From: Notolepis coatsorum
Taxonomy: Eukaryota; Chordata; Actinopteri; Aulopiformes; Paralepididae
DNA length: 64,000 nucleotides
Assembly: GCA_963971535.1 (NCBI GenBank)
Contig: OZ020598.1
Span: 97,605,615 to 97,669,614 of the forward strand
Direction of reading: 5' to 3'
Shown: one piece after another, positions 1-64,000 of the stretch
Numbering within the stretch: position 1 is the first letter of the stretch
How the letters are laid out: each line of letters opens with the position of its first letter
The notes under the pieces: generated by a model
The model's input: the letters and a program-made list of their open reading frames with translations, nothing else
What the model was told of the DNA's origin: nothing
Databases searched by the model: none
Translations under genes and position numbers: made by a program

Positions 1-52
1 ATACAATACGGCTCAATACAAACAATTGTTAATGGGCCCAGGGGGTGCAGAC
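1..52 (-). repeat. R110 dispersed repeat, partial copy at window edge
   Basis: The first bases match the middle of the R110 family described at 1308-1437. The copy is cut by the window edge. Confidence 0.6.
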
Positions 53-60
53 TGTTGTAG

Positions 61-757
61 TTTGGTCAAATCAAGCTAATTTACATCATGCTCCCAAAAA
101 AAATTATTTTTTTCTGCTGAGCGGGCTGTGGAGCGGGGAATGCTTGATGCGCAAATGAAGCTGGGCGCTGAGCGGCTTGGGGGGGGGGCTGACATTAGCG
201 AATGAGAGCGGAACTCAGCCGTCTAGAGCGAATAGCGGATTTCTCGGCCGCTCCGCGCCGCTCACATGCTCTGATGGGAGTGCAACATCGGCCGCATTCC
301 ATCAGGCGGCGGTATTGGACTTTTGCGATGGCGTTCAACGATTGGCGGACAAACGCGTATTAAATCGTTGTTGGCAGGGAATGAGTTAAGTGATATTGCA
401 TTTCTTTTTCAAATGTAGCCAAGAGTAAAGACCCTAACGCTATCAAAACAGCAGTCAAAATGTATATTTTCAGCACTACGTTTGTTTACCAATGATTTTA
501 AGTGTTATTAGCTATACAGATGAAGCGTTTAGTTTTCCTGGGCGCTTTGCCGCGACGTGAGCACGGTTATATCACGTCGGAAATGAATTAGGAACCCAGG
601 CTGCTGTTCTATTTTATGCCGCCAGGAGGCGCAAAGTCATTAGACGGACGCTACAACGTCCTACACAGTATACTGTATAACGATCTGTATGTAAATGTAT
701 ATATATTAATTCATTTTGCGCGAATCCACACTTCATTTCCCAGACCCACTTTGTTTT
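61..757. other. No recognisable gene
   Basis: Intergenic-looking sequence with a short G run near 180. The only frame is 70 codons, without a recognised motif. I see nothing else to annotate. Confidence 0.5.
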
Positions 758-1235
758 AACCAGTTAAAACCTGTCGATTGCTAGTGGAGGTTCATATAAG
801 GGATATATAATGGATATTTTCTTTCTAGTACCGTGGTCTAGTGCTTAATGCCCATTCCTTTCAAGCCGACGCCCGGGGTTTGGATCCCAGCGGGTATTTT
901 TTTATTTATAAAATGAAATTGCCCGCAACGATGTGCATAATACAATAGTAATAATATATAATAAGAATCCAACCAATAGAGCGACATTGTGCAATAAACA
1001 AGTAAACAAAGTATGGCATATTTTACAGTAGGGCACTTTGAAACAACCAATCACGTTGCGCGATAGCACGAGCGATGCATAGTCAGGAAGTAATGTTAGA
1101 GCTGAGTTCACTCATTCCGAACGGCGAAAAGTAAAATGCTACCCAAGATTGTTGCGTTTCGTTATAAAAACTATGCGGTGATAAACAAAACGAATCGCAG
1201 TATGCAAAACGTGCGGTTCGAGGATCACAGTTGGA
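758..1235 (+). repeat. ~480-bp dispersed repeat with a tRNA-like module, copy 1
   Basis: Near 826-890 there is a tRNA-like stretch: an A-box-like GTGGTCTAGTG, then GCCCGGGGTTTGGATCC at the B-box position. It is followed by a body shared with 5672-6178 in inverted orientation. Landmarks common to both are TTGCCCGCAACGATGTGCAT and GTTGCGTTTCGTTATAAAAA. A SINE, or a composite containing one, is likely. The sequence upstream of the tRNA-like part is also shared, so the unit does not simply start at the promoter. Confidence 0.65.
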
Positions 1236-1307
1236 GATGCAATCATGCAACGTCCAACTTCGTTCGACACTTGAACTAAGAAGGTGCACAAAGATCGGTA
1301 AGTGAAT

Positions 1308-1437
1308 GAACGAATGAATGAAAACTTTATTTAACAGATTGCAGAATGGGTACAATACAGTACAGCTCAATATACACAATTGTTAAGGGGATGCAGACCA
1401 GAGAAAGACTTTCGTCTTGTTTACATCAGGGTCCCCC
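1308..1437 (-). repeat. R110 dispersed repeat (family description)
   Basis: About 110-130 bp. Read on its own strand it starts with GGGGGACCCTGATGTAAAC, passes TCTGGTCTGCATCCCCTTAA, and ends with CTGCAATCTGTTAATAAAG followed by (ATTC)n or (ATCA)n. At least ten whole or partial copies occur in this window. The terminal microsatellite and lack of terminal inverted repeats suggest the 3' end of a LINE or a SINE. In this entry and the others, strand is + when the microsatellite tail is on the right. Confidence 0.75.
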
Positions 1438-1636
1438 ATAGTAACTTGGCTTGCTACTGTACAGTAGCTACAGTTAAATCAATGAGCCATCGACAGTGTG
1501 CTAACGTTATCATATACTCTCTTTTTTAGACTCTTTTTGTATCACAAACAGTACTGTATTTGTAAATCTGGTATGTCATAAATGTATAGATGTAGCAGTA
1601 CTGTATCTGTATGTCATGTTATGATTAATTGAAAAT

Positions 1637-1779
1637 GGGGGACCCTGATGTAAACAAGACGAAAGTCTTTCTCTGGTCTGCATCCCTTTAACAATTGTGT
1701 TTATTGAGCTGTACTGTATTGTACCCATTCTGCAATCTGTTAATTTTTTTCAATCAATCAATCAATCAATCAATCATTA
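1637..1779 (+). repeat. R110 copy, inverted relative to the preceding one
   Basis: Full-length copy ending in (ATCA)n. With the copy at 1308-1437 it forms an inverted repeat with arms of about 110 bp and a ~200-bp loop. The loop segment 1530-1612 also matches 5367-5450 in inverted orientation. Confidence 0.75.
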
Positions 1780-1917
1780 CATCCAAGATACACGGCTGCT
1801 GTAGTCTTGTCTTATAAAATACATAAACAATCAGCAATGTCTCGCTTGATGAATGGCCAGCAGTAGCCTAATTAATATTAATAAAAGTATTATCATTTTA
1901 ATAATTGCGAAACGTGT

Positions 1918-2490
1918 TTAGTCCCTTGTTTGAGCCGAATCTGGGTTGAACATGATTTGTGGAACTCCCTCTGGTGTTGTGGTCGTGGTATTCACTGACC
2001 TTTGGGAAGTATTTCGACATGCACATGGGTATCTTAGTGGTGTAGTGTACAGTATCTTGTAGACCAGGCCCATTGCAAGTTGCTGTACTCTGTCGTCTAC
2101 TCTAAGCCATCCTAGGTAGTCAAAGTGGGCAGGGGTGAGGTGGGTTCTAGGAGTAAGGTCAAGCAGTAGTCTGACCAGTTTGTTTTGTGATGTTTGTAAT
2201 TTAGTTTTTAGCGCTTTTGAGGTGCTTTGGTACCATGAGGTGCAAGCATAGTCGTAATACCCTTGAATGAGTGCTCCTGCCAGAGTCTTCAGGGTATTCT
2301 TGTTTACCAGAGAGGAGATCCGGTACAAGAATCTTGTTCGTTGGTTGACTTTTTTTTATTACATTGGTTGCCATTTTGTCACAGGAAAGATTTGCCTCTA
2401 GGATGGAACCCAGGTAGGTAATTTCATCTTTCCTTGTGACAATATTGTCACCCACTGTAACAGAGAAGCCGTTGGCCTTGCTGAGTTTGT
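1918..2490 (-). pseudogene. LINE ORF2 C-terminal fragment
   Basis: Two overlapping minus-strand frames read like the region after the RT core of a non-LTR retrotransposon. The upstream frame includes KDEITYLGSILEANLSCD and the downstream one GYYDYACTSWYQSTSKALK and FDYLGWLRVDDRVQQL. The frame changes near the T run at 2347-2355, consistent with a homopolymer indel. The endonuclease and RT catalytic parts are absent, so this is a 5'-truncated dead copy. The clade is not certain. Confidence 0.65.
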
Positions 2491-2498
2491 TATTTGAT

Positions 2499-2572
2499 CC
2501 AAGAGTGTGTATTGAGCCGTACTGTATTGTACCCATTCTGCAATCTGTTAATAACGTTTTCATTCATTCATT
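2499..2572 (+). repeat. R110 copy, tail half
   Basis: Tail half of R110 ending in (ATTC)n. It abuts the LINE fragment at 1918-2490, which lies in the opposite orientation. Confidence 0.7.
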
Positions 2573-2574
2573 CA

Positions 2575-2985
2575 GGAGCAAAGGTCAATGACCAAACACA
2601 CCCAGACTACATACCTGTATTCCCTTCAACATCACAGTCTACACCATCTACGTCAACAAACATCAGTCGCCATGAGCGGCTTGAAAAAAGGAGAGTGATG
2701 CAGCCAAGGAGGATGGTGACCAACAGAGAACCAAGGTCGAGTCAAGCTCCTTGACCGCTTCATCTGTGGACAGCAACGACACCAAATGCAAGATGATGAC
2801 AGGTGTTACCTGGCCAGTGCTTCAGCACTTGTTTTCTTTCTTGCACACAGAGAAGACAAGGAGCACCATAATCTCACCCATAGATCAGCTATTTATCACC
2901 CTTGTCAAACTGCGTCACGACATGTCCTTTGACCTCATCTCCCACATCAGAGGTGTGTCAAAGGCAACAGTCAGTGATGTGCCCA
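2575..2985 (+). pseudogene. Transposase fragment, ISL2EU/Harbinger-like N-terminal region
   Basis: One frame (2575-2751) has a Ser/Thr/Pro-rich linker beginning near HPDYIPVFP, like linkers in THAP-type fish transposase proteins. The next frame (2751-2990) reads TGVTWPVLQHLFSFL, then SPIDQLFITLVKLRHDMSF, then ISHIRGVSKATVSDV. This resembles the helix-turn-helix segment before the DDE domain of ISL2EU/Harbinger-type transposases. The frame shifts between the two parts and the DDE domain is missing, so it is a broken fragment. The family call is from pattern memory. Confidence 0.5.
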
Positions 2986-3131
2986 ACGGATCATTTCAGT
3001 GAGTGAGCGATTCGATACACGCTCACGGCAATGAACCGATTCACTGATTCGACTCACGGTTCAGTGGCGCTTCCGGATCCCGCTGCGAATCAAAAACTAT
3101 AAAAAAAATTGGCAGATGTTATACATACAAT

Positions 3132-3200
3132 TATACATACAATTGTTAAGGGGATGCAAACCAGAGAAAGACTTTCATCTTGTTTACATCAGGATCCCCC
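3132..3200 (-). repeat. R110 copy, head half
   Basis: Matches the ATTGTTAAGGGGATGC to GATCCCC part of R110. The tail side is replaced by other sequence. Confidence 0.6.
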
Positions 3201-3219
3201 TGTTTACATCAGTAATCAT

Positions 3220-3500
3220 CGGTAACATTTAGAATTGATTTCAAGGTCCTCCTCCTTATATACAAAGTATAAACATTGCGATCATCTACTATTGAAGGTT
3301 CCGAGTCACAGTCTAAAGAAAATCAGTGATGCAGCCTTTGCTAACTAACTATGCACCAAAGTTATGGAACACACTATGGACATTAGGGAAGCTAGATCTC
3401 TTAATATTTTCAGAAATAAGCTAAAAACGTACCTCTTCACCATAGCCTTCTAATACACCCCGCTGTTGATTGTACTGTAGCACTATTTTACTCTGGCCAT
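3220..3500 (+). pseudogene. LINE ORF2 C-terminal remnant
   Basis: Across several frameshifts the plus strand encodes RIDFKVLLLIYK, ISDAAFANYAPKLWN and FRNKLKTYLFTIAF. These are characteristic of the C-terminus of L2/CR1-group non-LTR retrotransposons. The remainder to about 3900 is AT-rich, may be its 3' UTR, and holds no other feature I recognise. Confidence 0.6.
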
Positions 3501-3942
3501 TCTATTGCATAATTTTACTATCTATTCTACTATTCTATTATTGCACTGTATTATTGGTGTGCAAACCAGTCAACTTACAAAAAAGAGCCTGTTGGAGGAT
3601 TTCAACAAGATAAATGCGACAACATTGCAAAATATTTCACTATAATATTTCAAAGTGAAGTAAAAAATATTATAATAATTATTTGATCATGTTAAATAAG
3701 TGTGACTGACTGAGTCCACATTACAGTTCTACTTTTGTTTTGATGTGAAAAGTGATGCTGCATAAGAGGACTGCATTTAGCACTGACTGAGAAAGTACAT
3801 ATTACAGTTCTACTTTGCATTGCATGTAATTTAGAATACAGGCAAATAAAAGTAATTTAGTTTAAAGTACAATCTTGGCTGTCTTTTTCTCTCAACGCTT
3901 CAATAGGTAGATGACTAAATGTAAATGTAATATCAAATTTTA

Positions 3943-4047
3943 ACAGATTGCAGAATGGGTACAGTACAGTCCAGCTCAATACATACAATTGTTAAGGGGG
4001 TGCAGACCTGAGAAATACTTTTGTCTTGTTTACATCAGGGTCCCCCA
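3943..4047 (-). repeat. R110 copy
   Basis: Full-length copy directly abutting the Copia fragment that follows. Confidence 0.7.
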
Positions 4048-4513
4048 ACAATTAGCATTTCAATGGTGTGTTGCCACACCAATGGGGGGTTGCCAATTCA
4101 ATGTCACACCTACTGTACACCTAAGTGAGAGAAGCTCTCTCATTTCATGGAAGAGTAGAAGACGACCAACAGTTGCACTTTCTACCTGCGAGGCAGGATA
4201 CATGGCCTTAGCATCAGCCATACAGGAGTGTATATATTTGCAACAGCTACTCAAGGGTATTGATGGATGTCAGTATGCACAAACCAAGGTTTATGATGAT
4301 AACCAAGGAGCTATTGCACTAGCCAGGAATCCTGTAAACAGGCAAAGATGTAAACATATTGATATAAAATATCACTTCATAAGAGAAACTGTGAATAGTG
4401 GGAGGATATGTTTGGAATATTGTCCTACTGACAACATGATTGCTGATGTGATGACAAAACCAGCCACTAAGCTACAACTGAAGAAGTTTGCTCAGTATTT
4501 GTTTGGCACTTAG
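4048..4513 (+). pseudogene. Copia (Ty1-like) pol fragment, RNase H end
   Basis: The frame reads LISWKSRRRPTVALSTCEAG, then MALASAIQECIYLQQLL, then DDNQGAIALARNPVNRQRCK, HIDIKYHFIRE and MIADVMTKP. This is the typical order for the RNase H domain and C-terminus of Ty1/Copia polyproteins, ending in a stop at 4511-4513. Gag, protease, integrase and RT are missing. The upstream edge is an R110 copy, so the element is 5'-truncated or its front was deleted. The surviving piece has no stop codon. Confidence 0.9.
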
Positions 4514-4641
4514 TTAGAGTGAAAGAAAAGCATGGATGTGCCAATATGTTTTTTTTGTTGTTGTTGTTTATTTTGTATTGAAGGCCAAAGAGGGAGAATA
4601 TATATATATATATATTTTTGTTTTGTACCACAATAAGCTAA

Positions 4642-4654
4642 GTTCGAGTGGGGG
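4642..4654 (+). other. Polypurine tract of the Copia fragment
   Basis: A purine-rich run, GAGTGGGGG, lies just before a TGTTAAATAT start, the expected position for plus-strand priming next to a 3' LTR. Confidence 0.55.
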
Positions 4655-4800
4655 TGTTAAATATATTATTATTATTATGTGCGCCCTTGCTCATTTGTGT
4701 TCTACAGAGGGCGATGTAGTAAATCCAGTATGTGACGTCACTGACGTTTCCTTTCCATTCCTGTTCCGGTCTATTATTTGTGAATGATTGTTGTTGATAT
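4655..4800 (+). mobile_element. Copia 3' LTR, partial
   Basis: Starts TGTTAAATAT after the purine tract and contains a CRE-like TGACGTCA at about 4733. No clear end with CA and target duplication is visible. Similarity to a host-like exon begins at about 4808, so the LTR is probably truncated there. Confidence 0.5.
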
Positions 4801-4807
4801 ATAGCGG

Positions 4808-4985
4808 CACCGCAAGGAGAAGAAGAAGAAGGTTGACATGGGCAAAGTGTTCATCAACATCTCCATCGGCCTGTGCATCTTCAGCCTCGTCTGGTTCTTC
4901 TATGCCCTCTACATGCGCTCTGCCCTAGCTAAACAGGTGGTGACAATCCACCCCTCACCTCCTGTGCTTGACGCCAACAGCACCA
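4808..4985 (+). pseudogene. Host-like exon resembling glucosidase I (MOGS) N-terminus
   Basis: The frame gives a very basic stretch (RKEKKKKVD), then MGKVFINISIGLCIFSLVWF and FYALYMR (one membrane helix), then AKQVVTIHPSPPVLDANST. A basic cytoplasmic tail, a single signal-anchor helix and the VT-x-H-x-x-PPVL-x-A-D/N-S pattern match what I recall of mannosyl-oligosaccharide glucosidase, the ER enzyme that trims the first glucose from N-glycans. Third codon positions are mostly G or C, unlike the surroundings. An in-frame stop lies upstream at 4802-4804. Similarity fades after residue ST, and the frame ends at 5035. No splice donor is obvious. It could be a displaced exon, a pseudogene fragment, or a true first exon hit by the Copia LTR. 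Confidence 0.5.
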
Positions 4986-5035
4986 TGTTTGGGAAAATGT
5001 ATGCCGCAATTCATATCTTACAAGAGATGCATTGA

Positions 5036-5231
5036 TGTATGTGCAGGCTATTCTGCCTCCGTCTGATCAGTATGTAAAAATCACAAAGTTGGGGATATGG
5101 ATGGGAATATAATTCACTGATTAAAAGAAAAACCAAAAAAAGAAGCTAAACTCATTCTGTCTCTAGTATTATTTGTTCACGCCAACTGTTTTGGAGATGA
5201 GGGTGGAAGTAATTTGGCAGTCTGACATTAA
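5036..5231. other. No recognisable feature
   Basis: AT-rich sequence with no open frame or repeat that I recognise. Confidence 0.5.
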
Positions 5232-5307
5232 TTGAAAACTGTATTAACAGATTGCAGAATGGGTACAATACAGTACAGCTCAATATACACAATTGTTAAG
5301 GGGATGA
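5232..5307 (-). repeat. R110 copy, tail half
   Basis: Tail half only. It is followed immediately by another tail half starting with (AATG)n. Confidence 0.7.
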
Positions 5308-5649
5308 ATGAATGAAAACTTTATTAACAGATTGCAGAATGGGTACAGTACAGTACAGCTCCATCTATACATTTATGACATACCAGATTTGCAATTACAG
5401 TACTGTTTGTGATACAAAAAGAGTCCAGAAAGAAAAGAGTATATACATTAGGCATGGAAACTACATTGGATTGGGTAGGTGGGGGGGGACTGTACATTGG
5501 AGGTGGGGGGGGGGGGGGGGGGGGGTTGGTTAGGAGTGGGGGGGGGGGGGGGGTTGGGTAGGAGGGGGGACACTGTACAACTGTACAAACAACACTGTAC
5601 ATTGCAGACCAGAGAAAGACTTTCGTCTTGTTTACATCAGGGTCCCCCC
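5305..5649 (-). repeat. R110 copy split by internal sequence
   Basis: The tail end lies at 5305-5366 and the GGGGGACCC-type end at 5601-5649. Between them are a segment matching 1530-1612 in inverted orientation (5367-5450) and G-rich tracts. Confidence 0.6.
5495..5572 (+). repeat. Long poly-G tracts
   Basis: Several G runs of 6 to more than 15 bases separated by T/A-containing spacers. G-quadruplex formation is expected from sequence. Exact run lengths may be assembly-dependent. Confidence 0.8.
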
Positions 5650-5671
5650 CCCTTATCTGTCACCATAGTAC

Positions 5672-6178
5672 ATCTGTGATCCTCGAACCGCACGTTTTGC
5701 ATACTGCGATTCGTTTTTTGTTTATCACCGCATAGTTTTTATAACGAAACGCAACAATCTTGGGTAGCATTTTACATTTCGCCGTTCGGAATGAGTGAAC
5801 TCAGCTGTAACATTACTTCCTGACTGTGCATCGCTCGTGCTATCGCGCAACGTGATTGGTTGTTTCAAAGTGCCCTACTGTAAAATATGCCCTACTTTGT
5901 TTACTTGTTTATTGCACAATGTCGCTCTATTGGTTGGATTCTTATTATATATTATTACTATTGTATTATGCACATCGTTGCGGGCAATTTCATTTGATAA
6001 ATAATAAAAAAAAAAAATACATATATTAAACCGGCTAGGATTCGAACCCCGGGCGTCAGCTTGAAAGGAATAACCTAAACCACTAGACCACGGTACCAGA
6101 CAAAATATATCCATTATAAATAGAGCCCACCTACTGTAGCACCTCCACTGCTAATTCGACAGGTCTTAACGGTTTAAT
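5672..6178 (-). repeat. ~480-bp dispersed repeat with tRNA-like module, copy 2
   Basis: Inverted copy of 758-1235. Its tRNA-like part (reverse strand of 6030-6100) is better preserved: GTGGTCTAGTGGTTTAGG then CCCGGGGTTCGAATCC, good pol III A and B boxes similar to tRNA-Glu-type promoters. A frame in the body is a repeat reading frame, not a gene. Confidence 0.7.
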
Positions 6179-6305
6179 TATTTTATTTCAGCAACATTGC
6201 GTACACAAACCTATTGTTACCAAGAAGCATTACACTAACGCTTTCTTTTGATGAAATGAATGGAAAAGAGAGCCGTACTGTACGTCGGCCATCTAATGAA
6301 GTTAG

Positions 6306-6398
6306 ATTTGACACGTTGTTTACTTGTTTATTGCACAATGTCGCTCTATTGGTTGGATTCTTATTATATATTATTACTATTGTATTATGCACACGTTT
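6306..6398 (-). repeat. Third, partial copy of the same repeat
   Basis: Matches the TTTATTGCACAATGTCGCTC to TATTATGCACA core of the copy at 5672-6178, same orientation. Confidence 0.7.
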
Positions 6399-6997
6399 AA
6401 CTTATTCATTCTTTAATTCAGCAACATTCATTCATGCAGTCTGTAGACATACTGTAGGACGTTGTAGCATCCTATGAATGAAGTCACCAGCTGTGCGGAG
6501 CTCCTCCAATGAATGAACAAAAAGCCGGCGCGTCGGGGGCAGTTGTCACCAGCTGTATGAGAGCGCCCCCGCTGGTCATTGTTAACATTAACCATGCCAA
6601 GCGACGTGATAACAGCAGGCAAACAGCTGCTCCTGGACTTTTCCCAGCTGTATCTGTATATGAGCTTTTAAAAATCTCTGCGATTTAGATGCGAGGACAG
6701 GAAAGCTGTCATGAAATCGTTGTAGTCCTATAGAAAGAGGAGACCCAGGGCTTTGGATGGATGTCTAAATTTCATAAAACTACACTACCCAGCTCACACC
6801 ATAATGTAGGCCAACCATTTTTCTCTTACAAATATTGACGTGAAAATCATCATGACTATATCTCACGGGTCGAACAAACCTCAACGTTATTGCCATAAAA
6901 TACAACGTATCTTGTTTGTTTACCTTTCTAGGAAAAAAACGCGTTGCAATCCGGTAAAAAATGGTGGAGCTATGGACATTATACAAAACGAACTGTA
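6399..6997. other. No recognisable gene
   Basis: Mixed sequence with short, unsupported frames on both strands and no motif that I recognise. Confidence 0.5.
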
Positions 6998-7120
6998 CTT
7001 GTACAAGACGAAAGTCTTTCTCTGGTCTGCATCCCCTTAACAATTGTATGTATTGAGCTGTACTGTACTGTACCCATTCTGCAATCAGTTAATAAAGTTT
7101 TCAATCAATCAATCAATCAA
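6998..7120 (+). repeat. R110 copy
   Basis: Nearly full-length with TTAATAAAG and (ATCA)n at the right end. Confidence 0.75.
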
Positions 7121-7553
7121 CTTACAGTAGATTTCATTCACAGTCTTTGCTGCCCTGTAACAGGCGCCTGGTGGTACTAAATCCAGATTTAACTCTACAA
7201 TTGGAAAGAGGAGATTTACGCAGATAGGGCCATAATAAGGTATTTTATAGGCATGGTATTATGCTATATTCATGTGTCCGGATGGCAAAATGCAGTACTG
7301 TATCTACAAAAATACCTGTAAATCGTCAGCCCTTTGTTCATTTGCTTAGATTTTTTTTTATCTCAAGAAGGTGCTGAATGAGCCCAGTGGCAATCTTTCA
7401 CTTTTGGTCAATGTGAGCATGGTGTTATTCACTACGGAAAAAAAATTACTAATAATACAAATAATTTATATTCTCCTTTCGTTCATTACAATTTACTCAA
7501 GCATATAGTAACAGACACAGTATTTCTGACACTGGGAATACCTTACCTGAGGT
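7121..7553. other. No recognisable gene
   Basis: AT-rich sequence without supported frames or repeat ends. Confidence 0.5.
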
Positions 7554-8275
7554 CAGGGACGTGCACAGGACTTTAGAGGGGCAGGTGCTCAAAGGCTTAA
7601 AAGGGCACTATACCTGTGTGTCAGAACCGAGCGTGTGTAGCGCGCAAGCCAAATTTCTGGGGTCCCTTTTTGGGCGGGGGGGCCTCCTTTTTATGCTTTT
7701 TGGGGGTTTTTGGTGATCAAATATTGAATATTGAACTATAATAATCAGTGCAGGAGCTCACTTATCCTTGAAAGACACTTTTATCACTGACTTAAAAGGC
7801 CCATACATCTCCATAAATGTTCAGGGGGGAGGGAATAAGTGCTTACCCTACAGACCCCAAGAAGTGCTGTATATTCTGTATTGTTTAATATAAATGCCTT
7901 TTTTATTCCAATCCCGATTTGTATTTGAGATTCCCAAATCCCATCGGACTTGACTTCTTCATGTCCCTCAGTGAATGTAATACCAGCATTCAACTGTATG
8001 GGCCACAGCGGTTTCTATCATCATCATCATCATCACCACCCACGCTATGCATAAAATATATAGGTCCGCGGAGAGGCACGCTGAGGAGGCCGTGCAAACT
8101 GCAATAGAATACGGGGCATCTCTCTCTCTTTACCTAATATTTTGATTCTATCCTGACATTTTTCAGTTGGAAGGGCAATCTATATGCGCAACGGTAAAGA
8201 AAAGAAAAAGGCCCTTTTTTATGAGGCTCAAAAGGTGCTCGAGCACCCCTTGGGCTCTATGTGTGCATGTGCCTG
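7554..8275. mobile_element. Non-autonomous hAT-type DNA transposon
   Basis: 722 bp with imperfect terminal inverted repeats: left CAGGGACGTGCACA, right (reverse complement) CAGGCACATGCACA, 12 of 14 identical. The flanks are CCTGAGGT (7546-7553) and TCTGAGGT (8276-8283), an 8-bp target duplication with one mismatch, as expected for hAT. The interior has no transposase, only a short (ATC)n near 8020. Confidence 0.75.
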
Positions 8276-8283
8276 TCTGAGGT

Positions 8284-10045
8284 CCATAGATGTCCATATA
8301 CAAAGAACATGCACATGGACCTTGTAGAAGTGGAGCAATCTTCCATTTACTTGGTTATGTACTTTTTAGCCAGATTTTCAGAAAATATGGCTAGGGCTTA
8401 AGAGGCTAAGATAAAATATGTGCTTACCCACACTTCATGCATGAGGCCCATTAAATGCAAAGCATGCAGCATAAACCAAGTGATTGAATAGAACAGAGCT
8501 TAGAATAGGGCTTTACGTTTGACGTGCGGTCTATTGCTGTCAATGCAGTGCAAATGTGTAAAGAGTGTCTCTATGTTCTGCCTCGTTGATACAAGTGGGA
8601 TTTCTATGTACCTGCAAGACACAGAATAAACTCATACAGGCAGGTCATTTTTAAGAGCATTTTCTCTGACTCTGCATTATCCTCCATCTGAGGAACTGCC
8701 AACTGCAATCACCAGTATTGGAGATACATATTCGAAAGGCAGAAAATTAGATGCTCGCATGCGGATCAGGGATGACTAAAGCTGAATGGAGAAAAAAAGA
8801 AAACAGGTCAGTTAGATGGTGATGTGAAGGACAATGAGGATATAAGGAATATGTCCTTTATTATGTAGATGCTTACAAATAATTCCCTGCGTGCAGGCAG
8901 TGAGATGAATAAAAGGTGCAGTTGGAGTTTAACCCACGCTCTGGAGACATTGAAGACAGAAGTCAGATCTAGTCAGGAAGTCAACTTTCCATGTCCCAAT
9001 GTTATGATTTATTCTTTGTATTTGAATTTAAGTGTGAAAGTGAACAGGTATAGTTTGCTAACAGGTAACAAGAATGAAAAGACAGAGACTTAAGACAGAG
9101 CAAGCCAAAGCTTTGCATAGCAAACGACACATCACAAGACACGCACGTGCGCTGTCGTTATGAGCTGTGCGAACTGCTTTCCTGATTGGTCAAACCTTCC
9201 CCCACGACTTTACCCCATGAGCTTAGTTTGTCCAATCGAGGAAAATTATTCCCCACAGTCTATTCCAACCATCTGGATGTTGTTTTGAAACCCGTTTTGA
9301 CATTACACTCATACATATGAATACGATGTGACAATTGTTGTGACCAATATTGTGTTCTCCGGCAATCTGGTGCTTGTTCATAATTGCTTGTGTTAATTAC
9401 AGCTCAATGAAATGACATGGTAGCAGCCCTATAGGACACAGTATTGCAATTATTTTCATCTACATAATTTCATGGAGCTGTAATTTAAATAACACAAGGA
9501 TTCAATGTCCCCTGATGACATCACTGGTGGCCATATTCAAACTAATTCACTTTCAATGACTGTCAAACTAAATGAAAATACACGTGTGCAAAACTGTATG
9601 TGCAAAATAAGTGGGTGAGGTGCCCTTTAAATCTGCCGATTGAAAACAAGTCTGTAACCAAGAGGTTGTGGTGGGAATGGATATGATGTGTGTCCCATGG
9701 ATTCTTAACAAGTTACCTGGATTAGAATGCAGACGGTAGCAGAACAAGATAATTGGCCCACGTGCGTAATTGCACAGTCCGTGCGCCAATGCTCTGAGGG
9801 CGCAGTCAAATTGATCAATGAATCTCTTCCTTGCACTGCTTTGCAGAGACCTTGGATAATCAAACCGTCAATTAAGAGTTTTGGTTATGATCTGTGAAAG
9901 CCAGCATGTTAAATGCCCCACGGCGCTGCTGGTGAGGGAAAGCATGAAGTAGAAACATCGAAGACATTAATTAAGTGCCTCAGCTAATTGATTTGGTCTC
10001 TAAATGATTCTCCAGGCTACGCTGTGAATCGAAAAGACGACAAAC
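8284..10045. other. No recognisable gene
   Basis: About 1.8 kb of relatively unique-looking sequence. The longest frames are about 70 codons and show no domain. This is one of the least repetitive stretches of the window. Confidence 0.5.
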
Positions 10046-10048
10046 GGT

Positions 10049-10400
10049 TCAGATGAATCTGCTGCGATTTCCGAATGCTCCTTCATAGAATAACGTGCCG
10101 AAACACTCTAGATGTGGATCCATGCCGGTAGCCCGGTATGATGAGACCAGTGATTCGACTACTTGCGAGTGAACGTCACCTACAGTAGCTGCCAGTGCCT
10201 CTGCTTCCCACGCGGCATGGGGCCTGGTTGTCACTGCGATGTGAGCGGAGAAGTTCAACTGGTCGTCAAGGACAACACCAAGGTTCTTGGTGGTCAGGGA
10301 CGTGGTCACATGTTGCATTCTCGACTGCGATGGAAAGGTCGGTCAGAGGGGAGGATTTGGCCGGCAGGTGAAGCAATTCTGTAATAGCTAGGTATGCTTA
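10049..10400 (-). pseudogene. L2/CR1-type LINE RT fragment
   Basis: The minus strand reads IPSYYRIASPAGQILPS and then TKNLGVVLDDQLNFSAHI, the segment just after the RT core in L2/CR1 and Rex1-group LINEs. Frames are disrupted on both sides. It lies next to the 30-bp minisatellite. Confidence 0.65.
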
Positions 10401-10410
10401 GGTTCAAGAC

Positions 10411-10716
10411 AATCACTGTGCTGTTAACACTACATAACTCAATCACTGTGCTGTTCAAACTACACAACTCAATCACTGTGCTGTTCAAACTACACAACTC
10501 AATCACTGTGCTGTTCAAACTACACAACTCAAGCACTGTGCTGTTAACACTACACAACTCAATCACTGTGCTGTTAACACTACACAACTCAATCACTGTG
10601 CTGTTCACACAACTCAATCACTGTGCTGTTAACACTACACAACTCAATCACTATGCTGTTCACACTACACAACTCAATCACTGTGCTGTTCACACAACTC
10701 AATCACTGTGCTGTTA
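10411..10716 (+). repeat. 30-bp minisatellite, left part
   Basis: About ten units of a ~30-bp repeat containing CTGTGCTGTTAACACTACAC; some units are shortened. The array resumes at 17052 after the LINE insertion. Confidence 0.9.
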
Positions 10717-12271
10717 AATCAAATCAAATCAAATCAAATTTATTTATAGGGCCCGACAACACACGTTAATGTCCCCATGGGCCGTACAGGTCTTCTTTAA
10801 ACAAGTCAAGAAGACAACATAACAATAAGTCAAGAACAGAACAAGAACACCATAGGGTCCAAACATTTTTTAGATGAATGCAAATAAATGAAAGAATGCA
10901 AGCACTCCCAGACATACCCCACGCGAAGGTAAGGAAAAACTCACTAAAACCTAACAATAGGGAAAAAAAGCTCCACAGGCAATGTGGAGGAGAGAAACCT
11001 TAGAAGGGCCGTTCAAGGGGGGATCTCCCTTCTTAGATGTCGGTGATAGTAGTGTTGCAGACGGACAGTTGGTAAGCATGCACTCATGTGTGTGGTGAAA
11101 CACAGATGAGTGCATGCAATAGCAACTGTACATTTTGAAAAATTAAAGATAGAGCTAATAGCGATAGCAATTGAACATTTTGAAAGATTAAAGATAGAGT
11201 TGATAGCGGATCTATTTGAAGCACAGGGGCGGCGCAAGAGGGTCACGTCCTCCCCGTCTTAGTCACGGGACATTCAACACTCCGGTCGTTGCTCAGGGAC
11301 AGCCGGAGACAGGGGGAAGGGGGGTGGCGCAGAGAGGGTCGCGAACTCCCCGACATCATCGCGGGACAACCGGCACTCCGGTCACCACTACGAGACCTCC
11401 GAAGACAGGGGGGCACGCAGAGGGGGTCGCAATCTCCCGGCCTTCGTCACGGGACGTCCAACACTCCGGTCAACACTCCAGGACAGCAAGTCATAGGAAG
11501 ACAGGGAGACGGGACAGGCGTTAGACAGCTCATGAGATTGTAGTAGGCGGACATAGCAATAGATACAAGTGGTAGGCATATATGTGAATGGAGTAGATAT
11601 ATGAAGTAAGCGTATTATGTGAATAGAATAGAAGTACTTAACCCAGCAATGAAACCGCGTTGACTGTTAATCTGTTAACAGTCTGTTAATCAGTTGACAG
11701 GACCACGGACAGACGGCGGTGAATAACTGATCCAATGCCTCGGAGGTGCATGTAGAGCAGTCACTACAAGCTTGGCCAAGACCCCGAGGCATCCATCACC
11801 TTGGTCAGCGCCAGGAGACGGGTACTCAGAGAGAAGGGGGAGGGAGGGGGGGGGGGGGGGGGGAGAGGGGGGGGGGGGGGGGAAGAGTTAGAGAGTTCCC
11901 ATGTTTGTGGTGCTGCAAAGGAGCAGACATGTAGTACCCTGTAGTGCCATGTAGTACCCCGTAGTGCCATGTAGTACCCTATAGTACCCCATAGTGCCAT
12001 GTAGTACCCCGTAGTATCCTGTAGTACCCTGTAGTGCCATGTAGTACCCTGTGGTGCCTTGTAGTTCCATGTAGTGCCATGTAGAGCTGTGTAAGCCATG
12101 TAGTACCCTGTAATGCCATGCAGTACCAAGTAGTACTCTGTGGTACCATGTAGTACCCTGTACCCTAACTAAACTACCCTATAGTAAACTACCCAGTGGT
12201 ACCATGTAGTACCCTGTACCATAACTAAACTACACAGATTAATCTAAAGGTCAGTCCCCGACCAGGTGAGA
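10717..12271 (-). other. LINE 3' untranslated region
   Basis: 1.55 kb between the ORF2 stop and the (TTTGA)n tail. It holds a (GTAGTACC)-like tandem repeat (11931-12235), G runs of more than 10 at 11838-11882, and a GC-rich stretch (11216-11520) with recurring ACACTCCGGTC and GACAGGGGG motifs. Small frames here are not supported as genes. Confidence 0.65.
11931..12235 (-). repeat. GTAGTACC-type tandem repeat in LINE 3' UTR
   Basis: Irregular repetition of CATGTAGTACCCTGTAGTGC with units of about 10-20 bp. A minus-strand frame rich in GTTWHYRV arises only from this repetition. Confidence 0.8.
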
Positions 12272-15200
12272 TCAAGGTAGGTTGAAGGAGAGAGAGAAAA
12301 GATGAGTCTTAAGCAGGGATTTAAAAGCTTCGACAGAGCAGGCGCCCCTGATGACGGCAGGTAATTTGTTCCACAGGTAGGGAGCGCGGTAGACAAAGGC
12401 TCTGTGGCCGGCGGATTTCTTTTTAACCCTAGGGGTCGATAGAAGCCCCGCATTTTGTGAGCGCAGAGCACGAGCGGGCGAGTATCGGGAGATGAGATCA
12501 GATAGATAGAGCGGTGCAAGCCCATTTAAAATTTTGTAGGTGAGGAGTAGCACTTTAAAGTCAGAGCGGGCTTGGATAGGAAGCCAATGTAGGGCGGACA
12601 AAACTGGTGTGATGTGATCAAATTTTCTAGTTCTAGTTAGTATCCGTGCAGCCGCATTTTGCACGAGTTGAAGATTTTTGATGCTTGAATTAGGTAAGCC
12701 TGAAAAAAGTGCATTACAGTAGTCCAGACGTGATGAGACAAAAGCATGAATCAGGGTTTCAGCATCAGCCAGAGTTAAAATGGGGCGTATTTTTGCGATA
12801 TTACGAAGATGGAAGAATGCAATTTTGGTGACGTTTTTTATATGTGCATTAAATGAGAGGGAGGAATCAAAAATGACTCAGAGGTTTTTTATGGTGGAGC
12901 TCTGGGATACATGACAGGTATCAAAGTTGAGGGAGATGTCCTGAAACAGGCCTCTGTGGTTTGGGGGGCCAACAATTAACATCTCAGTTTTATCTGCATT
13001 AAGGAGTAGAAAGTTTTGCGACATCCATTTTTTGACGGCAAGCAAGCAGGCCTCAAGGTTTTGTAGTTGGGAGGAATCATTTGGCTTAATAGGTATATAT
13101 AATTGGGTGTCATCAGCGTAAAAATGAAAGTTTATGCCAAATTTGCGTATGATATCGCCGAGGGGTAGCATGTAAATCGAAAATAGCAAAGGGCCCAGGA
13201 CAGAGCCTTGTGGGACACCACATTGCACTGGGAGGGTCTCAGATGTTAAATCATTATAGACCACGCAGTGTGTTCTATCAGTTAAATAGGATTTAAACCA
13301 AGCTAGTGCGAGACCCCGAATGCCAACATGGTTCTCAAGCCGACCTAGAAGAATCGAGTGATCGATAGTGTCAAAGGCTGCACTGAGATCAAGTAATAAG
13401 AGCACAGAGGTGAGGTTTGAGTCAAGAGAGAGCAGTAAGTCATTTGTGACTTTGGTAACCGCCGTTTCGGTGGAGTGTAAGGCTCTAAAGCCAGATTGAA
13501 ATGATTCATTAAGATTATTGTTTGATAAATGGTCAGTAAGTTGCGTTGCGACGATCCGTTCTAACACTTTGGATAGGAATGGGAGATTGGAGATAGGTCT
13601 GTAATTTTTCAAGATTAGAGGGTCGAGGTTCGGTTTTTTAAGTAATGGTTTAATGACGGCTGATTTAAAGGCCAGGGGCACCACGCCAGTAGACAAAGAG
13701 GTGTTGAAGATATTGAGTAGGGCAGGGCCTAGAGTTGGGAAGAGTTTTTTGATGAGAGTTGCTGGGAGAGGGTCAAACAGACAGGTTGAAGGTTTAGCCG
13801 CGCCAACCAGTTTAGAGAGGGCACTAAGTGAGACGTTTTCAAGGCAGCATAGCGTATGACTGGAATCAAAGTCAGGGGGAATGCCCGTCAAAGGTTGGGA
13901 GGGACTCTGATTGTTGAGTAAAGCAACAATTTCATCTCTAATGAGGTCAATTTTCTTGGTAAAAAATGTCATGAATTCGTTAGCCGAGAACGCATGGTTT
14001 AGGGCACTTGGTTGTTTCTGCGTAAGTTTTGCAACTGTGTCAAACAGAAACTTTGAGTTGTTTTTGTTTTCATTTATGAGCCTGGAAAAATAAGAGGTTT
14101 TGGCAAGTGAGAGTGCCTTTTTGTAGTTACGTAAACTATCATTCCAGGCGAGGCGGAATACTTAGAGTTTGGTCGAACGCCATTTATGTTCAAGTTTGCG
14201 ACAAGCCTTTTTAAAGGAGCGCGTTTCCTCCGTAAACCAGGGAGTTAGTTTTTGCGGAGCACGTTTAATTTTAGGTTTAAGGGGAGCGACAATGTCGAGG
14301 GTGCTACGAAGGGCGGCATTAAGTTTGTCTGTAAAGAGATCAAGGGGGCCAGAGTAAGAGAGGAAGGGAGAGAGGGTGTCTGGTAGGCAGTTAACTAGAA
14401 TTGGGACAGTTGAGGCGTTAATACGACGGCTCATGTAGGATTCTACACTGTCTGGGCGAGAAACCGTCAGATCAATTTGAAATTTGATGAGGTAGTGGTC
14501 TGAGAGAGCAGGAACATAGGGGGAGACGGTCAAATTTGACACAGTGAGACCGCGGGCTAGGACTAGGTCAAGGGTGTTCCCACCACTGTGAGTGGGTTGG
14601 TCAACGATTTGAATGAGACCGACAGAGTCAATGATGTCGGTAAAAGCCTTATTTAGGGGATCTAGAGTTTTATTGGAATGAATGTTAAAATCACCAACAA
14701 TTAAAATGTTATCTGAGCGCATAACAAGCTCAGAGATGAAAGTTGAAAATTCATCTAGGAAGAGGGTGTAAGGGCCTGGGGGGCGGTATAGGACAGCCAT
14801 TACAAAGGATGCAGTGGAGGTAGGAATCAGACCGCCACACTTTCTGTTGGGTGGAGAGGGATGCAACAGGAGCACCTCAAACGAGGAAAACGTACAGTTT
14901 GCGTCGGATGTAAAGTTGTGCTTAGAGTCATAAATTAGAGCAACTCCGCCTCCTTTCTTGGAGGTGCGTGCGATGTGGGAGCTACTAAAATTAGGGGGTG
15001 AGGCCTCGTTTAAGGGCAGAAAATCATTAGGTTTAAGCCATGTCTCAGTGAGGCCAAATAGGTCGAGACTATGGTCTGTTATCAGTTCATTTACCAAAAG
15101 AGCTTTGGTTGGCAGAGAGCGGATGTTGATAAGGCCAACCTTCACACACTCTGTATACTTAGCAGCGCGGTTTTCAGCCATGCGGGTAGGTTTAATCGCA

Positions 15201-15412
15201 ATTAAGTTGGCATGGTTTATCGCACAAGGACGAGCTGGGTAAAGCGGAGCGTAACGGGATATTCTAGTTTTGATTGGGTATACAGGTTTAGGGGTAGAGA
15301 TAGAAAGAGAGGAGTGGGGAGCCTGGTGGAGGAGGGACCGAGCAAGAAAGGTATAAGGATTGGCAGGGTCCATCAGTTTAGCATGACTAGCAGGCTCGCT
15401 AAGAGCCTGCAC
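12272..15412 (-). pseudogene. LINE ORF2: endonuclease and reverse transcriptase, two nonsense codons
   Basis: A single 1046-codon frame from the ATG at 15412, 25 bp after ORF1. Endonuclease residues are visible at N96 (LINIRS), E123 (LTETW), D241/N243 (VGDFNIH) and D305/H306 (LSDHY). The RT has NYRPISNLPFLSKVLE, DLSAAFDTIDH, GVPQGSVLGPLLF and YADD (about 765-768). A C-terminal L2-type segment ends FKSLLKTHLFSLSF. The frame is broken only by TAA at codon 417 (14162-14164), between endonuclease and RT, and TGA at codon 845 (12878-12880), after the RT core. No frameshift is seen in 3.1 kb, so the copy is young. The protein would nick DNA and copy element RNA by target-primed reverse transcription. 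Confidence 0.9.
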
Positions 15413-15436
15413 CCTGGCATGCTTGTGGGGTGGCTG

Positions 15437-16291
15437 TCAGCCCGAAGCTATAATCTTGTCTATATTGCGAGATAAGAGAGAGGCGCCTTGCATGTTAGGA
15501 TGCACGCCGTCCTTTCTCAGCAAGCCAGGGCGCCCCCAGAAAGAGGACCAATTATCCACGAACCCTAAGCCCTGTTCTTTACAGTATTTTTCCAGCCATC
15601 GGTGTAGAGAAGCTGTCCTACTCACGAACTCATCATCATGCCGGTTTACAGGCAGGGGGCCAGAGAAGATTACTCGATGCCGACTCATCTTTCTGGCGAG
15701 GTCAGAAAGCCTAACTATGTTGATCTTTGTGACCTCAGAGACTTTCATCCTACAGTCATTATTTCCGACGTGTATAACAATATGGTCGAATTTATCTTCA
15801 GTGGGTGTGATACGTGGGTTACCTTTTGCCTTGACTATGCTATTCGCCAGAAATCTCAGGTTGGCTTCAATGTCGGTAGCTCTGGCTCCCCCATAACATT
15901 TGATCTCGGCTGGCTTGTCTAGCAAAATATGCCGGGTGATGGAGTCGCCAATCACAAGGACGGAACGACGGGGTTGCAGTGGAACCGGCTGCGTACTGGG
16001 ACCGGAACCCGCAACACGTGTAAAATCATGTTGCGGAGCAGGTGCTGTTGAGGCCGAGGCCGGGCGGTTACACTGCCGCTTCGTAGTGGGCGCAAAGGCC
16101 TTGTCCTGAGCACTATGTCTGGGACTCTCCAGACGAGAAGACCCCGCTAGAGGCTCCTCAGAAAAGCCTGTAGTGTCCAAGACGTCTAAAGCTAACTGTT
16201 TTCCTGACTCAAGTTCAAGGACACGACTCTCTAACAGAGTTAACCTTTCTAGGAGAGAGGGACAGACAGGACAGACAGAACACATAGCCAT
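15437..16291 (-). CDS. LINE ORF1 protein with SGNH/esterase-like domain
   Basis: 284 codons, uninterrupted. A leucine-rich likely coiled coil (LLERLTLLESRVLELESG, about 13-30) and a Ser/Pro/Ala-rich linker come first. From residue 110 there are SGNH-hydrolase blocks: VLVIGDSIT with candidate nucleophile S117, GG at 134-135, HVGNND at 174-179 and DGVHPN at 261-266 with candidate D261/H264. Esterase-like ORF1 proteins are known from CR1/L2-type LINEs and are thought to act in the RNP, perhaps on membranes or lipids. All four blocks are present, so activity is plausible. It ends 25 bp before ORF2. The ATG at 16291 was chosen because the coiled coil follows it directly. Confidence 0.85.
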   Translation of the reverse strand: MAMCSVCPVCPSLLERLTLLESRVLELESGKQLALDVLDTTGFSEEPLAGSSRLESPRHSAQDKAFAPTTKRQCNRPASASTAPAPQHDFTRVAGSGPSTQPVPLQPRRSVLVIGDSITRHILLDKPAEIKCYGGARATDIEANLRFLANSIVKAKGNPRITPTEDKFDHIVIHVGNNDCRMKVSEVTKINIVRLSDLARKMSRHRVIFSGPLPVNRHDDEFVSRTASLHRWLEKYCKEQGLGFVDNWSSFWGRPGLLRKDGVHPNMQGASLLSRNIDKIIASG

Positions 16292-17051
16292 GCTTACACC
16301 AGGTAGAGCAGGAACAAATAAAGATACGAAGTACTATGGATCAACTGCTAAAGGCTATGTGTATGAAGCCGATTGAAGGTTTAGCTAATGAGCTAAAACC
16401 AGTGGGTCGAGTAAGTTGACAAGCTAACAAGGCAAGACCAGAAAATGCAGGTACAAAGGAGTGGCCTGCTAGAGGAGGGCAGGTGAGGGGCAGTAGATAC
16501 TCTAGTGCACTCGGTTGCCTCCTCGGCTAACTCCAGCAGGAAAACTCCAAGTCTTTGTCTGTCTTAGTCGGTCGCCGGCGCTCTGCTGGCGCTTCGATAG
16601 ACTACACTTAAATCCCTATTGAATATTGTCCCACACCTGTAGGGGGCTAGTCTCTGACTGATTGGACTAATTACCACAGGCTGCTCAAGTCAAACCCAAT
16701 GGGGTTGCACAGAGCCTGATTGATTAAGAACAAACAATTATCAAAATATACAATGGATTGAGTACTAACTTACATTACTCAGCAAGAACACAGTGAAGTC
16801 AGCTCAGGTTTTAGAGAAATGTGTGCACAGGCAAATGTATTTAAACAAGCTTTGCCTCTGACTGATTGGACTAATTAAACAAGCTTTGCCTCTGACTGAT
16901 TGGACTAATTACCACAGGCTGCTCAAGTCAAACCCAATGGGGTTGCACAGAGCCTGATTGATTAAGAACAAACAATTATCAAAATATACAATGGATTGAG
17001 TACTAACTTACATTACTCAGCAAGAACACAGTGAAGTCAGCTCAGGTTTTT
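16292..17051 (-). other. LINE 5' region with internal tandem duplication
   Basis: A 161-bp block at 16652-16812 recurs at 16890-17050, essentially identical, offset 238 bp. Between them is a smaller ~36-bp duplication containing AACAAGCTTTGCCTCTGACT. The second block ends exactly at the right border of the element. This could be a monomer-type 5' UTR or a partial second copy. Confidence 0.7.
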
Positions 17052-17165
17052 CTGTTAACACTACACAACGCAATCACTGTGCTGTTAACACTACACAACT
17101 CAATCACTATGCTGTTAACACTACACAACTCAATCACTATGCTGTTCAAACTACACAACTCAATC
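17052..17165 (+). repeat. 30-bp minisatellite, right part
   Basis: Almost four further units of the array at 10411-10716, same orientation. Confidence 0.9.
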
Positions 17166-17510
17166 GGTGATCTTGATATCGTTGTGGTTTCAGACTACAT
17201 GACTGATCAGCGACGGGGATTTACACACTACAAGACCTTTCACCAGGAGAAATCCTAGACGAGTCTCCAAACTATGTTTTGTTACAAAAACACAAGCGAG
17301 GGCGGTCATTCATTCATCCATTATGCGTCACCCATGGCGAAATAAAATGTTATATTTCAACAACAACACGCTGTGGTCCAGGAGGGCTTGATAAAGTGTA
17401 TATGTCCACTGTCCCACAGTCCCAGACTGTTGATGTATATCCACTGTCCAGACTGCATCCAGCTAGCCAAATAGCTTCTTGTTAGCCAAGTTAGGCACCG
17501 ACCACAAGTA
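17166..17510. other. No recognisable gene
   Basis: Short frames only; includes a small internal repetition of CCACTGTCC near 17406-17450. Confidence 0.5.
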
Positions 17511-17515
17511 CTGTG

Positions 17516-17745
17516 ATGAGCTGTGTCAAACTACCTGGCGTTCTATCGCCCTGCTCTAATACAAACTCTAACCTTAACCAACTTTGAAAGAGTGCCTAAG
17601 CTTAACCGTCGAAAGAACTTGCCATTATGCTCTAAGACAAACTCTAACCTTAACCAACTTCGAAGAGTAACTAAGCCTAACCAGTGTAGAACTGACGTCG
17701 GCCAATCAGAGAGCGTCTCCGAGAAATGCGGCTACAGAAAGTATA
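17516..17745. mobile_element. Partial copy of the 9-bp-TSD TIR element
   Basis: Shares the core ACTACCTGGCGTTCTATCGC plus two direct repeats containing CAAACTCTAACCTTAACCAA, and the right terminal GGCCAATCAGAGAGCGTCTC, with 34513-34878. The left terminal repeat is missing or too diverged to see. Confidence 0.7.
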
Positions 17746-18009
17746 GACGCTGCTTGCTTAGATGATATAGATCGCTTGAAAACGCGCCCGGCTTCCATCA
17801 TATTACATCATATTTCAACGCACAGTGCGTTACGTGCGTTGACCTATTTGATTGGCTGCGAGGATACAGCGATGAAACCAGTGCACGCCCTGCCGTGCGC
17901 GATATGTCTCGCCCCGGCCTGAGAGGTAGTTACTAGTGACTTCCTGTGAATGAAAAACTATTATTTATATTTGATATATTAACGTTATATTGTGCATTGG
18001 AAACACAAA
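17746..18009. other. No recognisable gene
   Basis: No repeat end or open frame recognised. Confidence 0.5.
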
Positions 18010-18335
18010 TGTTGAATATAGAGGGTGTATGTATGGTTGTAACTGACTGTAATTGCTCTCTCTACTGCCCTCATGACTGCATGTATATCTGTGTCCACTG
18101 GAGGGCGCTGTAGGCGGAGCGTCTACTGTCTACACCAGGTTGGGACTATATAAACCTTGGTTCCCTCCTACTGTTCCTTCTTCTCACTTCTGCCCCTCCA
18201 GGAGAGGAGATCATATGTGCTGCTGTATTATGAGACTACATGATGAATAAACCGCTGCCAGCAGAGCAAGGCCAACAATAGAATACCATGCCTCTTGTAT
18301 ACATTATTGTCGCCCCATTGCCAAATCTGTTAACA
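18010..18335 (+). mobile_element. Solo LTR
   Basis: 326 bp starting TGTTGAATATAG and ending TGTTAACA, flanked by a perfect 5-bp duplication ACAAA (18005-18009 and 18336-18340). It holds a TATA box (CTATATAAACC, ~18147) and AATAAA (~18245) in plausible promoter/poly(A) spacing. The family is uncertain; the TGTTG start is common in Copia. Confidence 0.75.
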
Positions 18336-18340
18336 ACAAA

Positions 18341-18868
18341 CATACTTAAAATGAGTAAATATTATTCATTTTAAACATGTTTATTTTATTTCTAGGGCTC
18401 AAAGAAAAAATTTAAATAAAATATTTTCTTCTTCTTCTCTCTTTTAACCAGGGAGGGCGGCGCTCTAGCGCCCACTATGGACGAACCGCCACTGTCTGTG
18501 GGATATTCCATCATGTCGGGTCAACAAATTGTGAAATAATCACGTATAAATGGTCAAATAATCTTGTTGTATATCTGACTATATTGAATATCCAAATTGT
18601 CAAGGTTATCAATAATATCAAATAATGAAAGGTAGAAGACATCTTTCAACGGTTTATCCCAGAGTGAATCAAGCAATAAGTTACAGACAGGTATACAATA
18701 CGTTGCAAGGAGAAATGTTCATATTGCAGCGGGCAGATACTCGGTATCCCTGCTGACGTTCGTGATACTTTTAAACTTGACCGGTTTTACCCCTCACGTC
18801 CTGAATGACTGCTCACGTGGTGAATTGGGAAAATTGTATTCGGCAAAACAATACTATTCAGCATCTTC
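18341..18868. other. Unclassified, with a dispersed repeat at 18501-18650
   Basis: 18501-18650 (GGGATATTCCATCATGTCGG to GAAAGGTAGAAGACATCTTT) matches 31460-31640 in inverted orientation. The rest shows nothing recognisable. Confidence 0.6.
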
Positions 18869-19155
18869 GTGTCTCCTGACTGCAACAGTTTAAACCACGA
18901 TAGACACAAACGCAAATCCAACCTAACCACCCGAACTGTAAATGCAGGCAAGCTCATCATAATGCTCTGCCTATTACTCTCCGGTGACATCCACCAGTGC
19001 CCCGGACAAGGTAACATGGTGGAGACAGCGACAAATAACTTTGCTGTGTCCGGCAGCCCAGCAGTTGGTGATCGTGGTCACCCCGTGTTTCTTCCATCAC
19101 AAACAAACCAGGGGTAAAATCCAGAAATCCCGTTCTAAAAAAGTATCGTTGCACA
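18869..19155 (+). pseudogene. LINE N-terminal segment with decayed 2A-like motif
   Basis: Reads MLCLLLSGDIHQCPGQG. Several fish LINE ORFs start with a hydrophobic stretch followed by a GDI/V-x-x-NPGP 2A-like motif that lets ribosomes skip a peptide bond. Here the Asn is Cys and the last Pro is Gln, so skipping is not expected. The interpretation depends on the LINE pieces downstream. Confidence 0.55.
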
Positions 19156-19170
19156 AAACTGTTTCATACT

Positions 19171-19613
19171 TTTTTTATTTTTTTTATATATAATTTTCTT
19201 TTTGTTCTCACTTTTTCTGTATTTTTTGCTCCCATCCCAATTTTTGTCGTTATGCCAATTCCCTTCCTGGTCGTTGCGCGCATTGTCCCACTGTCGGCCT
19301 AGGGAGGGTGTAGAACTACCACATGCCTCCTCCGATACATGTGGAGTCAGCCAGCCGCTTCTTATCACCTGACAGCGAGGACTCTCACTGGGGGAATGTA
19401 ACGTGTGTGGAGGTTCACGCTATTTCCCCCCACTCCCCTCCCTGCTGAACAGGCGCCCCGACCGATCGGTAGGAACCACAGTTTACAACGACCAGGACAC
19501 ACACCCCGCCGGCTTCCCGCCCGCTAACACTGCCAATTGTGTTAGTAGGGACGACTGACCAAGCCGGAGGTACCGCTGACAGCGGGATTCGATCCCAGAG
19601 TCTCAGCCGCCCC
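19171..19613 (-). mobile_element. tRNA-derived SINE, copy 1
   Basis: 443 bp, minus strand, flanked by a perfect 15-bp duplication, AAACTGTTTCATACT (19156-19170 and 19614-19628). The A-rich tail appears as T runs at the left. The head at the right holds a B-box-like GGGATCGAATCCC (reverse of 19592-19600). Internal landmark CAGGCGCCCCGACCG is shared with 35075-35489. It splits a LINE. Confidence 0.85.
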
Positions 19614-19628
19614 AAACTGTTTCATACT

Positions 19629-20310
19629 CTTAACCAATCCAAATTTGTTTGGGATCCACGGTGCAAGCCAAAGGGACTTTTTTGTGGACACTTACACATT
19701 TGCAGTCTTGGTAACAAACGTGAACAGTTAGAGCATCTTTTGCTTGATTCCAATATTGATTGTCTAGGAATATCGGAATCCTGGTTAAAACAGTCCTCTC
19801 CAGAAGCCCTTGTATCCATGCCAGGATACAATGTTTTCAGGACGGATAGGATTAAGGGCAAAAGTGGCGGTGTATTACTCTATATCAAGAACACCCTTGC
19901 CTGCAAAGAAATTGTTTGGTCAACTGATGTTAATCTCGATTGTGTTGATGTAGAAATCACTCTGTCAAATTAAATGTCCTTCTTTTTTATTTGCCTCTAT
20001 AGACAGCCAACCGCCAAAGTTGATTTATATGATCAGTTAAAGCTCCTGTTGAGCTCCTGTGACTCAAACAAAGAGACCATTATTCTAGGAGATTTTAACA
20101 TAAATTGGGACAATAAACGGATTAGAAAGAACCTCAAGCAAACCATGGATGCCCATAACCTAGTACAATTAATTGAGCAACTGACCAGAGTAACTAATAC
20201 CTTCCAAACCAGGATAGACCTATTATTCACACACAAAGCTGACATAATTGCTAAAACTTACAATTTACTGACTGGCCTTTCTGATCATAATAAAAAATAT
20301 ATATATTTCA
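19629..20310 (+). pseudogene. LINE endonuclease (APE-type) fragment
   Basis: Two frames separated by a stop at about 19972: LGISESWLKQSSPEA with the catalytic-type Glu, then FICLYRQP, ILGDFNINWDN, LFTHKADI and GLSDHN. These are the standard blocks of an APE-type LINE endonuclease. Confidence 0.8.
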
Positions 20311-20326
20311 AGTCTTAACAACATGC

Positions 20327-20518
20327 CTACATGGACTAGCTCCCCCCCCTGTACAGGAATTCATATACAGAAAAAGAACCACTGGACTTGGCACCAGGTC
20401 AAACACCAGAGGTGACTGCATGGTCCAACGTAGACTCCCCATTTCCCTAAGGGAAAGCCCCACCCTTGCTTCTTTTAGAGGGCAACTAAAAAACAACCAG
20501 TCATGTGACCACATGTGA
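20327..20518 (+). pseudogene. LINE ORF2 C-terminus
   Basis: A short frame reads LHGLAPPPVQEFIYRKRTTG, then VQRRLPISLRESPTLASFRG, then a stop at 20516-20518. This resembles the distal C-terminus of a LINE ORF2 and lies directly after the endonuclease piece. Confidence 0.65.
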
Positions 20519-20761
20519 CATATCTCTAGCCACTAGTATGTTTGTGTATTGCTGCTATGTATTTGTACATTTCTTACTGTTTTTATGTGTCTTGTTTTTA
20601 TGTCTGGGGACAACGGATGGAAATTAGCCTTGTGCTAAATCCGGCAATTTTTACACTCCACTGTGTTCATTAATTTTGCATTGTCCCGTCCAAATAAACA
20701 AATAAATAAAGTATACATGGTTATAGTTAAGACCCGGGTAGGATTACGGCTGAGTCCAACA

Positions 20762-21065
20762 CTGACTGGCTGTCACGGGGGTGTGTGTGGAATGTTGGTA
20801 TTTGGTCTCTATTTAACATACCTCTCTTCTGCTTGTCCATTGTCAGGTCTTCACTAATTGCGTTCGGGGATAACGCGGACGGTTCTACTGTGGACCTCCA
20901 ATAAGCTCCCATTTACCTTATCTTACACTTGTGCTTTTAGCACTTGTTCTCTCTTAGAATTTACTCTGTGTTCTTACTATTAAAGTCGAACCTGTTCAAG
21001 AGTAAACACTCTCTGTCTCTGTGATTGCCTTCAACCATTGGAATTCACCTACCTGCATTCTGACA
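20762..21065 (+). repeat. Gypsy 5' LTR, truncated at its start
   Basis: Begins at CTGACTGGCTGTCACGGGGG instead of the TGTTACG start in the 3' LTR, and ends CATTCTGACA. Confidence 0.9.
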
Positions 21066-21088
21066 GAAGACCTGACCATCAGAATTCC

Positions 21089-24000
21089 ATGGAGGCCATC
21101 ATGGAGATGCTCCGGACGCAGGGAGCAGCCCAGACACGGATGGAGGAACATCAGCAGCTGGTCAGCGCCGAGTTAATCCGACTCAATGGGGTCGTCGGAT
21201 CATCCCAAGCGGTGGCGCAGTCGGCGTTGGCCACAGCTCGACAAGCCCAAGAAGGAGTGGCTGGTGTGCAGTCGGCGGCGGGGGAAGCAGCGCTCCACGC
21301 AGAGGAAAGTCGGGGAGGGTTCGGGGTCCAGGAGCGGTCCCGCGAACCACATCTGCAGGCGCCCGCTCGCTATGACGGATCACCGGATGGTTGTCGGGAA
21401 TTCATCACCCAGTGTCTACTCGTTTTCCGGCTGCAACCACGATCATTTCCATCGGAGACAGCGCAGGTAGCGTATATTATCACACTGCTCACCGGCGAAG
21501 CTCTCTCCTGGGCTACGGCGGAATTAGAGGCAGGGGCGATAATCTGCGACAGTCTGGACGCCTTTACCCGGGAATTGAGAAGAGTATTCGATACTTCCCG
21601 GGTACTCTCGATCTTCGAGGCTGGTGGTCGTCTTCTCGACTGCCGGCAGGGCCTCCGCACTGTCGCAGCTTATGCTATCAAATTTAGGATCTTGGCTCGG
21701 GAGACAGCTTGGGCGGAGAACGTCTGCGTGGTTCTGTTCGTCAGGGGACTCTCAGCGCGGATGCGAGATGCTCTCTCCGCGCGTGAGATCCCCGAGCAGC
21801 TGGAAGTGCTGATCAATACCACCATCAAGATGGATAATCGGCACCGGGAGAGGGAGAAGGAGCATGTCAACAACACCCAGCCCCAGGTATGTTTTCCTTC
21901 TTCTCCTGGTGTTGATAATTCCATGCATTACACAAGTGGGCCACTGGGTGATGAATCCATGCAGCTTGGAGCGCTGTCGCTCTCGGACGACGAGAGGCAG
22001 CGCTTCATCAAAGAGCGACGCTGCTTCCGGTGCGGCCGCACCGGTCACCGCTTCGGCAGCTGTCGGGTCCAGGCTGTATCGGCTCGGCGCCAATCGGGGA
22101 TGGAAGGTGCGCCGTCGGGCCTCGAGAGGGCGCCAGCAGGTGGGCTCATTCCTGCCAAGACCACGGATTCTCGCACATTTTTTGAGGTGGCGATCAACTG
22201 TGGGGGTGACATTAGGGGAACTAAGGCTCTCATTGACTCAGGGGCGGCGGGCAATTTTATTCACGTGGGATTGGTGAAGGAGTGGGGAACCCCGGTGGAG
22301 GACTTAGGGGTTCCCTTACCAGTCTATGCCCTGGACGGTCGGCCCCTGGGCAGTGGGAGCGTCACCCAGCGCACAGTTCCCTTACACATCCGGGTGGAGG
22401 GTGGGGAGTGGGAATGGGTTACTTTTTTTGTCATCTTTTCCCCCTATTCTGTCATGGTGTTGGGTCATCCCTGGTTGTCGTCATGTGTTCGTGTCATTAA
22501 TTGGAGCACGGGCGAACTCTCAACGGCGGCCGACGTCAAGTCGATCGTCAGCGGGAGTTTGCCCAAACCCTTGTCTCCCCCCCCCTCTTCTCTTTTGTCT
22601 CCTCCCTCTTTCTCCAGGATGGTGGGGAGCGTGGCAGATTCTGATCTACCCTCTAATCCCGATTTAATAGGGGTGCCTGAGATCTATTGGGACCTGGCGG
22701 ACGTTTTTAGCAAAACGCGTGCTAAAGCACTTCCGCCTCATAGATCATACGACTGTCCCATTAATCTTCTACCCGGTACCTCCCCGCCTCGCGGGCGAAT
22801 GTTCTCTCTCTCACGCCCCGAAACCTTGGCCATGAACACCTACATAGAGGAGGCATTGCTTGCGGGGCACATACGCCCTTCCACTTCCCCTGCCGGCGCT
22901 GGCTTCTTTTTTGTTGATAAAAAGGATGGGGATCAGCGCCCATGCATTGATTATAGGGGATTGAATGACGTTTCCATCAAGAACCGATATCCTTTACCCC
23001 TCATGGACACGGCCTTTGAGTGCTTACAGGGGGCACAGGTCTTTTCTAAACTTGACTTACGTAATGCATACAACCTGGTCAGGATTAGAGAGGGAGACGA
23101 GTGGAAGACTGCATTTAACACACCCAATGGGCACTATGAGTATTTGGTCATGCCCTTTGGTTTGGCTAATGCTCCGGCAGTCTTCCAAGCCCTGGTTAAC
23201 GACGTGCTGCGAGACTTGATTGGGGTGTCGGTGTTTGTCTACTTAGATGATATCCTGATTTTTTCTCGCGATATGGTGCAACACCAAATGCACGTTCGGG
23301 AGGTGCTAGACCGTCTCCTCAAGCATCAACTATTCGTTAAGGCTGAGAAATGTGTGTTTCACACGGACACTGTGTCCTTCCTGGGCTTTGTGTTGACGAA
23401 GGGCGATCTGCGCATGGATCCAGCCAAGGTGAGTGCAGTTTTGGACTGGCCACGGCCTTCGTCGCTCAAGGGGTTACAACGGTTTTTGGGCTTTGCAAAT
23501 TTTTACAGGCGCTTTATTCGCAATTTTAGCGCCTTAGCCAATCCCTTAACAGCTCTCACTAAGGCCTCTCTCCCTGGCTTTGAATGGTCGCCTAGGGCTG
23601 AGTCGGCCTTCTGCGATCTTAAACGTCGTTTTACATCCGCTCCTGTATTGATCCGCCATGACGCGGAGGTTCCGTTCATTGTGGAGGTGGATGCCTCTGA
23701 CGTCGCGGTGGGGGGGGTGCTCTCTCAGAGATGCTTAAAGGATGGGAAAGTGCACCCGTGTGCTTTTTTTTCTCGCCGTCTGTCACCAGCCGAGCGTAAT
23801 TACGACGTGGGTAATCGGGAGTTATTGGCGATCAAATTGGCACTGGAGGAGTGGAGACATTGGTTGGAGGGGGCGGCACATCCTTTCATTATTTGGACTG
23901 ACCATAAGAACTTGGCTTACATCCAAGGGGCTAAACGCCTTAACGCTCGCCAGGCCAGGTGGACGTTGTTCTTCACACGATTTCGATATACCATCTCCTA

Positions 24001-25486
24001 TAGACCCGGCTCCAAGAATATCAAACCTGACGCGTTGTCGCGCCAGTTTGATCTTCCTGGACGGGAGGAGCAGCCCCATCCCATTATTCCACCGGCCTTG
24101 ATTTTGGCACCCGTGTCTTGGGGCATAGAGAAGGTGGTAAGGTCGGCGCTAACGCGGGAGCCCGATCCTGGTGGGGGTCCTCCGGGACGGTCGTATGTTC
24201 CCAAGGTGGCGCGCTCACGCTTGCTACAGTGGGCACATGCGTCATCCCTCACCAGCCACCCAGGGGCAACCAGGACCCTGGAATTTATCCGTAGGAGGTT
24301 CTGGTGGCCGACAGTGGAGGGGGATACGCGTTCCTTTGTGGCGGCCTGTCCGGTGTGCGCACGTAGTAAGACCTCTCGACGGGCACCGGCGGGTCTCCTC
24401 CGACCACTTCCTATTCCTAAACGACCCTGGTCACACATATCTCTGGACTTTATTTCTGGTCTTCCCCTTTCGGACGGGTTCACCACCATTTTGGTGGTGG
24501 TGGATCGGTTCTCTAAGGCGGCTCACTTTGTCCCTCTCCCCAAGCTTCCTTCGGCCCGGGAGACTGCTGATTTAATTATACAGCATGTCTTTCGGGTCCA
24601 CGGGCTGCCAGTAGATATCGTGTCGGACCGGGGTCCTCAGTTCGCCTCCAGGTTCTGGAAGGCGTTTGCCGCCGGCCTCTGCGCCTCGGTCAGTCTGTCG
24701 TCTGGGTTCCATCCACAGTCGAACGGACAGACGGAGAGGGTCAACCAGGATTTGGAGGGGGTCTTGAGGTGTTACGTTGCCGGTAGTCCGGCAACGTGGA
24801 GTAGGAGGTTGGCTTGGGCTGAGTACGCGCATAATACCCTTCTCTCCTCTTCTACCGGTATGTCTCCCTTTCAGTGCCAGTATGGTTTTCAACCTCCTCT
24901 GTTTCCCGAGCAGGAGCAGGAGGCGGAGGTGCCCTCGGCCCAGGCACATGTGGCTCGCTGTCGCAGGACGTGGAAACAGGTTCGGAAGGCGCTACAGAAG
25001 GTTTCGGTTAGTACCCAACGGCAGGCTAACCGTAAGCGTCGTCCGGCTCCAGTTTACCGTCCAGGGCAGCGGGTTTGGCTTTCCACCCGGGATCTCCCTC
25101 TCCGGGTGGAATCCAAGAAGCTGGCTCCTCGCTTTATAGGACCATTTAAAGTGATTCATCGGGTTAATCCAGTGGCTTACAAGTTACGACTTCCGAGCTC
25201 TATGAGGGTTCATCCGACGTTTCATGTGTCCCTGTTGAAGCCATTCCTCTCATCGCCCTTGGCCCCGCCACTGCCTGTGGTTCTTCCGCCCCGGTTTATT
25301 GGCGGTCAACCCATTTACACGGTGCGGAGGATACTGGGTTGTAGGCGGAGGGGTAGGGGGTTTCAGTTCTTGGTGGATTGGGAGGGGTACGGGATAGAAG
25401 AGCGTTCTTGGGTGCCTCAAAGGGATATTTTAGATCCCAGCCTGATCGTTGATTTCCGGCGGCTGAATCCCGAGGCTCCTAGGTGA
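21089..25486 (+). CDS. Gypsy gag-pol polyprotein with chromodomain
   Basis: 1465 codons in one frame. The first ATG after the LTR (21089) is taken as start; upstream in-frame codons lie in the LTR. Domains: Gag (1 to ~330) with a CCHC knuckle at C312, C315, H320, C325; aspartic protease LIDSGAAG with D383; reverse transcriptase with YLDD at 718-721; RNase H with D868 (VDAS) and D938 (TDHKN); integrase with an HHCC zinc module ending CPVC, and catalytic D1120, D1180, E1216 (35 residues between the last two); C-terminal chromodomain about 1410-1460 ([15 protein letters not shown]). Gag and Pol share one frame, so no frameshift is needed and processing would rely on the protease. No inactivating change was seen. 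Confidence 0.95.
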
Positions 25487-25504
25487 ACGTCTGGTGCCGT
25501 TCGT

Positions 25505-25517
25505 CGGGGGAGGGTAC
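25505..25517 (+). other. Gypsy polypurine tract
   Basis: GGGGGAGGG followed by TAC, immediately before the TGTTACG start of the 3' LTR. The same purine tract + TAC + TG design appears in the element at 55944-62536. Confidence 0.8.
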
Positions 25518-25936
25518 TGTTACGTTCTGGACACCGACCTCGGTCGGTGACCACCCACATTCCTGGCATATGTCACTGGGCTTGTCACCTGTCATTTCCC
25601 TGTCAATTAGTGCTGTCACTTAGGGGTGGTTCCTGACTGGCTGTCACGGGGGTGTGTGTGGAATGTTGGTATTTGGTCTCTATTTAACATACCTCTCTTC
25701 TGCTTGTCCATTGTCAGGTCTTCACTAATTGCGTTCGGGGATAACGCGGACGGTTCTACTGTGGACCTCCAATAAGCTCCCATTTACCTTATCTTACACT
25801 TGTGCTTTTAGCACTTGTTCTCTCTTAGAATTTACTCTGTGTTCTTACTATTAAAGTCGAACCTGTTCAAGAGTAAACACTCTCTGTCTCTGTGATTGCC
25901 TTCAACCATTGGAATTCACCTACCTGCATTCTGACA
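25518..25936 (+). repeat. Gypsy 3' LTR
   Basis: 419 bp from TGTTACGTTCTGG to CATTCTGACA; from 25633 onward identical to the 5' LTR. Confidence 0.9.
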
Positions 25937-26897
25937 GATAACAGTTGATTGTACACACTTTTTTTAATAATTTACAATAGATACAATTATAGACGGATAG
26001 ATAGACAGATAGGTATGATAGATTATCGACCTTTCATGGATATTCTTTCATTAGCAAAAACCTGCCAATATCTTGACAGGTCGCATCTTGGAACAAAGAG
26101 CGCCGACGCTCAAATGCAGAGCAATCTCCAAAAAGCTGTCGGCGAGCGCAAATCAGGGCTACAATCAAACTGTAGTGCAGTGGAATTGGATTGGCAGAGG
26201 ACAATTAGGGGGAGAGGATAAAATAGTGTAAGAGGATCATGTCATTGGTAAAGTGACAGAGAGACGGAGAGAGGTTCAGTATCTCAGTTGAACATTCGTC
26301 TAGAACCCCCATTTGCATTCTCTAATTGTCTACCATAGTCACTCGTTATCACTTATTATAGCAATTATATTATTGCTACAGTATTAACAAAATTTCGTTT
26401 GAAAAAAAATGCTTGAGGCACAGTCAGTCACACACACATACAGAGATTAAGAGGCATGTGTACGTGTGGATATATGAATGTGTGTATGTGTGTGTGTTTG
26501 TATTCAAATATGTAATTTCACTCTTGGTCGGGGGCCGTTCTTTTCCATAGAAATTTCTATTGAGCTCTGAGAGAATAAATATGTGTATTAGTTGAATCTC
26601 TGTTGTACAACACAGCAGACAGTGCCCCTAATGATGGGAGATGGCATTCTGTGTAAAATCAATGTGCTCTGCAGTTGGCCCACCTCCACACAAACATCTA
26701 ATTGATTCATTTCTATACAAGGGGGCCGGTCGCCTGTGAAAATGAATGTGTGAGTACACATGGTGCTATTGATCAGGGCTGCCCAGGTTCTGCTGCTGCT
26801 GCGGAGGCAGGCTTCAGCCAAACAGAGAATCACAAGAAACATCAACTGATTCCTTTCTTGCGAGGCGAAAACGTCATGTTTCTGATTGCTTACCACT
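25937..26897. other. No recognisable gene
   Basis: Mixed sequence with short CA/TG runs near 26430-26500. No supported frame. Confidence 0.5.
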
Positions 26898-28705
26898 GTC
26901 CAGTAGTGGAAGAAGTACACGGTTCCTTTACTTAAGTAAAAGTAGAAATACTCAGATAAATGAGTAATAATGACAGAGTAAAAACAGACTTTAAAAACAT
27001 TAGGCAATTAAAGAAACAGAAAAAGCAGTTTTTAGTGCGGAGGGAACGTGGCCAGACTGGAGGGAAAGGTTTATGATTTTGGTGATCAGGGGACTTATGG
27101 CACAAACGTTTGATTTAATCAGGGCAGTGGGAAAGGGGTCCAGGGCACAGGTGGAGGGTTTCATTTTATCGATGGTATCTTCAACCTCTCGCTATGTGAC
27201 GATGGAGAAAGAGCAGAGATGCTGGGCGATCGCTGGCTGTGGGAAGGCAGTGGTGTCGATTTTGATTCTGAAGAAGGAAATGAAGTTATTGCACTGTTCA
27301 TCTGTGATGTCTGTGTGAGTGAGGGTTTGCGGTTTGAGAAGTTGGTTTATGGTGGAGAATAGCTGCTTGGAGTTGCCCGGGCTATTGTTGATTATGTTGG
27401 CGTAGAACTGTGACTGTGCCTGAATAGGCCTTTTGGTGGTTTTTGTGGGCCGTTTTGTGGATGGTGAGGCCTGTAGCCTTGAGGCGTCGCTCAAGGACAC
27501 GCCCAGTTTTCTTCATTTTTTTTCCGCAGCTCGTGGGTGAACCAGGGGGTTGAGCATGAAAAGGTAACTGTTTTTGTTTTGACTTGGAGCGTGGAGATCC
27601 AAGAGACTGGTCCGGGTGTTATTGTAGAAGGCCACAGAATCACTGGCTGATGAGAGGTTTGCAGAGGAGAGGTGCTGGAGGTCCAGAGTTATGGCGTCGG
27701 TGTTAATGTTCTTGATATTTCTGAAGGAGATTTGGCGCTTGGGCTTGGTGTGGGAAATGGTAGCTCCAGTGCAATGATGCTGTGATCAGACACTCCCAGG
27801 TCGTACACAAGGAGATTGCTGATGGGGGCAGAGTCAGTGATGACCAGATCTAGTGTGTGGCCCCTATTGTGTGTTGGGACGTTGACATGCTGAGTGAGGT
27901 TTAGGCAGTCCAGTAGTTGTAAGAAGGCAGCTGCAGGATGGCAGGAGGGGGTGTCCACGTGGATGTTTGTATCTCCAAGAATAACGATATTTGCCGATGT
28001 TGTGCAGAGGATTTAATTGTGAGTAGGTCATGCATTTCTGGAATAAAGGCAGAGTTTGGTTTGGGTGGGCGGTAAATGAGCAGTATTGTCGTGGGGGAGG
28101 GGGGTTGGGCAGAGGGAGGGGGGACAGCTCCAGATCAAGACGGTGAACTCTGGTAAAAGCAAAAGTCCTCCATTCAAATTCTACTTAAGTAAAAGTAGAG
28201 AAGTATTTGCTATTGAATGTACGTATCTAAAGTAAAAGTACACATTCTACATGACGTTTGTGTATCCATTGACCTCTATAGGTTATGTTAAAGTGGAATG
28301 TGGTCCAGTTATGCTGCTCTGATTAAAGGTTATGTTAAAGTGGTATATTGTCCAGGTATGCTGCTCTGATTACATCCCCTTGAAGTTGACTTTCAAATGT
28401 GAAAGTATATCATCTTCATACATTTATGTTTTCTATGCTAAATCCTTTTCTTCAAAATAACTAGTAACTGATACAGATCCAGCTCTTAAAAATCGAACCT
28501 CTACTGCAAGGTCGTTAATGCCTCGTTAAATTAACAGCACTGACAGGTTAATGGTGCACGATTACCGCAGTAGCAGAGCAGAGCAGAGCTCAGAGTCCTC
28601 AGAGCTACATCTGTAGTTTCAGATAAATGTAGTGGAGTAAAAAGTACAATATTTTCCCCTGAGTAAAAGTATAAAGTTCCCTAAAATGAAAAAAAGTACA
28701 AGTAG
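26898..28705. mobile_element. AAGTAAAAGTA-type teleost repeat, interrupted
   Basis: AGTAGTGGAAGAAGTAC and TTACTTAAGTAAAAGTAGAA at 26898-26960, ACTTAAGTAAAAGTAGAG at about 28180, and GAGTAAAAGTATAAAGT near 28665, are signatures of a very common non-autonomous fish repeat. A LINE fragment separates the two parts. Its superfamily (hAT by memory) and ends are not established here. Confidence 0.5.
27040..28115 (-). pseudogene. L2-type LINE fragment (endonuclease to RT start)
   Basis: The minus strand, across frameshifts, reads LLIYRPPKPN, then NRGHTLDLVITDSAPISN and LGVSDHSIIALELPFP (end of endonuclease), then QAQSQFYANIINNSPGNSKQ and DITDEQCNNFISFFRIKID (linker to RT). Both ends are truncated. 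Confidence 0.75.
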
Positions 28706-28830
28706 TTGTCAAGTGGTTGTCTGGTAATCTGAAGGTTCCAGGTTCGATCCCAGCTCCTCCCGGCAGCATGTTGAACCAAAGACAACTGCAAAACTGCTCC
28801 TGATGAGCGGGTTGGTTGCCTTCACCATTG
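28706..28830 (+). repeat. tRNA-derived SINE, short copy
   Basis: GTTGTCTGGTAATCTGAAGG then GGTTCGATCCC (B box) and GACAACTGCAAAACTGCTCC are shared in pattern with the better copy at 36366-36590. A plain LINE 3'-end-like stretch (TTCAAGTGTTGTTTTATTTG) follows to about 28930. Confidence 0.6.
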
Positions 28831-29014
28831 TTCAAGTTCAAGTGTTGTTTTATTTGTCATGTATAAAGTACATGTACATTACAGTTAAATCCCCCTGAGA
28901 ATGTGCTTCATACAGTAAAAAAGTTAAAAGAATGAAGTCCAAACACTATACAACATATACAATATACAAACTAAGGTACAACCTAAAGTACAAAATGTAT
29001 GTACAGACAGATGT

Positions 29015-29219
<205 letters not shown>

Positions 29220-29609
29220 TACACAGTATGTATATAATATATACATAAATATATTTATGGTATATTATGGTATATATGGTGCACCGTAAAGGCAGAACTG
29301 TTGTAAGGAGTAGAAAATTACATCTTATTTTAGTGGTGTCAATACGCGTACAAGGCCACCAAAAAAAAGTGTCATCGGATGAGTTAACTGTTAACAGGTG
29401 ACATCAGAGTCCAGAAAAAGGATCGGAGAACACAGGAGAGAAGCTGGCCACTGGAGGAGGAACAGCGGGCTCAGGGTGGTCTGAGGTGCGTCAGGTGCTG
29501 CACCTCCAGTCCGATGCTGTGCTCGGCGGTGGAAGTTGAGTGCGTGCGTAGCTCTCATTGTAGGCCACTTCCTGCTCTGTCTGGGAGTTGTTGAGTGGGG
29601 TAATCAACC
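29220..29609. other. No recognisable gene
   Basis: Short frames only, no repeat end recognised. Confidence 0.5.
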
Positions 29610-29872
29610 AGGGGCCCGGCAGTGTGGCTACATGAGTAGAGCTCCGGACTCATGATCGGAAGATCACCAGTTCGAGCCCTGGTCAAGGCCGTTGTCCGAA
29701 AGTGGTGTTGTTGTCCTTTGGACCTGTTACGGTGATAATGGGCACCGTACAGCTTCGAGTGCCGTCCTTCGGATGCTAAAAGCAGAGGTCCTACTGAATT
29801 CGGTCGTTAAAGAACCCAGGACGCCTATCGCAAATAGTAGGGGGTTCGCCGACGTTCCTGGTCAAATGACCA
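29610..29872 (+). repeat. tRNA-derived SINE, second type
   Basis: Head GTGTGGCTACATGAGTAGAG and B-box AGTTCGAGCCC, then a body with TTAAAGAACCCAGGACGCCT and GTAGGGGGTTCGCCGACGTT, a layout common in fish SINEs with a conserved central part. It runs directly into (ATCA)n. Confidence 0.65.
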
Positions 29873-29946
<74 letters not shown>

Positions 29947-30255
29947 TGTATTTGTATAGCACATTTAGACATGACACTTGTCAACCAAAGTGCTTCACAG
30001 TAAGTCACATAGCTAAAAACAAAGGAAAGTGCTAAAGTATAGAATAAACAGAAAATATAAATAACCAACGGACAGACAAAGAAACAAAACAACACGTCAA
30101 CCAGCAAGGCAAGAGTCAGAGTGAGTCAGGGAAGGCCAGGGAGTATAGATGGGTTTTGAGTTTAGATTTAAAAGACTCGATGGAGGGGGGCAGATTTGAT
30201 GGACATGGAGATGCTGTTCCAGAGGTCAGGGGCTGCGACCGCAAGCGCATGCCCC
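29873..30255 (-). pseudogene. L2-type LINE 3' end with (ATCA)n tail
   Basis: On the minus strand the coding end reads SFKSKLKTHLYSLAFPDS, the usual L2 ORF2 C-terminus. Then come a short 3' UTR with TGTGAAGCACTTTGGTTGAC and an 18-unit (TGAT)n tail at 29944-29873. Confidence 0.75.
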
Positions 30256-30770
<515 letters not shown>

Positions 30771-31011
30771 TGTGCAGCTGCCCAGGAGCATGCAGCTCTA
30801 TGTGCATCCTCCCAAAACCACCAGCATCAGGCTGTTGCATGTTGCTAATAAACTGTTGATTTCTATGGAATCTGCTAAACATGTCTGTTGTCATTTGTGT
30901 GGGTTCAACTGAACATGAACAGTAAGATGAGCAGTGGAATGTTTCTCCACTGGCTCTTACAATGTGCACACTATTCCACTATATCTATATCCGTGCTATT
31001 GAGTTTAGTTC

Positions 31012-31183
<172 letters not shown>

Positions 31184-31317
31184 TCACTGTCATTTGTACT
31201 GTTTGTGTAGTGCTTGTTTTATTTTCAGACATTAACAAATGTAATTGTTAATGGTACAGATATTGTCATTTATTATTATTCATTAACAATACATTTGAAT
31301 GCCAAGGGCACACCCTG

Positions 31318-31321
31318 GAGA

Positions 31322-31386
<65 letters not shown>
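31318..31386. repeat. (GA)n microsatellite
   Basis: About 34 units with one interruption near 31333. Confidence 0.95.
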
Positions 31387-31387
<1 letters not shown>

Positions 31388-31459
31388 CTGCCTGTTGCAA
31401 TGTGAATGTATTGTATACTTGTCTGTAATTATTTGCTTGATTCACTTTTTGAATAAACC

Positions 31460-31640
31460 TTCTGAAAGATGTTTCTACCTTTCATTATTGGATATTATTG
31501 ATAACCTTGACAATCTGTATATTGAATATATAGTCAGATATACGAGTCAATTTGGGTGAAGGCCCGACGAGATTATTTGACAATTTATAAGTGAATATTT
31601 CACAATTTGTTGACCCGACGTGATGGAATATTCCACACAA
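31460..31640 (-). repeat. Dispersed repeat, inverted copy of 18501-18650
   Basis: Shares AGATGTTTCTACCTTTCATT, CCTTGACAATCTGTATATTG and AATTTGTTGACCCGACGTGA with the complement of 18501-18650, with moderate divergence. Confidence 0.65.
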
Positions 31641-31762
31641 CCTTTATTACAGTCCAGTGTGCTCACAATATGTCCCTGACCTGGATGGTGGTTTGAGCCG
31701 ATCAGTCCTCCATCCATACAGTCCTTTCCGATTGTAATGTGATCACCTGAGGCGCGTCTTAA

Positions 31763-32515
31763 CACTAGCACACACAGCCGACAAGGGTCAAATGACCCCT
31801 AGGCATTTTCAATAAATGTATCCTCGTCACTCGGTCGAGCTCCAGCTCTGTCACTCAATGACTTTTCCTAAAAGTACCCATTTTATCTGGCACGGTTTCT
31901 GAAACTTCAAAATGACTTCAGGAAAATGTAATTAGAACGTTATTCCACATATGGGCCGTTGGAACAGACGAAAGTCACAGCACTTTGCGAGCGTCTAGCG
32001 CAGGGGTGGCCAACCTGTGGCTCGCAAGCCGCATGTGTCAGGTCAAGTCAGTCAAGAGTTTTATTTGTCACGGCATACAAGTATACAGTGAAATGCGGGG
32101 GGTCTTGCCCGCAACGATTGTGCATAGTACAATAATACAATAATAAGAATCCAAGGGATGAGAATGCGACATTTGTGCAATACAAGTCATAAGAGTAAAG
32201 ACATAGGTATATGTACGTGAGTTTTTCAAAAGCATGGTAAGACATGCTAGGTCCTGTGATAGTGCAACACACTATAAGCTACGGATGAGGCACTGGGTCT
32301 ATACTATACGGGCTCTTTGCCCGTCAATGTGTGGCTCTTCCATCCAAAACAAACCTACATTTCATGGTGGTAAACCTCATATTTTTATATTCGGAGGTAA
32401 TTATATAGTTTACACTGTTTATTTTTCTCATATTTCTCATATAAGCTGTCGGGTCGGGTCATCTGACCCGTTTCTGGCGGGAATTAGTGGCATGTTCTCC
32501 ATGGCTGTGCTAGTG
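31763..32515. mobile_element. piggyBac-like non-autonomous transposon
   Basis: Left end TTAA then CACTAGCACACACAGCC. Right end GGCTGTGCTAGTG then TTAG, so inverted termini of about 15 bp beside a TTAA-type duplication with one change. Subterminal GGGTCAAATGACCC and GGGTCATCTGACCC palindromes near both ends support the pairing. Inside, a hAT-like end (CAGGGGTGGCCAACCTGTGG, 32002) and a LINE-tail-like segment (32040-32220) are nested. Confidence 0.6.
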
Positions 32516-32750
32516 TTAGGCATTAGGGGTTCGCACGTTCGCCCATCACCGCTTCTGAACGTCCCATTTGTAAGGGACCAAGCAGCCAGACGAGGAGGAC
32601 ACAGTGGTGTAGGCAAAAATAAGGGTTTTTATTTACCCATGAAAATACAGCCAAAACAATAAGGGTCTTATTTACCCATACAAAATACATAATTTACAAA
32701 CATAACATAAGTCGTCCAAATACTAAAAGGCAGGAGTAAAAACAGACAAT
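32516..32750. other. Unclassified
   Basis: Contains two TTATTTACCCAT repeats, possibly LTR-related. Nothing firm. Confidence 0.4.
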
Positions 32751-33046
32751 AGGTGTGTTCGAGATTGGCGAGGTGGACGCAGATCTGCGCAGGTTTTACT
32801 ACGGCCTCGCCAAGCGCGTTGCATGATGGTTAGAATGTTGTCCGACTTACTCTGAAAATCTGACGAGACGAGGCGCGGAACTCTCGCGGGAGCGAGCCAC
32901 GCACAGCCTTCAGAGCGAGGCGCCACAGTACCTCTCACCCGGCTGCTCCCGCCTGGGAAACGACTTGCTATGGTCGCGCAAAGCGCCTATTGGCTCAGAG
33001 AAGTTGTCAGTCACCAGCCACGTGACAGCCAGGGAGTTATGAGACG

Positions 33047-33120
<74 letters not shown>

Positions 33121-33712
33121 AACTGTATTACAGTACGGGTCCCGCGTACCCGTCTATCAGATATATTTATTATTATAATTATTGGATACAGGAGTTTGGG
33201 TACCAAGAGCTTCCTCAAATAACGTTATGCGTTATCATCATATCATCATGATAAACTTCAAGCTGTCAGACACACACACACATACACACATGCGTCGTCT
33301 GTTTTGCCTCAATACTGTATATATAATTCTGTTTTGCCTCAATATACACAGTATACATATATATATTGATGCAAAACTGAATTATTCAGCAGTGTGTTGT
33401 GTGTGCGTGCGGCCAGGAGCGCGCAACAAGATGGTATACATTATGGTATATGAATACTATATTCCACTATAGCAGTATATGGTGTGCTGTACATTTGAAT
33501 CTGATCTAATTTTGCACACGGCCATCGCATTATAATGAGCTGGACAGGTGTGTAATGTGTGTGTGGTGACGTGAAAGCGTATCTGCCATGCGATACTAGG
33601 CGAGAGGCTCTCGTGAAATCGGAAGTGTCCGACGTTCTGACTCCTCCCCCGGCTGCACTCGGCTACTCTCGTCTACTTTCGAGGCGAGCCAAAATCAATC
33701 TCGAACACACCT
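32751..33712. mobile_element. Harbinger-like non-autonomous transposon
   Basis: 962 bp with 17-bp perfect terminal inverted repeats AGGTGTGTTCGAGATTG and a 3-bp AAT duplication (32748-32750, 33713-33715). 3-bp duplications are typical of PIF/Harbinger. The interior has a (GATT)n run (33047-33118) followed by an unrelated insertion. No transposase. Confidence 0.75.
33047..33118. repeat. (GATT)n microsatellite
   Basis: About 18 units, probably the tail of a LINE inserted in the host transposon. Confidence 0.9.
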
Positions 33713-33715
33713 AAT

Positions 33716-34245
33716 GACAACTGAGAACTCAAAACTATATATAGGCCCTGGCCAGATACATTAATCTAAGTGGGCTAATTGATAATTAATATTTTACTAA
33801 ATTATATCTTACACTTCTAATTAATCTAATAAACAATAAACACACAACACAACTACCAAACTGAACAACTAATAATCTTAATTAATAAGGAAATACATAT
33901 AAGGAAACTAAATAAAAATACAATAAACCCCCCGTGACATGGTCCACCACCCCCATCCGGCTATTTAGAGTGGACCAGTCGCAGCTGCTCTGTTTGCTCA
34001 GCGTGAGGACGGCTGGCTGCAGAGTTGGAGAAACAAACAATGAACAACATGCATGCACTTAACCATGTAAGTCAAATAATAAAGAATGGATATGATATCA
34101 GTACGCAAGTCTATGTGTCGTGTGTCATTATGTGAAATAGAAATTGTGTATGTGCATCATGAATGTAAACGTGTACAAACATTAACTAACTAAACAAACA
34201 ATACGGTTAACATGTGCGGGTGCGGTGCACAGACGTATCCGTCAC
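33716..34245 (-). other. Possible LTR region of the Gypsy fragment
   Basis: On the minus strand, coding ends near 34250, then a purine-rich GAGGAGGGGGAGTA is followed by TGTGACGGATACG, which may be the start of the 3' LTR. The far end is not identified. No gene seen. Confidence 0.35.
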
Positions 34246-34249
34246 ATAC

Positions 34250-34972
34250 TCCCCCTCCTCTGGAAGCTCACTGGCACAGCGGGACAGGTAGTCAGCAGTC
34301 ACATGTGGAGTGGAGGACGCGGAATCTGTAGGGCTGCAGGTCGAGATACCAGCGAGTGATCCGGCCGTTGGAATCTCTCATCCTCTCCATCCATGTCAGC
34401 GCCTTGTGGTCCGTCTCCAGAATGAACTCGCGTCCCAGAAGATAGTACTTCAGAGAGGAAATGGCCCATTTGACTGCCAGACACTCCTTCTCGATGGTGG
34501 AGTACCTCGTCTGCGTGATTGCGAAACCTAGCCACATTTCTCGGAGACGCTCTCTGATTGGCACTGACTGACGCTCTCTGATTGGCCACTGACGTGTTTG
34601 CCCAATCGCGTGACGAGCTGTGTCTTTGCCCATTTCCACGTCAAACAGCCTGCAAACTACCTGGCGTTCTATCGCCATGCTCTAAGACAAACTCTAACCT
34701 TAACCAACTTCGAAAGAGTGCCTAAGTTTAACCGTCAAAAGAACTTGCCGTCACGCTCTAAGACAAACTCTAACCTTAACCAACTTCGAAAGAGTGCCTA
34801 AGCTTAACCAGTGTAGAAACAGGCGTCGGCCAATCAGAGAGCGTCTCAGAGAAATGCGGCTAGGTTTCGAAATCACGCACCTCGGCTCTCTGGGAAACAG
34901 CTTCCTGCTGATGAAAACCACGGGGTGTCGGTCATCAGGTGGGCCCTGCAGAAGGACGGCCCTTACAAACAC
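34250..34972 (-). pseudogene. Gypsy pol fragment (RNase H) interrupted by a TIR element
   Basis: The minus strand reads AVLLQGPPDDRHPVVFISRK and LFPRE (34960-34888). It is interrupted by 34878-34513, then resumes YSTIEKECLAVKWAISSL, YYLLGREFILETDHKALTWM and the RNase H end (34503-34250), with a late frameshift before DYLSRCASELPEEGEY. It differs from the chromovirus at 21-25 kb and belongs to another Gypsy lineage. Confidence 0.85.
34513..34878. mobile_element. TIR element with 9-bp target duplication (MULE-like)
   Basis: 366 bp, no coding capacity. Inverted termini of about 50 bp start GCGTGATT and contain CCTAGCC, CATTTCTC and GAGACGCTCTCTGATTGGC. Target duplication ACCTCGTCT / ACCTCGGCT (34504-34512, 34879-34887), 8 of 9. 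The core holds two ~66-bp direct repeats with CAAACTCTAACCTTAACCAA. Long termini and 9 bp suggest a Mutator-like origin. Confidence 0.8.
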
Positions 34973-35074
34973 CGGCCACCACTTACTGTAAAAGTGCCGT
35001 AATCATCGGTAATGTCTTAACGCGGCTTAAGTCACCATGAAGGGAGGCGCTGTAATCGTCTGTAATATGTTTCT

Positions 35075-35489
35075 TTTTTTTTTATTGATCTTTTCCCCCC
35101 TCCATTTTCCTCCGATTTTCTCCCATCCCAATGTTAGTCGTATGCCAATTCCCAATCCCCTTCCTGGTCGCTGCGCACTTACCCCCCACAGTCAGATCAT
35201 CTGGGAGAGTGGAGGCTATCACGTGCTTCCTCCGACACACGTCCAGCCAATCAACCGCTTCTTTTCACCTGGCAGCGCGGATCCTCCCTGAGAGGGCGTA
35301 GCATGTGGAAGGATCCCACTATCCCACTCAGGTCCTATCCGTGCTTAGCAGGCGCCCCGACCGAACTGTAGGAGTCGCTGTTTACAACGACCCGGACCCA
35401 CCCCGCCAGCTTCTCCCACCCTCTAATACAGCCAATTGTATTAGTGTGAACGGCCAGCCGAACGCAATCTCCGCTACGCCACCTAACCG
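35075..35489 (-). mobile_element. tRNA-derived SINE, copy 2
   Basis: 415 bp with a perfect 15-bp duplication CTGTAATATGTTTCT (35060-35074, 35490-35504). T-rich left edge is the A tail. The head (right edge) keeps the A-box region (reverse of CCGCTACGCCACCTAACCGC) but the B-box part is deleted, so pol III promotion is probably lost after insertion. Confidence 0.85.
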
Positions 35490-35504
35490 CTGTAATATGT
35501 TTCT

Positions 35505-36365
35505 AACAGGGTTTTAAGTCCCCGTGCGGGGAGGAGAATGAGCCCCGGGCCATACACCACCTAACTGCATTGATTATCTGATAAAGAGTAAGTGAGGTGG
35601 CCGGTTGCGTCTCCCCGGGAGATGAGAGAGATCAGTGACTCTCCACCCGCTCGATGAAACGGCGACAGACAACAAACGCTCCGGCTTGTGAACGTCATAC
35701 TAAATGTATTGTGATCACGCAAGATATGATACAATTCAAAGAGAAGCCGCCTATTCTCGGTCCTCGTCCCACAATGGTGGAAGGAACTTCCCACCACAGT
35801 TAGGACAGCCGAAACCTGACCAATCTTTCGCCGTTGAATAAAAACACACTTCTTCAATCAATATCTGAAATGAAAAAAATGTATTAAAAATAAACGAACA
35901 TTCTTACTGTCATACACTCTTCCTAATATACTAACATACACTCAAGCACTCAAGTCTGAACAATTTGATGAACATTGTTACTGATAGAGTTGTACCCTTC
36001 TTACTGACTTGATTGATTGATTGAATTTATTTGACAATCAAAATTACATACAATACCGGTACACACATGTACAGCCATCACATATATATATACTTGTCGT
36101 ACAAAACGCGTAAGTCGCTTTGGATAAAAGCGTCAGCTAAATGACAAAATGTAAATGTAATGTCAAATGCATTCACTTTGAAGTATAGGTTATTATAGGT
36201 TGATTTCATTGTATTTTAATAAGAGACAATGTCATCTCTGATTGACATTGCCCGTACTTACATTTGAGTTGAATATCACGGCACATCCCTGAACTGACCT
36301 CAGGTGACCAGTTGTGAACCACTTAAATACATAACAACCGGACAGTTAGTAATCCATAGACAACA
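35505..36365. other. Mostly unclassified; SINE/LINE-type tail near 36100-36160
   Basis: CGCTTTGGATAAAAGCGTCA and GCTAAATGACAAAATGTAAA is the common fish retroposon 3'-tail motif. A 98-codon minus-strand frame at 35561-35857 shows no recognised domain. Confidence 0.5.
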
Positions 36366-36590
36366 GTGGTGGCGACAGTGGTAGAGCAGTCGTCTGGTAA
36401 TTGGAAGGTTCCCAGTTTGATTCCGAAGATTTCGAAGTATCCTTGACACTTAACCCCTAACTACTTCCAATGAGCATGTTGGCACCTTTTAATGGTTGCC
36501 TCTATTGGTGTGTATGTGTGAGTGAATAGGTGATTGTGAGGCATACGTTGTAAAGTGCTATTGTCACATACAAAGGTCTATAAATAATAT
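36366..36590 (+). repeat. tRNA-derived SINE
   Basis: GGTGGCGACAGTGGTAGAGC (A-box region), CCCAGTTTGATTCC (B-box region), then a body with TGACACTTAACCCCTAACTA and GTGTGTATGTGTGAGTGAAT, as in a widespread percomorph SINE. B box has one change. Confidence 0.65.
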
Positions 36591-37077
36591 AAATGTACCT
36601 GAACCGGGTTGTGAAGCCAACCCGTTAAGTGAGTGCATTTAGCACAGGTCCCTGTAGGAGGAGATAATAATGCGTTCTCAAAAGTAAATTATATTTATTA
36701 AACAAAGGGGAATGCAACCCACAAACACAATTTAGGACAAGGGAAGGGAGAACAAAACAGGGATATACAATAATATGGACAAATAAGGTACTAGGTATCC
36801 CTCTGACCAATAACCCCACTAAAAGGGGAAAACAAGGGGAAACGCTAAACACACACAAGTGACTTAGTGCCACAGGACACAACCACAAGCCACATGGTTG
36901 GCAATCTGGGAACCAGCCAGCAATAACAATACACACAGCAAGGCTATTCACAAACAAGCATGGACCTCCTGTTCACATATTCCCACACAATAGTGGACCA
37001 AGACCGAGACACCTGCAATCCACTCAATAGTGGCAAAAGGCTAACACGATATCCAGTCCACACAATAGTGGCAATGG
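36591..37077. other. Unclassified, perhaps LTR-related
   Basis: Contains TTATATTTATTAAACAAAGG and short repeats of ACAATAGTGG near 36990-37075. The sequence continues after the TIR element at 37463. No gene seen. Confidence 0.4.
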
Positions 37078-37086
37078 CAACAGGCG

Positions 37087-37462
37087 GCGTGTAGCTTTTT
37101 TACAATGCATCCGCGTTTCCGGCGCTCTGATTGGCCAGGTCATGTGACATGTGCGCCCAATAGCGTGTTTGCCCATTTCCGCGTCGAACAGCCTGCAAAC
37201 TACCTGGCGTTCTATCGCCATGCTCTAAGACAAACTCTAACCTTAACCAACTTCGAAATTAGTGCCTAAGCTTAACCGTCGCAAGAACTTGCCGTCACGC
37301 TCTAAGACAAACTCTAACCTTAACCAACTTCCATGAGTGCCTAAGCTTAACCAGTGTAGACACTTGCCGTCCCACGATTGGCGCTCATGTCACATGACCT
37401 GGCCAATCAGAGCGCAAAACGGGAATCCGGAAACGGCGATGCGTTGTAAAAAGGCTTCAAGC
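37087..37462. mobile_element. TIR element with perfect 9-bp duplication, second member
   Basis: 376 bp flanked by CAACAGGCG (37078-37086, 37463-37471). Long inverted termini start GCGTGTAGC / GCTTGAAGC and include TTTTTACAA, GCATC, CGTTTCCGG and CTCTGATTGGCCAGGTCATG. The core is the same as at 34513, yet the outer termini differ in sequence. Confidence 0.85.
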
Positions 37463-37766
37463 CAACAGGCGCTGTGTTGGTGCAGGCTCTCAGGCGTTAT
37501 CCACCCGCCCCTTATTGAGTGATTGCCCTCAGCTGTAGTCATCATCGGGTAATCAGCCATTCAGGAAGGGAAGGGAAGGGGCGGGCGGCACCTGAGCAGG
37601 GGAAACGGAAAGGGGAATTATCATCCAGGGGAACACAGCACCATACGTCATACTATATAAATGCAGTCCAGTCCATAGATGTTATTAGAACCTCTGTCCA
37701 TCCGTTAGTGTTAGTGATATATCTCAAAAAGTCATGGCCAGATAGTCCTGAAAGTTGTTGTGATAA

Positions 37767-38235
37767 GGGCGGCTAGGTGGCGCAGTGGGCAAGGCGCTTG
37801 CCACCAACGCAGGAGATGCTGGGTTCGAGCCCAGCTCTCCGCATTGCTATCAGCTTGGCTGGTCGTTCATACTAATACAATTGGCAGTGTTAGGGGTGGG
37901 AAGCTGGTGGGTGGGGATCAGACGTTGTGGACAGCGACTCCTACAGGTCGGTTGGTGCGCCTGCGCAGTAGAATCAGGAAGTGACGAGGGCGGCGTGTCC
38001 CTCCCACGCAGACCCTCGCCGCTGAGAGATCGCGCTGTGCAGGTGAAAAGATGCGACGGCTGCTTCCTCGAGTACCAGAGGGGACACGTGATGCAAGGCT
38101 TCGTCCACATTGCAGCCGGCTTGTGGGAGGCATGGTCTAACAACGTTCGAGACAGGGGAGGGTAGAATTGGACAATGGGAAATTGGGGACGGGATAAAAA
38201 TAGAAAAATGGGGAGAAAAAGTAGATAAAAAAAAA
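37767..38235 (+). mobile_element. tRNA-derived SINE, copy 3 (best preserved head)
   Basis: 469 bp with a perfect 18-bp duplication TGAAAGTTGTTGTGATAA (37749-37766, 38236-38253). Head GGCGGCTAGGTGGCGCAGTG with B box GGGTTCGAGCCC, then a ~330-bp body and an A-rich tail. The pol III promoter looks intact. Confidence 0.9.
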
Positions 38236-38253
38236 TGAAAGTTGTTGTGATAA

Positions 38254-41200
38254 TGCATGGTCCCCTACCAGAAGACAGCTATTGACTTTGGTGACCCGGT
38301 GACCTTTTCCACCAGACCAAACTTTTCCCTCTCAAATCCCTGTGGCCCATTAGTCGTACAGTAACACAATTGTCACAACCTTCACCGAAAGACACCTATT
38401 GATTTTGTTGAGCCCCCCCCCCCCCCCCCCCCAATGCCTGAGCAAATCTGTGGACAGGAAATAGTCCCCTTAGAGCGAAGAAAACGGCAGAGTTGGACTT
38501 TGCGAAGGTTACATGAAGTAGGAAATGTATTCAGCTTGGAGACTATAGAACGACAACAGAAAACTGTCTATTTGGGAGGAAGTGTGAATACAAACAAAAG
38601 GCAGCTGTTTACGAGATAACTCTGTTGGATACCTTTTAGTGCAAACACTGAGACTGTTTCCCCCTCCGTTGGGAAATTATCCGTCTGGATTTGACCCATC
38701 CTTACCACTTAGGAGCAGTGGGGCAGCCGCAGACAGGCGCCCGGAGACCGACTCCAGTTGTAATACCGGCACCTCGGTCAAGGGCAACAGCAGGATTGTG
38801 TACCTAGCATGTCTTTTGGTGTGGGAGGTAATGGGACTACTCAGTGGAAAACCCAGTGAAACGTGGGGAGAACATGCAAACTCAGCACAGAAAAGCCCCC
38901 CGCCGCCGCCGCACCCGGGTTGGTGTGTGTGCATGTGTGTGTTGTTGTGTGAGTGTGTGTAGAAACAGCTGTCTACCGTGTTAAACCATAGCTAGCTATT
39001 TACTTGTAATAAATAATAATATGTCTGTAAAAAATGCTGTAATCACCCGGAAATGCTAGCCGCCCTCAACAGCATTGCTTTCAGTCATTTCAACTCGAGA
39101 AGGCCGGCTTACAGGGAACATGTCAAAATGCTGATGGATCCTTAGGGTCTCCAGAGTTTGTTCTGAACAGGGTAAATCTGCACATTGCTATGATGCCCCT
39201 CTAGCTCATGGAAGGAACTCCAACAGCCCTTAAAGCTTGAGATTATCCCCTCTGTTGCAGAGTTTAAGACCTTGATCTCCAACCAATTGATCCTCTCCAA
39301 TTGATTCGTTATCCTTGCTTTTGTCTACCCTCGACTTGTTGTCTTATTGTTGTGATTTGATAGGATGTGTAATTGTATATGTTTTAGTTGTGCTTATGTA
39401 TATGTACACTTGATGTGACTGTAAATGAGGGAAAACTCAGATTACTTTTAAGATTTTAAATAAAGGTTTGAAATTAAATTGAATATCATACCTAGCCTAT
39501 TATACAATTTGTTTTCATGAAGTAATAAGTTGTTTTGAACTCATCCAGCACCATCGCTTAATGATCCAGGGGGGCGCTAGAACGCCATCGCTTTAATCAA
39601 TGGGGAGACTGCGAGATTTGCGAGTGCTTAAAATATATATTATAGCTATGGGTCTAATACACCACACCCATCGATTGTCAGTGAGTTGCTTCCAGTCAAC
39701 ATGCACGAAACAGATAGTTTTTTCATCTGTACATTTCCGTTTTATACCATTTTGAATATGAACATAGTTTTGGTGATTCTTAGTAATCCCAGGAAAAGAC
39801 GCGATAATAGTGTTTTAGTGGAATACACTAACCACGTTGTAATTTTTTGCCTGATTATCGAATCTTCCTGAAATCAACGCTAGATTATCCTTATTATCCT
39901 TCCTCGTGCATACATGAAATTGCCCTCGTAGCGCGGTGCTCCCCCCCCCCCCCCCCCACCTCCTGCACCCAACGGTAAACAGCCACACACACACAGACAG
40001 CTTCGATCGCGGTAGAAAGAGATATCAGATCAACGCAAGATTTTATATATAGAGTCCTTACCTGGTCTCTGATGTAATGCAATCCAATTATCTGATCGCC
40101 ATTCCAAATACTGCTCGTGGAGGTCTGTCCCACATTGCCCGGCATTGCATATGAAGGGGGGGGGGGGGGGGGGGGGGGCAGCATCGAAGATGTAACGTTG
40201 TAAACGCTAGTCCTACCGGAGTATTTAAACCCCGCCCGCATGGCTCAGATCAGCCCAGAAAAGAAACTACACCATTTCTAATAGAGTGCAATACCGGCTG
40301 GAAAGCGGTATTTTCCCTTTTGCGAGCTCAGACCCAATCCCAATGATAACATCAGGCTGGATGGATGAAAAATTAATGGATATAGCTAATAAACTAAATA
40401 ACGATTAAAACCAGAGTTTTCTCGTTATTGGCGCTGAACGGTTGGCGAGTTAACCCGACTTTTCTCGTGACTGGCGCTGAATGAGTTAAGAATGAGTGAC
40501 GTTGTTCATTCATGGGAACCCAGCTGTGATCATTTTGCACACTTACGAAGACCGTTTCACACGTTCAAACTGTTTAGGAAGATAGTTACTAAGATACTTA
40601 GGAACATGTTCGAGAATGACGTCCAATGTGTCTATATTGAGGACTATTCTTGTTTGTAGTTTGTAGTCCCATATATCTCCATTGGTCCACTTGATTCTGT
40701 TGTGTTCTGTAGGGCTGGTCCTAAAGATCATATCACAGTTTTTTTGTTTTGACAGTAGGCTATATGACAATATTTCATTTTCCGGTGTGAAATGCAATGT
40801 GATGTGACATATTTGTCTTGCAGTGCGGTTGTCCTGGTGCTAGTTCATTCAACAAGATTTATTTTCACTTTGCTTGTACTGCAGATAATACAACAGTTAT
40901 AGAAACATTGTTGTTGTTGTTGTTGGAAAAGACACAGCAAAGGTCATGGACACAGATTCCCTTCACAGTTGACTCCATGAAAAGGTCAAATGGGGACACC
41001 CTGAAAAACATTGAAACTGTACGCGACTACACAACGTGAGTTGTGTCCACTGTGAGTAAAGCTACTGACCCGGTTCTCTGGGGGTAAAGCCTGCCTACTG
41101 ACCCGGTTCTCTGGGGGTAACACAACTCGACCTCAACAGTAGCTGCTTGGTTTCTTCCAACAACATCATTGAACAGCGTTGCGTACAGATGGGTAGCCTT

Positions 41201-42130
41201 GCTACATTAATGTTCTTTTGAAATTATTTTTAACTAATGTATTTTGTTGCAAATGACTGCCCCAAAAGTGGATTCCTCCCATTTGCCAGATTTAGTAGGT
41301 GGGTAGTTTGGGCCTCGCCATGCCTGATCCGCTTTGTTATTGCCTTTTGATGGAGAACTTAGCGTCTCACTCTGCTAATGCCCTTATGTTCCTAGGAAGG
41401 AACAGTGCTTAAGTACCATATGAAGGTGGAACGATTCCTTCTGTTACTGTCACAGGTTGTCATACCCCCCCCCCCCCTTCTCTGCTGTACAATATAAACT
41501 GGCATTTTAACACAGAGATACTTTTTTTTGTGAGAATTGGATTAGTTTGGATCCGTTTTACTGCCTATTGGATTAACATTGGGATACAAACAACTGTTGG
41601 AATAACTTTAGGAAATAATGCCTGTTGATTACTGCATGTTGGAAGTGCAATTATGAACAGCTGTAAATAGACTTCCTACCCTCAACTGTGTAATACATTT
41701 TCCAAATAAAGGTTTAATTTAGTTACACCTTCATCTGTTTTCCTGATGTGTTACTGTTTTTTGGAACCTGCTGCAACTAGTGTAAGGGCTGCGTGTGATA
41801 GGAGATAATAGGGACTCTTTAACCACAGAGACCAGTGATTGCTATCCCTCACAGTAGACGAAATAAGGCAAAAGCCATGACAACTAGTCCAGGTGGATTG
41901 TCTGGACCTGGGATCTCATGTGTTGTACAGCTATGTGTTGATACATGCCTCACGATTGAAATTGAATAGATAGATTTTTGTCTCTGATGCATCCTGCATT
42001 CGGGCATACATACAAATTCCTGCTGGTACAAATGTTAGAATAATCTAAGGGGCATTGAGAACACAATAACTAACATTCTCACATAGAAAGTGAGAAAATT
42101 AAGAACAACTATATTTCAGAAAATGTACTT

Positions 42131-42134
<4 letters not shown>
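38254..42134. other. No supported gene; scattered repeats
   Basis: Poly-C at 38408-38432 and 39941-39957, poly-G at 40157-40178, a fish-repeat-like GTGGGGAGAACATGCAAACT at ~38863, a LINE-tail-like AATAAAGGTTTGAAATTAAA near 39460, and a ~35-bp duplication at 41060-41120 (CTACTGACCCGGTTCTCTGG). Frames at 40543-40797 (-) and 40818-41039 (+) match nothing I recognise. Confidence 0.5.

Positions 42135-42214
<80 letters not shown>
42135..42214. repeat. (CT)n microsatellite
   Basis: About 40 units, 150 bp before the assembly gap. Confidence 0.95.
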
Positions 42215-42217
<3 letters not shown>

Positions 42218-42367
42218 AAAATTAAACAAAAAGGTTCACTGTGTACCTTCACTGCTGCCTCCACCTTATTTCATTTATGTATAAACATGATTTATTCCAT
42301 TCATCAAACAAATCGGACATGTATTGATAATTATACAACGGCATGCAAATTTATCGATTCTGATTGG

Positions 42368-42567
42368 NNNNNNNNNNNNNNNNNNNNNNNNNNNNNNNNN
42401 NNNNNNNNNNNNNNNNNNNNNNNNNNNNNNNNNNNNNNNNNNNNNNNNNNNNNNNNNNNNNNNNNNNNNNNNNNNNNNNNNNNNNNNNNNNNNNNNNNNN
42501 NNNNNNNNNNNNNNNNNNNNNNNNNNNNNNNNNNNNNNNNNNNNNNNNNNNNNNNNNNNNNNNNNNN
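42368..42567. other. Assembly gap (200 N)
   Basis: Exactly 200 N, so probably a gap of unknown true length. Confidence 0.99.
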
Positions 42568-43110
42568 TGATCTTCGGTGTACCACACACAGTTAGCAGAG
42601 TCCAGAGAAAAAACAATACGGTAATCCAAAGTGTAAATCCAACACAAAAATAGGTGAGAACAATACAAACAAAAACGGGATCTCTTCGGTGTTTCACAAA
42701 CATACAAAAAACTGATGATCCAAAAGAACTGTTTCCAAAAACTCACCAGAGCGCAACGCGTAAAGCGGGCAGATAACGAGGCGCAGCTCAGAACGGGAAA
42801 CCAGGTTCTCCACAGGGATTCTCCACGAAAGTCCTGGAGAGCAAAAGACAGCAAACAGCGATGGGGAAGGCAGGCAAATGCAGGAGTATTCAGAACGATC
42901 CAACATCGATAGTAGGGGGATCAGGGTATATAAAGCCACAGGGCGCTGATTACAAGCTGTGACAGCTGCGGGATGAAATTGATACTTGCTCCAGAAGCGT
43001 GTGGCGGGGAGAGCACCAATCAACACGGCACCTTACAGGAACGGAGCGTGTGGCGGGGAATGCAATTAATCAACAAAGTACCTTAAAGGAACGGAGCGTG
43101 TGGCGGGGAG
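42568..43110 (-). other. LTR-like region with a 3-copy tandem repeat
   Basis: GGGTATATAAAGCCACAGGG (~42926) resembles the promoter area of the minus-strand LTR at 55944, and GGAACGGAGCGTGTGGCGGG repeats two to three times (43005-43110). A minus-strand Gypsy LTR cut by the gap is possible. Confidence 0.35.
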
Positions 43111-43369
43111 CGGACCAAACCTCACAGAGAGAGAGAGAGAGATGTTCATCTCTAGGTGAGGTCACAGTGGGGTGTGAGGTCTCCAGTAAGGTTAGGGTTA
43201 AAGATTCAATACAATGAAAAGCACGTTTTTCAATAATCATTGTTCTTGTGAAAATTATGACTAAAACTCTTTGATCTCTATCCCCCTGGATATCAACATA
43301 CTCAAGCCATTCTAGATAATCCAATATGCCTTCTTGAAGATATTAGATCATATACTCAGGTTACTCGAT

Positions 43370-43445
43370 TGGCCCATCAGTCAATCCCACTATGTCTGAT
43401 TGGCCTATCAGTCAATCCCACTATGTCCGATTGGCCCATCATTCA
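43370..43445. repeat. Short tandem repeat, ~31-38 bp unit
   Basis: GATTGGCCCATCAGTCAATC / CCACTATGTC repeated about three times. Confidence 0.8.
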
Positions 43446-43826
43446 CATCTAGCTGAGAGGACACAGTGCTCAACAATCAGACATCTATAGAGCAGGGGCC
43501 TCGTTTATAAAGTGCTCGTACACACAAAGGAAGGCGTACGCCTGTCATAATCACGGCGAGAGCCTTCCTCACCCCTCCTCCTTCCACACCATCACGGCGG
43601 AAGCCTTCCTCACCCCTCATCCTTCCGCACCCTTATATGGGCAGCATCCGACCCCACGATTCCCACGCTGCCAGAGGGACATCAATCAGTGCAGCTGTGA
43701 GGGATTCCCTCGTCAACGAACTCCTACTTCAGCCCACGGATCCTGCTCTACCCTCGTCGCAGTGTTAACCTAACTACCTAGGTACGACGTCGCACCCTAG
43801 CCTTGGTACTCTGTCCTTGTTACATG

Positions 43827-45093
43827 TGTGGTAAATATTGACGTTGAATTTCATAATTAATATGTGTGAATAAATTAGAGAACCATAAATGTAAAGCCAG
43901 ATGTACCTTTCAATAGCAGAGTGGACTCAGTGGCTAAACAGTCTCAACTGTCAGTTGAGACAGCTGCATCAGATAACAGCTGCAACAGTTATTTCAACCC
44001 CCACTCAAGCAATGACTAAATTAGAGAACAAACGACACCTTCTCGAACTGACTGTATGTAAATGCTGATCAGAGACAGCTGGGTTGACCACAGGGCAGAC
44101 CAGTTTAGACTTGTTGAAGCATGGACACTAACTCACAAACAAAGTAATCGATTAATCAACTGTTTAGTATCAAAAGGTCTCATATGATGTCTGGTATCAG
44201 TCTTGGAAAGCACTGACTGTACTTGGATGATATTAGACATCTATAGCCATACCAAAGGGTTAAAGCGATCATGTCACACCCCCCCTCGTGAGACAAGCCA
44301 GGTCCCTTCATCTCAGCAAAAGATCACACGGACGTGGGCCACCGATGGGCCCCTTCTGTCTCTGTCCCATCAACGTCGCCACAACCCCAAGGGGGGGGCT
44401 GCCAGCGCCCACAAGGACACCCCCCACAAGAGATCAACCCCCACAAGAAGACGCTGGATTGGACCAGCCATATCTATTATTGGCTAGAAATTATAGTATA
44501 TAGGAGGGCCCTAAATGATAATTCGGGAGCTCTCAGGCCGGAACCAAAGGGGGTCTGGGGGCTCCCCCACCGCTTCGAAACCACCCAGAAACAACTGTGA
44601 GCTGATTGCATTTTACGTGAGTAAAATCATGGGAAACACCAATGATTGTTTATAGATTAGAGTAATGTACAGATCCCTGATCTGTAGACCAGATTTACTC
44701 ATGTATAATGTGTACAGTAAACCATGTATGTTCAAATTATGTTAACCAAGTGACTGTTTGATATGCAGTATTTAGGTTTGAGATGCAAACCTGATTGTGA
44801 TATTTCTGTACAACAGACCGCTGTTAATATTCTCTGATCATCTGTTGTATGTAGAAGTCAACCTTCTATTCACCTTGGACTCCTGGCTCTGATCAAATAA
44901 ATCAGCTGAGTTGAAATACAATTCTGGTTTGTCTGGCGTACACGTTTTATTCTTCATCTGCATTAAGCCAGATGTGGAGACCAACCATTCTATCAAGTAT
45001 GAATCTTTCCTCCTCCGTCCAGATAATCAATCTCATTGTATTGTACTACAATAACCTCAAATTATTGTAGAAAGTCTGTGGGATTTTACTACA
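43827..45093 (+). repeat. 5' LTR of the retrovirus-like element
   Basis: Starts TGTGGTAAATATTG, ends TTTTACTACA. A TATA-like TATAGTATATAG lies near 44490 and AATAAA near 44897, giving U3, R and U5 of plausible sizes. A 94-codon frame inside (44203-44487), repeated in the other LTR, is not supported as a gene. Confidence 0.9.
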
Positions 45094-45097
45094 GAAA

Positions 45098-45107
45098 TGG
45101 TGCCGTG
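45098..45107 (+). other. Primer binding site, tRNA-His-like
   Basis: TGGTGCCGTG, four bases after the LTR, equals the complement of the last ten bases of tRNA-His including CCA. Similarity stops after ten bases. Confidence 0.65.
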
Positions 45108-47077
45108 CTGCCCTACCCTTTGTGTCTCCCCCTGGAAAGGTGCGGTAGGGTCTTGTAATATGTATCATATCTGGATCTTGCTGTGTGTTGGGGACACGGG
45201 GCGAAGAGCTGGGGTGTTGCTGCGTTTGAAGTGATTAACGATGGGCTTGTTGTCTGAATGGAGGAGGGAGAGGAGCAGGATGGAGGTTGGTTGTGTACGC
45301 CACTGTTTGGGGCCCGCGGTGAATATGGCGTCTGCATGCAGGGTTGGGGGTTGCGGTGTCTTAGCTTGTGTGTCCGGAGGTATGACGATCGCGCTTGTTG
45401 TGCAGTGAACATGCAAACGTAGGCTTTTTATGTTTGTATGTTCATTCAGACACAGGAGGCCGGTCTCGGCCCAGCGGGCCACGGGGGTTAGTTAACTCGT
45501 ATGGAATATACTTTATGAACTATACGGGGGAGTTGCACCAAGAAGGGTGGTGGCGCACAGACTATCTGGTCATGTTGTAAAGGAAGATAGCGTCGCATGA
45601 CGGCAGGTAAAAGGCTTTTCTTGCTAGGAAGCACGGTTATTCTGTTGTATACGACAGGAGCGCGTTCTGAGTATGTAATTGCCCTAAAATTATTCTCAGG
45701 AAGAGGGCGCAGGTAAGACGAGGAGATTTGACTGTTCTGAAATGGAAGGGGAGCTGGGTCCAAGGTGCATTGTGTCCCTGCTTGTAGCCACAGAATAGGC
45801 GGGACGGGGACCGTGAGTGGGTCAGTATGGGCATAAATGCATCGGGCTAAGGGTTCTGTTACTATTTTAGAACATGTAAAGTCAAGTATGGTGAAGGATT
45901 GTTAGGCCCTGGCATGATCAGCGCAGGGGTCTGTGCGATTGCAGGATTAAAACGTAGTAATTAATGGAAGTGTAGGGTGCCGGCGTGTTCAGGGTGCGTT
46001 GTACGTTCTATGGTAGGATTATAGCACAAATTAAATGTAGATATATTTGCCGTCCTTAGGCATAGTATCCTTTTTAAGCTTGAGCGAAACCGGCCTGTTG
46101 ATTAATTACGTTCGCTGTGATACAAAAACGATTCGGTCGAACTGACTGATAAGTACTTAATGGTTTTGTTATGATATTTTAATGACCAACGGACATATTA
46201 TGTTTGAGGCGAGTCCCTGCTGTTGGTTGGGGCTAGCTGGCTAGCTCTGTGGAAAAGTCCGCTGTGAAGCTGGGGACGTTACGATGACGTTATGAGAGGA
46301 TTGATTAAACACTGTGGCGGCGATTACAAGTAAGAGGCGGTTGAGACGCAGGGTGGCAAAATTGTGGCCGTTTTGAGGGTTATTATTAATGCGGTAACGT
46401 GGTAAATGATATTAAGGATTCGCTGCTTGGTGACGTCATGGTGTTGTGGAGAGTATGTAACGTTCGCGGTGCTATGAAGTGAGGCGGGGAAGGTAGGAGA
46501 AAGGATTCGTGTTGAACTATATGTGCGGCGTTGGTTGGTGTGAGTGTGTTAAAAATTATTTTCTGTTAGAGTGGTTGGTTATTTGAAGCTTGTGTGAATT
46601 GTTTATGCTTTGGATGGTACTGAGCGAATTGCGTGGGTGAACGGATCTTGAAAGGCACGGCTCCCGTGAGGGCCTTGAACGTCGCATTAGAGCTGGCTAA
46701 AGCTAGTTAGCTTGCATGCCGTTGTTTTGTGGCGTTTGGGGCGCGGCATATGTTACGTTTCGAGTTTTGAGAAAGATGTTGGGGAAGGGGTAAAGAAACG
46801 TGATAAATGTCGTGACAGTTTATGAATATCGGGGCATGTTATTATGAATGTCGTGGCAGACCTTGGTTGTCATAGCAACGTTATAACAGCCGCATCGGTT
46901 GCCACTGCGCATGCGCGGTACAACGTGGATTGGGTCTATTCGAAGTAGTTCGCTCAGGGGATAGAGACGGGTAAGAGGATGTTCTGCATTATGTAATATG
47001 GCGGTGTTTGTATATTGTGCATTGTATTTTTGTGTAAGCAGGGGAAGCGGTAACATGTATAGGGATTGATTAGAAAT

Positions 47078-47157
47078 ATGTACAGCTCAATACACACAAT
47101 TGTTGAGGGGATGCAGACCAGAGGAAGACTTTTGTCTTGTTTACATCAGGGTCCCCC
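47078..47157 (-). repeat. R110 copy inside the LTR element
   Basis: Head part of R110, with a ~35-bp continuation (CATACCAGATTTGCAAATTC) that also occurs near 5380. Confidence 0.7.
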
Positions 47158-48510
47158 AGTTTCAATTCATCAGATAGTCAGTCAGTACTGCTACAACTAC
47201 ATACCAGATTTGCAAATTCAGTCACCCGTGTTAAAATTGAGAGTGGCTATGGGCTGAATTTGGAAAATGGCTCTACACTAGAGTTACACAATGCTTGCAG
47301 TAAAATCAATTTATCACATGTGTATGAAGAAAGGAGCATTTAGGACTAACCACTACAAAAGTTATGCTGAGATGGAGGATGCCTACATGTATAATAATTA
47401 GAGTTGATGGACATTTCCAGTTTTTTAATTTGTGTAATGTGTACAATTGTAAGCTTGGAATAATAATGTTGTGTTTTATGTAGCTTGAATTAAGATGCTT
47501 GTATAGAATGCAGTGATGTTGAAATGTCAGATGTTGATACTTGATATAGTTTTAATGACACCATTGATTTAAATAGGATAATGTTTATATTAGTTGCTAA
47601 ATGTTTTATAGTGAAATTTGATACAAGCCCGGTTGTGAAGCAGGATAATTTATGCTTGTTTTAGGTTGTTAAATTTTTAATACACTGTTAATATGGTTAA
47701 GACATGTGTTGATGCTTGTTTTAGATTATTAAATCTTTAATACACGGTTGAAATGTATGATGGTGTACTACGTTTAGACTCTAGGGGACAGCTGCCCCTG
47801 GGGGTTGAAATGTGTGAGTGTTACCCTTTTTGGTGTTTACAGGAGGGCCTAAGGGGGGTCGTGCATACAGCTGTTGTTTACAATGGCTGTTTGTTCTTTT
47901 GTTTACAGGATGGGAGAGATTAGATGCAACAGGATGAGAGAGGTGAAGATGCAGGAGACAGTTGTAGAGTGAGAGAACAGTTGGCAGTTATTTTTATGAC
48001 GGGGGAAATGTTGAGACAGGAAGCGTGCTAATACAGAACACAGCTGGGTGAGTGAGTGAGACAATCAGGGAGGTAGTCGTTCAATGGGATTATGACTTTT
48101 GGAGGGCTAGCTTTTTGGTTAGGGGGAATAGCGGTAGACTCTCAGGGTACTAGGACTGCTTTGAGGTTCTGTCGTTGAGGGAGAGTTCCTAGACTCTCTC
48201 TGGCAGTAGGTAGGAGTGTAGAAATTAAGTGTGAATTGTATTAGCCAGGGATGAGTGTAGCCGGATGAGAGAGTAGAAGAGATGAGCGCAGGGGAACTAA
48301 CCCATTGTCGGTCTGTGGTTGATTAACGAGTGTATGAGAGAGATATATGTTTATAATATGAATGAGTACTGGAGCTCGTAATTTTGGTTGAGCTGGTACA
48401 GATGGTATTTTTTATTTAAATTTAATTTTTGTATGTATGTGTGAGATTGAGATGTCCTTTAGTGAATGATTGAGCGGGGGATGGGGGCAAGGAGGCTTTG
48501 TCTACCCATT

Positions 48511-48640
48511 CACACACAGGCACACACACACACACCCGTTCACATTCACACACACACACACACACACACAGACACGCACACACACACACACACACACAGA
48601 CACACACACACACACACAGGCACACACAGACACACATTCA
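48511..48640. repeat. (CA)n microsatellite, interrupted
   Basis: CA repeats with interspersed CAGG, CAGA and CATT units. Confidence 0.9.
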
Positions 48641-50440
48641 CACAATTTGGTCACACATGCATGCACACACGCAACTTAGCTTTCACTTAAGGTGAGACTA
48701 GTCTTAAAAATAACAAAATGTGTTTAGGTAAGGTGTGTATCGAACCACTTGGGTTATACCATTATCATTTGTTTCATATCATTTGTTTTACTGCATTTGA
48801 TTTGATTTCTGTTGAATGTTTTGTAGGGATGAGGTATTGAATTTAAATTTTTAGATTTCTTTTCTATTTTTATCTATGATTGTGTGGCCTGAATGGGTGT
48901 GAATGGAGCCTGTAGAGGGTGATTGTGCTGGCTTGAAAGGTGTCAAAATCACAATGACAGATGTGATGAGGTTTGGATGTAGGGTTTTAGATTTCTTTTC
49001 TTTTCTTTTTTAATAACCATTGAGGTGGTCTACATGTGAGATCTGTTGGAATGTTTTTTTGATTATTTGCCTTTTGTTTGTTGTTTCTCTGTCATGATCT
49101 GGGGAGAGGACGGTTGGAGCGTGAGATACATTGGATCAGATCAATGGCAGTTAAGTGGTCCCATTACGTTTTGCATAATGATTAACCATTTGGCGTCTCT
49201 TGAGAAATATTTGACATATTGTATAAGGAAAATTTGTTCTGTGTTTTTGTTCCCTTGCAGTTCAGTCGGAGAGGGAGGATGGACCATCACAAGTGGGGGG
49301 ATCATGGGGAAAATGTGTAGGAATACATTTCATTAGATTAGGACACGATGGTGTGACCCGTTCAGTCAGTTCCTGTGGGAGATTGTTGGATTATGAAGAG
49401 AGGTCGCTTGGGACTCTACCCCTCCTTCAATATAGCCCCAAATACAAAGGCCGGAGGTTGAGACATACCTCCAGACTGACGGAGTCGTTCGTCTGTAGAT
49501 CCATGGAAATACAGTCATGGGACAGAATATGACGAGGTCCAGGCCTAAAAACAGTGGCTTCAGCTGAGGCTGGCCGACATGGGGTGGAGGGGGGGGGGGG
49601 CGAAAACGGTCGGAGACTGTGCAACCAAAGCGTTGAACAAGGGCCTCTGTGTGATTGATTGGTGTGTTGGACGGGAAGTGACTGAACGGTAACAACTGGT
49701 ATAGATTATGACACAACGCAAGAGTACTAAACTAAACACATACACATAGGTAGAGTAAAAAGTAAGGTGTAGGTTATGGCCGACATGGTGACAATTTTTT
49801 TTCCCCTTGCGTGGTGCTCCGCCCTCCCTGTCCGTCTGTGCGCAGAGGTGGTAAGGTTTATGTCCATAGGGATGTTCATAAAAGGGGGGAGAGGTGAGAA
49901 GACCAACTGAGTTGATTGTGCAAAATGTGATTGGGCTGACTTGGAAAAAGAATTAACAGGAGAGGAGAAGCAAAATGTATGAAAGAATGAAGAATAATCT
50001 CTGTGTCTCCACAGATCATGTCAACGGATACCATAATTTAAAAAAAAAATTGTGTTTTACTTTAATGTGTAATGTTTAGATTACATTGTTTTAATTGTTT
50101 TCAACAAATAAGCCTCTGGCTGTGAGCCCAGAGGAACAAAGCCTGATGATAGTAGGTGGTAAACACTGTTTCATTAAGGCAGAATAGGTTAATTGGGGAG
50201 CTGGATGAATGGGTCACCAGGATTCCCCGGGAGGGGGCCATAGTCAGGGGAATGTGGGGGAGAAAAGAAGAAGACAAGAAAAAACTCATTGATGATATGT
50301 ACCAAAGAATAATGGAAAAAAAATGTGAGAAAAAAGAAAAAATTGAGAAATTTGAAAAAAAAAGATTTTTATTATTATATTGTATGGTTGGTATGTATAG
50401 AAAATCAAGTCAATATACAGTATGTGACAATGAGAATTGT

Positions 50441-50453
50441 CAAAGTGGGGAAA
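50441..50453 (+). other. Polypurine tract of the retrovirus-like element
   Basis: AAAGTGGGGAAA directly before the 3' LTR start, the usual retroviral place. Confidence 0.75.
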
Positions 50454-51713
50454 TGTGGTAAATATTGACGTTGAATTTCATAATTAATATGTGTGAATAA
50501 ATTAGAGAACCATAAATGTAAAGCCAGATGTACCTTTCAATAGCAGAGTGGACTCAGTGGCTAAACAGTCTCAACTGTCAGTTGAGACAGCTGCATCAGA
50601 TAACAGCTGCAACAGTTATTTCAACCCCCACTCAAGCAATGACTAAATTAGAGAACAAACGACACCTTCTCGAACTGACTGTATGTAAATGCTGATCAGA
50701 GACAGCTGGGTTGACCACAGGGCAGACCAGTTTAGACTTGTTGAAGCATGGACACTAACTCACAAACAAAGTAATCGATTAATCAACTGTTTAGTATCAA
50801 AAGGTCTCATATGATGTCTGGTATCAGTCTTGGAAAGCACTGACTGTACTTGGATGATATTAGACATCTATAGCCATACCAAAGGGTTAAAGCGATCATG
50901 TCACACCCCCCCTCGTGAGACAAGCCAGGTCCCTTCATCTCAGCAAAAGATCACACGGACGTGGGCCACCGATGGGCCCCTTCTGTCTCTGTCCCATCAA
51001 CGTCGCCACAACCCCAAGGGGGGGGCTGCCAGCGCCCACAAGGACACCCCCCACAAGAGATCAACCCCCACAAGAAGACGCTGGATTGGACCAGCCATAT
51101 CTATTATTGGCTAGAAATTATAGTATATAGGAGGGCCCTAAATGATAATTCGGGAGCTCTCAGGCCGGAACCAAAGGGGGTCTGGGGGCTCCCCCACCGC
51201 TTCGAAACCACCCAGAAACAACTGTGAGCTGATTGCATTTTACGTGAGTAAAATCATGGGAAACACCAATGATTGTTTATAGATTAGAGTAATGTACAGA
51301 TCCCTGATCTGTAGACCAGATTTACTCATGTATAATGTGTACAGTAAACCATGTATGTTCAAATTATGTTAACCAAGTGACTGTTTGATATGCAGTATTT
51401 AGGTTTGAGATGCAAACCTGATTGTGATATTTCTGTACAACAGACAGCTGTTAATATTCTCTGATCATCTTTTGTATGTAGAAGTCAACCTTTTATTCAC
51501 CCCTGGCTCTGATCAAATAAATCAGCTGAGTTGAACTACAATTCTGGTTTGTCTGGCGTACACGTTTTATTCTTCATCTGCATTAAGCCAGATGTGGAGA
51601 CCAACCATTCTATCAAGTATGAATCTTTCCTCCTCCGTCCAGATAATCAATCTCATTGTATTGTACTACAATAACCTCAAATTATTGTAGAAAGTCTGTG
51701 GGATTTTACTACA
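50454..51713 (+). repeat. 3' LTR of the retrovirus-like element
   Basis: Same as the 5' LTR except for a few substitutions and one 7-bp indel seen near 51443-51535, so a recent insertion. Confidence 0.9.
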
Positions 51714-51819
51714 CATGCCTTGTCCTAATCTTTGCTCTCCCTGTGCCCAGGACTACCGCTCCCGAGACACCACCCACCTGTACCTGTAAACCTGTCTGCT
51801 TGGGGGTAAACATTAAAAC

Positions 51820-52112
51820 TAGGGATGTCCGATATTATCGGCCGACCGATATTATCGGCCGATATCGGCAGTAAAATGTGATATCGGAAAATATCGGTAT
51901 CGGTTTAAAAAAAATAAAAAAACAATAACAATATTTGTTATATATATATCCAGTGAAATTATTAGTTACCTGAAATTATTCAGTTTTTTGGACGGGGACA
52001 CCCTGCATATATCGGTATCGGTTGATATCGGTTGATATTGGTATCGGAAATTAAGAGTTGGACAATATCGGAATATCGGTATCGGTAAAAAAGCCAATAT
52101 CGAGCATCCCTA
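51820..52112. mobile_element. Non-autonomous hAT-type element
   Basis: 293 bp starting TAGGGATGTCCGATATTATC and ending GAGCATCCCTA, full of ATATCGG repeats, with a perfect 8-bp duplication ATTAAAAC (51812-51819, 52113-52120). It sits in the solo LTR just after its poly(A) region. Confidence 0.9.
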
Positions 52113-52261
52113 ATTAAAACCAACCTAAAACGCTCCATTCTCTCTCCTCCTGTGTTCTGCTATTGGGCTCTGCCAACCCCTGCCCTAACAACACCACTCC
52201 TTCGGAGTAAACTTCAGGATTCATAAAAAAAACTCCCACAGCACCATTTTGCACTACTGTG

Positions 52262-52372
52262 ATTGATTTGAGGATAATCATAATCAAGTTTATTTATATA
52301 TAACATTTACAACAGTTGTGACTGTACCAAGGTGCTTCACAGATAAGAGCATAGAGCAAGAAATACATATAC
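52262..52372 (-). repeat. LINE 3' end
   Basis: CAAGTTTATTTATATATAAC and GTACCAAGGTGCTTCACAGA is the common L2-type 3' end on the minus strand. The sequence after the solo LTR (52684) may continue it. Confidence 0.6.
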
Positions 52373-52678
52373 TATCACGGTTTTAGTTTGGAACCCAATA
52401 TGCAGACAAAGAGAAACGGCAGACAGGACATGTTCAAACCCGAGGGGGTATATTTAATTAGAATAAATATATAAATAGAAAGGTCAAGTGTCACTGCGGT
52501 GGCGAGTGAGTCAGACGGCGGGGGTATAGAGTTAAGCACGGTTGGAGAACATGAGGTCCAGGCATAGAACAAGAGGGCATCAGAATATAGAACATGAGAG
52601 CAAAGTAACATGACTAGTAAATACGAAGTCACAATCTGGCAGCGAGAGAGAGAGCACTGCCCGCCAGGAACCATGACA
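52373..52678 (-). mobile_element. Solo LTR in a LINE 3' end
   Basis: 306 bp. On the minus strand it starts TGTCATGGTTCCTGG and ends ACCGTGATA (final CA changed). Perfect 5-bp duplication TATAC (52368-52372, 52679-52683). Gypsy-like by appearance. Confidence 0.7.
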
Positions 52679-52699
52679 TATACAATACATATTCTAAAT

Positions 52700-53778
52700 A
52701 TAATTTTTTTGATTTGATTTGAAGTCTTTATTTCGAACATGCAATGAATACAACAAACAATAACAAAAAGCAAAACAAGTTCAAGTTCAAGTTTCAAGTT
52801 TCTTTATTAGTTGACATGCAAAGATACAGAATACCTTCACATGGAATGCTTTTTTCTGTTATGCTCCTATGAGGATCATAGGACGCTTGGATCATACACA
52901 TACAGCTCATTACAGTAATATTCCACAATTATTACATTTTAGATAGTAATAATGGTACAGAGCTTTGAGACAAACATATGCATATTCACCACCGCAAACA
53001 GACTGGCAGCCGTCATAGGCAGCGCCATTTACGGAAGGAGGGGGGAGTGGGTTGGGGTTGTTACAGGGCTGTAGGGGGGGGGGGGGGGGTGATCCCTCAC
53101 ACGAGGCAGCCGACAGTGCAGCGCCAATGCAGAGGAAGGGGGGTGGGGGGGGGGGTGGGGGGGAGTGCACAAGCCAAGTCCTGGGTGGGGGAGGTAGGGA
53201 TTGCAGGTGGGGAAGCCGCTCGCCACTCTTATCTCCCAGAGGGACTTCGACTCCAGCAGCTCCCCGATTCGACCTTGGTCCAGGAATTTGTTTTGGCTGA
53301 CTGACTGGCCCATTTATCCCAGCCACATCACTTTAAATTTGATTTGAATAGAGTGAAATATAACTCTATTGATTTGAGTGGAGTGAGTTTTAACAACTCC
53401 GTCCAAATGACTGAATGCATTATTAGTCCAAGTGTCCAAGTGTCTTATCAGTTCATTTTGGTAGATCCTGTGCGCGGTAAACAGATCCAAAATCTTCTTA
53501 TTGCAGTCCAAAAGCTTCGATAATCCAAAAATGACCACGTTTTAAAGTTGGTAGCCCGATTATGATGTCCCAATAGGCAGAGAGGGTTAGCCTTATTCTG
53601 CTTCTTGAAGAAAATATGCAATCCACTGATTAGATCCATTTAGAGTTGATTTGAGTATAGTCCGGCCACCGGCACGAAGCAGACCATAGCAGCGTCGGGC
53701 TCCATGGAGCAGTAGAGGCGGCGGTAGGAACGGCCTTGAAGGCCTAGGGAGAGAGGAAAGAAATGCGACTTGTCTCTG
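52700..53778 (-). other. LINE 3'-UTR-like pieces and G-rich tracts
   Basis: AAGTCTTTATTTCGAACATG (~52722) matches the 3' end of the LINE continuing at 53785. Between lie another LINE tail (TTCAAGTTTCTTTATTAGTT, 52785) and G-rich runs (53075-53165). Proline-rich frames here come from the G/C runs. Confidence 0.5.
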
Positions 53779-53784
53779 CAAGAG

Positions 53785-54330
53785 ACTCAATCTGCATGTT
53801 CGAAAAGGAGTAGGAAGAAGTATACACTTATTTAATCCTACCCCTTTTCCACTACTCAAATGAGTGTACTATTTTAAACATAAAAAAGAAAAGAAAAAAA
53901 AATATATATATATGCAAAACAAAAAACAAAAACTATATATGTATAAAAGAAAACAAAATAGAAAACAAAATAAAAATGTAAACACCCGTGAATATCAAGT
54001 CCCTTCCTCATCCCTGTACCTTGTGAACATAATTTCCTTATACATCAGTTTGAATTGTCTCATGTTTGGACATTGCTTTAGCACCACATTTAGACTGTTC
54101 CACAGTTTCACTCCACATATCGAGATGCAGTGTTTTCTCATGGTAGTGCGTACGTTTAGCACCTTTAAATTGTGTTCTCCCCTCAGATTATAACCCCCCT
54201 CCCTATCAAAGAACAATTCTTGAATGTTTCTTGGAAGTGCATGACTTTTTGCTTTATACATTAATTGTGCCGTTTTAAATTCCACAAGATCATTTAACTT
54301 CAATGTCTTTGACTCCAAAAACAATATGTT
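53785..54330 (-). pseudogene. LINE ORF2 C-terminal fragment
   Basis: 109 codons on the minus strand: LNDLVEFKTAQLMYKAKSHA, REGGYNLRGEHNLKV, TTMRKHCISICGVKLWNSLN and FKLMYKEIMFTRY. These are typical of the region after RT in CR1/Rex1-group LINEs. The 3' UTR runs down to the CGAACATGC motif. Confidence 0.7.
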
Positions 54331-54379
54331 AGTGTGATCACGATAACCTGCAATGTGAACTATCCTTATGGCCCTTTTA

Positions 54380-54640
54380 ATAGTGCAAAAAGTGCAAATA
54401 AAAATAGGTGCAGGGGTTCAGATATAAAAGAAGAATAAAAGAGCAGCAGATTACAAAATTAAGGCATAAAAGGACTAAAAGTAATGACCTAGGAGGCAGG
54501 CTTAGCTCTGGTCAAAGGCCAGGGAGAGGAGATTAGTCTTTAGCCGGGACTTAAAGACCTCCAGGAAGAAGAGATCAGTCTTTAGCCGGGACTTAAAGAC
54601 CTCCAGGGAGAAGAGATGAGTCTTTAGCCGGGACGTATAG
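54380..54640 (-). pseudogene. L2-type LINE C-terminus with a triplicated segment
   Basis: The minus strand encodes EVFKSRLKTHLFSL. A ~42-bp segment containing TCTTTAGCCGGGACTTAAAG is present three times in tandem (54529-54634), an unusual local triplication. Confidence 0.65.
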
Positions 54641-54796
54641 CCATATGTATCGAAAATGTATTTGATTACAAATGACAATTGAGTACATATTCGTATTCAA
54701 AATAAGTACATACAGTACATTACATATTTATTTCAGCTACTGCACAATGATAATGGGTTCTGCCAGACGTTTCTCCTGCGCTGTCAGGGAGCGTGC

Positions 54797-55481
54797 CTAT
54801 GTTCCTACAGCCCTATGTTCCCACAGCCCTATGTTCCTACAGCCCTATGTTCCCACAGCCCTATGTTCCTACAGCCCTATGTTCCTACAGCCCTATGTTC
54901 CTACAGCCCTATGTTCCTACAGCCCTATGTTCCTACAGCCCTATGTTACCACAGCCCTATGTTCCCACAGCTCTATGTTCCCACAGCCCTATGTTCCCAC
55001 AGCCCTATGTTCCTACAGCCCTATGTTCCCACAGCCCTATGTTCCCACAGCCCTATGTTCCTACAGCCCTATGTTACCACAGCCCTATGTTCCCACAGCT
55101 CTATGTTCCCACAGCCCTATGTTCCCACAGCCCTATGTTCCTACAGCCCTATGTTCCCACAGCCCTATGTTCCCACAGCCCTATGTTCCTACAGCCCTAT
55201 GTTCCCACAGCCCTATGTTCCTACAGCCCTATGTTCCCACAGCCCTATGTTCCCACAGCCCTATGTTCCTACAGCCCTATGTTCCCACAGCCCTATGTTC
55301 CCACAGCCCTATGTTCCCACAGCCCTACGTTCCCACATCCCTATGTTCCCACAGCCCTACTGTATGTTCCTACAGCCCTATGTTCCCACAGCACTATGTT
55401 TTCACATCCCAATGGTCGCACAGCCCTATGTTCCTACAAGCCCTATGTTCCCACAGGACTATGTTCCTACAGGACTATGTT
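54797..55481. repeat. 16-bp minisatellite, block 1
   Basis: About 43 units of TGTTCC(C/T)ACAGCCCTA. Because 16 is not a multiple of 3, all three frames read the same PYVPTALCSHSPMF-type peptide; long frames here are not genes. Confidence 0.97.
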
Positions 55482-55943
55482 TCTATTTTAATTAGCAGGG
55501 CTGCTAGTTTTCAGTTGTAGTCCCTGGGCTAGATGTTTAAGCCAGAAAAGAAACAAATAAATAGAAGAAACAGAAAGCTAATATAAAAACAATTTTAAAC
55601 ATATTCTGTACATTCACTCACTATGCACTCATGCATCTATAAAAACATTGTATACAGGGACAAATCAAAGCCCATACATGGACAAGCACTGTATAGGCAG
55701 GCACACATATACACAATCAGGACAGTCAGGCTAGTGGGCAAGCATACGGGGGTTGGGCAGCTGGATTGTGACGTGACTCGCTAATGGTCACAGACCTGAT
55801 TTTCGATCAGCCATGCTTTGAGTGTGTGTGTGAAGGACCTGAGTGTATCAGTACTGCGGATGTGTGGTGGGATGGTGTTCCAGCTCTAATCGAGAAGGCT
55901 GATTTACTAAATGCGCTTTTCCTCTCTGGGATGATGACATTTC
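55482..55943. repeat. Spacer unit of the higher-order repeat, copy 1
   Basis: Starts after the minisatellite (AGCAGGGCTGCTAGTTTTCA) and is repeated at 63303-63764 with very high identity. The LTR element inserted at its end. Confidence 0.9.
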
Positions 55944-56754
55944 TGTTATGGTTTGTAACCGACCCCAATCGCACAACACAAGACAGGTATGATGGTTTGC
56001 CAAGAAACAGATATTTATTGAACAACAGGGAAAAACAGGGAAAAGGGCACTGTCCCTTTAAGGGAGAATCACAAATACAGGAATATAATATGAGGGGAAG
56101 GAAAGGTGCCTTTAAGAGGCGGGCAGGAAAAGGGAACACTAAGGGAAGGTAAGGGAACGCCTAAGGGAAGGTTAAGGGAACGCCTTGGGACAGAGGAACT
56201 AGAGACTAGGTAAACAAGGGACAAGGAGAACTAGGGATAGAGGACTAGGGACTAGGAGAACTAGGGATCAGGAGAAACGGGGACTAGGGGAACTAGGGAC
56301 AAGGAACTAGGTGGAACTAGAAGGGGAGAACTTGGGACCAGGAACTAGGTGGAACTAGAAGGGGAGAACTAGGGAACAGGAACTAGGTGGAACTAGAAAG
56401 GGGAGAACTAGGGAACAGAGGGGACTGAGGCCCGCGGAGGCGGGCTGGGAAACAGGGAGGAACTGGGAGGACTGGTGGAAATCATCTGGGCCGCTCTGCA
56501 GGACAGAGGAGAGAGTTAATGCACAAAAGGGAAAAAACAGAGCAGGTGCAGAACAGCCCAAATAACAAAGTGAACAAAGTAATAATATCTTCGTGTGACA
56601 AACACACAGGGGGAGATGTAAAGTCCAAAAATACTATTCTAAGTGAGAACCAAAAAACAGAGGCATTACGCTGGGAGATGAAATGTCCAAACTAACTAAC
56701 AGAGGCAATACGCTGGGAGATGAAATGTCCAAACTAACTAACAGAGGCAATACG

Positions 56755-57185
56755 CTGGGAGAGTGACATCACAATCAAAACTCACCCAGGCGTATGCGTA
56801 AAGGTACAGGAACAGCAGCGGGAACGGGGGCAAGGACACTACGCTGGGTGAGTGACATCACAATCAAAACTCACCCAGGCGTGTGCGTAATGGTACGGGG
56901 ACAGCAACGGGAACGGGGGCAAGGACACTACGCTGGGTGAGTGACATCACAATCAAAACTCACCCAGGCGTGTGCGTAATGGTACGGGGACAGCAACGGG
57001 AACGGGGGCAAGGACACTACGCTGGGTGAGTGACATCACAATCAAAACTCACCCAGGCGTGTGCGTAATGGTACGGGGACAGCAACGGGGCGAGGGCAAG
57101 GACACTACGCTGGGTGAGTGACATCACAATCAAAACTCACCCAGGCGTGTGCGTAATGGTACGGGGACAGCAACGGGGCGAGGGC
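56755..57185. repeat. 89-bp tandem array in LTR
   Basis: About five units containing ACGCTGGGTGAGTGACATCA and CACCCAGGCGTGTGCGTAAT. Repeated at 60655-61085. Confidence 0.9.
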
Positions 57186-57745
57186 ATCGCCACCAGGTGG
57201 CTGGCTGTCCGAGCCGAGGAACAGAGCGCTGGAACAGTGGCGGTGACGAGGGCATCGTCCACCGGGTAGCCGCTGTCGGAGCCGAGGAACAGAGTGCTGG
57301 AACAGTGGCGGTGACGAGGGCATCGTCCACCGGGTAGCCGCTGTCGGAGCCGAGGAACAGAGTGCGCGCCACACCTTGGTGTGCGCGTCGGAACAGGGAG
57401 CTGGAAACAGTGGCGGTGGCGAGGATGTCGTCCACCGGGTAGCCACTGTCGGAGCCGAGGAACAGAGTGCGCGCCACACCTTGGTGTGCGCGTCGGAACA
57501 GGGAGCTGGAACAGTGGCGGTGGCGAGGATGTCGTCCACCGGGTAGCCACTGTCGGAGCCGAGGAACAGAGTGCGCGCCACACCTTGGTGTGCGCGTCGG
57601 AACAGTGGCGGTGGCGAGAGCGTCGTCCACCGGGTAGCCGCTGTCGGAGCCGAGGAACAGAGTGCGCGCCACACCTTGGTGTGCGCGTCGGGACAGTGGC
57701 GGTGGCGAGAGCGTCGTCCACCGGGTAGCCGCTGTCGGAACCGAG
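57185..57745. repeat. GC-rich tandem array in LTR
   Basis: Six units of 69-105 bp containing CACCGGGTAGCC and TGTCGGAGCCGAGGAACAGA. Repeated at 61085-61645. One base (57194 A, 61094 G) is the only LTR difference I saw. Confidence 0.9.
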
Positions 57746-57774
57746 AGACGCCTCGGGGTGCGTCTGCGAGGAGG

Positions 57775-58130
57775 AGTGTGCCAAGCTCGAAGGTCTGGAA
57801 GATGCGCGTCAGTGCGCTGGTACGGAGGAGCGTGCCAAGCTCGAGGGTCCGGGAGATGCGCGTCTGTGCGCTGGAACGGAGGAGCGTGCCAAGCTCGAGG
57901 GTCCGGGAGATGCGCGTCAGTGCGCTGGAACGGAGGAGCGTGCCAAGCTCGAGGGTCCGGGAGATGCGCGTCAGTGCGCTGGAACGGAGGAGCGTGCCAA
58001 GCTCGAGGGTCCGGGAGATGCGCGTCAGTGCGCTGGAACGGAGGAGCGTGCCAAGCTCGAGGGTCCGGGAGATGCGCGTCAGTGCGCTGGAACGGAGGAG
58101 CGTGCCAAGCTCGAGGGTCCGGGAGATGCG
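57775..58130. repeat. 54-bp tandem array in LTR
   Basis: Seven units with CCAAGCTCGAGGGTCCGGGA. 54 is 18 codons, so a long plus-strand frame stays open, but it is antisense to the element. Repeated at 61675-62030. Confidence 0.9.
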
Positions 58131-58636
58131 CGTTGGTCTAGATGTGCGTCAGGACGAACAGCTGCGCTGGGGTCTGCAGTGGAACGCTGAGGTGCCTCCC
58201 GTGGAAGTTACAGGGAGCGCAGAACAGTCTCCTCCACAGGCTACGGCGACAGCAGACGAAGGCTGGAGCAAACATCTCAAGGCTGGAGAGGTCCATCTTA
58301 CAGCATTGGTAGACCAGAGGATCTCCCGAAAAGAGTCTAGATGTTAGGAATATGACTCGGCATGAATACAACACGACCCCACGCCAAAACGAGGGGAAGC
58401 GCCCTGGTATTTAAAGCCCACAGGGGGACTAATTAGCCTGCCACCACAGGTGCGAGAGATAATAGAATATCAAACAGGTGTGGCCACTAAGGGTAAAGAA
58501 CGAGAGGGTGGGGGCTAGAGAGAGTGAGTAGGGAATTCCTAACAGTAGGCTTAAAGAAGACAGAGAATAGGGAATTCCTAACAGTAGGCTTAAAGAAGAC
58601 AGAGAAAAGGTAGTGAGCAGCGGGCAAAACCTCACA

Positions 58637-59843
58637 GTATCCCCCCCTCCAACGGGAGCCACCCGGCGACCCAAAACAAATACAGACAGAGAGGCAGGGG
58701 CAAAACAAGACGGTACTGGCCAAGCCAGCAGGGGAAGCCACCACAAGAGTGGGGCTAGCAAAAGAAACAGGGTCGCCGAGGGGTAACTAGGGTAGCAGAG
58801 GGGCAACTGGGGGAACTGGTCTAGAGGAACTGGGTCTAGAGAACTGGTCTAGAGAACTGGTCTAGAGAACTGGGCTAGAGAACCGGGCTAGAGAACTGGT
58901 CTAGAGAACTGGTTTAGAGAACTGGTCTAGAGAACTGGTCTAGAGGAACTGGGTCTAGAGAACTGAGGGGCAAGCAGGGTAGCAAAAGGGGTAACCATGG
59001 TAGCACCGGGAAAAGGGCTAGCAGAGGGAAGGTTAGCTGCCAGGGCACTGACAGCTACAGGGCCTATGCTAGCTGTACTGCTACATCAACATAGAGGCTG
59101 CGCAAGCTGCCGGAGCTAGGCTAGCAGAGGGAAAGGGTAGCTGCCAGGGCACTGATAGCTACAGGGCCTATGCTAGCTGTACTGCTACATCAACATAGAG
59201 GCTGCGCTAGCTGCCGGAGCTAGGCTGGCAGACAGGGCTGGACCAGCATGAGAGAACAAGCTAGCTGGAAGGACAGTCCTAGCTGTGTGAGATAAACTAC
59301 ACAAAAAAGTGGAGGCCATGCAGAGGGACCAGGTTAGCTGCTTGGGCCTGGCTAGCTACAGGGCCTATGCCAGCTGCAAGGCTGCATTAACATAGAGGCA
59401 GTGCTAACAGCCGGGGCCAAGCTAGCAGGCCGGGGCCATGCAGAGGGAAACTGGGTTAGCCGCCAGGGCATGGCTAGCTACAGGGCCTATGCCAGCAGCA
59501 AGGGCTGCATAAACATAGAGGCTGTGCTAGCAGCCGGGGCTAAGCTAGCAGACAGGGGCTCTGCTGAGGGACTGGGTTAGCTGCCAGGGCATGGCTAGCT
59601 ACAGGGGGGTCAAACAGGGCAAAACGGGAAGCAAACAGGGGAGCTAACCGGGGAGACTAACAAGCTAAACAGGGGAGTAACAGGCTAACAAGGGAGCTAA
59701 ACAGGACTAACAAGGAAGCTAAACTGGGCTAACAGGGAAGCTAACAGGGCTAACAGGGGAGCTAGAGGGAACAAGAAAAAAAAAGGCAAACTCAACATAC
59801 ACCGTCTGTGCTGGCTGGGGTCGTAGACTTGGTGGGGTCGTAC
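58637..59843 (-). other. Interior of the non-autonomous element
   Basis: 1,207 bp of repetitive, non-coding sequence: TCTAGAGAACTGG repeats (58810-58960) and units of about 60-150 bp with GCTAGCTACAGGGCCTATGC. Purine tract at the right side in element sense (GGAGGGGGGGATAC). No primer site recognised after CCATAACA. Confidence 0.8.
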
Positions 59844-62536
59844 TGTTATGGTTTGTAACCGACCCCAATCGCACAACACAAGACAGGTATGATGGTTTGC
59901 CAAGAAACAGATATTTATTGAACAACAGGGAAAAACAGGGAAAAGGGCACTGTCCCTTTAAGGGAGAATCACAAATACAGGAATATAATATGAGGGGAAG
60001 GAAAGGTGCCTTTAAGAGGCGGGCAGGAAAAGGGAACACTAAGGGAAGGTAAGGGAACGCCTAAGGGAAGGTTAAGGGAACGCCTTGGGACAGAGGAACT
60101 AGAGACTAGGTAAACAAGGGACAAGGAGAACTAGGGATAGAGGACTAGGGACTAGGAGAACTAGGGATCAGGAGAAACGGGGACTAGGGGAACTAGGGAC
60201 AAGGAACTAGGTGGAACTAGAAGGGGAGAACTTGGGACCAGGAACTAGGTGGAACTAGAAGGGGAGAACTAGGGAACAGGAACTAGGTGGAACTAGAAAG
60301 GGGAGAACTAGGGAACAGAGGGGACTGAGGCCCGCGGAGGCGGGCTGGGAAACAGGGAGGAACTGGGAGGACTGGTGGAAATCATCTGGGCCGCTCTGCA
60401 GGACAGAGGAGAGAGTTAATGCACAAAAGGGAAAAAACAGAGCAGGTGCAGAACAGCCCAAATAACAAAGTGAACAAAGTAATAATATCTTCGTGTGACA
60501 AACACACAGGGGGAGATGTAAAGTCCAAAAATACTATTCTAAGTGAGAACCAAAAAACAGAGGCATTACGCTGGGAGATGAAATGTCCAAACTAACTAAC
60601 AGAGGCAATACGCTGGGAGATGAAATGTCCAAACTAACTAACAGAGGCAATACGCTGGGAGAGTGACATCACAATCAAAACTCACCCAGGCGTATGCGTA
60701 AAGGTACAGGAACAGCAGCGGGAACGGGGGCAAGGACACTACGCTGGGTGAGTGACATCACAATCAAAACTCACCCAGGCGTGTGCGTAATGGTACGGGG
60801 ACAGCAACGGGAACGGGGGCAAGGACACTACGCTGGGTGAGTGACATCACAATCAAAACTCACCCAGGCGTGTGCGTAATGGTACGGGGACAGCAACGGG
60901 AACGGGGGCAAGGACACTACGCTGGGTGAGTGACATCACAATCAAAACTCACCCAGGCGTGTGCGTAATGGTACGGGGACAGCAACGGGGCGAGGGCAAG
61001 GACACTACGCTGGGTGAGTGACATCACAATCAAAACTCACCCAGGCGTGTGCGTAATGGTACGGGGACAGCAACGGGGCGAGGGCATCGCCACCGGGTGG
61101 CTGGCTGTCCGAGCCGAGGAACAGAGCGCTGGAACAGTGGCGGTGACGAGGGCATCGTCCACCGGGTAGCCGCTGTCGGAGCCGAGGAACAGAGTGCTGG
61201 AACAGTGGCGGTGACGAGGGCATCGTCCACCGGGTAGCCGCTGTCGGAGCCGAGGAACAGAGTGCGCGCCACACCTTGGTGTGCGCGTCGGAACAGGGAG
61301 CTGGAAACAGTGGCGGTGGCGAGGATGTCGTCCACCGGGTAGCCACTGTCGGAGCCGAGGAACAGAGTGCGCGCCACACCTTGGTGTGCGCGTCGGAACA
61401 GGGAGCTGGAACAGTGGCGGTGGCGAGGATGTCGTCCACCGGGTAGCCACTGTCGGAGCCGAGGAACAGAGTGCGCGCCACACCTTGGTGTGCGCGTCGG
61501 AACAGTGGCGGTGGCGAGAGCGTCGTCCACCGGGTAGCCGCTGTCGGAGCCGAGGAACAGAGTGCGCGCCACACCTTGGTGTGCGCGTCGGGACAGTGGC
61601 GGTGGCGAGAGCGTCGTCCACCGGGTAGCCGCTGTCGGAACCGAGAGACGCCTCGGGGTGCGTCTGCGAGGAGGAGTGTGCCAAGCTCGAAGGTCTGGAA
61701 GATGCGCGTCAGTGCGCTGGTACGGAGGAGCGTGCCAAGCTCGAGGGTCCGGGAGATGCGCGTCTGTGCGCTGGAACGGAGGAGCGTGCCAAGCTCGAGG
61801 GTCCGGGAGATGCGCGTCAGTGCGCTGGAACGGAGGAGCGTGCCAAGCTCGAGGGTCCGGGAGATGCGCGTCAGTGCGCTGGAACGGAGGAGCGTGCCAA
61901 GCTCGAGGGTCCGGGAGATGCGCGTCAGTGCGCTGGAACGGAGGAGCGTGCCAAGCTCGAGGGTCCGGGAGATGCGCGTCAGTGCGCTGGAACGGAGGAG
62001 CGTGCCAAGCTCGAGGGTCCGGGAGATGCGCGTTGGTCTAGATGTGCGTCAGGACGAACAGCTGCGCTGGGGTCTGCAGTGGAACGCTGAGGTGCCTCCC
62101 GTGGAAGTTACAGGGAGCGCAGAACAGTCTCCTCCACAGGCTACGGCGACAGCAGACGAAGGCTGGAGCAAACATCTCAAGGCTGGAGAGGTCCATCTTA
62201 CAGCATTGGTAGACCAGAGGATCTCCCGAAAAGAGTCTAGATGTTAGGAATATGACTCGGCATGAATACAACACGACCCCACGCCAAAACGAGGGGAAGC
62301 GCCCTGGTATTTAAAGCCCACAGGGGGACTAATTAGCCTGCCACCACAGGTGCGAGAGATAATAGAATATCAAACAGGTGTGGCCACTAAGGGTAAAGAA
62401 CGAGAGGGTGGGGGCTAGAGAGAGTGAGTAGGGAATTCCTAACAGTAGGCTTAAAGAAGACAGAGAATAGGGAATTCCTAACAGTAGGCTTAAAGAAGAC
62501 AGAGAAAAGGTAGTGAGCAGCGGGCAAAACCTCACA
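59844..62536 (-). repeat. 2,693-bp LTR, upstream copy in element orientation
   Basis: Same length as the other LTR and identical apart from one base seen. Confidence 0.9.
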
Positions 62537-62589
62537 ATTTCCCTCTATTACTGTTCTGGTGAACCTGCTGCTTTCTGTTAAGAACTGTG
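62537..62589. repeat. End of spacer unit, copy 1, after the insertion
   Basis: CCTCTATTACTGTTCTGGTG to AAGAACTG continues spacer copy 1 and equals 63765-63809. Confidence 0.85.
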
Positions 62590-63302
62590 TTCCTACAACC
62601 CTATGCTCCTATATGACTATGTTCCTACAGGACTATGTTCCCACAGCCCTATGTTCCTATAGCCCTATGTTCCTACAGCCCTATGTTCCTACAGCCCTAT
62701 GTTCCCACAGCCCTATGTTCCTACAGGACTATGTTCCCACAGCCCTATGTTCCTATAGCCCTATGTTCCCACAGCCCTATGTTCCTATAGCCCTATGTTC
62801 CCACAGCCCTATGTTCCTATAGCCCTATGTTCCTACAGCCCTATGTTCCTATAGCCCTATGTTCCCACAGCCCTATGTTCCTATAGCCCTATGTTCCTAC
62901 AGCCCTATGTTCCTATAGCCCTATGTTCCTACAGCCCTATGTTCCTATAGCCCTATGTTCCCACAGCCCTACTGTATGTTCCTACAGCCCTATGTTCCTA
63001 TAGCCCTATGTTCCCACAGCCCTACTGTATGTTCCTACAGCCCTATGTTCCCACAGCCCTATGTTCCCATAGCCCTATGTTCCCACATCCCAATGGTCGC
63101 ACAGCCCTATGTTCCCACAGCCCTATGTTCCCACAGCCCTACTGTATGTTCCTACAGCCCTATGTTCCCACAGCCCTACTGTATGTTCCTACAGCCCTAT
63201 GTTCCCACAGCCCTATGTTCCCACATCCCAATGGTCGCACAGCCCTATGTTCCTACAAGCCCTATGTTCCCACAGGACTATGTTCCTACAGGACTATGTT
63301 CC
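62590..63302. repeat. 16-bp minisatellite, block 2
   Basis: Same unit as block 1, with more TATAG variants and several CTACTGTATG units of altered length. Confidence 0.95.
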
Positions 63303-63809
63303 TATTTTAATTAGCAGGGCTGCTAGTTTTCAGTTGTAGTCCCTGGGCTAGATGTTTAAGCCAGAAAAGAAACAAATAAATAGAAGAAACAGAAAGCTAA
63401 TATAAAAACAATTTTAAACATATTCTGTACATTCACTCACTATGCACTCATGCATCTATAAAAACATTGTATACAGGGACAAATCAAAGCCCATACATGG
63501 ACAAGCACTGTATAGGCAGGCACACATATACACAATCAGGACAGTCAGGCTAGTGGGCAAGCATACGGGGGTTGGGCAGCTGGATTGTGACGTGACTCGC
63601 TAATGGTCACAGACCTGATTTTCGATCAGCCATGCTTTGAGTGTGTGTGTGAAGGACCTGAGTGTATCAGTACTGCGGATGTGTGGTGGGATGGTGTTCC
63701 AGCTCTAATCGAGAAGGCTGATTTACTAAATGCGCTTTTCCTCTCTGGGATGATGACATTTCCCTCTATTACTGTTCTGGTGAACCTGCTGCTTTCTGTT
63801 AAGAACTGT
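63303..63809. repeat. Spacer unit, copy 2, with empty target site
   Basis: Equals 55482-55943 joined to 62542-62589, with a single ATTTC at about 63759-63763 where copy 1 has the LTR element. Confidence 0.9.
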
Positions 63810-64000
63810 GTTCCTACAGCCCTATGCTCCTATATGACTATGTTCCTACAGGACTATGTTCCCACAGCCCTATGTTCCTATAGCCCTATGTTCCTACAGC
63901 CCTATGTTCCTACAGCCCTATGTTCCCACAGCCCTATGTTCCTACAGGACTATGTTCCCACAGCCCTATGTTCCTATAGCCCTATGTTCCCACAGCCCTA
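63810..64000. repeat. 16-bp minisatellite, block 3 (continues past the window)
   Basis: Starts with the same irregular first units as block 2, offset 1,221 bp, and runs off the window end. Confidence 0.95.

What the first reader, a model, noticed from the sequence alone, without database searches (positions are those of the whole stretch)
55944..62536. Non-autonomous Gypsy-like element with 2,693-bp LTRs and a 1.2-kb interior
Direct repeats of equal length bounded by TG/CA, ATTTC duplication, purine tract + TAC + TG as in the intact Gypsy, AATAAA near the LTR end. LTRs make up over 80% of the element and contain three tandem arrays. One base difference was seen, so insertion is very recent. 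Promoter-to-poly(A) spacing implies an R region over 2 kb.
Basis: partly seen in the sequence, partly recalled or inferred. Interest (0 to 1): 0.75.

Follow-up and report, generated by a model that had tools for sequence, protein, structure and literature searches.

The report
Self-priming non-coding LTR mobile element
This is a real, very young mobile DNA element from a fish-like genome that codes for no recognised protein, seems to start its own DNA copying with the front end of its RNA, and appears to have swapped a large repeat-filled piece with related copies.

Summary
In detail: 2,693-bp direct repeats (one mismatch), TG/CA ends, ATTTC duplication, 1,207-bp non-coding interior. A neighbouring unit of the local repeat preserves the empty site (559/560). 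The element lies on the minus strand. The family is large: 1,919 exact LTR-end/PBS junctions in the host assembly; the window and 19 of 20 fetched copies could be assessed, and all 20 have matching 5-bp duplications.

New here: (1) the first interior bases pair with LTR bases 255-266, 33 nt after the TATA-like box: the geometry of Tf1/sushi self-priming, shared by this window's Gypsy. This second line of evidence for the RNA start makes R about 2.4 kb, nearly 90% of the LTR. (2) The window copy is mosaic: start of R from one lineage, interior from another; L028 switches inside R. (3) R arrays differ in length between the two LTRs in 8 of 20 copies. (4) Solo LTRs occur; junction spacing suggests shared-LTR tandems.

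Best reading: a LARD-like parasite of a sushi-type Gypsy, spread by self-primed reverse transcription with template switching in R. No autonomous partner was found (100 of 1,919 junctions read). A 2-kb R has a rice precedent. New variant of a known kind.

The parts
55944..62536 (-). whole element, minus strand, 6,593 bp
   Evidence: LTR pair, TSD, empty site; orientation from PBS/self-primer, purine tract, TATA and AATAAA order
59844..62536 (-). 5' LTR (2,693 bp)
55944..58636 (-). 3' LTR (2,693 bp)
58637..59843 (-). non-coding interior, 1,207 bp, longest stop-free stretch 74 codons in six frames
62537..62541 (.). target-site duplication ATTTC, copy beyond the 5' LTR
55939..55943 (.). target-site duplication ATTTC, copy beyond the 3' LTR
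62283..62536 (-). predicted U3 of 5' LTR (LTR 1-254); TATA-like TTTAAATA at 62308-62315
62271..62282 (-). self-primer, predicted RNA 5' end (LTR 255-266)
   Evidence: 12 pairs (10 Watson-Crick, 2 G-U) with the first 12 interior nt
59832..59843 (-). PBS, interior nt 1-12; perfect 10-nt core 59832-59841 after a GT spacer
   Evidence: in 100 junctions chosen by a pattern that fixes the core and leaves the spacer free, the spacer was GT in 100 of 100
59892..62282 (-). predicted R of 5' LTR, about 2.39 kb, with tandem arrays; 3' limit approximate
   Evidence: self-primer plus the only AATAAA of the LTR
59914..59919 (-). AATAAA of 5' LTR (copy at 56014-56019 in 3' LTR), GT-rich stretch downstream
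58637..58650 (-). purine-rich tract plus TAC directly before the 3' LTR
62036..62282 (-). non-array first part of R ('lead'), haplotype A
63758..63762 (.). unoccupied ATTTC target in the neighbouring paralogous unit (aligned over 63302-63861)

Best explanation
A non-autonomous, LARD-like LTR retrotransposon family of a ray-finned-fish-like genome, most likely mobilised by proteins of a Tf1/sushi-type Gypsy. RNA starts at LTR base ~255, and its first ~10-12 nt fold back onto the PBS next to the 5' LTR and prime minus-strand DNA. That DNA copies U5 and a ~2.4-kb R and is transferred to R at the 3' end of the same or a co-packaged RNA. Transfer between RNAs, and jumps inside R, swap R segments between lineages and change array lengths; later LTR-LTR exchange or tandem insertion gives solo LTRs and shared-LTR tandems. 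Shown by sequence: borders, duplications, empty site, primer/PBS match and its position, family, mosaics, array length changes, solo LTRs. Inferred: RNA start and end, actual self-priming, the helper, the tandems (spacing only), and reverse transcription rather than gene conversion as the source of the mosaics.
For: Insertion. Family: 40 scored matches to the interior, the window's own included (39 full length at 95-100%; 40 scored of 2,233 candidates); 1,919 junctions, backward-pattern control 0; window plus 19 assessable copies, 20 of 20 with equal 5-bp TSDs. Self-priming: 12 pairs at interior nt 1, 33 nt after TTTAAATA; whole-LTR shuffles 0 of 1,000; shuffles of LTR 226-300, 4 of 20,000; of 1,195 interior 12-mers only the true one matches LTR 226-300; the window Gypsy shows 11 perfect pairs from interior nt 1, 32 nt after TATTTAA. 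The third LTR element of the window gave at most 8 pairs (5 Watson-Crick) in its likely sense and 10 (7) in the other. Mosaics: window and L019 have 45 of 45 A-sites in the R lead and 44 of 44 B-sites in the interior (41 of these 44 in one indel-rich stretch); L028 switches inside the lead; four-gamete conflicts lead/mid 36 of 56 site pairs, mid/tail 2 of 2. LTR lengths unequal in 8 of 20 copies, two by exact tandem copies of 37 and 458 bp. Solo LTRs: 4 of 8 type-A loci without a listed partner. Same-strand neighbour junctions 3.4-4.0 kb apart: 9 pairs among 100.
Against: No autonomous partner: 100 of 100 junctions read (of 1,919; 233 nt each) lead into the same non-coding family, and the pattern for deviating interiors did not complete. 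Weaker controls: without the position constraint, 6 of 1,187 interior positions find 12 pairs somewhere in the LTR, and one other interior 10-mer (nt 1178) has a perfect complement elsewhere in the LTR. The 5' terminus TGTGAGG misses the published sushi motif TGTYANR by one letter. Primer and PBS are almost invariant, so covariation could not be tested. No RNA data. Primer and PBS would lie ~2.4 kb apart in the RNA, against ~0.22 kb in the window Gypsy. The mosaic sets were picked by similarity to the window (interior or lead), the type-A interiors are only two complete ones, U3 has one diagnostic site, and U3 itself shows four-gamete conflicts (4 of 6 pairs), so some conflicts may be repeated mutation or misalignment.
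Confidence: 0.75

Rival explanations
1. Non-autonomous element of another Gypsy lineage (e.g. rGmr1-like) primed by a tRNA or tRNA fragment; the LTR/PBS match is accidental.
For: The 5' terminus TGTGAGG fits the rGmr1 motif TGTNANR better than the sushi one (motifs in a passage of PMC3601003); no host tRNA set was tested; 6 of 1,187 interior positions pair somewhere in the LTR.
Against: No TGG in the first 12 interior nt in either orientation (read); position and shuffle tests; the 3' terminus CATAACA fits sushi CNTNACA, not rGmr1 CGTNACA.
Confidence: 0.12
2. R is short: another start near the poly(A) site makes the functional RNA, and the long array block is U3.
For: No RNA data; a TATA-like box is weak evidence.
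Against: Of the hexamers scanned in the LTR (AATAAA, ATTAAA, AGTAAA, TATAAA, TTTAAA) only TTTAAA at 222 and AATAAA at 2618 occur; the self-primer sits 33 nt after the former.
Confidence: 0.12
3. The R mosaics come from gene conversion or crossing-over between genomic copies, not from reverse transcription.
For: Solo LTRs, and junction spacing that suggests tandems, show or suggest LTR recombination; many near-identical copies exist.
Against: The two LTRs of the window copy and of L019 agree over their length, with 1 and 0 substitutions, although their R lead is of the other lineage; conversion of one LTR would make them differ.
Confidence: 0.2
4. Assembly artefact (collapsed or duplicated arrays).
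For: Array lengths are hard to assemble; one fetched copy (L026) runs into N.
Against: TSD, empty site, consistent copies in different places.
Confidence: 0.02

Closest known systems
Tf1/sushi group of Ty3/gypsy (Tf1, Tj1, sushi-ichi); self-priming
   Same: PBS complementary to the predicted 5' end of the element's own RNA; purine tract; AATAAA close to the LTR end as in the published sushi LTR model; 5-bp TSD (that this is usual for the group is recalled)
   Different: no recognised coding sequence; R ~2.4 kb with arrays; LTR several times that of Tf1 (Tf1 size recalled)
LARDs (large retrotransposon derivatives, described in plants)
   Same: over 4 kb, paired LTRs, PBS and purine tract, non-coding, abundant, presumed trans-mobilised
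   Different: fish-like host, self-primer, interior shorter than the LTR
TRIMs (plants; PbTRIM in ant, EmTRIM in Echinococcus, biv-TRIM in bivalves)
   Same: non-autonomous, LTRs around a short interior
   Different: 6.6 kb instead of up to 4 kb (limit from PMC6696364); LTR 2.7 kb
Retrosat2 (rice Gypsy)
   Same: annotated R of 2,023 bp within a long LTR (passage)
   Different: encodes transposition enzymes, plant, ~1-kb U5; how its R limits were set I did not check
Cassandra arrays and plant tandem LTR elements
   Same: LTR-interior-LTR-interior-LTR tandems
   Different: plant families; here inferred from junction spacing only
Gypsy at 20762-25936 of this window
   Same: self-primer at interior nt 1, TATA-to-primer 32 nt vs 33, purine tract + TAC + TG
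   Different: codes gag-pol with chromodomain; LTR 419 bp; only short chance DNA matches to the element

Membership tests
LTR retrotransposon | paired LTRs with TG...CA ends and a fixed-length TSD | tested here: met
   (window and 19 assessable of 20 fetched copies, 5 bp in each)
LTR retrotransposon | purine tract before 3' LTR and PBS after 5' LTR | tested here: met
   PBS of the self-priming kind
Tf1/sushi group | self-priming: PBS complementary to RNA 5' end | tested here: met
   in sequence and position only; the RNA end is predicted, not mapped
Tf1/sushi group | reverse transcriptase/integrase phylogeny, chromodomain | not testable with these tools
   no frame over 74 codons in the interior; LTR frames without Pfam match above cut-off
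Tf1/sushi group | terminal motifs TGTYANR...CNTNACA (PMC3601003) | tested here: inconclusive
   3' end fits, 5' end TGTGAGG misses one letter
LARD | longer than 4 kb, LTRs, no coding capacity | tested here: met
   6,593 bp; interior frames at most 74 codons; LTR frames of up to 347 codons are repeats without family match
LARD | mobilised in trans by an autonomous partner | tested here: inconclusive
   partner not seen at 100 of 1,919 junctions
[quoted passage not shown]
   6,593 bp; limit from PMC6696364

The most novel reading that the evidence does not exclude
R is an exchangeable module: a ~2.4-kb block of structured arrays that works in cis (RNA folding that brings the primer to a PBS 2.4 kb away, dimerisation or packaging), is passed between lineages at minus-strand transfer, and is the part by which copies compete for the helper's proteins.
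Probability: 0.2. Interest if true: 0.75.

Novelty: new variant of a known kind. Interest (0 to 1): 0.5.

Why it matters
It is a natural, recent and abundant case in which self-priming, an R of over 2 kb and probable template switching can be read from sequence. The two R lineages and the array lengths act as built-in markers for counting strand transfers per insertion. It also raises a testable problem: the 5' LTR carries AATAAA and a GT-rich stretch about 2.36 kb after the predicted start, too far for proximity to the promoter to hide it, so many transcripts may end inside the 5' LTR (inference).

Tried and rejected
tRNA-type PBS: no TGG in the first 12 interior nt in either orientation (read); ARAGORN found no tRNA gene in the window; no host tRNA set was compared. 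Ribozymes or known RNAs (retrozyme idea): no Rfam match at gathering score in 64 kb. Coding R: stop-free frames of 347, 335, 223 (minus) and 266 codons (plus) exist, but Pfam gave only matches below the curated cut-offs, and the protein search with the 347-codon frame found none at E <= 0.001 among the 7,994 candidates scored. Viral collection: 0 exact matches for two LTR patterns. R hairpins: two array stretches fold better than 100 of 100 shuffles each (z -4.75 and -3.90), while the R lead folds no better than shuffles (z +1.09; 177 of 200 at least as good); the units show no compensatory pair changes, so a function of the folds is not shown. TSD check: two copies (L019, L022) seemed to lack matching TSDs because my borders were wrong (U3 repeat differences); with borders read again they match. 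L026 was left out of the TSD and LTR counts because its 3' LTR runs into N. Autonomous partner: not found.

Papers. Passages: PMC6934838, PMC6317226, PMC4600332, PMC3601003 (sections 12 and 13 whole), PMC3485330, PMC7215508, PMC6696364. Abstract and outline: PMC11899658. Search listing and start of abstract only: PbTRIM (PMC3532108), EmTRIM (PMC4558846). Not held: PMC1369541, PMC1207896. Facts on integrase trimming and on Tf1 size and TSD length are recalled.
Full report
What is there. Two direct repeats of 2,693 bp (55944-58636, 59844-62536) differ at one base and enclose 1,207 bp; ATTTC stands on both outer sides. The flanks belong to a local large repeat (16-bp arrays plus ~0.5 kb). The next unit (aligned over 63302-63861) still has the unoccupied site: left flank plus right flank, one ATTTC left out, matches it at 559 of 560 positions. 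The insertion border is therefore shown inside the window.

Orientation and signals. Read on the minus strand, the 5' LTR (62536 to 59844) has TTTAAATA at LTR 222-229 and one AATAAA at 2618-2623, followed by a GT-rich stretch; the interior ends GGAGGGGGGGATAC before the 3' LTR. No tRNA-type TGG is present in the first 12 interior nt in either orientation. Instead interior nt 1-12 pair with LTR 255-266 (10 Watson-Crick and 2 G-U pairs; the inner ten, after a GT spacer, are perfect), 33 nt after the TATA-like box. No dinucleotide shuffle of the whole LTR reached this (0 of 1,000), 4 of 20,000 shuffles of LTR 226-300 did, and of 1,195 interior 12-mers only the true one matches that region. Without the position constraint the match is less special: 6 of 1,187 interior positions find 12 pairs somewhere in the LTR, and one other interior 10-mer has a perfect complement elsewhere in it. 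The Gypsy of this window, whose frame carries reverse transcriptase, RNase H, integrase, Tf2-type SH3 and chromodomain, has the same layout: 11 perfect pairs from interior nt 1 to a site 32 nt after TATTTAA. The third LTR element (43827-51713) gave at most 8 pairs (5 Watson-Crick) in its likely sense and 10 (7) in the other. [quoted passage not shown] The bases just outside the LTRs, AC before and GT after, mirror each other, as expected if integrase trims two nt from each DNA end; this last point is inference from recalled knowledge.

Long R. The primer gives the RNA start by a second line of evidence. From there to AATAAA+15 is 2,167-2,985 nt in 40 LTRs of 20 copies, median 2,328.5. The R sizes quoted in PMC3601003 (section 13) are 10-150 bp. 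Rice Retrosat2 has an annotated R of 2,023 bp (passage of PMC3485330), so a 2-kb R is rare but not unheard of. My nine paper searches, several with capped lists (for example 15 of 188, 12 of 114 and 10 of 232 papers shown), listed no title on a fish element of this kind; the library lacks most subscription journals, so this is no proof of novelty.

Family. In the 3.42-Gb host assembly the interior gave 40 scored matches, the window's own included, 39 of them full length at 95-100% (2,233 candidates). I fetched 20 of the others, chosen among the closest to the window's interior, so their youth is biased. The window and 19 assessable copies (L026 not) all have equal 5-bp TSDs, LTRs of 2,437-3,294 bp and 0-5 LTR substitutions, 37 in 52,892 aligned positions. 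The PBS 12-mer is intact in 19 of these 20 (L018 differs) and the primer in 39 of 40 LTRs (3' LTR of L025 differs). The LTR-end/PBS junction occurs 1,919 times exactly. For the first 100 listed, all on contig C1, I read 233 nt of interior each: the spacer is GT in 100 of 100 and the interior is the same family in 100 of 100 (88 with at least 150 bp aligned, 12 with the first 111-117 nt at 92-97%).

Mosaics. The first 240 nt of R come in two forms about 13% apart. Of 20 copies, 17 are type B, two (window, L019) type A, and L028 reads 31 B-sites, then 9 A-sites, then 5 end sites (4 B, 1 neither). The window's lead is identical to that of eight type-A LTRs, but these were picked from matches that were 100% identical to it. 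Its interior differs from the nearest type-B copies by 4 of 1,207 and from the two complete interiors of type-A copies by 26 and 35 sites plus gaps; 44 of 44 interior diagnostic positions are B, of which 41 lie in one indel-rich stretch. Thus the window copy joins a lead found with diverged interiors to an interior found mostly with the other lead. Four-gamete conflicts occur between lead and mid R (36 of 56 site pairs), mid and tail (2 of 2), lead and tail (2 of 28), lead and interior (30 of 140), mid and interior (4 of 10), tail and interior (3 of 5), within the lead (7 of 378) and within the interior (1 of 10); U3 also conflicts with itself (4 of 6) and with the other segments, where misalignment of L022 or repeated mutation is likely. 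Such exchange is what template switching between two packaged RNAs would give; that the two LTRs of the window copy and of L019 agree (1 and 0 substitutions) argues against later conversion of one LTR.

Array instability and structure. LTR lengths differ within 8 of 20 copies (by 1, 6, 7, 37, 53, 72, 90 and 458 bp). The 37- and 458-bp differences are exact tandem copies; the 1-, 6- and 7-bp ones need not be array units. Stretches with 89-bp and 91/104-bp units carry hairpins and fold better than shuffles, the R lead does not, and there is no covariation. Of eight type-A loci without a listed partner, four are solo LTRs with TSDs and four belong to the same non-coding family. Among 100 listed junctions, nine same-strand neighbour pairs lie 3,398-3,960 bp apart, the spacing of LTR-interior-LTR-interior-LTR tandems (the stretches between were not read), as known for Cassandra and plant Gypsy elements (PMC7215508 passages, PMC11899658 abstract).

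Mechanism, shown and inferred. Shown: insertion, family, primer/PBS complementarity in the right place, mosaics, array changes, solo LTRs. Inferred: RNA ends, self-priming itself, helper proteins of a sushi-type Gypsy, template switching, tandems.

Verdict. A well-supported, very young, abundant, probably self-primed LARD-like family with an exceptionally long, mosaic, array-filled R. The kind is known; I found no description of the combination in the searches made.

Noticed in passing
43827-51713: Second LTR element without long frames: LTRs 1,267 and 1,260 bp (99.1% identical), 5,360-bp interior with no stop-free frame over 137 codons, TGG 4 nt inside the interior, CATG on both outer sides.
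   Followed up: partly
20762-25936: The Gypsy called intact lacks the first 115 bp of its 5' LTR; its gag-pol-chromodomain frame is open over 1,500 codons and it has an 11-bp self-primer.
   Followed up: partly
54796-64000: Large local repeat: 16-bp TGTTCC arrays plus ~0.5 kb other sequence; joined flanks of the element match the next unit at 559 of 560 positions.
   Followed up: partly
host contig C1:7282352-7960221: Six PBS junctions on one strand at steps of about 135-136 kb: perhaps a 135-kb tandem segmental duplication with one element per unit (places; not read further than 240 nt each).
   Followed up: no
10410-10717 and 17052-17165: Arrays of nearly the same 30-bp unit (one base apart, different phase) on both sides of a coding region at 12272-16333 minus that looks LINE-like (my reading, no family search).
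   Followed up: no
758-1233 and 5671-6174: Inverted repeat, about 0.5 kb, 88.6% identical.
   Followed up: no
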